Positions 1 to 41,884 of a stretch of 41,884 bases of DNA are shown piece by piece (the first letter of the stretch is position 1; every line of letters begins with the position of its first letter). The position numbers and the translations under genes were made by a program. Below the pieces are notes generated by a model. The model made no database searches. It was not told the origin of the DNA and saw only the letters and a program-made list of their open reading frames with translations. Source of the stretch: an uncultured Anaeroplasma sp. GTDB lineage: Bacteria > Bacillota_I > Bacilli_A > Acholeplasmatales > Anaeroplasmataceae. The stretch lies in contig CAMEJG010000015.1 of the NCBI GenBank assembly GCA_945919465.1, forward strand, positions 1 through 41,884, given 5' to 3'.

Positions 1-89
1 CTTACAAAAAGCTTTTTGATTATTCTAGTTCTATACCCTATCAAGCGTAAGAACCATTTAACTAAGTAGTGCTTAATATTAAATCCTAT

Positions 90-323
90 TTACATTGATT
101 CATGAATTGTACGACTAATAACATCATCTTGTTGTTCTTTAGTTAATTTAATAAAATTAACAGCATAGCCTGAAACACGAATTGTTAATTGAGGATACTT
201 CTCTGGATGTGCTTGTGCATCTAGTAATGTTTCTCTATTAAAAACATTAACATTTAAATGATACCCACCATCATTTACATAAGTATCAAGCATTTGAACT
301 AAATTATCTACTCTTTGTGACAT
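90..323 (-). CDS. grcA: Stand-alone glycyl-radical domain protein (GrcA/YfiD-like PFL spare part)
   Basis: This 77-residue protein matches only the C-terminal glycyl-radical domain of pyruvate formate-lyase. It carries the motif [10 protein letters not shown], with the radical glycine at residue 52, and ends in the PFL-like tail [17 protein letters not shown]. In the GrcA/YfiD family such a domain replaces the oxygen-cleaved C-terminus of PFL and restores activity; that role is inferred here. It is shorter than E. coli GrcA (127 aa) and lacks its N-terminal extension. An AGGAGG site 6 nt before the ATG (330-335) and its own promoter show that it is a separate gene rather than the broken end of a larger one. 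Full-length PFL is not in the window. Gene identity is secure; the symbol is by analogy. Confidence 0.85.
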
Positions 324-337
324 AAAATACCTCCTAA

Positions 338-390
338 TTAAGAATAATTCTTAATAATTTAATTATATTATATATTTATATATATTTCAA
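338..390 (-). promoter_or_regulatory. Promoter and operator-like palindrome of the glycyl-radical gene
   Basis: On the minus strand a -35 TTGAAA (385-390) and a -10 TATAAT (362-367) are separated by exactly 17 nt. Just downstream, at about +1 to +17, lies the perfect inverted repeat TTAAGAATAATTCTTAA (338-354, 8-nt arms around one base). Its 7-1-7 layout with an AATNATT core resembles Fur/PerR-family boxes. The position suits a repressor operator. Assignment to PerR is inference, and AT-rich DNA makes chance palindromes common. Confidence 0.6.
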
Positions 391-408
391 GTAACAAAAA
401 ATGGTAGT

Positions 409-1158
409 TTAATTCAATTTCAAATATGATACCCATTTTATATCTAAGGTTTTAGTAGAGGCTGTTTCACTAGGGCGTTCAATCCATCCTACAGTCGCAT
501 TATTCTCACAATAATAATTCATATATATTCTTGCTTCTGATGTAGGACTCTTATCAACAATATATACTGGCTTTAAATCTACAAAATAAATAATATTATC
601 TTCATTCCATCTAAACCCATAAGTATGATATTCCTTACTTGAATCAAATCCTAAATTATAATTATATTTATGCTCTCCATTTCCTTTAATAGAATAATTA
701 AAGGTTACACTAGTTGTATCATTACCATTAAATAGAATTTCTATACCTTCTTTAGCTTGATTATCATCATTTCCAATATAAGTAAAAAAAGAAGATCTAA
801 TTCCTGATTCATCTACAGCTTTTAATGATATAGCATAATCACCATAACTATATAAATCATTACTGTGATATTCTCCTCCATAATATGAAGTACCTCCATA
901 ATTATTAGGATTATCAGTTATTTGTAATGATAAAGTGTTATTTTCCTTAAATAGTACATTATTCTCATTCCAGGCTATATTAATTAGCCCTTTATTAATA
1001 AATCCATCAGAAGCCCGAAATGAAGCAATATTCGAATTCAAAAAAGATTCTTGAACCTTTAAATCAGGAGTATCATCAGGTATATATATTTTAGGACCAC
1101 ATGAAGAAAGAATAAGTACTGATAATAGGCTAATAGGATATATGAAATATTTTTTCAT
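409..1158 (-). CDS. GH16 (lichenase-like) lipoprotein with degenerate catalytic motif
   Basis: This 249-residue protein has a lipoprotein signal peptide with lipobox LSSC and lipidated Cys20. The rest follows bacterial GH16 lichenases closely: GGEYHSNDLYSYGDYAISLK, then SSFFTYIGNDD, then GNDTTSVTFNY, then HTYGFRWNEDNIIYFVD. At the active-site strand, where the family has E-x-D-x-E, this protein has EGIEILFNG (137-145). Aligned from both sides, the three catalytic positions become Gly138, Glu140 and Leu142. It may therefore bind glucan without cleaving it. The gene lies 21 nt after the ABC permease, with an AGAGG ribosome site, and ends the gntR-ABC operon. Fold is confident; loss of activity is inferred from motif alignment. 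Confidence 0.75.
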   Translation of the reverse strand: MKKYFIYPISLLSVLILSSCGPKIYIPDDTPDLKVQESFLNSNIASFRASDGFINKGLINIAWNENNVLFKENNTLSLQITDNPNNYGGTSYYGGEYHSNDLYSYGDYAISLKAVDESGIRSSFFTYIGNDDNQAKEGIEILFNGNDTTSVTFNYSIKGNGEHKYNYNLGFDSSKEYHTYGFRWNEDNIIYFVDLKPVYIVDKSPTSEARIYMNYYCENNATVGWIERPSETASTKTLDIKWVSYLKLN

Positions 1159-1179
1159 AAATTACCTCTTTCTAATTAT

Positions 1180-2169
1180 TTATAATGCTCCAAAATAATA
1201 TAGTAAGCCTATTCCTGTACCTAATAATAATGAAGCAATATAAATAATAAAATTATTCATTCTAATCTTAAAATTTCTTTGATAGATTACATATAAAAAA
1301 TATGAACCTACAACAACTAATATGTATAAAACAATAGAATAATTAGCTAATGTATATATTGAAAGAAATACTTCAGCAATTGGAATTATTGTTTTATATC
1401 CAAACCAGCTAGTTGATTTTTGTGAAATATTTTCAGGCATTTCACTATAAATATCTTTAAAATAAATGATTGCAAAAACAATAGAAATAATAAAATAAGC
1501 TAAAATTGAAATACAAGCATTTGTTATTGTATATGAATCAATAAAATTACCTAGACTTTTTTCATTAAAAATATAACAAAATGTAAAAAATGGAGAATAC
1601 ATAAAATAATTCCAAGCGTGTATTGCATCAACTGAATTTCTAACAACACTAACAACAAACTCTAGAATAACTGCATAAAATAATAAAAATATAATACCAT
1701 CAAATATTGTATTAGCTCTAGTATAAACAAAAATAACAATAGTATACGTTATTAAACCTAAAAGTAACAATAGAAAATAAAACCCAATAAAATAAGAATA
1801 ATCATAATAATTAGCTTGAACTGCTATCCATACTAATAGTACACCATAAGATATAGTAAATGGTATTACTATTTGAGATATACCAATAATATATCTTGAT
1901 AAATGAATTTTACTTCTTTTAATTGGCATTGAATATAAGGAATCAATATTAGTTTTATTCATCTTAAATGAAAATTCACAAATAGGTACGATAGTAGCTA
2001 AAACTACCATAAATATGGCAGGCATTGAAATTGGAGCGTAGTATATGCTTCCATTATATTCAAAGGAATAATTAAGAAGTACTGATATTGTAACAGCAAG
2101 TAGTATTAAAGTAAATATAGAAATGTTTAATATTCTTCTTTTAAAATAATATTTTAGAAGTCTTCTCAT
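1180..2169 (-). CDS. ABC-2 type transporter permease (YtrC/D-like)
   Basis: A 329-residue integral membrane protein with about eight hydrophobic segments. A basic N-terminus (MRRLLKYYFKRR) is followed by the first helix. The cytoplasmic loop TNIDSLYSMPIKRSKIHLSR is typical of permeases that pair with BcrA/YtrB-type ATPases. Its start overlaps the ATPase stop by 4 nt, which implies translational coupling. It should form the membrane part of the exporter whose ATPase is at 2166-3044 and whose regulator is at 3037-3384. The substrate is unknown; in the B. subtilis ytr operon the system responds to cell-wall antibiotics. Confidence 0.8.
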   Translation of the reverse strand: MRRLLKYYFKRRILNISIFTLILLAVTISVLLNYSFEYNGSIYYAPISMPAIFMVVLATIVPICEFSFKMNKTNIDSLYSMPIKRSKIHLSRYIIGISQIVIPFTISYGVLLVWIAVQANYYDYSYFIGFYFLLLLLGLITYTIVIFVYTRANTIFDGIIFLLFYAVILEFVVSVVRNSVDAIHAWNYFMYSPFFTFCYIFNEKSLGNFIDSYTITNACISILAYFIISIVFAIIYFKDIYSEMPENISQKSTSWFGYKTIIPIAEVFLSIYTLANYSIVLYILVVVGSYFLYVIYQRNFKIRMNNFIIYIASLLLGTGIGLLYYFGAL

Positions 2170-3044
2170 TTTAAGAAACCTCTCTTTTCTACCTCAATAA
2201 TAAATAATTCTTCAAAATCAATAGCTATTTCATCTATTAAAATAGGATTTAATGGTTTTAGCTTCTCTTCAACTGTTTTTAAATCAGATAAAGTAATAAG
2301 CTTAATAATTCTTTTTGTTTGAACATAGCTAACCATTTCAAATGGAATGTCTTGAACTGATATTTCTTCATTAAAGGCTATTTGATATTTATGATATTTA
2401 TTAACATCTTCGTTAATTGCTCCCATAGATACAATATGTTTATCATCTAATAATGCATAAGAATCACAAAATTCCTCTAATTCCTTTAAGGAATGGGAAG
2501 ATATTAAAACTGTAATATTTTCTTCTTCTACTAATTTCATTATTTCCTTTTTAAAGAATAATCTTGATAATGGATCTAAGCCATCAAAAGCTTCATCTAA
2601 AAATAAATATTTAGGCTTTATTGCTAAAGCTAAAGCTATAAATACTTGGCGCTTCATTCCCTTTGAATAGGTAATAATTGGCTTTTTTATAGGAATATCA
2701 TAATGCTCTAGATATTCTAAATATAAAGCCTGATCAAAATTATAAAATATTTTATAAAAATCAATTAAGCTAATAGGAGTCTGATTCATACCAAAAAATG
2801 GCTCATCAGGTAATAAAAATATTTTTCTTTTAGCATTTTCATTTTCATATACCTCTTCACCATCAATTAAAATACTTCCAGCATCCTTTTTTAATATTCC
2901 TGTTATTGTTCTTAATAATGTTGATTTACCAGCACCATTAATACCAACAAGGCCCATTATGGAGCCTTCTTCTACTGTTAAATTAACATTATTTAAAACA
3001 TTAAAGTTTCCAAATGATTTCATTAAATTTTTTATCTCAATCAT
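2166..3044 (-). CDS. ABC transporter ATP-binding protein (YtrB/BcrA-like)
   Basis: A 292-residue nucleotide-binding subunit with all the core motifs. Walker A is GINGAGKSTLL (about 34-44), the signature region is YSKGMKRQ (near 126), and Walker B with D-loop is YLFLDEAFDGLD (146-157), followed by an H-loop in SSHSLKELEEF. The signature differs from LSGGQ (SKGMK), as is usual for two-gene ABC-2 exporters of the YtrB/BcrA kind. It overlaps the upstream regulator by 8 nt and the downstream permease by 4 nt, so the three genes are one transcription unit. It probably energises export of an unknown, possibly cell-envelope-active, compound. Confidence 0.85.
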   Translation of the reverse strand: MIEIKNLMKSFGNFNVLNNVNLTVEEGSIMGLVGINGAGKSTLLRTITGILKKDAGSILIDGEEVYENENAKRKIFLLPDEPFFGMNQTPISLIDFYKIFYNFDQALYLEYLEHYDIPIKKPIITYSKGMKRQVFIALALAIKPKYLFLDEAFDGLDPLSRLFFKKEIMKLVEEENITVLISSHSLKELEEFCDSYALLDDKHIVSMGAINEDVNKYHKYQIAFNEEISVQDIPFEMVSYVQTKRIIKLITLSDLKTVEEKLKPLNPILIDEIAIDFEELFIIEVEKRGFLK

Positions 3045-3384
3045 TAGAATATACCTCTTTTACTGCATTAATTAATTCTTCCATTGAAACTCCCATATTT
3101 TTAAGCTTCAATATTTCATTTACTAAATCTTGCCTTATATATGAGGTTTCTTTTGATATTTTCACATATGCTCCCTTTTTAGGAATAATATCAACATATC
3201 CTTTATTTTCTAAAATAGAATAAGCTTTTTCTACTGTATTAGGGTTAACTCCTAATTCTAATGCTAAGCTTCTACATGAAGGAAGTTTATCTGATTCTTT
3301 ATATATACCTAAATTTATATATTTGATAATTTCCTGAACAATTTGTTCATATAAATTATTAGTTCCTTTAAAATTTATATTCAT
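3037..3384 (-). CDS. GntR-family transcriptional regulator, YtrA subfamily
   Basis: A short GntR regulator of 115 residues. An N-terminal winged helix (NLYEQIVQEI...KLPSCRSLALELGVNPNTVEKAYSILENKGYV) precedes a short helical dimerisation tail, the YtrA architecture. The reading frame extends upstream to 3444, but the internal ATG at 3382-3384 is the likely start. It has AGGTGAT at the right spacing, and the protein then begins MNINFKGTNNLYEQ as relatives do. It heads the regulator-ATPase-permease-lipoprotein operon and probably represses it until a ligand or envelope stress relieves repression. Confidence 0.8.
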   Translation of the reverse strand: MNINFKGTNNLYEQIVQEIIKYINLGIYKESDKLPSCRSLALELGVNPNTVEKAYSILENKGYVDIIPKKGAYVKISKETSYIRQDLVNEILKLKNMGVSMEELINAVKEVYSND

Positions 3385-3448
3385 TAATATCACCTGTATT
3401 ATCTGTACTAACACCATTTTACTATTTTTTATTATTTTTATCAATAGG

Positions 3449-3461
3449 TATAATAATTATA
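3449..3461 (-). promoter_or_regulatory. Probable -10 region with short palindrome before the gntR operon
   Basis: TATAATAATTATA is a perfect 6-1-6 palindrome. It contains a consensus -10 TATAAT on the minus strand (3455-3460), about 70 nt before the gntR start. I see no good -35 at 17 nt. The palindrome could be the YtrA-type operator, but sequence of this kind is frequent at this base composition. Confidence 0.4.
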
Positions 3462-3577
3462 GCATTTGTTATCATTATAATTTGAAGTATTTTGGTGATT
3501 TTTTATTAAATAATTAATATTATAGTTGATTTTGAATAAAATTTAATATGATGACAATACTAAAAATGGTGATGTAA

Positions 3578-5796
<2,219 letters not shown>

Positions 5797-5805
5797 TCAT
5801 TACCT

Positions 5806-6081
5806 CTATTCCATAATTGCAATAATATTATCTAGTGAAGTAACAATATACTTTTCACCATTTTCTTCTATTTCATCAGTAGAATAAGATTTGTAATAAA
5901 CTTTATCTCCTACCTTAACTGGCATTTCAACCTTAGTACCATCAGCTAAAATTCCATTTCCCACCGCAACAACAGTTGCGTATTTTGTTTCCTCTTTTTT
6001 AGTAGTTAATACAATACCACTATTTGTAGTTTGATTAACTAATTCCTTTTTTAGTACTACATTGTTAAATAATGGTTTCAT
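5806..6081 (-). CDS. groES: Co-chaperonin GroES
   Basis: The 91-residue 10-kDa co-chaperonin caps the GroEL ring. It has the mobile-loop segment (ELVNQTTNSGIVLTTKKEE) and the barrel core VGDKVYYKSYSTDEIEENG. It is the first gene of groES-groEL, with a leader of about 50 nt that begins in a CIRCE-like element and a promoter matching both consensus hexamers. Confidence 0.97.
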   Translation of the reverse strand: MKPLFNNVVLKKELVNQTTNSGIVLTTKKEETKYATVVAVGNGILADGTKVEMPVKVGDKVYYKSYSTDEIEENGEKYIVTSLDNIIAIME

Positions 6082-6103
6082 TTTATCATCCTCTTTTTAA
6101 ATA

Positions 6104-6177
6104 TTAGCACTCTCTTATATCAAATGCTAATTATATTATAGTCATGAGTTTTAGCATTGTCAATAATAGAGTGCCAA
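6104..6177 (-). promoter_or_regulatory. groESL promoter with two CIRCE-like (HrcA) operators
   Basis: On the minus strand TTGACA (6158-6163), a 17-nt spacer and TATAAT (6135-6140) form a promoter with both hexamers perfect. CIRCE-like element 1 (6104-6130) has arms TTAGCACTC and AAATGCTAA around 9 nt and lies in the early transcribed leader. Element 2 (6151-6177) has arms TTAGCATTG and GAGTGCCAA around 9 nt and covers the -35. Both keep the CIRCE spacing with two or three arm mismatches to TTAGCACTC-N9-GAGTGCTAA. Repression by HrcA is well established for this motif; hrcA itself is not in the window. Confidence 0.88.
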
Positions 6178-6217
6178 AAATATTTCAATTTGAACAAAAT
6201 ACTTATTTTTGTCCAAT

Positions 6218-6244
6218 AAAAAAAACCTCACCATTATAGTGAGG
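6218..6244 (-). terminator. Rho-independent terminator (minus strand)
   Basis: The stem CCTCAC/GTGAGG (6226-6231, 6239-6244) with a 7-nt loop is followed on the minus strand by eight T. It stops transcripts coming from the ABC/istB scar just before the groESL promoter. Confidence 0.8.
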
Positions 6245-6288
6245 TAATACTTAATAAATTAACTTCCAGTAGATTCATATCTTCTTTT

Positions 6289-6447
6289 TGTCTATTTCGG
6301 ATAATCCCTGCCAGGTATCTCGGCAATTGTAGGCCACACCAAAATGGCGAAGCCAATTATGCCGAAGGCTATTTAAAGGCCGATAGGCAAGATATCCTTT
6401 AGGATAGCTTTATTAACATTAAGAATATAATAATATATAATAAATAA
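6289..6447 (-). mobile_element. Probable terminal region of an IS21-family element
   Basis: This stretch between the istB remnant and the terminator is much more GC-rich than its surroundings. It begins TGTCTATTTCGGATAATCCC and contains related short blocks (CTCGGCAATT, ATGCCGAAGG, AAGGCCGATAGGC) like the multiple transposase sites of IS21 ends. It has no ORF. The exact end at 6289 is a guess from the TG start. Confidence 0.5.
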
Positions 6448-6726
6448 TTATTCAATATCGTTTTGTAAGGTTCCTCTTTTAGAAGGACCTTTTAATTCTA
6501 TTTTATAAGAATTAGATTGTATTCTATCCATTATTGCTTCAGCTAATGTAGGATGAAAAAATATATCATACCAATTAGAAATTGGAAGTTGAGATATTAT
6601 TATACATGATTTAATTGTATTTCTATCTACAATTAATTCTAAAAAATCTCTGGTATCGGCCGCAGTCATTTTAGCAAGACCGAAATCATCTAAAATTAAT
6701 AAATCAACATTCTTTGTACTTAACAC
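6448..6726 (-). pseudogene. istB: istB remnant (IS21 family ATP-binding transposition helper), 5' part lost
   Basis: About 92 codons remain of a gene that normally has about 250. What is left is the C-terminal half of IstB: Walker B LLILDDFGL, then the sensor region CIIISQLPISNWYDIF, then PTLAEAIMDRI and the tail YKIELKGPSKR. The apparent GTG start has no ribosome site and is simply the point where the fragment joins the broken ABC ATPase gene. IstA and the N-terminal Walker A half of IstB are missing, so the element cannot move by itself. Confidence 0.85.
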
Positions 6727-7289
6727 CCAATATCTAATCCAATTGTTGGTTCATCTAAGAATAATATTTTAGGATTATGTAACCAAGCAGCAGCTAAATC
6801 TGCTCTCATTCTTTGACCTAAGGATAAAGTTCTTACTGGCTGATTCATATAAGAATGTAGATCTAATGCTTCTTCTAAAAATTCTATTCTCTCTTTATAA
6901 TCTTCATCACTTATTAGATATATTTCTTTTAAAACCTTAAATGTTTCAATAACAGGAATATCCCACCATAATTGAGTTTTTTTTCCAAATACTACTCCAA
7001 TATCTTTAGCTATTTCCTTTCGCTTTTTATAAGGTTCTAATCCATTAATATAGACATGACCACTTGTGGGTGTTAATATTCCACACATTATTTTTATTGT
7101 TGTAGATTTTCCAGCACCATTAGACCCAATATATCCAACTATTTGACCGTCTGGTATTTCAAGTGAAATATCATTAACAGCTACTGTTTTAGTGTATTTT
7201 CTTGAAAATAGTGTCTTAAACATTCCTTTAAGCCCTTCTTCCCTTATCGGTTTATAGAATTCTTTTCTTAAAGATTCTAGTTTAATCAT
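6720..7289 (-). pseudogene. Truncated ABC transporter ATPase (COG4586-like)
   Basis: An ATP-binding subunit cut off after 189 residues, against the roughly 320 usual for this family. Walker A GSNGAGKSTT, the family motif VVFGKKTQLWWDIPV, the signature TLSLGQRMRADLA and Walker B/D-loop LFLDEPTIGLD are all present. The reading frame then runs into IS21 sequence and stops after IGC. The H-loop switch and C-terminal domain are lost, and no partner permeases follow. The start has a good site (AAGGTGGTGAT) and promoter, so it is probably still transcribed. Confidence 0.85.
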
Positions 7290-7337
7290 ATTATCACCAC
7301 CTTAAATATTAAATTATAAAAAGATTTTTGCTAAAAT

Positions 7338-7365
7338 ATTATAATACAAATTTATATATAGTCAA
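7338..7365 (-). promoter_or_regulatory. Sigma-A type promoter of the truncated ABC gene
   Basis: On the minus strand TTGACT (7360-7365), a 16-nt spacer and TATAAT (7338-7343) lie about 50 nt before the ATG at 7289. Confidence 0.7.
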
Positions 7366-7385
7366 TTAAATGTTTTCATAGATAA

Positions 7386-7407
7386 GAAAAAGCCACCATT
7401 TGGTGAC
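7386..7407 (-). terminator. Terminator of the cysS-mrnC-ATPase operon
   Basis: The minus-strand stem GTCACC/GGTGGC with loop AAAT (one G-U pair) is followed by TTTTTC. It directly follows the ATPase stop codon at 7411-7413. Confidence 0.75.
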
Positions 7408-7410
7408 TTT

Positions 7411-10400
7411 CTATCTAGATAATAGTTTTAAAAAATCCTTTATTGATGATTTTAACCAAGGTACTGCAAACTGGAATATCTTCATTAATGGTCCAGCAAG
7501 TAAGCATAATAATAATAATAGGATTTTACTTGATATTGAAAGTTGAGTTACAATACCACCAGTTTGAGTAGAAATATCATTAGTTGAAATCTTAAAATCA
7601 GTTACTTGATTACCTAGTACTAAATAATTATCAGAATTCTTATGAGGATTCAATTCATAAGATGAAGCACTATATTCAGTATAATATCCATTAATAATAT
7701 AATTATTACTCTTAGTTACTGTAATAGTAGGTGCTAATATTGCATTATTCAAAGAACCATAAGCTCCTGTATCAAAGGTATTATCCCCTTGAGCTAAAAT
7801 ATATGATGATTTAGCATTTTCAACCTTAATTGATAGTCCTGTTATAGGATTATTAATATCAATATTTTCATAATTTAATGAAGAATTAATAGAATATAAA
7901 TTCTTGAACCCTTTATTAACTATATCATTAATATTAAAATTATCAATCTCCTGTGATAATTTATATTCTCCTGATTCTTCATCAAGTGTAACATAAAAAT
8001 ATGCATCCTCAAATGAGGGAGATGTTGATTCAACCTTTGCAATTTCTAATATTTTATCACTAGAATCCTTCATAAATAATGAATATGTCTTTATAGGTTC
8101 ATTACTCTTAGGACTTTCAAATAATCTTGTTTTTCCATAAATAGTGAATATAGATTTTCCAGTTCTAGTAGCGTTTATATAAATAGCTCCTGGATTATTT
8201 CTATCATCAGCATTAGTAGTAATAGTAGGGAGTGACACTTTATATGGTTCAGTATCTAAAGAACCATCTTTAAAGGTAGCATAAATTGGATCTCCATTAA
8301 TTAAAAGTTCTAAATTTGATGGATTTATAGTAACAACTAATGAATCAGCACTAGTTAAATATACTGGAGCTTTATATGATTTTTCATTAGATTGAATTCC
8401 ATTTATAACATATTCTCCATTTTTAAGCTCAATAGTTGGCATAATTCTAAATTGTTTAATAGCTTCATCTTCACTTGAAGTTCCATATTTTGTTGAATAA
8501 TTATAATATACACTAGAATTTTTTAATTTTATATTAAGAGCTTCATTATTAGAATATACATATCCATTTTCATCAACTCTAATTGAGGAAATAAAATCAT
8601 CATTATATTTAAGATTATTGACTAATGCATAACCACCAAAATAAATATTGCCTTGATTATCATAGCTTAAATCAGGAATATTTACTAAAGTATCAATCAT
8701 TGTATTGTTTATAGCATAATAGAATTTAGAATCATTATTATTTAATACACTACTTAATGTTGGAGTTTTAATATTATTATCTGTTTGTAAATCAATAACC
8801 TTACCATCAACAACATAATAATTATCTTTACTAATATCAATTTTTGGATAAGATGTAATCATTTCTATAGTTGTAGAATCTGAATAGTATTCAGAAAAAC
8901 CAACTAATGGTCTAAATTCAAAGAATTGAGGACCTGCAAATATCGCAATTAGGAATATTGTATAACAGAATCCAAATAAAATTCTTCTTAGTGTGTTATA
9001 AGGCTTACAAACCTTATTTAAAACCATTAAACAAGTATGAGTAGCCGCTATTACGATAATAGTAGATAGAGTTGTAGAATCAAAATTTAGGGAATCTTTC
9101 AAGCCAAATACTATTAATGAGATAATTAATATTACCAAGGCACCTGGCAAAGCCTTTTTAATAACATTAAATAAGAATTTACCTTGTACAGGATTATTAT
9201 TAGGCTCATAAACTAATATTACAGAAGGTAAACCTATAGCTAATACATCAATTAAGAATAATTGATTTGTAGAGATAGGATAATTTCCTGTAATTAAAGC
9301 TTGAATAGCTAATAATAATGAGAAAATAGTTTTAGTTAGGAATAATGAAGCAACAGATGTAACATTATTAATAACTCTTCTTCCCTCCCTAACTACATAA
9401 GGCATAGAATCAAAATTAGAATCACATAATACAATGTGAGAACAATTACATGCTGCATCACTTCCTGAAGCTACTGCGATAGAACAATCTGCTTCCTTTA
9501 ATGCTAAGATATCATTGACACCATCACCAGTCATCGCAACAGTCAAACCACTTTCCTTAAGAGTATGGATTAATAGCCTCTTTTGAGCTGGGGAAACACG
9601 TCCAAATACTGTATATCTAGTTGCAGCCTTTATTACCTCTTGATCAGATAAGCCATCTAACGAAATATATTCATCAGCATTTAAAACACCTGCTCTTTGA
9701 CTAATCTTTGATACTGTTAATGGATTATCACCAGAAATTACCTTTACCAATACTCCTGAATCCTTAAAATATTTAATGGTATTAATTGCATCAGGACGAA
9801 TATTATCCTCAATTAATATCATAGAAACTACCTCAGGCTTATTATCTGGTAGCTTATTATCAACAATTATTCCATCCTTATGAGCTAAACATAATACACG
9901 ATAACCCATTAATGCATATTTATCGACATCCTTCTTATATGGTGTGAAATGCTCCTTTAATACAAATTCAGGAGCTCCTAAAATATAAGTGCCATATTTT
10001 TCGAAGGTTACTGCCTGATATTTTCTTTGGCTTGAGAATGGAATAGATGCTATATGCTTAATTCTTTTTCCCATACCAAATTTTTCTCTTAATGCTTGAC
10101 TAGTAAGATTAGTATCCTGCAGTGCATTAAGCATTGCTGAAACAACATTTTTAGTAGCTAGTCCATTAATTGAATTAAAATCAATTACATTTTTTACGCT
10201 CATAGTACCATCAGTAATTGTACCAGTTTTATCAAGACAAATACAATTTACTCTGGCTAGCATCTCAATACAATATAATTCTTGGACTAATACATTTCTT
10301 TGAGATAATCTAATTACACCAATGAATAATGCAATACTTGAGGTTAAAAATAATCCCGATGGAATCATACCTATCATCGCACCTGCAGTTTTACGAATAA

Positions 10401-11517
10401 CAGGGCGTAAATCCATATAATTTCCCATTCCATTAAAATAATCAAGGAAATTAAAGCTAGTTAAGCCTCCACGCATTGTCATACTAAAAAATAAGCTTAA
10501 GCCTAAAACTACTACAGGTACGGTCATTACCTTAATAATTAAATTTAATGACATTAATAAATCACTTTTTGGCTTTTTATATTGTTTAGCTTGACTAGAA
10601 AGCTTTTCAACATAGTTATGCTCTCCAACCTTATCAACACGACATTTACATTTACCTGATACAATAAAAGAACCACTATATAAAACATCTCCTGGCTTTT
10701 TAATTATTGCATCACTTTCACCAGTTAATAATGATTCATTAACTTCAACATTTCCTTCGATTAATATTGAATCAGCGCATATTTGATTTCCTGTTTCAAA
10801 CAGAATAATATCATCAAGAACAACCTCATCAACCGCAATTTCCTTTTTTACTCCCTCTCTAATTACATTAGCAACAGGAGCAGACATTAATCTAAGGTTA
10901 TCAATCATATTCTTAGCTCTTATTTCTTGGATAATACCAAGAATAATATTAACTGAAACAATTAATAAGAAGACTAAATCAGTAAATGCTTGAACTGAAA
11001 TTAAAAATCCTGCAATAATGAACATTAAAATATTAAAGAAAGTAAATATATTACTAAAGAAAATCTTTGGAATAGATTTAGTATTCTTATTATCATTGAT
11101 ATTATTTAATCCTTCACTAAATCTTTGATCAACTTGAGCATTTGTAAGTCCAAAATCAGGTTTATTGAATCTTTCTACATCATTAATATTTTTTCTCTTA
11201 ACCTTTATCTTTTTCTTTTTTATTTCAGTAGGATCAGCATCTAAATTAGACATAGATTCATTAGTAAAATTTAAATATTCTTTATTATCATTATTTTCTA
11301 AAGTCTTAGGTTCCTCAGTATCTTCAATTTCACTAGAATTAACTTCTAAAGAATCATTAATAGAGATATCTTCATTTTCTTCAATAATTTCTTCTTTAAT
11401 TGGTTCTGTAGCTTGTTCTGAATTTAAAGATTCTTTTTCTTCTAAAGTTGGCTCTATAGCATCTTCTACTATAGATTCTTTTTCTTCTTCTACAACAACT
11501 TTTCTAGGCCTACCCAT
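7411..11517 (-). CDS. P-type cation ATPase with N-terminal acidic tail and large extracytoplasmic insertion
   Basis: A 1368-residue P-type ATPase, against about 780-900 for close relatives (Exp7/CtpE-like cation pumps). The pump core is complete: actuator loop TGESDA (near 266), phosphorylation motif CLDKTGTITDG (Asp near 429) and hinge MTGDGVNDILALKEADCSIA (near 660). The M4 ion-site segment reads IPSGLF, where Ca2+ pumps have PEGL. Residues 1 to about 110 are Glu-rich and low-complexity. After the helix ending GPQFFEF (about 864) come some 460 residues of predicted outside sequence with repeated P-x-I ... Y-[VI]-[VI]-[DN]-G units. A final helix (LLLLLCLLAGP) and a basic tail follow. Strong AGGAGG site; start overlaps mrnC by 8 nt. 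The transported ion is unknown. Confidence 0.88.
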   Translation of the reverse strand: MGRPRKVVVEEEKESIVEDAIEPTLEEKESLNSEQATEPIKEEIIEENEDISINDSLEVNSSEIEDTEEPKTLENNDNKEYLNFTNESMSNLDADPTEIKKKKIKVKRKNINDVERFNKPDFGLTNAQVDQRFSEGLNNINDNKNTKSIPKIFFSNIFTFFNILMFIIAGFLISVQAFTDLVFLLIVSVNIILGIIQEIRAKNMIDNLRLMSAPVANVIREGVKKEIAVDEVVLDDIILFETGNQICADSILIEGNVEVNESLLTGESDAIIKKPGDVLYSGSFIVSGKCKCRVDKVGEHNYVEKLSSQAKQYKKPKSDLLMSLNLIIKVMTVPVVVLGLSLFFSMTMRGGLTSFNFLDYFNGMGNYMDLRPVIRKTAGAMIGMIPSGLFLTSSIALFIGVIRLSQRNVLVQELYCIEMLARVNCICLDKTGTITDGTMSVKNVIDFNSINGLATKNVVSAMLNALQDTNLTSQALREKFGMGKRIKHIASIPFSSQRKYQAVTFEKYGTYILGAPEFVLKEHFTPYKKDVDKYALMGYRVLCLAHKDGIIVDNKLPDNKPEVVSMILIEDNIRPDAINTIKYFKDSGVLVKVISGDNPLTVSKISQRAGVLNADEYISLDGLSDQEVIKAATRYTVFGRVSPAQKRLLIHTLKESGLTVAMTGDGVNDILALKEADCSIAVASGSDAACNCSHIVLCDSNFDSMPYVVREGRRVINNVTSVASLFLTKTIFSLLLAIQALITGNYPISTNQLFLIDVLAIGLPSVILVYEPNNNPVQGKFLFNVIKKALPGALVILIISLIVFGLKDSLNFDSTTLSTIIVIAATHTCLMVLNKVCKPYNTLRRILFGFCYTIFLIAIFAGPQFFEFRPLVGFSEYYSDSTTIEMITSYPKIDISKDNYYVVDGKVIDLQTDNNIKTPTLSSVLNNNDSKFYYAINNTMIDTLVNIPDLSYDNQGNIYFGGYALVNNLKYNDDFISSIRVDENGYVYSNNEALNIKLKNSSVYYNYSTKYGTSSEDEAIKQFRIMPTIELKNGEYVINGIQSNEKSYKAPVYLTSADSLVVTINPSNLELLINGDPIYATFKDGSLDTEPYKVSLPTITTNADDRNNPGAIYINATRTGKSIFTIYGKTRLFESPKSNEPIKTYSLFMKDSSDKILEIAKVESTSPSFEDAYFYVTLDEESGEYKLSQEIDNFNINDIVNKGFKNLYSINSSLNYENIDINNPITGLSIKVENAKSSYILAQGDNTFDTGAYGSLNNAILAPTITVTKSNNYIINGYYTEYSASSYELNPHKNSDNYLVLGNQVTDFKISTNDISTQTGGIVTQLSISSKILLLLLCLLAGPLMKIFQFAVPWLKSSIKDFLKLLSR

Positions 11518-11920
11518 TTGCTACCTCCTTATTAATTTCAATACATATATTTATAAGCTCTTTTATTCTTTCAGGATTTTTATTGATATATAAATATCCT
11601 ATTACTGCTTCAAATCCAGTTGCTTCCATATATGATTGAATATCGATATTTTTTCTTACAGAATGATTATGACTATTTCTTCCTCTTTTATAAATAGACT
11701 GTTCTTCTTCTGTTAATATGTTATTATCTAAGAAATATCTAATAAATTTACTTTGAGATACTCCACTAGTAAATTCACATGCTTTTTTATGAAGCCTATT
11801 AACATTACTATATCCTAAGGATAGAATATATTCTCTAATATATACTTCATATATAGCATCACCTATATAAGCAAGTGATAATCCATTTAAAAGATTTGCA
11901 TCCATTATAGTATATTCCAT
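11510..11920 (-). CDS. mrnC: Mini-ribonuclease III (MrnC)
   Basis: A 136-residue RNase III catalytic domain without the double-stranded RNA binding domain; in B. subtilis this enzyme matures 23S rRNA ends. The signature strand SLAYIGDAIYEVYIRE contains the catalytic Asp, and the second acidic cluster is ATGFEAVIGYLY. The middle motif KRGRNSHNHSVRKN is also typical. It follows cysS as in B. subtilis, here with a 16-nt overlap. The next in-frame ATG (11905), five codons later, is an equally possible start because neither has an excellent ribosome site. Confidence 0.93.
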   Translation of the reverse strand: MEYTIMDANLLNGLSLAYIGDAIYEVYIREYILSLGYSNVNRLHKKACEFTSGVSQSKFIRYFLDNNILTEEEQSIYKRGRNSHNHSVRKNIDIQSYMEATGFEAVIGYLYINKNPERIKELINICIEINKEVANG

Positions 11921-13233
11921 TCTACAAGCTTATTACGATAAATATCAGCTGTTTCAAAATCCTTATTTATTCTTGCTTCATTCCATTTAGAATAAATATC
12001 TAATTCCTCATTTGTTAAAGGTTTTATAAATAAATCAATACCTAATACATCAAGTATTTCTTTAAATGTTTTAAGCTTAATAGCTAAAAGCTCATAATTT
12101 TTACTACGTAAAGAGGTATTAATATCCTTAACTAATGAAGTAATTAAAGTCAATACATTTTGAACATTAAAATCTTGATTCATATATTCCTTAAACTTTT
12201 CAATATCATCATATGAAATATTAGTAAGTTCAATATTTCGATATTGACATTCATATAAGGCTTGCTTATAGGTTCTTTGCCATTTTTCATATTCCTTTTC
12301 ATATTGACTCTTTAGCTCCTCACTAAAACTAATAATACTTCTATATGGAGAAAATAAAATAAGACTACGAAGAATCATTCCCTCTTTTGTATTATTTAAA
12401 TCCTTAACATAAATACAATTTCCTAAGGATTTGCTCATTTTAGCTCCAGCTAAATCCAGTCTACCAACATGAATCCAATATTTTGCTAAATGATTATGAT
12501 ATAAAGCCTCACATTGAGCTATTTCATTCTCATGGTGAGGGAATTTTAAATCCATTCCTCCTCCATGAATATCTATCATTCCATTAAAAAGCTTATGATT
12601 CATTACAACACATTCAGTATGCCATCCTGGTCTACCCTTACCAAAAGGGGAATCCCATTGAATTCCTTCTTCAGTTTTTTTCCATAGGTTAAAATCTAAT
12701 GGATTTTCCTTTTTATCATTAACACTAATACGAGCACCACTCTCTAAGTCCTCACTGACTTGATTAGATAAGCAACCATAATCTTTTATTTTGCCGACTC
12801 TAAAGAAGACATCTCCATCACTTACATAAGCATAGCCCTCTTCAATTAACTGATTAATAAATTCAATCATTTCAGGAATATAGTCTGTTGCGTGAGGAAT
12901 TAAATCCGGTTTCTTACTTCCAACCATTTTAGTTGCCTCAAAAAAAGCCTCCTCATAAAAGCTAGCTATTTCCTTTTCTGATTTATTAGCTTCTAATGCT
13001 TTTTTTATAATTTTATCATCAACATCAGTAATATTAGAGGCATATGTAACCTCATAGCCTAAAAATTCAAGATATCTTTTCATCATATCATAAAATATTA
13101 CTGGTCTTGCATTGCCAATATGAATATAGTTGTAAACAGTAGGTCCACATACATACATATTTACCTTATTACCATTAATTGGCTTAAATTCCTCAAGCTT
13201 ATTAGATAAGGAATTATATATCATTAGTGCCAT
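11905..13233 (-). CDS. cysS: Cysteinyl-tRNA synthetase
   Basis: A class I synthetase of 442 residues that charges tRNA-Cys. It has the HIGH-equivalent HIGNAR after CGPTVYNYI (about 35-40), the zinc ligands (CGPT, TECVVMNH, HGGGMDLKFPHHENEIAQCE) and KMSKSLGN (near 263). The frame extends to 13281, but the ATG at 13231-13233 fits family N-termini (MALMIYNSLSNK) and has AGAGGTGAT upstream. It is the first gene of cysS-mrnC-P-type ATPase. No T-box leader fits in the short gap before it. Confidence 0.97.
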   Translation of the reverse strand: MALMIYNSLSNKLEEFKPINGNKVNMYVCGPTVYNYIHIGNARPVIFYDMMKRYLEFLGYEVTYASNITDVDDKIIKKALEANKSEKEIASFYEEAFFEATKMVGSKKPDLIPHATDYIPEMIEFINQLIEEGYAYVSDGDVFFRVGKIKDYGCLSNQVSEDLESGARISVNDKKENPLDFNLWKKTEEGIQWDSPFGKGRPGWHTECVVMNHKLFNGMIDIHGGGMDLKFPHHENEIAQCEALYHNHLAKYWIHVGRLDLAGAKMSKSLGNCIYVKDLNNTKEGMILRSLILFSPYRSIISFSEELKSQYEKEYEKWQRTYKQALYECQYRNIELTNISYDDIEKFKEYMNQDFNVQNVLTLITSLVKDINTSLRSKNYELLAIKLKTFKEILDVLGIDLFIKPLTNEELDIYSKWNEARINKDFETADIYRNKLVEWNIL

Positions 13234-13250
13234 ATTATCACCTCTTAAAA

Positions 13251-13273
13251 GCGAGAAAAGAGCATAACGCTCT
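13251..13273 (-). terminator. Weak hairpin between lipoprotein gene and cysS
   Basis: The minus-strand stem AGAGC/GCTCT with a 5-nt loop is followed by TTTCTC. It is short and has a poor T-run, so partial termination or read-through into cysS is likely. Confidence 0.35.
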
Positions 13274-13287
13274 AAACTCAAAAAATA

Positions 13288-14970
13288 TTATTCTTCTACT
13301 GTTAAGGCATCAATAGTATTTAATGCCACATAATTTCCATTTAATACATTAGTTAATGTAGTATTATATGTTAAATTAACCATTAATGTTGTAGTATCAG
13401 CTACACTACCAAATTGAAGCTTATTTTCTTTTAAATAACCACAATTATTAACTCTACCATTATTAGCACCAGAGAATAAACCAACAAAGACATATTGAGT
13501 TTCCTTCTTAACAGTCTCTTCTTCTTCTTTTACTTCTTCTTCCACAAATGCTTTAGCATAAAGCTTAATGCCTTCTACTCTTGGTTGATATGCACAGTTT
13601 TTAACTTCAAAAATAAAATCACTTAAATATCCAGCAAAGCCACCAATATAAGCCTTAGTAGCTAATAAATTAGTCATAACATTAGTTTTTGCCTCTTCAT
13701 CAGTTATTTCAGAAACATCATCACCAGTATAATTACTCTTTTGTCCTGCATAACCAATAATATCACAAACACTTACACAATCATTAATATTAATTTGAGC
13801 ATTCTTATCCTTTCCTAAGAATCCTCCAATATATAAATCATGATTTACATATCCTGTACCACTTCTTCTTGAATATGCAATTTCAACATTAGAATAACAA
13901 TTCTTAATTATACCTGTAGAACCTGCACTACCAACAAAACCACCAACAATTGTATGACCCTTAGATGAAGAATATTCACAATTAACTAAAATCTCACCAT
14001 TAGTACCACAATTTTCAGCTGTAACCTCTTTAGCATTACCACTAACCTCACCAGCAAGTAATCCGACAGATACATATTTTCTTGCCTTAGACATTAAAAT
14101 TGCCGCATTATTAACATATACATTATTGAAATAACAATTATATGCCTTACCTACAACGCCACCAATATTTAATGTAGCTGAAGTTGCCCCACTGAATTGA
14201 TTCTCTGCATGCTTTTTTCCATATGTTAATCCGTTTACAGTAACATTTTCAAAATTAGTATATTCTGCATTACCTACTAAAGAACCCATATCACTAGTAC
14301 TTTTTGAACCTGTAGTAGTGAAATTTATAGTCTCTAGAGTAAGATCCTTAAATGTAGCATTCTTACTATATCCAAATAAACCACTAGCTGTAGCACTCTT
14401 TAATTTAAAATTAGAAATCTTAAAACCATTACCATCAAATGTTCCTTCAAATTTTGTAGATGAAGAATCAAATAAAATTACTTCTTCTCCTTCTAAATCA
14501 ATATCAGCAGTAAGCTTATATGAAGCATTAGAAATATCAGTATCAATTTCCTTTAAATCATAAGCATTAGAAATTTCAATTACCTCATCTGAGGCATCTT
14601 TTGATTTAGTCTTAAATGTTTCTGTAGCAATCAATTCATCCTTTTCGTTCATATTGATGTATAATTCAAAGGTATATTCAGTTTCTTGAGATAAACCAGT
14701 AAATTCACAATTAGATTTAGAATAGTCATTACCACTAAAAGATAATGTTTTATAAGCACTAGATGTAGATTGATCAGCTCTTTTTACAAATGCAGTAGCA
14801 TCTCCTGATTCAAGTGGTCCATAATTATAAAATTCCACATTAATTTTAACTGATGTAGAGCTACAAGTAGCACTCATACTTCCTTCTACTCCACTACTAG
14901 AACAGCTAATTAAAGTTAAACCTAGTATAAAAGCGCAAATAAACGCAAATAATCTCTTAATTTTATTCAT
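13288..14970 (-). CDS. Surface lipoprotein with Fn3-like domain and GLUG-like repeats
   Basis: A 560-residue protein with a signal peptide and lipobox LISC (lipidated Cys23). Residues about 35-120 look like a fibronectin-III-type beta sandwich (EFTGLSQETEYTFELYI). From about 170 on there are some seven repeats beginning G-[GSL]-[LFV]-x-G (GSLVG, GGVVG, GLLAG, GGFVG, GGFLG, GGFAG, GLFSG), each followed by a strand such as NCYSNVEI. This is the GLUG type of repeat that forms a right-handed beta-helix in secreted proteins. It is probably an adhesin or glycan-binding surface protein. A Glu-rich stretch (EEEVKEEEETVKKE) interrupts the last repeats. No enzyme motif is seen. Confidence 0.75.
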   Translation of the reverse strand: MNKIKRLFAFICAFILGLTLISCSSSGVEGSMSATCSSTSVKINVEFYNYGPLESGDATAFVKRADQSTSSAYKTLSFSGNDYSKSNCEFTGLSQETEYTFELYINMNEKDELIATETFKTKSKDASDEVIEISNAYDLKEIDTDISNASYKLTADIDLEGEEVILFDSSSTKFEGTFDGNGFKISNFKLKSATASGLFGYSKNATFKDLTLETINFTTTGSKSTSDMGSLVGNAEYTNFENVTVNGLTYGKKHAENQFSGATSATLNIGGVVGKAYNCYFNNVYVNNAAILMSKARKYVSVGLLAGEVSGNAKEVTAENCGTNGEILVNCEYSSSKGHTIVGGFVGSAGSTGIIKNCYSNVEIAYSRRSGTGYVNHDLYIGGFLGKDKNAQININDCVSVCDIIGYAGQKSNYTGDDVSEITDEEAKTNVMTNLLATKAYIGGFAGYLSDFIFEVKNCAYQPRVEGIKLYAKAFVEEEVKEEEETVKKETQYVFVGLFSGANNGRVNNCGYLKENKLQFGSVADTTTLMVNLTYNTTLTNVLNGNYVALNTIDALTVEE

Positions 14971-15029
14971 AAATAAGTCTCCATTTCAAATAATAAAACT
15001 TTTAAAAAATATATAGTATATCGTTAATT

Positions 15030-15058
15030 ATTATACCTTAACAGTGTAAATTATACAA
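15030..15058 (-). promoter_or_regulatory. Promoter of the repeat lipoprotein
   Basis: On the minus strand TTGTAT (15053-15058), a 17-nt spacer and TATAAT (15030-15035) lie about 60 nt before the ATG at 14970. The remainder of 14971-15255 is AT-rich and I see nothing else in it. Confidence 0.65.
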
Positions 15059-15255
15059 GAAAAAAATAATTGAACCCATATATATGTTATAATTTGAAAA
15101 AATAATTTGACATATGCATATTATAAATATAATTTTATGTTTTTTGATAAAAATAAAAAAGAGCCTTACTCACTTCTAGCGGCAATATCATTTTCAAATT
15201 TAGTTGTTCTTATTTCAAATATAATCATATGAAAAATTTTTATTATCACCATATT

Positions 15256-15663
15256 CTAATAAAAACATTTGGCTAATTCTTCTACTGTTTGCTCAAGAGC
15301 AGTATAAAATTGTTGATAAGAAAAATTACTTGCAGGTGAATCTTCTTCAAAGCAATTAATTATTAAAGATTCTATTACTTGGTCTAATGGATACATTTTT
15401 ATGTGCATTAATTCATTTACAATTACTTCTTCAATATTTTCTTGTTTTGGATTTACTATGTTAATTAGTACTATTGCTTGTCTATCATCACAATCAATCT
15501 TAAAATCACCAGGCTTTTTCCAGTTAGGATCATCCACAAATTCCAATTGTACATCCCATGTTGGTGTTATTCTCAATTTCTTTATATATTTTTCAAATAA
15601 TTTATTTGCTTCATTCTTATCTATCGTATAATTCTTTCTCTCTTCTATTTTTGTTTGTAACAT
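15256..15663 (-). CDS. Small metallopeptidase-like protein with altered zinc motif
   Basis: A 135-residue protein of unknown function. The segment EEVIVNELMHIKMYPLD (79-95) lies where phage and plasmid metallopeptidase-like proteins have HELxH, but the first histidine is Asn83 (codon AAT read in the sequence). Glu84 and His87 remain. The N-terminal half (TPTWDVQLEFVDDPNW) resembles the substrate-cleft strands of such proteins. It lies 21 nt downstream of an AAA/DUF4143 gene on the same strand and has no clear ribosome site, so it may be expressed by read-through. It could be a non-catalytic relative or a misread family; catalysis is doubtful. Confidence 0.55.
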   Translation of the reverse strand: MLQTKIEERKNYTIDKNEANKLFEKYIKKLRITPTWDVQLEFVDDPNWKKPGDFKIDCDDRQAIVLINIVNPKQENIEEVIVNELMHIKMYPLDQVIESLIINCFEEDSPASNFSYQQFYTALEQTVEELAKCFY

Positions 15664-15684
15664 CTAATAAAAATCATAGTCATT

Positions 15685-16938
15685 CTAGTAATTATTTAAT
15701 AAGAACTCTTTTAAAGGAATAACATATATCTTTTTATTATTTATTTCTATTATTCTCTTTTCATCATAAGTAACTATAATAAGTTTTAATTCCTCTTCTT
15801 TATCATTTGCATAATTGATTAAATTTGATACTTCTCTATCAAATGTTCCAGAATTACTTAATGAATATGCAACTTGGATTAATGTTTTATTGCTTGGTAA
15901 ATAAAAATCAATATCAACTTTATTACCTTTTAAATAATACATCTCATAATTATGTCTATATAAATTTATTGCAACTATATTTTCTAATAAAGCTGTTCTT
16001 TTACCATCAATAAACAAATTCAAAACTCCGTTGTCTCTAAAGTAATATTTGGGGTTACTATTCTTATCAACAAATGAAGCAAAATAATTTTCAAGTGTAA
16101 ATAACAAGAATGAATTTTTTATATATCCACAATAATCAATTACTACATCTTTTGATATTTTATAACCAATACCAGTTATTGTATTTTGTAATCTTGTATA
16201 TGATATGTCTTGCATAACTGATTCTGATATTTTTTTAATTAATAGTTTCATTCCGTTTTCGCTTCTCACTTTATTGTGAGTAATAATGTCATTATACAAA
16301 ACCTTTTGATATACGCTAGATACATATTCTCTTTTATTTTTAAAATCTATAGATGCAGGAAATCCTCCATAAATAAAGTATTGTTCTAATATATTGTTAA
16401 TTTTAGCTATTTCTTTGGTTGAATAAGCATCATTATTAAGATTATTTGCACGTAAATATTCATTAAAAGAATATGGTAATATTTCTTTCATGATATATCT
16501 TCCACCAAGTTTTGCTGCAACCTCATTAGATAACATTTTTGCATTACTACCAGTAATATCAACCTTATACCCTTGATTAGCTACTCTAATTGCAAACTTT
16601 TCCCAATCATTTATATTTTGAATTTCATCAAAATAAAAGTAATGCTTTTTAGAAGACATTTCTTCTGCCACAAGTAAAATTTCATCAAAATCATTTAATT
16701 TGAAATCAATTAATCTTTCATCATCAAAATTAATATATATAATTTGATTCCATTCAACTCCAGATTTTATTAAATCTTGCACTCTTTTATATAACAATGT
16801 AGTTTTGCCAACACGTCTTAAACCAACTAATACATAATTAGCATTCGCCTCTAATTCTACATCCCTATCTACTATAATTGTATCTTGAATTACTTGATGT
16901 TGATCATATATTATCTTTTTAAGAATTTCTTTATCCAT
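15685..16938 (-). CDS. AAA family ATPase with DUF4143 domain (copy 1)
   Basis: A 417-residue AAA_14-type ATPase. Walker A is GLRRVGKTTLL (39-49) and Walker B is HYFYFDEIQNIND. An arginine-containing strand DITGSNAKML serves as sensor 1. The C-terminal DUF4143 part shows the nuclease-like pattern YYLKGNKVDIDFYLPSNKTLIQVAYS. Proteins of this class are abundant in gut bacteria and their role is not established. It has its own promoter and a site AGGATGGTGA before the ATG. It differs strongly in sequence from the other two copies in the window, so they are not recent duplicates. Confidence 0.85.
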   Translation of the reverse strand: MDKEILKKIIYDQHQVIQDTIIVDRDVELEANANYVLVGLRRVGKTTLLYKRVQDLIKSGVEWNQIIYINFDDERLIDFKLNDFDEILLVAEEMSSKKHYFYFDEIQNINDWEKFAIRVANQGYKVDITGSNAKMLSNEVAAKLGGRYIMKEILPYSFNEYLRANNLNNDAYSTKEIAKINNILEQYFIYGGFPASIDFKNKREYVSSVYQKVLYNDIITHNKVRSENGMKLLIKKISESVMQDISYTRLQNTITGIGYKISKDVVIDYCGYIKNSFLLFTLENYFASFVDKNSNPKYYFRDNGVLNLFIDGKRTALLENIVAINLYRHNYEMYYLKGNKVDIDFYLPSNKTLIQVAYSLSNSGTFDREVSNLINYANDKEEELKLIIVTYDEKRIIEINNKKIYVIPLKEFLLNNY

Positions 16939-16961
16939 CGTTTCACCATCCTGTCGACTAT

Positions 16962-16990
16962 ATTATACAATATTGCAGGTGTTTTGTCGA
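16962..16990 (-). promoter_or_regulatory. Promoter of AAA/DUF4143 copy 1
   Basis: On the minus strand TCGACA (16985-16990), 17 nt, and TATAAT (16962-16967). The predicted leader is only about 17 nt. TCGACA occurs again just after the -10 (16953-16958, seen as TGTCGA on the plus strand), so a direct pair brackets the -10. Confidence 0.7.
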
Positions 16991-17340
16991 GTATAATCTA
17001 CATTTTTTAATATAATTATATTCTTTCAAGAATTTATGTGTAAAATGTCTATTCGATTTTTTTCAAAGTCCTTGTTTTTTCGAGTGATATAAAAGTACAA
17101 AATAAAAAGGCATCAAATACGACACCTTATCATTTTCAAGTTGGCGGACCAACAAGCAATCGAAATCGGCATAGTTAAGCCATTTATTTGGTAGACTTGT
17201 CATTTTTGGGGGTGGTAGAGTATTGAACAACCGTCTCAACGGATTGATTTGAAACCCACGCAAAAAATTAATCACTAGAAAATATGTACAAATACAATCG
17301 TTATTAAAATTAATTAGCAAAAATAATTCACACTTTCCTA
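16991..17340. other. Non-coding stretch with GC-rich relic
   Basis: Between two AAA/DUF4143 genes. The segment 17100-17265 is clearly more GC-rich than its surroundings and includes the first copy of a dispersed repeat (17237-17274). An 85-codon minus-strand frame crosses it (17320-17063), but it has no ribosome site, no recognisable domain and runs through the repeat, so I do not call it a gene. The segment around 17098-17110 resembles 21840-21852 (AAATAAAAAGGYATC). Confidence 0.5.
17237..17274 (+). repeat. Dispersed repeat, copy 1 (right half)
   Basis: 38 bp identical to 19002-19039 except one base (CAACGG against CAACAG). It contains GATTTGAAACCCACGC followed by AAAAAATTAATCA. It lies 66 nt beyond the stop of AAA/DUF4143 copy 2. 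Confidence 0.8.
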
Positions 17341-18729
17341 TTAATTACACATTTTACCCATATTTATCAGTTCATTAATTTCACCTTTTTGTAAAGTATT
17401 AATTAAAAATGGTACATAATAACATGGAACTGTTAGTATTTTGTTATTTACATCATAACCATATTTGTTTTCAGATATTTTTATCGCCACAAATAGTTTA
17501 TTATGATTTTTAAATTTATCCAAAGAATCAAGCGAACCTTTTGATTTCTTAACATCAATTGGAATAACAGTCGAATCATACTCAATGATAAACTCAAATT
17601 CAGAGTTTCCTTTGCCTTTCCAATAAAATAGCTTGTACCCAGACTTCACTAATTCTGATGCAACATAATTCTCAAAGAAAATTCCTGATAAAGAATTCCT
17701 AGCATTTTTATCAATAAATGTTGTTGCATTAATTCTACTTTGATATGAAAAAATTCCAATATCAGATAAATATAATCTATATAACGATTCATCTGAATCA
17801 ATTAATGGAATAGTGACATTTTCTTTTATCAAAGAAGCTTTATTAATTAGATATGCTAATGCTAACCAGTCGATAGGAGATCTCATATTTCTACTTTTTG
17901 CATCTTTTTCTATCAATGATACTTTAAAATTTTTTGATTCTTTATTTAATTGTGTATAAATGTTTTCAAAGATTTTTTTAGATCTAACAATTGACTCTGG
18001 ACTTGCCTGATACAAATCCATATCAGCTAAATAGTTATCATATAAGTCTTTTAATGTTTCTCTAGCTTCTTGATAGCTACCTGTTTCAATGAAAGTGTCA
18101 ACCACTTCAGGCATTCCACCAATCAACAAGTACTCATAAAAAACTTCTAATGCTTTATTGTGAATTAATTCTTCACATATTTTATGATTTTTATAAGCAG
18201 TTAAAACACTATCATATAATTGTTTATTTCTATTTAATAAAAATTCTTCAAAATTCATTGGATAAATAGTCAATTGATTTATTTTTCCTACCGGAAACAA
18301 AAACTTGTCTTTATTTCCTAATCCTCTTTTCCTATTTTCTCTTTGAATCTTGATTCTAACCATTGATCCAGTGACAATAACGGGTATTTCCTTAAAATCT
18401 TGACAAAAATATTTCATAAGTGTAATTATAGGTAAGCATTCTTGAGCTTCATCAAATATTAAAAGGGTATCTTTATCAATAACCATATCTCTGTCTAAAG
18501 ATAAGTATTCTATGATTTCTTTAGCATTTACATGCTCCATACAATAATCAACAAAATTATGCTCTATTCTACAATCAACATAAATATATTTATTTGGAAA
18601 ATATTCTTTTGCAAAAATCTCTTTAATAAGATAAGTTTTTCCTACTTGTCTAGCACCCCAAACCATTAAAGGTTTTCTATTATGATTATTTTTCCATTCG
18701 ATTAAATTCTCTATATATTTTCTGTACAT
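17341..18729 (-). CDS. AAA family ATPase with DUF4143 domain (copy 2)
   Basis: A 462-residue ATPase of the same class as 15685-16938 but only distantly related. Walker A is GARQVGKTYLI (25-35), Walker B is TLLIFDEAQECLP, and the sensor strand is PVIVTGSMVRIKIQ. The C-terminal DUF4143 has SGIFFENYVASELVKSGYKLFYWKGKGNSEFEFIIEY, resembling a PD-(D/E)xK-type core (E..F..E) and followed by IPIDVKKSK. The frame extends to 18741 with GTG codons, but the ATG at 18727-18729 has a GTGGTGAT site and suits family N-termini. It has its own promoter with a predicted leader near 13 nt. Function unknown. Confidence 0.85.
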   Translation of the reverse strand: MYRKYIENLIEWKNNHNRKPLMVWGARQVGKTYLIKEIFAKEYFPNKYIYVDCRIEHNFVDYCMEHVNAKEIIEYLSLDRDMVIDKDTLLIFDEAQECLPIITLMKYFCQDFKEIPVIVTGSMVRIKIQRENRKRGLGNKDKFLFPVGKINQLTIYPMNFEEFLLNRNKQLYDSVLTAYKNHKICEELIHNKALEVFYEYLLIGGMPEVVDTFIETGSYQEARETLKDLYDNYLADMDLYQASPESIVRSKKIFENIYTQLNKESKNFKVSLIEKDAKSRNMRSPIDWLALAYLINKASLIKENVTIPLIDSDESLYRLYLSDIGIFSYQSRINATTFIDKNARNSLSGIFFENYVASELVKSGYKLFYWKGKGNSEFEFIIEYDSTVIPIDVKKSKGSLDSLDKFKNHNKLFVAIKISENKYGYDVNNKILTVPCYYVPFLINTLQKGEINELINMGKMCN

Positions 18730-18748
18730 ATGCATCACCACTAGCTAT

Positions 18749-18777
18749 ATTATACAATTAATTGCACCTTTTATCAA
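18749..18777 (-). promoter_or_regulatory. Promoter of AAA/DUF4143 copy 2
   Basis: On the minus strand TTGATA (18772-18777), 17 nt, and TATAAT (18749-18754). The spacer is filled by one copy of an 18-bp direct repeat. Confidence 0.75.
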
Positions 18778-18807
18778 GGCCATTTACATAATTAATTGCA
18801 CCTTTTA
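18756..18807. repeat. Two 18-bp direct repeats at the copy 2 promoter
   Basis: AATTAATTGCACCTTTTA occurs at 18756-18773 and again, perfectly, at 18790-18807, a 34-bp period. The first lies inside the promoter spacer and touches the -35; the second is just upstream. Probable regulator binding sites. Confidence 0.75.
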
Positions 18808-18970
18808 AACGCTCTTCATCCAATTAAAATAGCATTTTTCTAGTTAACAAATTCACTAATACATAGTCACATTTTTTCAAAATAGTATTTTTAGCATCTA
18901 CTTATTTCTAACTTAATAGATTATATTCTAATTACTAATAATATAGTATATGTATTTACGTTAATATTGC

Positions 18971-19039
18971 GCGTGGGTTTTACAGCATACCGTTTTCGTT
19001 TCAACAGATTGATTTGAAACCCACGCAAAAAATTAATCA
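18971..19039 (+). repeat. Dispersed repeat, copy 2 (complete, with terminal inverted repeats)
   Basis: The most complete member. GCGTGGGTTT (18971-18980) and AAACCCACGC (19017-19026) are perfect 10-bp inverted repeats, so the unit can fold into a hairpin. Its left 33 bp (18975-19007) match 20596-20628 with two differences. Its right 38 bp match 17237-17274 with one. It lies about 33 nt past the stop of the AlbA-type gene. The rest of 18808-19071 is AT-rich, and I see nothing in it. Confidence 0.8.
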
Positions 19040-19071
19040 AATATAAATATAAATCAAATTATAAGTACAGA

Positions 19072-20465
19072 TTATTTTAATACTTTCCAAGAACCATTTT
19101 TGTTCTCACCAATGCGTTCTATATAGCCATTTTCTCTTAAATATTTTATATTATTATCTATAGCAGTATTACTAACACCTATCAAAATTACTAATTCTGC
19201 TTTGGTTATGTTTGGATTATGCCTCATCTCTGAAATAATCTTTTTTCTAGTATCATTTAGACCATGTTTTCGTGTTAAGTTATTACCAACTTTATTGCCA
19301 TTCTTGTTATCAACTTTTCTATTAGAATAAAAAGGTATTGTTACAACAATTGAATTTTCTCTAAATTCAAATGCATCTTTAGTGTAATTTTCGATTATTT
19401 TTGGTACGCCTCTTCCTAATTTATCACTTATTCTCAATTGTGCAAATATTTCAGATAGTTTTTCATTAACGGGGACGGATTCTCCAAGATAGAAACCTTC
19501 CATAGTTTGTGCAGGAGCAATTGTTCCTCTCGATAGGATTTCTATTCTATTTGAATATACAGTAATCATTGGCTCAATACCTAAAACCCATTTGTTATGT
19601 AAAACAGCATTTACAATAGCCTCATTATATGATTTAATATCAAACAATTGTGTTTCTTTTCTTTCTTCTTTCCTATTCGTTTCATCAGATTGAATAATAT
19701 TAATGACATCACCATAATCAAGTAAATTTTTCAGTGAATACAACAAACAATCAAATCCAAATTCCTTTATTGCATATAAATTTGAACCTTTTGTATCTCC
19801 TTCAAATATTGATACACGTAAAGGCAAATGTGAATCATCAGATAATAATTGAGCTAAAATATTATACTTTCCGTCTTTAGTTAACAGCTGAAGGTTTTTC
19901 TTAAATGTTTCTTTCTTTAATTCAATTCCTTTAGATCCATAATACATAAACAACTTTTTAAATGATAAATTTTGATATTCTGATTCGGTATTCGTGATTG
20001 TAGGATATCCACTTTCAAGAATCTTAAATAGTTCTTTTTCTTTTCTAGGATTTTTCTCCATTGTGTCTTTTGAAGATCCAATACGAATATATCTTACCTT
20101 ACAAAAAGAAGTCGGAATATCCTTAGCTGCTTCTATTTTTAAAACAACTACTCTGCTTTTTTCAATTATTTCCTCAGCAAATTCAAAATTAATTCGAGGA
20201 TTTAGATTTCGATTTAAAAAGTTAATATATGGCTCACATTTGTAATCTTGATATGGATTAAAACTAGTACCTACAATTTCATGAGTTTTATCATTTACTC
20301 CCCAAACAAAATAACCATATTCTTTTCCAACTAATGCTGCAGCATTAGATATAGCTGAAACGTATTCACCTAATGCCACTGGTTCAAACCAATTTTCTTT
20401 ATATTCAAACCATTCTCTTTCATTTGAAAACTGAAATAATTCATCTAAGATTTTTTCACTTGCAT
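19072..20465 (-). pseudogene. AlbA_2/Schlafen-type ATP-binding regulator, frameshifted near its start
   Basis: The intact part encodes an AlbA_2 domain (EWFEYKENWFEP, SNAAALVGKEYGYFVWGV), an HATPase-like region (NRIEILSRGTIAP, ISDKLGRGVPKI) and a C-terminal winged helix (NPNITKAELVILIGVSNTAID). The uninterrupted frame opens only at 20379 (GTG), after the conserved EYKENW motif. The proper start is the ATG at 20463-20465 with GGTGAT upstream, but that frame meets a stop after six codons. One extra A in the A6 run (T6 at 20451-20456) would join them as MQVKKILDELFQFS. It is thus a slipped, phase-off or decayed gene, or a sequencing error. Probable transcriptional regulator. Confidence 0.75.
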
Positions 20466-20470
20466 TTTAT

Positions 20471-20518
20471 CACCAACTTTTATTACCAACCATATTAGAT
20501 CAAAAAGTTGGTAATAAA
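20471..20518 (-). promoter_or_regulatory. Operator-like repeats before the AlbA-type gene
   Basis: TTTATTACCAAC (20479-20490) and GTTGGTAATAAA (20507-20518) are perfect 12-bp inverted repeats 16 nt apart. A third, near-identical half-site (GTTGGTGATAAAA read on the minus strand, to 20477) overlaps the ribosome binding site. Three sites so close to the start of a gene with a winged helix suggest autoregulation. Confidence 0.65.
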
Positions 20519-20595
20519 TCAATTTATATGCTGAAAGTAATTATAATAGAGTCAATTGAAAAAAGTATCGACTTATTTCATTTTTTTACTATTAT

Positions 20596-20628
20596 GGGTT
20601 TTAGATCATACCGTTTTCGTTTCAACAG
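20596..20628 (+). repeat. Dispersed repeat, copy 3 (left half)
   Basis: 33 bp matching 18975-19007 except GAT for CAG after GGGTTTTA. The inverted-repeat partner AAACCCACGC is absent here. Confidence 0.75.
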
Positions 20629-20676
20629 TATAATCACCATTAGTGCGAAATGTCTATTTTTTTAGATAAAACATAT

Positions 20677-20868
20677 CTACTTATTATACTGTTTATTTGA
20701 ATAAATCCATTTTCCATTTACATATTCAATATAACCTTTTTTTCTCATTCTTTGTAAAATAGCTGATATTTTGTTAGAATTGATTTTATCTTTATTTAAA
20801 ATAATATTTTAAGAAATTAAATTATTCATTAATTCATCATATTCTAAATCTCCATCATAAGAAATCAT
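20677..20868 (-). pseudogene. Relic of a winged-helix protein C-terminus
   Basis: A minus-strand frame of about 63 codons is broken by one in-frame TAA. The first part reads MISYDGDLEYDELMNNLIS, then the stop, then a wing-like tail with ISAILQRMRKKGYIEYVNGK. This resembles the C-terminal helix-turn-helix of AlbA-type regulators such as the neighbouring gene (GYIERIGENKNGSW). No start signal or upstream domain remains. Confidence 0.5.
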
Positions 20869-21030
20869 AGAATCTATAATAATCAATTAATATGTAAAAA
20901 AAAGAAAAAGTATAGACCATTAACCTACATTTCTGAAGGCCAATAACCTACACTTTTAAAATACCATATACAATCTTATCTCTATGCTTCATATCTATGG
21001 CATATTATCAATATCATTTTCTAAACTCTT
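20869..21030. other. Non-coding relic region
   Basis: No gene seen. Two similar blocks, CCATTAACCTACA and CCAATAACCTACA, lie about 27 bp apart (near 20928-20966). On the minus strand they read TGTAGGTTAATGG and TGTAGGTTATTGG. They may be transposase sites from a lost element end. Confidence 0.35.
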
Positions 21031-21231
21031 TCTATTTTCTAAAGGGATTAAATATTGCTAAATTAAAAGGAAAAAAATAGGTAGACCAACTAGTAATCTA
21101 CCTAATGATTATATAAAGGTTTTAAATTCTTATATCAACAAAACAACCACTGCCAAAGAAACTATGGATTCATTAAATGTATCGAGGGGTACATTTTATA
21201 AAAAATTAAGAGAATATAAGGCTACATTATA
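21000..21231 (+). pseudogene. Serine recombinase (resolvase) C-terminal relic
   Basis: The plus strand encodes KGLNIAKLKGKK, then after a one-base shift in an A7 run (21071-21077), IGRPTSNLPNDYIKVLNSYI, TAKETMDSLNV and SRGTFYKKLREY. This is the linker and helix-turn-helix end of resolvase/invertase-type serine recombinases (family pattern AKxxGKxxGRP ... SRxTFYRxLKEY). The catalytic domain is gone. The left boundary is uncertain. Confidence 0.65.
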
Positions 21232-21748
21232 GTGCATTTTTATTATTATCCGATTGATCTTTAAATTCAAATTGTCGATTAAGATAATTTATCAATTTCA
21301 GTTGCTCCTCTTGATATTTATTTTGATTTACAATACATGTGTGAATACCATTTGGATAATATACATTTTGGATTTGATCCCATGTGATTTTATCTTTATA
21401 ACCTAAATCTTTAGCTATTTCTTCAATAAGTTTATTTCTAGCATCACTTATATCTTTTAGTTGGACCTCACTTGGATTTTCAATTTTACAACGATCAAAA
21501 TATATATGCCATTGCTCTCTAACTTTTTTTGAGTCTACAAAAATGATATCAATTAAATTTACAGCATTTAAACTTTGATAATCCCATCCATACAATCTAC
21601 TTCTCATCAAATGACATAAAACGTTCATCTTATCAGCTCTTTTTTGCGTTTTATCTCTAAAATAATTTGATAATAAAACTGAAATTATTGCAGATAATAA
21701 AGCTACAACAATTGTTAATATTGACAATAAAATTTCTAATGTGCTCAT
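21227..21748 (-). CDS. DUF6680-like membrane-anchored protein
   Basis: A 173-residue protein with one N-terminal membrane helix (LEILLSILTIVVALLSAIISVLL) and a helical cytoplasmic part. The segment MRSRLYGWDYQSLNAVNLIDIIFVDSKKVREQW fits the DUF6680 pattern as I remember it. The function is unknown; such proteins are common in accessory regions. The frame opens with TTG at 21757, but the ATG at 21746-21748 behind AAAGGAGA is preferred. It lies downstream of the four-gene helicase operon but beyond its terminator. Confidence 0.6.
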   Translation of the reverse strand: MSTLEILLSILTIVVALLSAIISVLLSNYFRDKTQKRADKMNVLCHLMRSRLYGWDYQSLNAVNLIDIIFVDSKKVREQWHIYFDRCKIENPSEVQLKDISDARNKLIEEIAKDLGYKDKITWDQIQNVYYPNGIHTCIVNQNKYQEEQLKLINYLNRQFEFKDQSDNNKNAL

Positions 21749-21896
21749 AATAAACAATATTCTCCTTTATTCTATATATGTATTAAGTATATATTTTTTA
21801 TTGTCATATTTTGTCTTATATTGCTCATGATTTTATTAAAATAAAAAGGTATCGTATTCTTGGCCTGATATCGTCCCTTAGATGAAATTCAAACAC

Positions 21897-21970
21897 TATA
21901 ATGTACTCTATTGGAGGAACGCGCTTCTTTATAATTTTAATCTCCAATTCCTTGGTACACTTCCATTATA
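21897..21970. other. Candidate structured element (two-tier stem) in a 327-nt gap
   Basis: TATAATG (21897-21903) pairs with CATTATA (21964-21970), and inside it ATTGGAG (21910-21916) pairs with CTCCAAT (21942-21948), in order. The gap 21749-22075 otherwise holds the helicase-operon terminator and no gene. The GC-rich stretch 21971-21990 includes GGCGTGGGTGACAC. It could be a small RNA, a riboregulator of the DUF6680 gene or a MITE relic. Confidence 0.4.
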
Positions 21971-22015
21971 AGGGGGCGTGGGTGACACAATCCGGTCATC
22001 ATCTCAAAAATTCAA

Positions 22016-22051
22016 AAAAATAAAAAAACCAGCAAGATTTTACTCTTACTG
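22016..22051 (-). terminator. Terminator of the helicase operon
   Basis: The minus-strand stem CAGTAAGA/TCTTGCTG (8 bp, one G-U) is followed by GTTTTTTTATTTTTTTG. It lies 25 nt past the stop at 22076. Confidence 0.85.
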
Positions 22052-22075
22052 ATTCTTCAATATTATTTAATTATT

Positions 22076-22852
22076 TTATTTCATTAATAACAATACAATA
22101 GCAACAACGGCAGCAACAAATGCTAATCCAGCAACGACAATAGCAATGTTAACCTTTTTGGATGTAGATTCATGCTTTTGTAATAAACTATTAACCTTTT
22201 CATTATTAGAAGATACATCCTTAGATAATAATTCTATTTTATTAATAACATTATCAAACTTATTATTCATATTATTGTTAGTGTTATTAAAAGAATTCTC
22301 AATCTTTAATTCAAGATTCTTTAAATCATTTTTAATCTCACTTATAGGCTGAATGAATGAACCTTGAACAATTGAAGATAATGATGAATAGCTTCTTTCT
22401 AAATCTGAAAATGATCTAGACAAATTATCAAAATCACTCTTTAATCCAGCAGTATATACCTTTTGGATTTGCTCATCTAATGCTTTCATCTTATCCTCAA
22501 ATGTTGAAATTGATTTATTGAATTTGCTTGATGCATCATCAGAAATTCCCTGACTAATCACTTTAATATTTTCAATTTGATCACGAATCGAATTATTATA
22601 TGATGTGATTGCTTCTAAAGTTGCCTTCACAAATTCATCAAGTTCATTCTTCTTAGAATCAATCTTTTCAGATAAATCAGCAATTTCCTGATTTACCTTT
22701 GTAGATTCTTCTGCCTTAATCTCTACTAAATTCTTTGATAGCATTGCAACTATTTCATCTAATTGTTTTTTTAAGTCGCTTGATGCATTTTCTAGAAGAT
22801 TAATACTTTTTGAAAATTTATTAAATTCACTTGTAATATTTATATCATCCAT
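22076..22852 (-). CDS. Tail-anchored coiled-coil protein
   Basis: A 258-residue protein, almost entirely heptad-like helix (NLLENASSDLKKQLDEIVAML, then DLSEKIDSKKNELDEFVKAT and repeated LSRSFSDLERSYSSLSS). It ends in one membrane helix (VNIAIVVAGLAFVAAVVAIVLLLMK, about 234-258), with no signal peptide. The bulk would lie in the cytoplasm, anchored by its tail. It starts 2 nt after the helicase stop and is the last gene of the operon. The architecture recalls membrane-tethering or sensing subunits of multi-gene defence systems, but no family is recognised. Confidence 0.75.
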   Translation of the reverse strand: MDDINITSEFNKFSKSINLLENASSDLKKQLDEIVAMLSKNLVEIKAEESTKVNQEIADLSEKIDSKKNELDEFVKATLEAITSYNNSIRDQIENIKVISQGISDDASSKFNKSISTFEDKMKALDEQIQKVYTAGLKSDFDNLSRSFSDLERSYSSLSSIVQGSFIQPISEIKNDLKNLELKIENSFNNTNNNMNNKFDNVINKIELLSKDVSSNNEKVNSLLQKHESTSKKVNIAIVVAGLAFVAAVVAIVLLLMK

Positions 22853-22854
22853 AA

Positions 22855-25800
22855 TTATTCACCCATTCCAAATAATTTTATTGCTTCTATCATTTTTAAT
22901 TTATTAATGATATCTATATTTGTATTTTCATTTAAAATATTCTTTTTATAAAGCTTGTCTATTGATACAACTTGAATTAAGGACATGATATATTCCTCTT
23001 TTAACTGAGTTGATAGATCAATATTATCAATAATTACATTAATGTATTTTTCAAACTCTAACTTACTCATACTATGCTTAGAGTTACTAAATCTAACCGG
23101 ATCATTATTATTCTTAATTTCATAGAATCCTAATAACCAACTAAAAATAGGTATATCCTTTAATGCTATAGAGTCTTGTAATACTGCAATTATTTCCATA
23201 TCAGTAAGATTCTTAAGCTTCTTCTTAGCTAATTGAACATATCTTTCAAATAAAATAGTCAAATCTTCTTTAGAATCTTCATATTCATTTAATGCTCGCT
23301 TCAAATCATCAAGAGGTCCAAGCTCTACACCAACCAAGATGAAATTCTTTGCTTTTTTACCTGCTAATTTAGCAGTGAATGTTACCTCAAGCATATTCTC
23401 AATATCGGAATCACTATAGTCATTTAGCATTGATTGAGAGTTAATAAATGATTGATATACTTGATATAACAAGCTTGAATAGTACCACTTAACAAATGGA
23501 TCTATTAGTTTATTAACACTAGAAAAGAATTTTGTTTCATCTGAGAATTTCTTAGTAACATCGATCGATGTTTGATAAGATTCAGCAAACTTAAGCATAG
23601 ATGATCTAACAAAATCAGGGCTATCATGCTTTAAATCATATATTACTGAATATCTAATTGATTTATTATCATCTAGAACAGAACCATTATATTTAACAAT
23701 AACACCAGATACTAAAGATAAATATACACCCGTACTAAATTTATATGATTTTTGTAAGTCCGAATCAAAGTAATATGGTTTAGAAACCTTGTTGCCATGC
23801 ATTAATATATTTTGCATAAGCTTAGTATCCAAGTCAAATTGCGTAAAAGTATCTAATGTTAAACATAAATTTGAATATAATGCATTAGGCCAATCGATTA
23901 ACTTATCTATTGAGGTCATAGTCATTGGTTCTTGATATTTTTTATCATCAATATATATTTCAACTGCATGGCCCATAATAACTTGCTTATCATCTTTAGT
24001 TAAACCCATCGTAGATAATCTACATACTCTACCTGTTTCTTGATAATACCACTCCTTTGATGGAGGAGTACCTAATGTAATTATTGTTTTAACAGATGGA
24101 ATATTAATACCAATACTAAATTCATCTGAAGCAAACATTACATTTCTTAAGCCATTAACAAATAAACTATAAGCATCTTGTTCTCTTGAGCTATAAAAGA
24201 CTGAAGTATCTCCAATAGTCTTTGATCCATCGACATAAGGAATATCCTTAACATAATCATATGCCTTCTTCAATAGCTCAACATCATTATTAATAACAAC
24301 TATATTTTCAAATGCTATTTTATGATCTTTTACATCTTTTTTTGCTCTTTCAAGCTCTAAAAGCAATTGCTGTCTGAAAATTTCTAATAATTCATCATTA
24401 TCCTTAACAGCAAATTTTTTATGTTCAATCAAATCACGTTTAAAAGAACCCGCAATAATAAACTTTACATTTCTCTCAGGCTTTCCTTTAGGAACATTTT
24501 TAAATCTAATCATCAAATCATTTTGAACATTATCATTTGCAGTTGCAGTATATAATACAACCTTAACCCTAGGCATATTAGATACTATAAAATCTGTTAA
24601 TGTTAAATAATTAAAGTCAAAATTTTGAGACCAAATAGAAATTTGATGACATTCGTCTATATTAAAGAATCCTAAATAGCTTTGAATAAATAATTTTTCA
24701 AACACCTTAATATTCTCTTTATTATATAAAGAGTTTGCATCTGAATAATATAACAATGCTGTTGTTTCTAATGAATCAGTGTTGATTCTATTTGGCAATA
24801 CCTTAGCCATCTTATTTCCAATTACATCTCTTAAATTATTTAATTGATCTCGAATTAATATTAGTGTTGGAGATATAACAAATGAAATTTTAGGAGTCAA
24901 AAATGCTGTTAATTGATAAAGTGCAGATTTACCATATCCAGTTGGTAATATACAGCATGGGACCTCACCAAATGTTGAAGCATATAATGAGTGTTCTAAT
25001 ATATTTTGTTGTCCAACCTTTAATCCTTCATATCCAAAAATCAAATTTGCAAAATAATCCCAAACATCAGAATTATTTGAATCAAAATGTAAATTAAAAT
25101 TCTTTATTGCAATCAAATATAGATTACTTACAAATTCAGTAATAGCAACTTCCTCAATATCATATTCATCATTATTAATTCTTATTCTAAAATTGAAATC
25201 ATCTAAATCCTCATCTTCTTCAGCAATAACTTGAGGCTCAGCATATTCTTTTGCATCAACTTGTCTTTCTAATAATAACCAATACTTTTGATACATTTCA
25301 TGAATATCAGCTATTGCATAATTTAATATCTCAATATCCTTTGTTGAAGCAAAAATAATTATTCTTGTTTTGTTTAATGCTGAAGCAGCATATGTGATTA
25401 AGCATTCCATTGCATATATTCTATTCAAACTATCAAATGACAATCCCTTAGCCTTTAAATTGTTAGGAATAGGAATAACATTATTTCTTAATAATAGATT
25501 ATATAATGCTTTATAAACGACATTCTCTTCTTTTACATTTTTAGCAATTCTTGGCTTTCTGAACTTAATACACTTATCTGAAGAGAAAAAACCACCAGAG
25601 ATTAATACATAATCTTTACCACATAATGGTTCTGCTTCTTCAAAGTCCTCTTTAAAGAATGTCTTCAATGTATGATTATTATATCTATTATGCCCCTTAC
25701 CAAAATCCTTCATCAAAGAAATCGGAATTTGATCGGATAGATATTCATTTTCAGCAACCTCAAAAATAATCATTTTATCTCTTTCATATCTTATTGAATA

Positions 25801-26130
25801 TGAAATATTATTAAATCTTTGTGCATAATCTATAAGATCATTTATTGGCTTAAAATAAATGTCAAAATCATACTTATCAAATCGAACATCAACACTATGG
25901 CCATGAATATACTCATTAGCTATTCTTCTTATATTATCTAATTTATTATCTAAAGCTTCACCATGCTTATAGTTATTAATTAATTCATCAAGAGTTAAAA
26001 AAGGAGAGTGTATATCCTTTAGAATAATTTCAATAATTGTTCTAATGCTAGACAAAAAAGACCTATCTTTATGGCAATAGGCTGTTACACTGCTATGAAA
26101 ATAGTCTTCTAAGTCTATTCTATCAAACAT
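22855..26130 (-). CDS. HEPN-RecQ-like superfamily 2 helicase
   Basis: A 1091-residue protein. The N-terminal 110 residues look like a DUF4145-type HEPN domain with the motif IRRIANEYIHG, giving Arg69-x6-His76, the typical HEPN RNase pattern. From about 380 there is an SF2 helicase: Walker A PTGYGKSALYQ (near 392), motif II DECHQISIWSQNFDFNYL (near 490), motif III YTATAND, GSFKRDL, and motif VI YYQETGRVCRLS (near 700). The motif II extension and SFxR element resemble RecQ. The C-terminal 380 residues have no RecQ zinc site or HRDC domain that I can recognise. It lies third in a four-gene operon. DNA unwinding is likely; nuclease action is inferred. Confidence 0.8.
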   Translation of the reverse strand: MFDRIDLEDYFHSSVTAYCHKDRSFLSSIRTIIEIILKDIHSPFLTLDELINNYKHGEALDNKLDNIRRIANEYIHGHSVDVRFDKYDFDIYFKPINDLIDYAQRFNNISYSIRYERDKMIIFEVAENEYLSDQIPISLMKDFGKGHNRYNNHTLKTFFKEDFEEAEPLCGKDYVLISGGFFSSDKCIKFRKPRIAKNVKEENVVYKALYNLLLRNNVIPIPNNLKAKGLSFDSLNRIYAMECLITYAASALNKTRIIIFASTKDIEILNYAIADIHEMYQKYWLLLERQVDAKEYAEPQVIAEEDEDLDDFNFRIRINNDEYDIEEVAITEFVSNLYLIAIKNFNLHFDSNNSDVWDYFANLIFGYEGLKVGQQNILEHSLYASTFGEVPCCILPTGYGKSALYQLTAFLTPKISFVISPTLILIRDQLNNLRDVIGNKMAKVLPNRINTDSLETTALLYYSDANSLYNKENIKVFEKLFIQSYLGFFNIDECHQISIWSQNFDFNYLTLTDFIVSNMPRVKVVLYTATANDNVQNDLMIRFKNVPKGKPERNVKFIIAGSFKRDLIEHKKFAVKDNDELLEIFRQQLLLELERAKKDVKDHKIAFENIVVINNDVELLKKAYDYVKDIPYVDGSKTIGDTSVFYSSREQDAYSLFVNGLRNVMFASDEFSIGINIPSVKTIITLGTPPSKEWYYQETGRVCRLSTMGLTKDDKQVIMGHAVEIYIDDKKYQEPMTMTSIDKLIDWPNALYSNLCLTLDTFTQFDLDTKLMQNILMHGNKVSKPYYFDSDLQKSYKFSTGVYLSLVSGVIVKYNGSVLDDNKSIRYSVIYDLKHDSPDFVRSSMLKFAESYQTSIDVTKKFSDETKFFSSVNKLIDPFVKWYYSSLLYQVYQSFINSQSMLNDYSDSDIENMLEVTFTAKLAGKKAKNFILVGVELGPLDDLKRALNEYEDSKEDLTILFERYVQLAKKKLKNLTDMEIIAVLQDSIALKDIPIFSWLLGFYEIKNNNDPVRFSNSKHSMSKLEFEKYINVIIDNIDLSTQLKEEYIMSLIQVVSIDKLYKKNILNENTNIDIINKLKMIEAIKLFGMGE

Positions 26131-26145
26131 CTCATAAACCTCTCA

Positions 26146-26973
26146 TTACTTATTTAGTGTTTTAACTCCGTATAAATTATAATCATTGTTAAATGGCAAA
26201 GTGGGATTCATTCCCATTTTTATTTGTCTTACATGTCGTAATTCATCAGAAGATAACCATTCTCTTCTTATCAAATCAAAGATATCAACAGTAATATTAG
26301 AATCTGACAAATAAAAGAAAACCCTGTATTTACCTGAAATTCTCTTATCCTTAATTTCGATTGAGAGCTTAATTTCATTATCCTCACATACGTTTAAGAT
26401 AAATCTATTATACTTATTGTTCACTTGCTCAACATCAACAAAATACTGATAGTCAAGACAAGCCTTCTTATTAAAATATAAATCATCAATTCTAGTTTTA
26501 GCAGGAACAACTTCGAAAACTTTCTTTGTAGAAGAATCATATAATCCATAAGATGATTCAACCTTCTTCATAAATAAGATTCTATCTTCTGCTTTTAACA
26601 ATTCTGCTACATTACCATTTTTGACATCATCATGATCGATATTAAATGACCTAGTATCAACAAATGTTATATGCTTCAAAGCTGAATATACTGTTTTATA
26701 AAAACCTGCCTTTTGCAATGCGTTTCTAATAATATAAAAATTACTAGTTCTACAATTATCTAACCCTATAGCTATGTAAGCCTCGGGCTCTATTATATTT
26801 TTAAATTTAACAAAAAATCTAGTAAGCTTATCTAAATATGGAGAACCATTGATTTCATCATATATTCCAAATGGAGTATCTTTATATATTTTATCTTTAA
26901 TTAAAACGTAATCCTTACTATCTGGATTAAAAATATTAATGTATTTTTTTCCAATATATATATTGTATTCCAT
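26146..26973 (-). CDS. Operon protein of unknown family, possibly actin/MreB-like
   Basis: A 275-residue protein; I do not recognise a family. The start is the ATG at 26971-26973, which overlaps the upstream stop (TAATG) and has AGGAG nearby; the frame extends further upstream but only inside the preceding gene. The first 130 residues follow the order of actin-like ATPases: paired N-terminal strands (YNIYIGKKYINIF), then a G-x-I-x-D-like piece (FGIYDEINGSPYLDKLTRFF), then AYIAIGLDNCRTSNFYIIRNALQKAGF, like the MreB segment before its second phosphate loop. No clear phosphate-1 loop is seen, so ATP binding is uncertain. The C-terminal third is beta-rich. A stop-to-start gap of 15 nt to the helicase implies joint function. 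Confidence 0.55.
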   Translation of the reverse strand: MEYNIYIGKKYINIFNPDSKDYVLIKDKIYKDTPFGIYDEINGSPYLDKLTRFFVKFKNIIEPEAYIAIGLDNCRTSNFYIIRNALQKAGFYKTVYSALKHITFVDTRSFNIDHDDVKNGNVAELLKAEDRILFMKKVESSYGLYDSSTKKVFEVVPAKTRIDDLYFNKKACLDYQYFVDVEQVNNKYNRFILNVCEDNEIKLSIEIKDKRISGKYRVFFYLSDSNITVDIFDLIRREWLSSDELRHVRQIKMGMNPTLPFNNDYNLYGVKTLNK

Positions 26974-27617
26974 TATTTTTCTACTCCTATTAAAGCGCCA
27001 CAATTTAAACAATAGCAGCATTCCTTTGCTGTATCTTCTCCACAATGCTCACAAGTTCTTTTTACAAATTCATTTTCTTTTAAATACTGCTTAATAAATC
27101 CAGGATTGCCATATGTAAAATCATCTACTATTGACCAATATGATAAGGCATCAATATCTTTAATTATATCAGATACATCCATGTATGATGATTCGTTCAA
27201 ATACGTAAATGCGCAATTACATAAATATTCACAGAAATTTTTCTTAATATTACTCTTATCCTTCGATGACAATTTTGAAACTAATTCGACATCAAAACCT
27301 TCTCCAAGTAAGTAATCAAATAACTCACTAGTAGTATTTAATAAATATTCACAATTACTCTTATATTCTTTTCTTTCATTTATGAATAAATTTGTAAAGA
27401 ATGAAGATTTAATTTTAGTCAAACTATCAAGTAGTTCCATTTTATAATGTAACTCATAAATTATTTTCTTTAATACATAGTATCTCTCAAAAACTGGTTT
27501 TAATCGTAATTTTGATTCATCTACTGCTGCTTTTGTAAAAGCTTCAGAGGCTTCAGCATAATATTTTGCTTCTTCTTGAGCTTCAATTATATCTTCAGTA
27601 TATTTAAAATAACTCAT
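26973..27617 (-). CDS. Helical protein with C-terminal zinc ribbon, first gene of helicase operon
   Basis: A 214-residue protein of unknown function. The body is almost all helical, with an N-terminal Ala/Glu-rich segment (EAQEEAKYYAEASEAFTKAA). The last 30 residues contain CEHCGEDTAKECCYCLNCG, a CxxC...CxxC zinc ribbon of the kind used to bind nucleic acid or proteins. An AGAGG site precedes the ATG. Its stop overlaps the next start by sharing TAATG, which implies translational coupling. It opens the operon, directly behind a -10 element. Confidence 0.75.
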   Translation of the reverse strand: MSYFKYTEDIIEAQEEAKYYAEASEAFTKAAVDESKLRLKPVFERYYVLKKIIYELHYKMELLDSLTKIKSSFFTNLFINERKEYKSNCEYLLNTTSELFDYLLGEGFDVELVSKLSSKDKSNIKKNFCEYLCNCAFTYLNESSYMDVSDIIKDIDALSYWSIVDDFTYGNPGFIKQYLKENEFVKRTCEHCGEDTAKECCYCLNCGALIGVEK

Positions 27618-27641
27618 CTTATTCGCCTCTCTATCATTACC

Positions 27642-27647
27642 ATTATA
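27642..27647 (-). promoter_or_regulatory. -10 element of the helicase operon
   Basis: TATAAT on the minus strand, giving a leader of about 18 nt. No good -35 is seen; instead a long A-rich run (27651-27690) precedes it, which could act as an UP element. An activator is possible. Confidence 0.5.
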
Positions 27648-27714
27648 ACATTATTTTTTATTTTTTTATTAAAAATAATATATTTTTTACCATATTTGTG
27701 AAAGAGCTGATAAA

Positions 27715-27750
27715 AATATAAGCTATTCATCCTTACGAATAGCTTATATT
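27715..27750 (-). terminator. Hairpin terminator after AAA/DUF4143 copy 3
   Basis: A perfect 14-bp stem, AATATAAGCTATTC/GAATAGCTTATATT, with an 8-nt loop and then TTTATC on the minus strand. It separates copy 3 from the helicase operon. Confidence 0.7.
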
Positions 27751-27954
27751 ACACATTATATCAAATTGATTTATTTAAATATTAATTATACATATTATAA
27801 TTATTTCCTTGTGATATTTTTCGAATCATCGCGTAAAACCATCAGTGCCACGCACTCGACAGTATATCAGTTGGTGTGCAAAATCTATATTGAAACATAT
27901 CGACATTCAATAAATAATAAATAAAAATTCATTAACCGCATTTTTAAATTATTT
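27751..27954. other. Gap with GC-rich patch
   Basis: No gene seen. The patch 27824-27882 is GC-richer than its surroundings. Read on the minus strand it contains GCGTGGCAC and GGTTTTACGCGATGATTCG, loosely like GCGTGGGTTTTACAGCATACC of the dispersed repeat at 18971. As there, it sits just downstream of an accessory ATPase gene. Confidence 0.3.
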
Positions 27955-29205
27955 TTATAATCCTATTATATCTATAGGGCAATAATATACCTCATCATTA
28001 ATAGGTAATACTTTGTCAGATGAATCTATAACTAATCCAATATTAATATTCTTTTTAAACTTTTTTAATACAGTAAATCTTTTATTATGACTAACTGGAT
28101 TAATACCTTTTTTAATTTCAATTGGATAAATAGAATCATAAGATTCAATTATTAAATCTACTTCATATTGATCTTTATCGCGATAGTAATATATGTTATC
28201 CACATTTTGATAATTATTATAATATGATTTAATAATTTCAGACACGACATATGTTTCATAAAATGCGCCAGAAAATGTACTTTTTTCAAGTATTTCAGCA
28301 TTAGGCATACCACATAAATAAGCACATAATCCTGTATCCATAAAATACAATTTAGGTTTTTTAATGACTCTATCTGAAATATTAGGTGAATAAGGGCGAA
28401 TAAGCTTTATAATTCCTGATGTTTCTAAAATGGAAATCCAATTTTTAACTGTTCTAACATCGATTCCAACACTTCTTGCTATTTCATTATAATCTAATTG
28501 ACATGCAGTTCTTAAAGCTACATATTTCATAAAATTCATAAATGTTGTCTCTTTGGATGCAGATATAATCTTTTTTACATCTTTTTCTATATATGTTGAG
28601 ATATATGATTTAAAAAACATATCCCTATTTGGTTTTAATGCAATATATTCTGGCATACCTCCAAGCATTATATCTTCAAATATTTCTTTTCTAGATCTAT
28701 AGTTTTTTAGCAACTTATTTTTTTCTCTTAATATATTTATTTCAGGATCAAAGTGGCTAAAAGATTCTCTTTGTTTAATTTCGTTATATGATAAGGATGA
28801 TAAATTAAAAATACATGTTCTTCCAGCTAATGATTCTGTTATTGCATCTTGAAGTTCGTACTGATTTGACCCAGAAATTATGTAAAGTAGTTTTATATGA
28901 TCATTATTATCTAGACACTTTTTCTTCATTTCATCTATTTCAATCTTAATGTATTCTAATAGCTTAGGAGCTTTTTGAATTTCATCAATTATTAAAGGAT
29001 GAGAATAATATTTTATAAATCCTTTAGGATCTCTTAATGCATAATCTCTTAGTTCTATATCATCTAATGTCACATAGTTAATATTGGGGAAAACCTTCTC
29101 AATCAATGTTGATTTACCAACTTGTCTAGGACCATAAATAGTTATAGATGCAAATTGCTTAGATGCTTCAATTATTTTATTTTCTATATTTCTTTTTATA
29201 TACAT
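27955..29205 (-). CDS. AAA family ATPase with DUF4143 domain (copy 3)
   Basis: A 416-residue ATPase. Walker A is GPRQVGKSTLI (25-35), Walker B is HPLIIDEIQKAPKLL, the sensor strand is YIISGSNQYEL, and SLAGRTCIFNLSSLS follows. A winged-helix stretch (YNEIARSVGIDVRTVKNWISILE) comes before the C-terminal DUF4143/nuclease-like part FYETYVVSEIIKSYYNN...YYYRDKDQYEVDLIIE...YPIEIKKG, which shows a complete PD-(D/E)xK-like E...D...ExK pattern. It has its own promoter and GGATGGTGA site. Function unestablished. Confidence 0.87.
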   Translation of the reverse strand: MYIKRNIENKIIEASKQFASITIYGPRQVGKSTLIEKVFPNINYVTLDDIELRDYALRDPKGFIKYYSHPLIIDEIQKAPKLLEYIKIEIDEMKKKCLDNNDHIKLLYIISGSNQYELQDAITESLAGRTCIFNLSSLSYNEIKQRESFSHFDPEINILREKNKLLKNYRSRKEIFEDIMLGGMPEYIALKPNRDMFFKSYISTYIEKDVKKIISASKETTFMNFMKYVALRTACQLDYNEIARSVGIDVRTVKNWISILETSGIIKLIRPYSPNISDRVIKKPKLYFMDTGLCAYLCGMPNAEILEKSTFSGAFYETYVVSEIIKSYYNNYQNVDNIYYYRDKDQYEVDLIIESYDSIYPIEIKKGINPVSHNKRFTVLKKFKKNINIGLVIDSSDKVLPINDEVYYCPIDIIGL

Positions 29206-29226
29206 AACTAATCACCATCCATAAAT

Positions 29227-29255
29227 ATTATATGCATAACTCCGAAAAAAATCAA
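29227..29255 (-). promoter_or_regulatory. Promoter of AAA/DUF4143 copy 3
   Basis: On the minus strand TTGATT (29250-29255), 17 nt, and TATAAT (29227-29232). The predicted leader is about 15 nt, as in the other two copies. Confidence 0.75.
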
Positions 29256-29330
29256 CTATTTTTACAATGCAATGTAATTTTAGTCGATATTTTGGGATAG
29301 AACATTTAAAAGAATAATTCATTTTATAAA

Positions 29331-29364
29331 AACAAAAAATGATTTGAAACATATCAAATCATTT
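29331..29364 (-). terminator. Terminator of the rpsB-region downstream operon (after rlmD-type gene)
   Basis: The stem AAATGATTTGA/TCAAATCATTT (11 bp, 6-nt loop) is followed on the minus strand by TTTGTTTTTATAAAA, 49 nt after the stop at 29413. Confidence 0.8.
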
Positions 29365-29412
29365 CTAAGCATTTAATTATATTTACATAATTAATATAGT
29401 GACTTATTTCGT

Positions 29413-30765
29413 TCAATTCTTCAACACCAACTGACATACGCACTCTACATTTGAAGTTTGTGGAAACAAATCTAAAGGGGTGATAGAATTAATATTATAT
29501 TTACTTGATAATACTTCTAGATTCTTTGCTAAAGTTGAAGGATTACAAGAAACATATACTATTCTTTTTACATTTGATTCTAATAAAGCTTTCATAAATT
29601 TATCACTTAATCCAGTTCTTGGTGGATCAACGACAATTACATCAAACTGTTTTCCCTCATTAAGCATTTTGGGTAATAATATACTAGCATCACCATGATA
29701 AAAGCTAGCATTATTAATTTTATTTAATTGAGCATTTTTATTAGCACATTCAATTGAATCCTTATTATTTTCTATACCAATTACTTCTTTAGACATTTTA
29801 GCAAGGAATAATCCAATTGCACCAACACCACAATAAGCATCTAGTACTGTTTCCTTTCTAGAAAGCTTACATACCTTTAATACTCTATTAAATAATTCTT
29901 CTGCTTGTTCACTATTTAGTTGAAAGAATGTATTAGGATAAATTTGATATTTTATCTTTCCTATTTCTTCAATAATATATTCTTCTCCTACTAGATGATT
30001 TATAGTTTCACCTAAAATAGTATTTTCTTTAATATTAGAATTTATACTTTCATAAACACCCTTAACTTCAGGTATTTTATTTATTTCAATAGCTAAATTC
30101 TTAATATTATCATTCTTTTTATAACAAACAAGACAAACTAAAGCTTCATTTTTCTTATTTGCTCTAATAGTAATATATCTAATATTACCATTTTTATTTT
30201 TATGATTATAAGCATCAAAGCCCATTTTTTCCATGATTTCTATTATTTTTTCATTAATATCATTGATAATATTTTTTTGCACTAAACAATCATTAATAGG
30301 CACAGTAATATTACTATTTTCTTTTAACATACAAACATGAAGGCCATCTTCATATTTTCTAACCTGAAGCTGAGATCGATTACGATAATTAAATTGGTTT
30401 GCTGAACCAATTGTTTGAAATATTTCAAATTTCTTAGGATTAATTTTAGTATATCTATTAATAGCTTCTATTAAAAGATTTCTTTTTTCCTCTAACATTT
30501 TTTCATAGCTGATATGCATAGTATTACAGCCACCACAATTACCATAATATGGGCATTCTGGTACTTTTCTATCTTTAGAAATATTTTTTATTTCTAAAGA
30601 TTTACCAAAAGCCATATTACCTTTTACTGAGGTAATCTCTATATCATGACCCTCTCCAGGAATAGCATTAGGTACAAAAATAGCCATACGATTATAAAAT
30701 CCAATTCCCTCTCCATTAATACCTAATCTTTTAATATCTAATATAAAACGATCATTATCCTTCAT
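29413..30765 (-). CDS. rlmD: 23S rRNA (uracil-5-)-methyltransferase, RlmD/RlmCD type
   Basis: A 450-residue SAM-dependent RNA methyltransferase of the TrmA/RumA family. The order is an N-terminal TRAM domain (IKRLGINGEGIGFYNRMAIFVP), then an iron-sulfur motif CPYYGNCGGC (C71, C77, C80, with a later Cys in INDCLVQ). After these come the target-binding region NTFFQLNSEQAEELF, the SAM motif VLDAYCGVGAIGLFLA, DPPRTGLS and the catalytic cysteine in YVSCNPSTLAKNL. In Firmicutes a single enzyme often methylates both U747 and U1939; which site applies here is not decidable. The ATG at 30763-30765 with AAGAGG is chosen over the TTG two codons earlier, which overlaps the GH43 stop. Confidence 0.93.
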   Translation of the reverse strand: MKDNDRFILDIKRLGINGEGIGFYNRMAIFVPNAIPGEGHDIEITSVKGNMAFGKSLEIKNISKDRKVPECPYYGNCGGCNTMHISYEKMLEEKRNLLIEAINRYTKINPKKFEIFQTIGSANQFNYRNRSQLQVRKYEDGLHVCMLKENSNITVPINDCLVQKNIINDINEKIIEIMEKMGFDAYNHKNKNGNIRYITIRANKKNEALVCLVCYKKNDNIKNLAIEINKIPEVKGVYESINSNIKENTILGETINHLVGEEYIIEEIGKIKYQIYPNTFFQLNSEQAEELFNRVLKVCKLSRKETVLDAYCGVGAIGLFLAKMSKEVIGIENNKDSIECANKNAQLNKINNASFYHGDASILLPKMLNEGKQFDVIVVDPPRTGLSDKFMKALLESNVKRIVYVSCNPSTLAKNLEVLSSKYNINSITPLDLFPQTSNVECVCQLVLKN

Positions 30766-30767
30766 AA

Positions 30768-32246
30768 TCAAAACCTCTTTACCTTGAAATATTGAAATAA
30801 TCCCTCTCCATTACTATTTTTTAATCCCTTTGCATAAATTCCATATTTACCACCTATCCATCTACCTGGTTTTGCAGTAAATATATTTTTAAAATATTCT
30901 CCATTAAATCCTAATTGATAAATACCTGGATATTTAAATTTCATTATAAATTCTATAGAATCTCTATTATATATATAATCCTCTAAAACAATATCATTTT
31001 CTTGATTGAAAGCTCCAGACTTTAATTGAATATGATTATTACCATTAATTCTTTTAACTGAAATATAGGCATATTCATTTCCCATGAATTCTAAGCCAAC
31101 CTCATCACCTTCATTTTTTAGTTTCAGTAGGCATAGAGTTTTTACGCTAAAGGATTTATATACTATTTTAGTTAAAAATGAATTAGGAATTAAATTTAGT
31201 GCCTTATTACTAGCATCATTATGATAATAACAATATAGATGAAGACCCTCATCAAGCTTATACCAATCATTTTTAATATTTGCAGGTGTTTGCCACATAT
31301 ATGATAATTTATTATCACTAAATTCATCAGATACAGGAATTTTATAATTAGATTTTTTTGGTATTAAATAATCATGTCTTAGATAAGGAGTACCTGCAAG
31401 AAGTTCATCCTTAATGATTCCACATATTGGCCAGTTATTTATAAATTTCACTGGCTGCAAATGAACTACTCTACCATAAACTCCCAAATCTTGAAAATGA
31501 ATAAATGCAAATTCATTATTTGGTAAATCGATTAATGCTCCTTGATGAGGACCATTAATTTTTGAATCATTTTGCATTAATACTATCTTTTCCTCATAAG
31601 GACCATAGATATTTTTACTTCTTAAACAGGTTTGCCAACCTGTTTTTACACTACCAGCTGGAGCCATTATATAAATATAATCATTATATTGATAAAATTT
31701 TGGCCCTTCAATTGTAGGTTGCGTATTATGCCCATCAAAAATTATTTTATAATCCTTAGAGATATTCTCTTTCAAATCAGATGAAACCTCAAATAATCCT
31801 AATATAGAATTAATACCTGCTCGACTTTTAGCAAATCCAACAACTAAATAGCATTTATCCTTAATCCAAATAGGACATGGGTCCTCTAAACCTTTTCCTT
31901 CTATTAGACACCAAGGCCTAGTCCAATCTCCCTTATCAATATCAGTACATGATGATACATAAATCCCTTCATCTGGAAAAGGAATGCATACATAAAATTT
32001 ATGATTATGAAATCTTATAGATGGAGCCCAAGCTCCATCTCCATGACAAACATTATTAAAACGTTCAAATGGTATTTCATTATAGACATAATTAATAATT
32101 TTCCAATCTACTAAATTTTTACTTTTTAGTACTGGAATTCCTGGAGTATGATTGAAGCTTGAAGCTACCATATAGTAGCTATTACCTCTTCTAATTACAT
32201 CAGGATCACTATAATCTGATAAAATAATAGGATTTTCATAAATCAT
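30768..32246 (-). CDS. Intracellular glycoside hydrolase family 43 (beta-xylosidase/arabinofuranosidase)
   Basis: A 492-residue GH43 enzyme without a signal peptide, so it acts on imported oligosaccharides. The five-blade propeller carries the three catalytic acids in their usual settings: base Asp in ILSDYSDPDVIR, pKa-modulating Asp in GLEDPCPIW and acid Glu in TIEGPKFY. The C-terminal half (from PVSDEFSDNKLSYMWQTP) is the beta-sandwich typical of XynB-like members. It starts 12 nt after rseP with an AAAGGTGAT site and runs into the rRNA methyltransferase gene, an unusual place for a catabolic enzyme. Substrate is inferred from family only. Confidence 0.9.
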   Translation of the reverse strand: MIYENPIILSDYSDPDVIRRGNSYYMVASSFNHTPGIPVLKSKNLVDWKIINYVYNEIPFERFNNVCHGDGAWAPSIRFHNHKFYVCIPFPDEGIYVSSCTDIDKGDWTRPWCLIEGKGLEDPCPIWIKDKCYLVVGFAKSRAGINSILGLFEVSSDLKENISKDYKIIFDGHNTQPTIEGPKFYQYNDYIYIMAPAGSVKTGWQTCLRSKNIYGPYEEKIVLMQNDSKINGPHQGALIDLPNNEFAFIHFQDLGVYGRVVHLQPVKFINNWPICGIIKDELLAGTPYLRHDYLIPKKSNYKIPVSDEFSDNKLSYMWQTPANIKNDWYKLDEGLHLYCYYHNDASNKALNLIPNSFLTKIVYKSFSVKTLCLLKLKNEGDEVGLEFMGNEYAYISVKRINGNNHIQLKSGAFNQENDIVLEDYIYNRDSIEFIMKFKYPGIYQLGFNGEYFKNIFTAKPGRWIGGKYGIYAKGLKNSNGEGLFQYFKVKRF

Positions 32247-32258
32247 ATAATATCACCT

Positions 32259-33932
32259 TTAAAATAATCTAATAATATCGTGTATAGTAATATATACAAA
32301 TAAAATCATTAACAAAATAAAGAATATATTATTAATCATATTCTCAACTTTTTTACTTGGTTTCTTTCTTGTTATTAACTCTATTAATAAGAATACTAAT
32401 CTTCCACCATCTAATGCAGGAATTGGAAGTAAATTCATTACTCCAATATTTACAGATAACAATGCTGTAAATGACATTAAAGCTAAGAATCCTGCACCAA
32501 TATATGATTCAATCATAGAGAAGATTCCAACAAATCCAGATAAATCATTTACTCCTACCTGTCTAACACCTGATGGAGCTATTAATAGCTTTAGAGTTCT
32601 AAATATTAAACTAAAATCATCCCAGAAATTTACAAATGCTTGACCTAAACAACCAAAAAAATCAAAATGAGAATTAGGAGATACTCCAATTTTTTGTTGT
32701 ATTTTTTCTAATCTTTGATTTTCTAATACTTCATTAGTATAAGGTTCTATTACTTTACAATTCTCATATGAAACATATTCAAAGGAATCTGGATCATTTA
32801 AATCTAAATCTGCTCCCTTTAAGTGATAATAGCCAAATTGAATATTCGCAACATCAATTGACTTAAAAATTTCCATAAGTCTACTCCAGTTATCTATACT
32901 CTCGTTATATATTACTTCATTAGTATAATAATCTGTAGCGTAGATATGGTTAATAATATCACCATTAGATAAATTACCCTCACTAGATTGATACCTAATA
33001 GCAGTATTACCTACTCTTAATCCACTAATACCCTCTGGCATAGATTCTTCAGCTTGAATATTAGATAAACCAATTGAAACAATATAAACAATTGTATCTA
33101 AGGTTACATTTTTTGTTTCATTATCTCTTTCTATTGTTAAATCTATGGTTGTAATATTTTTTTCATATAATTTATCTAACTCTAGACTAAATTCTTCCCA
33201 AGTAGAAATGGAAGTATCTCCAACCTTAGTTATTTTATCTCCTTCTTGCAATAAAGAAGTTGCAGGCATATAATCTCCAACTGAACCAATAGTATTATCA
33301 TTATAATTAGGTACACCTGTTGCGAAGGCTACAATTATATAAATGAATACTGCAAGAACAAAATTCATAAATGGTCCTGCAAATATAGATAAGAATCTAT
33401 CTAATATTGATTTAGATTCAAAACATCTATCGTAAGGAGTTATTTGTAAGGTTTTATTATGTTCAAATACAAATAATGCATTTCTCTTAATTGGATGGTA
33501 TTCACTTTGGATACCTGTATCTAAAGTAATATAAAGCTCCTCACCATTTTTACCATATATATCAATATTAACTACCTTACCTCTTATTTGACATTCTCTT
33601 TTTTCATCTAAGATTATTTCAGAAACTAAATCATTTTCTAAATTAATTCCTATTTCATCACCTGGTTTAATTAATTCTTCTGTATTATCCTCACCAGCCA
33701 TTGAGACAAAACCACCGATAGGAATAGCTCTAATACAAAACTTTGTTTCTTTAAATTGCTTATGAAAAATTACTGGTCCCATTCCAATAGAAAATTCATG
33801 ACATAGAATTCCCGCTCTTTTACTTAATAAGAAATGACCAGCCTCATGTATTGTAATAATTAATCCAATAATAATAACAAAGGCAATTAATGATAACAAT
33901 ACTAGAGGAAATCCAGATAATTCTAAAAACAT
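32259..33932 (-). CDS. rseP: Site-2 intramembrane zinc protease RseP/RasP
   Basis: A 557-residue M50 protease that cleaves membrane-embedded regulators such as anti-sigma factors and signal-peptide remnants. The first helix carries the zinc site HEAGHFLLSKRAG, followed by FSIGMGP. The distal ligand is in MNLLPIPALDGGRLV near the C-terminus. A PDZ region is recognisable around YMPATSLLQEGDKITKVGD. It is about 110-130 residues longer than usual bacterial homologues, with the extra length mainly between the PDZ core and the LDGG helix. It starts right at the dxr stop in the canonical cdsA-dxr-rseP order. Confidence 0.93.
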   Translation of the reverse strand: MFLELSGFPLVLLSLIAFVIIIGLIITIHEAGHFLLSKRAGILCHEFSIGMGPVIFHKQFKETKFCIRAIPIGGFVSMAGEDNTEELIKPGDEIGINLENDLVSEIILDEKRECQIRGKVVNIDIYGKNGEELYITLDTGIQSEYHPIKRNALFVFEHNKTLQITPYDRCFESKSILDRFLSIFAGPFMNFVLAVFIYIIVAFATGVPNYNDNTIGSVGDYMPATSLLQEGDKITKVGDTSISTWEEFSLELDKLYEKNITTIDLTIERDNETKNVTLDTIVYIVSIGLSNIQAEESMPEGISGLRVGNTAIRYQSSEGNLSNGDIINHIYATDYYTNEVIYNESIDNWSRLMEIFKSIDVANIQFGYYHLKGADLDLNDPDSFEYVSYENCKVIEPYTNEVLENQRLEKIQQKIGVSPNSHFDFFGCLGQAFVNFWDDFSLIFRTLKLLIAPSGVRQVGVNDLSGFVGIFSMIESYIGAGFLALMSFTALLSVNIGVMNLLPIPALDGGRLVFLLIELITRKKPSKKVENMINNIFFILLMILFVYITIHDIIRLF

Positions 33933-35101
33933 TAATGCTTCACCTCATATTTTTCTATAATTTCTTGCATTATTTTTTTACTATAATATACGATGTTTTC
34001 AAGATTATATTCTATATTTTCATATATAGGCTTTGAAATTTCATTATAAATAATCTTTTCAATATCTAAGAATTTAATTTTATCATTTAAGAATAAATAT
34101 ACTGCAGCTTCATTTGCTGCATTTAACGCAGCTAAATAAATACCTTTTTTACTAGCAGCTAAATAAGCATATTTTAAACAAGGAAACCTTTCAAAAGATA
34201 ATTCCTCAAATTTAAGATTTAATCCAAATAAATTAAGGTTATGACTTGTCATTAAATCATGATTAGGATATCTCAAAGCATAAGCAATAGGTGTATGCAT
34301 ATCTGCTGTACCTAATTCTGCCTTAATTGTACCATCCTTAAATTCAACTAATGAATGAACAATGCTACCTGGATGTAAAATAGTATCTATTTTCTCATAT
34401 GGTAAATCAAACAAATAATGGGCCTCAATTACCTCAAAGCCTTTATTCATCATTGTAGCAGAATCAATTGTAATTTTTTGTCCCATTTTCCAATTTGGAT
34501 GATTTAATGCCATTTCCTTTGTTACATTTACTAATTCTTCTCTTTTTTTATCTCTTAGTGATCCACCAGAAGCTGTAATAATTAGCCTTTTTACATCTTC
34601 TTTTTTTTCACCCTGAAGACACTGTAAAATTGCAGAATGCTCAGAATCAATTGGAGTAAGACTAACATTATAATCCTTAACCATTTGATTAATGATATCT
34701 CCTGCAACTACTAAGGTTTCTTTATTAGCAAGACAAATATTTTTTTTAGATTTAATTGCTTCTACTGTAGGCATTAATCCTGACATACCTACTAAAGCAT
34801 TGACAAATACTTCATTATCATATTTATGATATTTAGCTATTTCAAGTAACCCAGAATCACCAAATACGATAACAGGATTATATTCTAAATGGGTTAACTG
34901 AATATGCTCTTCATTCCTAAAGCATACTATTTCTGGTTTAAATTCATTTATTAATTTTTCTGCAAGCTCTAAATTAGAACCCACTGACATACCAATTACT
35001 TTATAATCACTAGGATTATCTCTTACTATATCTAGGGTTTGAGTACCAATTGAGCCACAAGAACCAACTATATATAAATACTTCATAATATTTATTAACA
35101 A
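33932..35101 (-). CDS. dxr: 1-deoxy-D-xylulose 5-phosphate reductoisomerase
   Basis: The second enzyme of the MEP isoprenoid pathway, which converts DXP to MEP with NADPH. The nucleotide loop is YIVGSCGSIGTQTLD (Cys where Thr is common). Then come CLANKETLVVAGD, PIDSEHSAILQCLQG (metal site), ITASGGSLRDK, ATMMNKGFEVIEAHYLF and HPGSIVHSLVEF. Family N-termini suggest the ATG at 35084-35086 (MKYLYIVG), but the only nearby ribosome site (AGAAAGG) suits the TTG at 35101 better, so the start is uncertain by five codons. Its presence shows this organism makes isoprenoids through MEP. Confidence 0.96.
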   Translation of the reverse strand: MLINIMKYLYIVGSCGSIGTQTLDIVRDNPSDYKVIGMSVGSNLELAEKLINEFKPEIVCFRNEEHIQLTHLEYNPVIVFGDSGLLEIAKYHKYDNEVFVNALVGMSGLMPTVEAIKSKKNICLANKETLVVAGDIINQMVKDYNVSLTPIDSEHSAILQCLQGEKKEDVKRLIITASGGSLRDKKREELVNVTKEMALNHPNWKMGQKITIDSATMMNKGFEVIEAHYLFDLPYEKIDTILHPGSIVHSLVEFKDGTIKAELGTADMHTPIAYALRYPNHDLMTSHNLNLFGLNLKFEELSFERFPCLKYAYLAASKKGIYLAALNAANEAAVYLFLNDKIKFLDIEKIIYNEISKPIYENIEYNLENIVYYSKKIMQEIIEKYEVKH

Positions 35102-35131
35102 TAAAAATTGTTTACCTTTCTAATAATTCTT

Positions 35132-36118
35132 TTATGGAATAATAGGGAATAAGCTTTGTTCAACCATAATAAATACTAAAAATACTGCAGATGCAAAAAA
35201 TACTGAATCAAATCTATCTAATATTCCACCGTGACCTGGGAAAATATTAGAATAATCTTTAATTCCATAATTTCTTTTTAGCTTTGAGGCGATTAAATCG
35301 CCAATTTGTGAACAAATCGAAATTGTTATAGTTAATAATAAAGTAAATGATATTTTTCCAATTCCTGTAAAGGTATCAAATGCAAATAAACCTTGGAAAA
35401 AATTAGTATGAGGAATAGCATCTACTATACCTGCAACATATTCATAAAAAAATAGGAAACAAAATCCAATAATAGTAGCACAAATAGTTCCACCAATAGC
35501 ACCCTCCCAGGATTTCTTAGGAGAAATATATGGGGCCATTTTATGCTTTCCAAAGGCCATACCGAAGAAATATGCAAAAATATCAGTAAATAATGAAACA
35601 CAAAGCAAATAAACAATAAAACGTACACCAGTAAACCACAATACTGTAAAAGCACCAGCACAAATACCTACATATAAAATACAAGTAAATATTTTTCCAA
35701 CATCAGATACCGATAAATTGTGATTAAATACCATAGTAGCCATAACCACAATAAATGATACTGCTAATGCATTAATAGGTGTTGCGACATTCGCGATATG
35801 TAGCATATCAAAAACCTTATATACTAAAGTAATATGTCTTTTTGCTTCAGGAATAGCTCCTATATCATATAAATAATTAAAAACTCCCTGATATGAAGCA
35901 ACCATACCACAATATACTCCTATAGTTAATATAACTGTCATTATTTTTAGTGAAATATGAAGCTTCTTTTCTTTATCATACATATTTAATAATTCTATAC
36001 TAGCACCTACTACAAATAATAGAATTAATAATTCCATTACCCTAGTCAAGCTTGGTACTAATACTACGGGTATTAAAATAAAAGCTAAAATTAATGCAGT
36101 TATTACTCTTTTTTTCAC
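35132..36118 (-). CDS. cdsA: Phosphatidate cytidylyltransferase
   Basis: A 328-residue membrane enzyme that makes CDP-diacylglycerol for phospholipid synthesis. It has about eight helices and the full signature near the C-terminus: QIGDLIASKLKRNYGIKDYS followed by FPGHGGILDRFDS. SPKKSWEGAIGG precedes it. The start codon is GTG (36116-36118) behind GGAG. It heads the cdsA-dxr-rseP-GH43-rlmD unit, and a minus-strand TATAAT at 36156-36161 is a plausible -10. uppS, its usual upstream neighbour, is not here. Confidence 0.95.
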   Translation of the reverse strand: MKKRVITALILAFILIPVVLVPSLTRVMELLILLFVVGASIELLNMYDKEKKLHISLKIMTVILTIGVYCGMVASYQGVFNYLYDIGAIPEAKRHITLVYKVFDMLHIANVATPINALAVSFIVVMATMVFNHNLSVSDVGKIFTCILYVGICAGAFTVLWFTGVRFIVYLLCVSLFTDIFAYFFGMAFGKHKMAPYISPKKSWEGAIGGTICATIIGFCFLFFYEYVAGIVDAIPHTNFFQGLFAFDTFTGIGKISFTLLLTITISICSQIGDLIASKLKRNYGIKDYSNIFPGHGGILDRFDSVFFASAVFLVFIMVEQSLFPIIP

Positions 36119-36177
36119 TATAAATCAACTCCATTTATAACAAAATATATTTCATATTATATCATTATTAATAAAAA

Positions 36178-36234
36178 AATCTAGTAAAAGGATGCAACTA
36201 AATAACAATTATCTAGAACTCCCTATACTAGATT
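36178..36234 (-). terminator. Long-loop terminator after frr
   Basis: AATCTAGTA (plus strand 36178-36186) and TACTAGATT (36226-36234) form a perfect 9-bp stem with a 39-nt loop, followed on the minus strand by TTTTTTTATT. A smaller inner hairpin may form around ATCTAGAAC. Confidence 0.6.
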
Positions 36235-36243
36235 ATATTTTAA

Positions 36244-36795
36244 TTATATTGACATTAAATCCTTACTCTTTTCAGCAGTAAGCTTTTCAATTTCAGCAAT
36301 TTTTTTATTTGTTAATTCTTGAACATCCTCAAGATATCCCTTTTCATCATCCTCAGGTAAATCAAGCTTTTTAATATCATCATTAATATCTCTACGAACA
36401 TTACGGATATTAACCTTAGCTTGTTCTTCCATCTTATTTACAAGCTTAACTAACTCTCTACGTCTTTCTTCTGTCATCTTTGGTAAAATTAAACGAATAC
36501 CAACACCATCAGATTGAGGAGTTAATCCTAATGGAGAAGCTAATATAGCTGTCTCAATAAGCTTTAAAGATGACTTATCATAAGGCTTAATATATAATTG
36601 ACTAGCCTCAGGAATTGAAACAGAAGCAACTTGCTTTACAGGAGTAGGAACACCATAATATTCAATTGAGATTGTATCAAGTAATGAAGCAGAAGCTCTA
36701 CCAGTACGAACTGTATTTAGCTCACGCTTATATGCCTCAATTGACTTATCCATTTTTTCTTCGCCCTCTAAAAGGACCATTTCTAATTCTTCCAT
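36244..36795 (-). CDS. frr: Ribosome recycling factor
   Basis: A 183-residue RRF, which with EF-G splits post-termination ribosomes. The family core is clear: LNTVRTGRASASLLDTISIEYYGVPTPVKQVASVSIPE, PLGLTPQSDGVGIRL and the helical tail KMEEQAKVNIRNVRRD. It follows pyrH within 2 nt, and AAGGTGG near the pyrH stop serves as its ribosome site. Confidence 0.97.
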   Translation of the reverse strand: MEELEMVLLEGEEKMDKSIEAYKRELNTVRTGRASASLLDTISIEYYGVPTPVKQVASVSIPEASQLYIKPYDKSSLKLIETAILASPLGLTPQSDGVGIRLILPKMTEERRRELVKLVNKMEEQAKVNIRNVRRDINDDIKKLDLPEDDEKGYLEDVQELTNKKIAEIEKLTAEKSKDLMSI

Positions 36796-36796
36796 A

Positions 36797-37507
36797 TTAA
36801 TCCACCTTTACTAAAGTACCAATTTTTTCGCCCTTTACAGCACGAACGATATTACCATTTTTATTCATATTGAAGACAATAATTTGCTTTTTATTATCCT
36901 TACATAAAGAAGCAGCTGTAGAATCCATAACTGCTAAATTCTTTGCAAGAATTTCAGAGAATGTAATTTCATTATATAATTTTGCGTTAGGATTTGTTTT
37001 AGGATCAGAATCATATACGCCCTCTGTCCCATTCTTAGCCATTAAAACAACGTCAGCCTCAATTTCAGTTGCACGAAGAACGCATGCAGTATCTGTTGAA
37101 AAATAAGGAGACCCTAAACCACCAACAAAAATACAAACTCTTCCTTTTCCTAAATGAGAAATAGCTTTTCTTCTAATATAAGGTTCTGCAACTTGATTAA
37201 TAGATAATGCGGTCATTACTCTTGTAGGAACTGATAAATGCTCTAAAGCATCCTGTACAGCAAGACCATTCATTACTGTAGCTAACATTCCCATATAATC
37301 TGCTTGAGCTCTATCCATACCCATAGTTTCAGCAGTTTTTCCACGCCAAATATTACCACCACCAACAACAATACCAATTTCAACACCTAAATCATAAACA
37401 TCCTTGATTTGTTGTGCAATTTCAGCAACTGTTTTTGGGTCAATTCCAAATTCTGTTTCACCCTTTAGCGCTTCACCACTAAGCTTTAATAATATTCTAT
37501 GATACAT
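36797..37507 (-). CDS. pyrH: UMP kinase
   Basis: A 236-residue uridylate kinase of the amino-acid-kinase fold that converts UMP to UDP. Motifs are [44 protein letters not shown] and [15 protein letters not shown]. The frame opens at 37522 with TTG, but that stretch contains the GGAGG ribosome site itself. The ATG at 37505-37507, 7 nt later, is the start. Confidence 0.97.
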
Positions 37508-37534
37508 TACTGAATCCTCCAATTATGAATATTT

Positions 37535-37567
37535 TTAAAAATAAGGGAGCACATAAAGTCCTCCCTT
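37535..37567 (-). terminator. Terminator or attenuator between tsf and pyrH
   Basis: The stem AAGGGAG/CTCCCTT with an 11-nt loop is followed on the minus strand by ATTTTTAAAAAT, directly after the tsf stop. It would reduce read-through into pyrH-frr. Confidence 0.75.
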
Positions 37568-37575
37568 TTTAGTTA

Positions 37576-38484
37576 CTAGTTATTGAATGCAGCAGATTGT
37601 GCAGCAACCTCTGCAGCAAAATCTGTTTCAGCCTTTTCAATACCTTCTCCAACCTCTAGACGTACAAATGTAACAACACTTGATTTAGCACCTGAAACAT
37701 ATGCCTCTACAGTTTGATCAGGATTTTTAACGAAAGCTTGAGATAATAAACAAATTTCCTTTAATTGCTTTTCAAGACGACCTGGTACGATTCTTTCAGC
37801 AATAATATTCTCTGGCTTTGGTTTAGCAGATTGTGCATTTTCATTTAATGCAGCATGAAGAATAACTTCTCTTTCTTGTTCAATTACCTCAGCAGGAATA
37901 TCATTCTTTGATACATACTTAGGGTTTAATGCAGCAACATGCATTGCAACATCCTTAGCAACTGTTTCATTATTACCATCTAATAATGATACAGACACAA
38001 TACGACCACCCATATGCTTATAAGCACCAAATACTTGATTATCAGTCTTAGTTAATACAGAAACACGACGTAAAGAAATCTTTTCACCAATTACTCCTGA
38101 AGCCTCAAGAATAATTGTAGCTAAAGTTTTTCCTTCACTTTCAACGTTTAATGCTTCTTCAGTGTTTTTTGCATTAGAATTAAGAATAACTTGACCAACT
38201 GTATCAAGTAATGCAACGAATTTTGCATTTTGAGCTACGAAGTCAGTTTGTGAATTTAATTCAAATACAACACACTTATTACCAGCTACAGCATAAGAGC
38301 ATAAACCCTCTGCAGCAACTGCGCCTTCTTTTTTAACAGCCTTAGCGATACCACGCTCACGTAACCAAGTTACAGCAGCCTCCATATCACCATCTGTTGC
38401 AGCTAAAGCCTTCTTACAATCAAGCATACCTGCAGAAGTCTTTTCACGTAATTCTTTTACCATTGATGCAGTAATGTTTGCCAT
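37576..38484 (-). CDS. tsf: Elongation factor Ts
   Basis: A 302-residue guanine-nucleotide exchange factor for EF-Tu. The N-terminal UBA-like module MVKELREKTSAGMLDCKKAL and the signature ELNSQTDFVAQN are present, with the core continuing HVAALNPKYVSKNDIPAEV. It follows rpsB by 18 nt behind a GGAGG site. Confidence 0.98.
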   Translation of the reverse strand: MANITASMVKELREKTSAGMLDCKKALAATDGDMEAAVTWLRERGIAKAVKKEGAVAAEGLCSYAVAGNKCVVFELNSQTDFVAQNAKFVALLDTVGQVILNSNAKNTEEALNVESEGKTLATIILEASGVIGEKISLRRVSVLTKTDNQVFGAYKHMGGRIVSVSLLDGNNETVAKDVAMHVAALNPKYVSKNDIPAEVIEQEREVILHAALNENAQSAKPKPENIIAERIVPGRLEKQLKEICLLSQAFVKNPDQTVEAYVSGAKSSVVTFVRLEVGEGIEKAETDFAAEVAAQSAAFNN

Positions 38485-38502
38485 CTTCTTTTCCTCCGTA
38501 TA

Positions 38503-39351
38503 TTATTCAGCCTTTGGAGCCTCTGCTTCAGCCTTCTTAGCTGGAGCTTTCTTAGGAGCTCTCTTAACTGGAGCCTTCTTTTCAGCCTTTGGTGTTTCCT
38601 TTTCCTTAGAAATTTCTTCACCTAAATTAACTTGTTCTTGAGAGTCATCAAATTTTTCAACAACTCCACCATTTGCTTCAATTACAGCATTTCCCATAAC
38701 CCAAGTTACTAGCTTTACAGCACGAATTGCGTCATCGTTTGCAGGAATTACATAATCAACATCATCAGGATCACAGTTAGTATCAACAATACCAAATACA
38801 GGGATACCTAACTTACGAGCCTCAAGGATTGCGTTATGCTCCTTGCGAGGATCAACAATGAATAATGCTTCAGGAATCTTCTTCATTTCCTTAATACCAC
38901 CTAAGAACTTCTCAAGCTTGTCACGTTCAGCAATAAGCTTAATAACTTCTTTCTTTGGAAGCTTAGCAAATTCACCATCTTCTTCCATCTTATATAAATC
39001 TTGAAGCTTTTTAATTCTCTTTCTAATTGTCTTGAAGTTAGTTAAAGTACCACCTAACCATCTTTGGTTAACATAGTATTGATCACAACGAAGTGCCTCT
39101 TCCTTAACTGCATCTTGAGCTTGCTTCTTTGTACCAACAAATAAAACCTTTCCACCATCCTTAACGATGTTTAATAATGCAGCATAAGCCTTTTCGATTT
39201 CATTTGCAGTCTTTTGTAAATCGATAATATAGATTCCATTTCTAGCTGTAAAGATATACTTAGCCATCTTTGGATTCCATCTGCGAGTAGCATGTCCAAA
39301 ATGAACACCTGACTCTAATAATTGTTTCATTGAAACTACTGATTCAGACAT
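38503..39351 (-). CDS. rpsB: 30S ribosomal protein S2
   Basis: A 282-residue S2. The start [22 protein letters not shown] and [39 protein letters not shown] and [11 protein letters not shown] are diagnostic. The last 45 residues are a Lys/Ala/Glu/Pro-rich tail ([18 protein letters not shown]) absent from many S2 proteins. It is the first gene of rpsB-tsf and has a GGAGG site. Confidence 0.98.
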
Positions 39352-39354
39352 TTT

Positions 39355-39480
39355 TTAATTTTCCTCCATTTTATTTTTGTTATGTCCTCTGCCTTCTTCA
39401 TCGCTTGCCTCCATCAATTTTACTTGCACCCGACGGCAAACTCCAAAAGCATGTGTATTTTGTGCCTTTTAAAGTTTATC
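39355..39480 (-). promoter_or_regulatory. rpsB 5' leader, possible ribosomal-protein leader RNA
   Basis: About 120 nt of comparatively GC-rich, non-coding sequence precedes rpsB. On the minus strand it contains GGAGTTTGCCGTCGGGTGCAAG and a purine-rich stretch GGAGGCAAGCGATG. TTGC/GCAA pairing around CGTCGG is possible. It occupies the place where S2 autoregulatory leaders occur. I cannot match it to a named leader family. A weak promoter (TTGCAA, TAAACT) lies just upstream. Confidence 0.4.
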
Positions 39481-39530
39481 ATATGTAATTACAATTTGCA
39501 AGTTTTTTTTATAATTTTACCTACTATTAA

Positions 39531-39558
39531 CAAAAAATAGCCAACGAATTGGCTATTT
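39531..39558 (-). terminator. Terminator of the interrupted gene upstream of rpsB
   Basis: A perfect 10-bp stem AAATAGCCAA/TTGGCTATTT with loop TTCG (minus strand) followed by TTTTTTG, 17 nt after the stop at 39575. Confidence 0.88.
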
Positions 39559-39574
39559 ATTAATAATTATTAAA

Positions 39575-39780
39575 TTATTGAGCTAAAACTGTATTAGAAC
39601 CTTCTTTAAATGTAAATACTGATTTCTTAATAGATGAAATTTTTGAATCAACAAGTTCTCCATTAACAATTTCCTTACTGCTATTTTCAGTAGTATAAGT
39701 CATATAAATTGGAGCTAATATATATTGCTCCATTACAACATTATCTTCATTTTTTCTAACAAAATAAGTTGGTAAATATA
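39575..39780 (-). pseudogene. C-terminal remnant of a gene interrupted by the IS1634 element
   Basis: A minus-strand frame of about 68 codons ends in TAA at 39575-39577 and has no start. It reads VYLPTYFVRKNEDNVVMEQY, then ILAPIYMTYTTENSSKEIVN, then a Ser/Lys-rich end with VFTFKEGSNTVLAQ. It runs straight into the transposon's left end at 39781. I do not recognise the family; the style suggests a secreted or lipoprotein beta domain. The 5' part would lie beyond the window. Confidence 0.7.
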
Positions 39781-39896
39781 CGGGTTTTCGACAGTTGTCT
39801 ATACTAATAATGAACCATAATTAGGGTTTTATATACTATGTATATAATTCCCTTTATTTTTTTTGTCAAATTTTTAAAAAAAATTGTAGTTAAGTG

Positions 39897-39925
39897 TTGT
39901 TAATTGTTGTTAAATGTGGTATAAT
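39897..39925 (+). promoter_or_regulatory. Promoter of the IS1634 transposase
   Basis: TTGTTA (39897-39902), 17 nt, and TATAAT (39920-39925), followed by AAAGGGTG 8 nt before the ATG at 39949. Confidence 0.7.
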
Positions 39926-39948
39926 AGTATTGAAAGGGTGTGTTTTTA

Positions 39949-41772
39949 ATGAAATTAGTTTATAACAAAAAGAGTCCAGATCCATTTTATTATATTCAAC
40001 ATGGATATAGAATTGGTGAAAAAGTTAAAACAGTAACTATTTGTAAGCTTGGTAGACATTCAGAGTTGGCTAAAATATATCCTAATCCTCTTGAATATGC
40101 TCTTTCTGTTTTGAAACAGTATCAAAATGACTATAATTCTACCAAAGATGAAAAAGGTGAAAAACTATCAAGAGATAATAAAGATAATCAAAGAATTATA
40201 AAATCAAACACCAAAAACATAGATTATATTTACCTTCAACATATTTATCATCTTCTAAATTTAGATTCTTATTTTGAAAAAATAGCTGAAGATAGAAAAT
40301 ACTTATTTGATTCAAATGAAATAAATCGTTTTTTAACTTTTGATAGAATTCTTGAACCACATAGTAAATTAGCGACTGTAAATAATCTTCATAAATATTT
40401 TGAAAATCCTGAATTTACTCATCAACAAGTTCTAAGATTCATGGATGTATTATCTGCTAATTATGATTCTTATTTAGACCATTTATACAAGAATAGTAAT
40501 AACATTGTAAAAAGAGATACTTCTGTTTGTTATTATGATTGTACAAACTATTATTTTGAAATAGAAACAGCTGATAAATGTGTTGATGATGTTACTGGTG
40601 AAATTATTTATGGTTTAAGACAATATGGTATAAATAAAGAACATAGACCTAATCCAATTGTTGAAATGGGATTGTTTATGGACAAAAATGGAATACCAAT
40701 TACTATGGGAATATTTCCAGGCAATACAAATGAACAAGTAACTGCTACTCCATTAGAAACAAAAATGACAAAAATCCTAAATGGTAAAAATTTTATTTAT
40801 TGTGGAGATGCTGGTTTAGGTTCTGCTTCTATTAGAGTTTTTAACTCTATGGGTGGAAGAGCGTTCATTGTTACTCAATCAATAAAAAAATTAAGCGATG
40901 AACTAAAAGAAAAAGTATTTAAAGATGAAGAGTATAAGCTTTTATCATCAGATGAACCTATAACATTAAAAGAGTTAATGGAATTTAATAAATATGATGA
41001 AACAAAATTAGCTTTATATGAAGATAAGGCATATAAAAGTATCTTTGTTGATTCTAATGTGGAATTAGGATTATATGAAGAAAAAACATTAAAAAATGGC
41101 AAAAAAAAGATTGTAAAATCCAAAGGAAAGTTAGAACAAAGAATAATAATTACTTATTCTAGAAAAGCAGCGGAATATCAAAAGAAAATAAGAAATAAAC
41201 AAATAGAAAGAGCTAAAGCTTTAATATCTAAAGGAAAAGATGATATTAGAAAAGGACCTAATGATATTGCTAGATTTATTAAAAAGAAAAATGATGTAAA
41301 AGATGAGTACATCTTAGATGAAGAATTAATAGCTAATGAAGCAAAATTTGATGGTTTTTATGCATTGGCTACTAATCTCCTTCTAGATTCTGCTCAAGAC
41401 ATTATAGAGGTAAATTCACAACGATGGAAGATTGAAGATTGTTTTAGAGTATTAAAAACAAATTTTGATACTAGGCCTGTATACCATAGATTAGATCCAC
41501 GAATAGTAGCTCACTTTATGATTTGTTATACTGCATTGTTAATATATAGATTACTTGAAGTTAAATTAAAAGAAAAAGGATACAATTACACAATAAATGA
41601 AATAATATCCTCATTGAAAAATATAGAAGTATTTGAACAAGATGGAAAATATTTTACCACATATAATTATGGTGAAATATTATCTGCATTAAATGATACT
41701 TTTGATATAGATTTAGATGCAAAATATTTTATGTCAAAATATCTTAATAAATTATTTAAAAAAAATTTATAA
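39949..41772 (+). CDS. IS1634-family DDE transposase
   Basis: A 607-residue transposase, full length for the family. The N-terminus is MKLVYNKKSPDPFYYIQHGY. The DDE residues lie in the expected settings: first Asp in CYYDCTNYYFEIE, second in FIYCGDAGLGSASIRVF, and Glu in RWKIEDCFRVLKTNFDTRPVYH. The insertion domain between the second Asp and the Glu is long and Lys-rich. The GTG at 39940 is in frame, but the ATG at 39949 with AAAGGGTG is preferred. It has no frameshift or stop, so it may be active. Confidence 0.93.
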   Translation: MKLVYNKKSPDPFYYIQHGYRIGEKVKTVTICKLGRHSELAKIYPNPLEYALSVLKQYQNDYNSTKDEKGEKLSRDNKDNQRIIKSNTKNIDYIYLQHIYHLLNLDSYFEKIAEDRKYLFDSNEINRFLTFDRILEPHSKLATVNNLHKYFENPEFTHQQVLRFMDVLSANYDSYLDHLYKNSNNIVKRDTSVCYYDCTNYYFEIETADKCVDDVTGEIIYGLRQYGINKEHRPNPIVEMGLFMDKNGIPITMGIFPGNTNEQVTATPLETKMTKILNGKNFIYCGDAGLGSASIRVFNSMGGRAFIVTQSIKKLSDELKEKVFKDEEYKLLSSDEPITLKELMEFNKYDETKLALYEDKAYKSIFVDSNVELGLYEEKTLKNGKKKIVKSKGKLEQRIIITYSRKAAEYQKKIRNKQIERAKALISKGKDDIRKGPNDIARFIKKKNDVKDEYILDEELIANEAKFDGFYALATNLLLDSAQDIIEVNSQRWKIEDCFRVLKTNFDTRPVYHRLDPRIVAHFMICYTALLIYRLLEVKLKEKGYNYTINEIISSLKNIEVFEQDGKYFTTYNYGEILSALNDTFDIDLDAKYFMSKYLNKLFKKNL

Positions 41773-41814
41773 TTTTTTTAGAGAAAATTAATTAACAACA
41801 TTTTTACAAAAAAC

Positions 41815-41859
41815 AAAAATGCAAAAAAGTCATGTCACCATTAGCTTTTTTGCATTTTT
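41815..41859. terminator. Terminator inside the IS right end
   Basis: Perfect 15-bp inverted repeats AAAAATGCAAAAAAG and CTTTTTTGCATTTTT with a 15-nt loop; the T-rich arm serves both strands. It would block transcription into or out of the element. Confidence 0.75.
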
Positions 41860-41884
41860 CACTTTTAGAAGTGTCGAAAACGAG

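Follow-up and report, generated by a model that had tools for sequence, protein, structure and literature searches.

The helicase RqlH owes its genotoxicity to a PRTase domain and is restrained by RqlI; the two genes have been described as an operon in which no anchored coiled coil takes part (PMC4670107). AbpAB is activated by the phage protein Gp32, and the same paper states this of several other systems, Hachiman and ShosTA among them (PMC10732053). In DndF, variable N-terminal effector domains, including HEPN and nuclease domains, are carried on a defence ATPase (PMC10853773).

We compared these and other systems with a four-gene operon from an uncultured Anaeroplasma species, using the term window for the whole stretch of 41,884 nucleotides of DNA that was analysed. 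By the PADLOC, Pfam and NCBIfam models searched, the operon does not qualify as DpdF, RecQ, PsyrTA, ShosTA, Zorya, Shango or Hachiman, in agreement with the initial annotation, to which no named system with this set of genes was known. Zorya, which consists of ZorA with a MotA/ExbB/TolQ domain together with ZorB, resembles the operon in joining a membrane-linked coiled coil to a DNA enzyme, but gene 4 of the window has no MotA/ExbB/TolQ-type Pfam match and ZorA models match its coiled coil only. None of the operon proteins matches SngA (TerB), SngB (ATPase) or SngC (helicase) of Shango. The Dpd system shares a RecQ-like helicase core with the operon, and DpdF is the nearest PADLOC model. DndF resembles the helicase family of gene 3 in its interchangeable N-terminal domains but is a component of DndFGH restriction, with another chassis and context. 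Hachiman and AbpAB share with the operon a proposed logic of helicase sensor and effector, with phage ssDNA–protein complexes as the trigger (PMC10732053), but use other helicase and effector families, and no HamA or AbpA match was found among the operon proteins.

PsyrTA and RqlHI are similar in that a RecQ-like helicase is joined to a toxin domain, and an Escherichia coli cousin of the window locus has a DprA-type neighbour. However, the window operon encodes neither a PRTase domain nor a DprA-like antitoxin, and the PsyrT model matches its helicase core only. The position of the PRTase also varies: RqlH carries it at the C-terminus (PMC4670107), the helicase of the E. coli cousin at the N-terminus.

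Architecture of the operon

All four genes lie on the minus strand. Gene 1 (positions 26973-27617) encodes a protein of 214 amino acids with a C-terminal Cys-rich, zinc-ribbon-like tail, gene 2 (26146-26973) an orphan of 275 amino acids, gene 3 (22855-26130) a RecQ-like SF2 helicase of 1091 amino acids and gene 4 (22076-22852) a coiled-coil protein of 258 amino acids with a C-terminal membrane anchor. The open reading frame coordinates confirm four same-strand genes separated by gaps of −1, 15 and 2 nt. The terminator annotated after the last gene is also present, as an intrinsic terminator-like hairpin of 15 pairs followed by a T-run directly 3′ of gene 4 (22058-22023, minus strand), and such sites number four in the region versus 0.8 expected from shuffled sequences. 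The −10 element placed before gene 1 is weak, though plausible by position: a candidate promoter with the pattern TTCACA-16-TATTAT (27675-27702, minus strand) precedes gene 1 by roughly 58 nt, and promoter-like sites are about as frequent in the region as chance predicts (55 versus 53.5 expected).

Gene 3 comprises an N-terminal helical domain carrying an ANExxH motif (residues ~1-125), a pre-helicase region (~195-345), a RecQ-like core (~360-705) and a C-terminal region of its own (~706-1091). The core matches the Pfam families DEAD (2.5e-10) and Helicase_C (1.7e-7), its motifs are intact (Walker A LPTGYGKS, DECH, TATAN and QETGR), and the profile of the helicase family matches the structures of BLM, RecQ1 and E. 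coli RecQ. These results confirm the annotation of the 1091-residue product as a RecQ-like helicase, in the broad sense of an SF2 helicase whose RecQ-like core contains the Walker A, DExH, TAT and QxxGR motifs. It is not a canonical RecQ, as it scores 100.2 bits against the NCBIfam equivalog TIGR01389 (cut-off 640.2) and 94.8 against the RecQ subfamily model TIGR00614 (cut-off 219.8). The label DpdF was considered for gene 3 and rejected (NCBIfam NF041063, 40.3 bits versus a cut-off of 550).

The operon is flanked on both sides by DUF4143/AAA_14 ATPases corresponding to the PADLOC candidate PDC-S01 (15685-16938, 17341-18741 and 27955-29205). Also flanking it is a protein with Schlafen AlbA_2, HATPase_c_4 and winged HTH domains (19072-20379), and a gene for a DUF6680 protein (21227-21757, E 5e-31) lies just downstream on the same strand.

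Recurrence of the helicase and its coiled-coil partner

A full-length copy of the helicase is found in 1 of 55 genomes of the family, its own, and the other matches cover the RecQ-like core alone. The lack of a full-length homologue in the 54 other family genomes searched fits the accessory distribution that had been anticipated. A full-length relative of gene 3 is present in an Acholeplasmataceae MAG (L003; 27% identity, E 6e-75). Profile searches added three loci from the same order and class (G073, G268 and G327), and searches of plasmid and viral sequences contributed E. coli and its relatives, Haliscomenobacter, Salinibacter, Rhodothermus and four viral contigs. In all, the helicase and a coiled-coil gene are paired at 12 further loci, found in same-class MAGs, in E. 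coli, in Bacteroidota and Rhodothermota and on viral contigs. Four of the 13 loci are on viral contigs and several are on plasmids, so a function in mobile elements also fits. The distribution is accessory elsewhere as well: a three-gene version occurs in 7 of 5426 complete E. coli genomes (three chromosomal, four plasmid), and the family of G268 has the helicase module in 1 of 15 genomes. Within the genus, cysS and the RNA methyltransferase gene are not colinear, and hence no empty site was found. No PADLOC, Pfam or NCBIfam model searched names the pair, and no paper describing it was found in a literature search that did not extend to bioRxiv or most subscription journals, so that a published description may exist.

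The coiled-coil gene lies directly 3′ of the helicase gene in all 13 fully read loci. The gap between the two genes ranges from −20 to +5 nt at 12 loci (2 nt in the window) and is 102 nt at the Salinibacter locus. Gene 4 has a single hydrophobic segment, residues 238-256, that ends two residues from the C-terminus, and a Pro plus Gly content of 1.9%, which agrees with its annotation as a tail-anchored coiled-coil protein. A C-terminal hydrophobic anchor is found in the partner at 11 of the 13 loci; the partners in G327 and L078 lack it, so membrane anchoring is not universal. As a control, 282 distinct genes of at least 100 amino acids from 23 stretches were screened with a tail-anchor criterion that was set after the partners had been seen. 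It singled out 13 genes, 12 of which, two close copies among them, directly follow a family helicase at loci that are few in number and were selected by helicase, not by partner. Gene 4 and the L003 partner have no significant sequence match, and thus the partner is conserved by position and architecture only, not by sequence.

The thirteenth gene is a second tail-anchored coiled-coil gene in Rhodothermus. It belongs to the stretch 10080-13563 of the Rhodothermus marinus plasmid pRMAR01 (L111) and lies downstream of a gene for a 987-residue hypothetical protein and on the opposite strand, where the same type of partner perhaps serves another large protein.

Similarity among the helicases themselves extends beyond the RecQ core. 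Of the 13 sequences, 12 contain a pre-helicase motif of the approximate form h-x-N-h-h-x-R-G/S/N (at residue 209 in gene 3) versus a mean of 0.19 and a maximum of 2 in shuffles, for a pattern that was written after inspecting the sequences. Furthermore, the pre-helicase region of the window's own clade matches, as a profile, the corresponding region of the G073 protein that carries a DarT domain (E 2.7e-6). In a tree of the helicase cores, gene 3 groups with G133 (100/99) and with G268 (97/98), gene 3 and G268 being long branches. The same tree separates, at 85/95, the 13 module helicases from its four usable outgroup rows, of which one is a RecQ-UvrD sequence and the other three are RecQ-like. 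RecQ-UvrD proteins of ~1600 residues, from the order and from Allochromatium, had at first looked like relatives and were rejected as a different family. By a definition that combines a RecQ-like helicase, the pre-helicase motif and a direct coiled-coil partner that is usually anchored, genes 3 and 4 of the window belong with the other pairs.

The neighbourhoods support a defence-like setting for the helicase and its membrane-anchored partner, in line with the initial annotation. The chromosomal pair of E. coli PSS-10 adjoins type I restriction–modification (RM) genes, and the Raoultella pair lies near type I RM subunits. A ThsB-type TIR protein and a C5 methyltransferase are encoded within ~8 kb of the G268 pair, which is bare, with no recognisable antitoxin gene alongside. 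L003 encodes a NERD-helicase resembling RTasNERD-Hel and, downstream, a UvrD-like helicase. Another pair (L077) adjoins an integrase and apparent phage structural genes on a prophage-like contig, and those on E. coli plasmids lie near DnaB-, primase- and ligase-type genes.

Further neighbours were recorded. The gene that follows the UvrD-like helicase in L003 (16396-16917) is cut by the contig end and has a weak match to DrmA of DISARM (E 5e-4). On the viral contig IMGVR_UViG_3300043424_000947 (L110, 3523-5570), the pair is directly preceded by genes for a reverse transcriptase (RVT_1, E 7.5e-24) and for a 241-residue protein with an RNESSH motif.

Variable N-terminal domains and the genes upstream

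The N-terminus of the helicase is interchangeable. Depending on the locus, it consists of DarT, of HAD, a PRTase (ShosT) and DUF559, of DUF559, of a methyltransferase and DUF559, or of the helical ANExxH domain. In G073, the N-terminal domain of the helicase is DarT (E 5e-13); the upstream neighbour is a macrodomain gene, and a C5 methyltransferase gene lies downstream. This arrangement recalls DarTG, from which it differs in that DarT is joined to a helicase whose partner is anchored; DarT is absent from the window. The E. coli helicase carries HAD, a ShosT-like PRTase (E 1.4e-7) and DUF559 (1.1e-9), and a DprA/ShosA gene (E 6.7e-68) lies upstream and overlaps the helicase gene. For example, the plasmid NZ_CP067400.1 (L088, 5866-11989) encodes a ShosA-like DprA, a 1558-residue HAD-PRTase-DUF559-RecQ-like fusion and an anchored coiled coil of 162 residues, as if the helicase module had captured ShosTA. 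Unlike in ShosTA itself, ShosT is here one portion of a nuclease-helicase that has an anchored partner, and the window operon has neither ShosT nor ShosA. DUF559 scores above the Pfam cut-off in G327 and L077 and below it in L091, L078 and L090; a DUF559-like motif is also present in Rhodothermus and in L080, where it follows a methyltransferase-like stretch. The antitoxin-type genes, macrodomain or DprA, lie upstream of helicases that carry toxins.

Gene 3 shares its ANExxH-containing N-terminal domain with L003 and G268, the motif reading ANEYIH at residues 71-76 (codons at 25903-25920, minus strand). The initial annotation had described this region as a HEPN domain with catalysis by Arg69 and His76, an assignment that proved weak. 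DUF4145 matches below threshold (E 0.02, 15.4 bits versus a cut-off of 23.1), and although gene 3 has R69-x6-H76 in the manner of the HEPN Rx4-6H motif, the arginine is absent there in L003 and G268, which leaves HEPN catalysis through these residues without support. An AlphaFold model of the domain from two sequences is mostly helical and unusable (pLDDT 41), and a Foldseek search of the PDB with it returned no match, only values of E > 0.8. Since the domain has no confident family match, its proposed role as an effector is an analogy to the domains that replace it at other loci.

The C-terminal Cys cluster of gene 1 (C189, C192, C200, C201, C203 and C206) confirms its annotation as zinc-ribbon-like. 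Outside the window's own genome, a search of 160 genomes from the order yielded nothing better than 7e-4 for gene 1, mostly short matches around the Cys-rich tail, and nothing better than E 0.001 for gene 2. Nor did gene 2 find a match in viral contigs or the PDB, or a Pfam or NCBIfam family above cut-off, and its AlphaFold model from one sequence is unusable (pLDDT 34), and the actin-like order of elements once suggested for it has no support. Genes 1 and 2 were not seen at the 12 other pair loci. They are locus-specific add-ons, not part of the core, and the idea of four genes conserved as one unit gives way to one in which only genes 3 and 4 recur; the initial annotation had itself named such missing joint conservation as a ground for refutation. 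Because their slot is where the cousins carry an antitoxin, genes 1 and 2 may control the effector, and gene 2 is proposed, by position only, to fill a regulator or antitoxin slot. Neither gene resembles any known antitoxin in the Pfam, PADLOC and NCBIfam models.

Proposed function and alternative explanations

We consider genes 3 and 4 to be, more likely than not, a divergent representative of an as yet unnamed two-gene module composed of a RecQ-like helicase with a swappable N-terminal effector and a coiled-coil partner. Judged from domains and neighbours, the best reading of its function would be anti-phage defence or toxin–antitoxin activity. Most likely, by analogy with described systems, the helicase would act as sensor, the N-terminal domain as effector and the coiled coil as tether or regulator. 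The helicase may engage aberrant DNA, for example intermediates of phage replication or ssDNA–SSB complexes, and its ATP-driven movement would unleash the N-terminal domain against nucleic acid, causing abortive infection. The anchored coiled coil, presumably co-translated with the helicase, would tether it at the membrane and probably keep it off the chromosome or regulate it. The chances are about even that the pairs represent an undescribed, phylum-spanning immune family, in which a membrane-tethered RecQ-like chassis with a coiled-coil partner has swapped toxins and nucleases (DarT, the ShosT PRTase, DUF559, methyltransferase and HEPN-like domains) and captured ShosTA and DarTG.

A less likely but still credible explanation is a toxin–antitoxin or addiction module comparable to RqlHI/PsyrTA, in which a DNA-damaging helicase toxin is silenced by its neighbours (DprA, the macrodomain protein or, in the window, genes 1 and 2) and mainly stabilizes mobile elements. 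This explanation agrees with the position of DprA (ShosA) and macrodomain genes ahead of the toxin-fused helicases, with the presence of the pair on plasmids and with the finding that RqlI relieves RqlH toxicity (PMC4670107). However, the bare G268 pair has no recognisable antitoxin gene, and genes 1 and 2 of the window are unlike any known antitoxin. Toxin–antitoxin function and defence overlap, and this explanation therefore differs from the defence reading mainly by emphasis. An unlikely alternative is a helicase for the replication or repair of mobile elements that has no immune role, for which the RecQ-like core and the DnaB-, primase- and ligase-type neighbours on E. coli plasmids would be fitting. 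Fusions to DarT, ShosT and DUF559 and antitoxin-type genes are unexpected for a repair enzyme, and in E. coli PSS-10 the pair is chromosomal and next to type I RM genes.

That all four genes form one obligate new defence system would explain their tight spacing and single terminator, but we regard it as distinctly improbable: no convincing homologue of genes 1 and 2 turned up in the 160 genomes from the order, gene 2 has none in viral contigs, and the two were not seen with any of the 12 other pairs. We give very little credence to gene 3 being a stray DpdF of the 7-deazapurine DNA modification (Dpd) system. Its best PADLOC matches are indeed DpdF models (E 3.8e-32), but the match is confined to the RecQ-like core, and none of the 15 window proteins scanned with PADLOC is another Dpd protein, DpdA included.

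If the reading of a helicase module with exchangeable effectors is correct, several toxin–antitoxin pairs would be interchangeable warheads of a common DNA-sensing helicase chassis, and a membrane tether would be added to helicase-type immunity. It would also give a function to long ‘RecQ family’ proteins that are currently annotated as repair enzymes. The plasmid-borne three-gene version from E. coli makes the module testable in laboratory strains.
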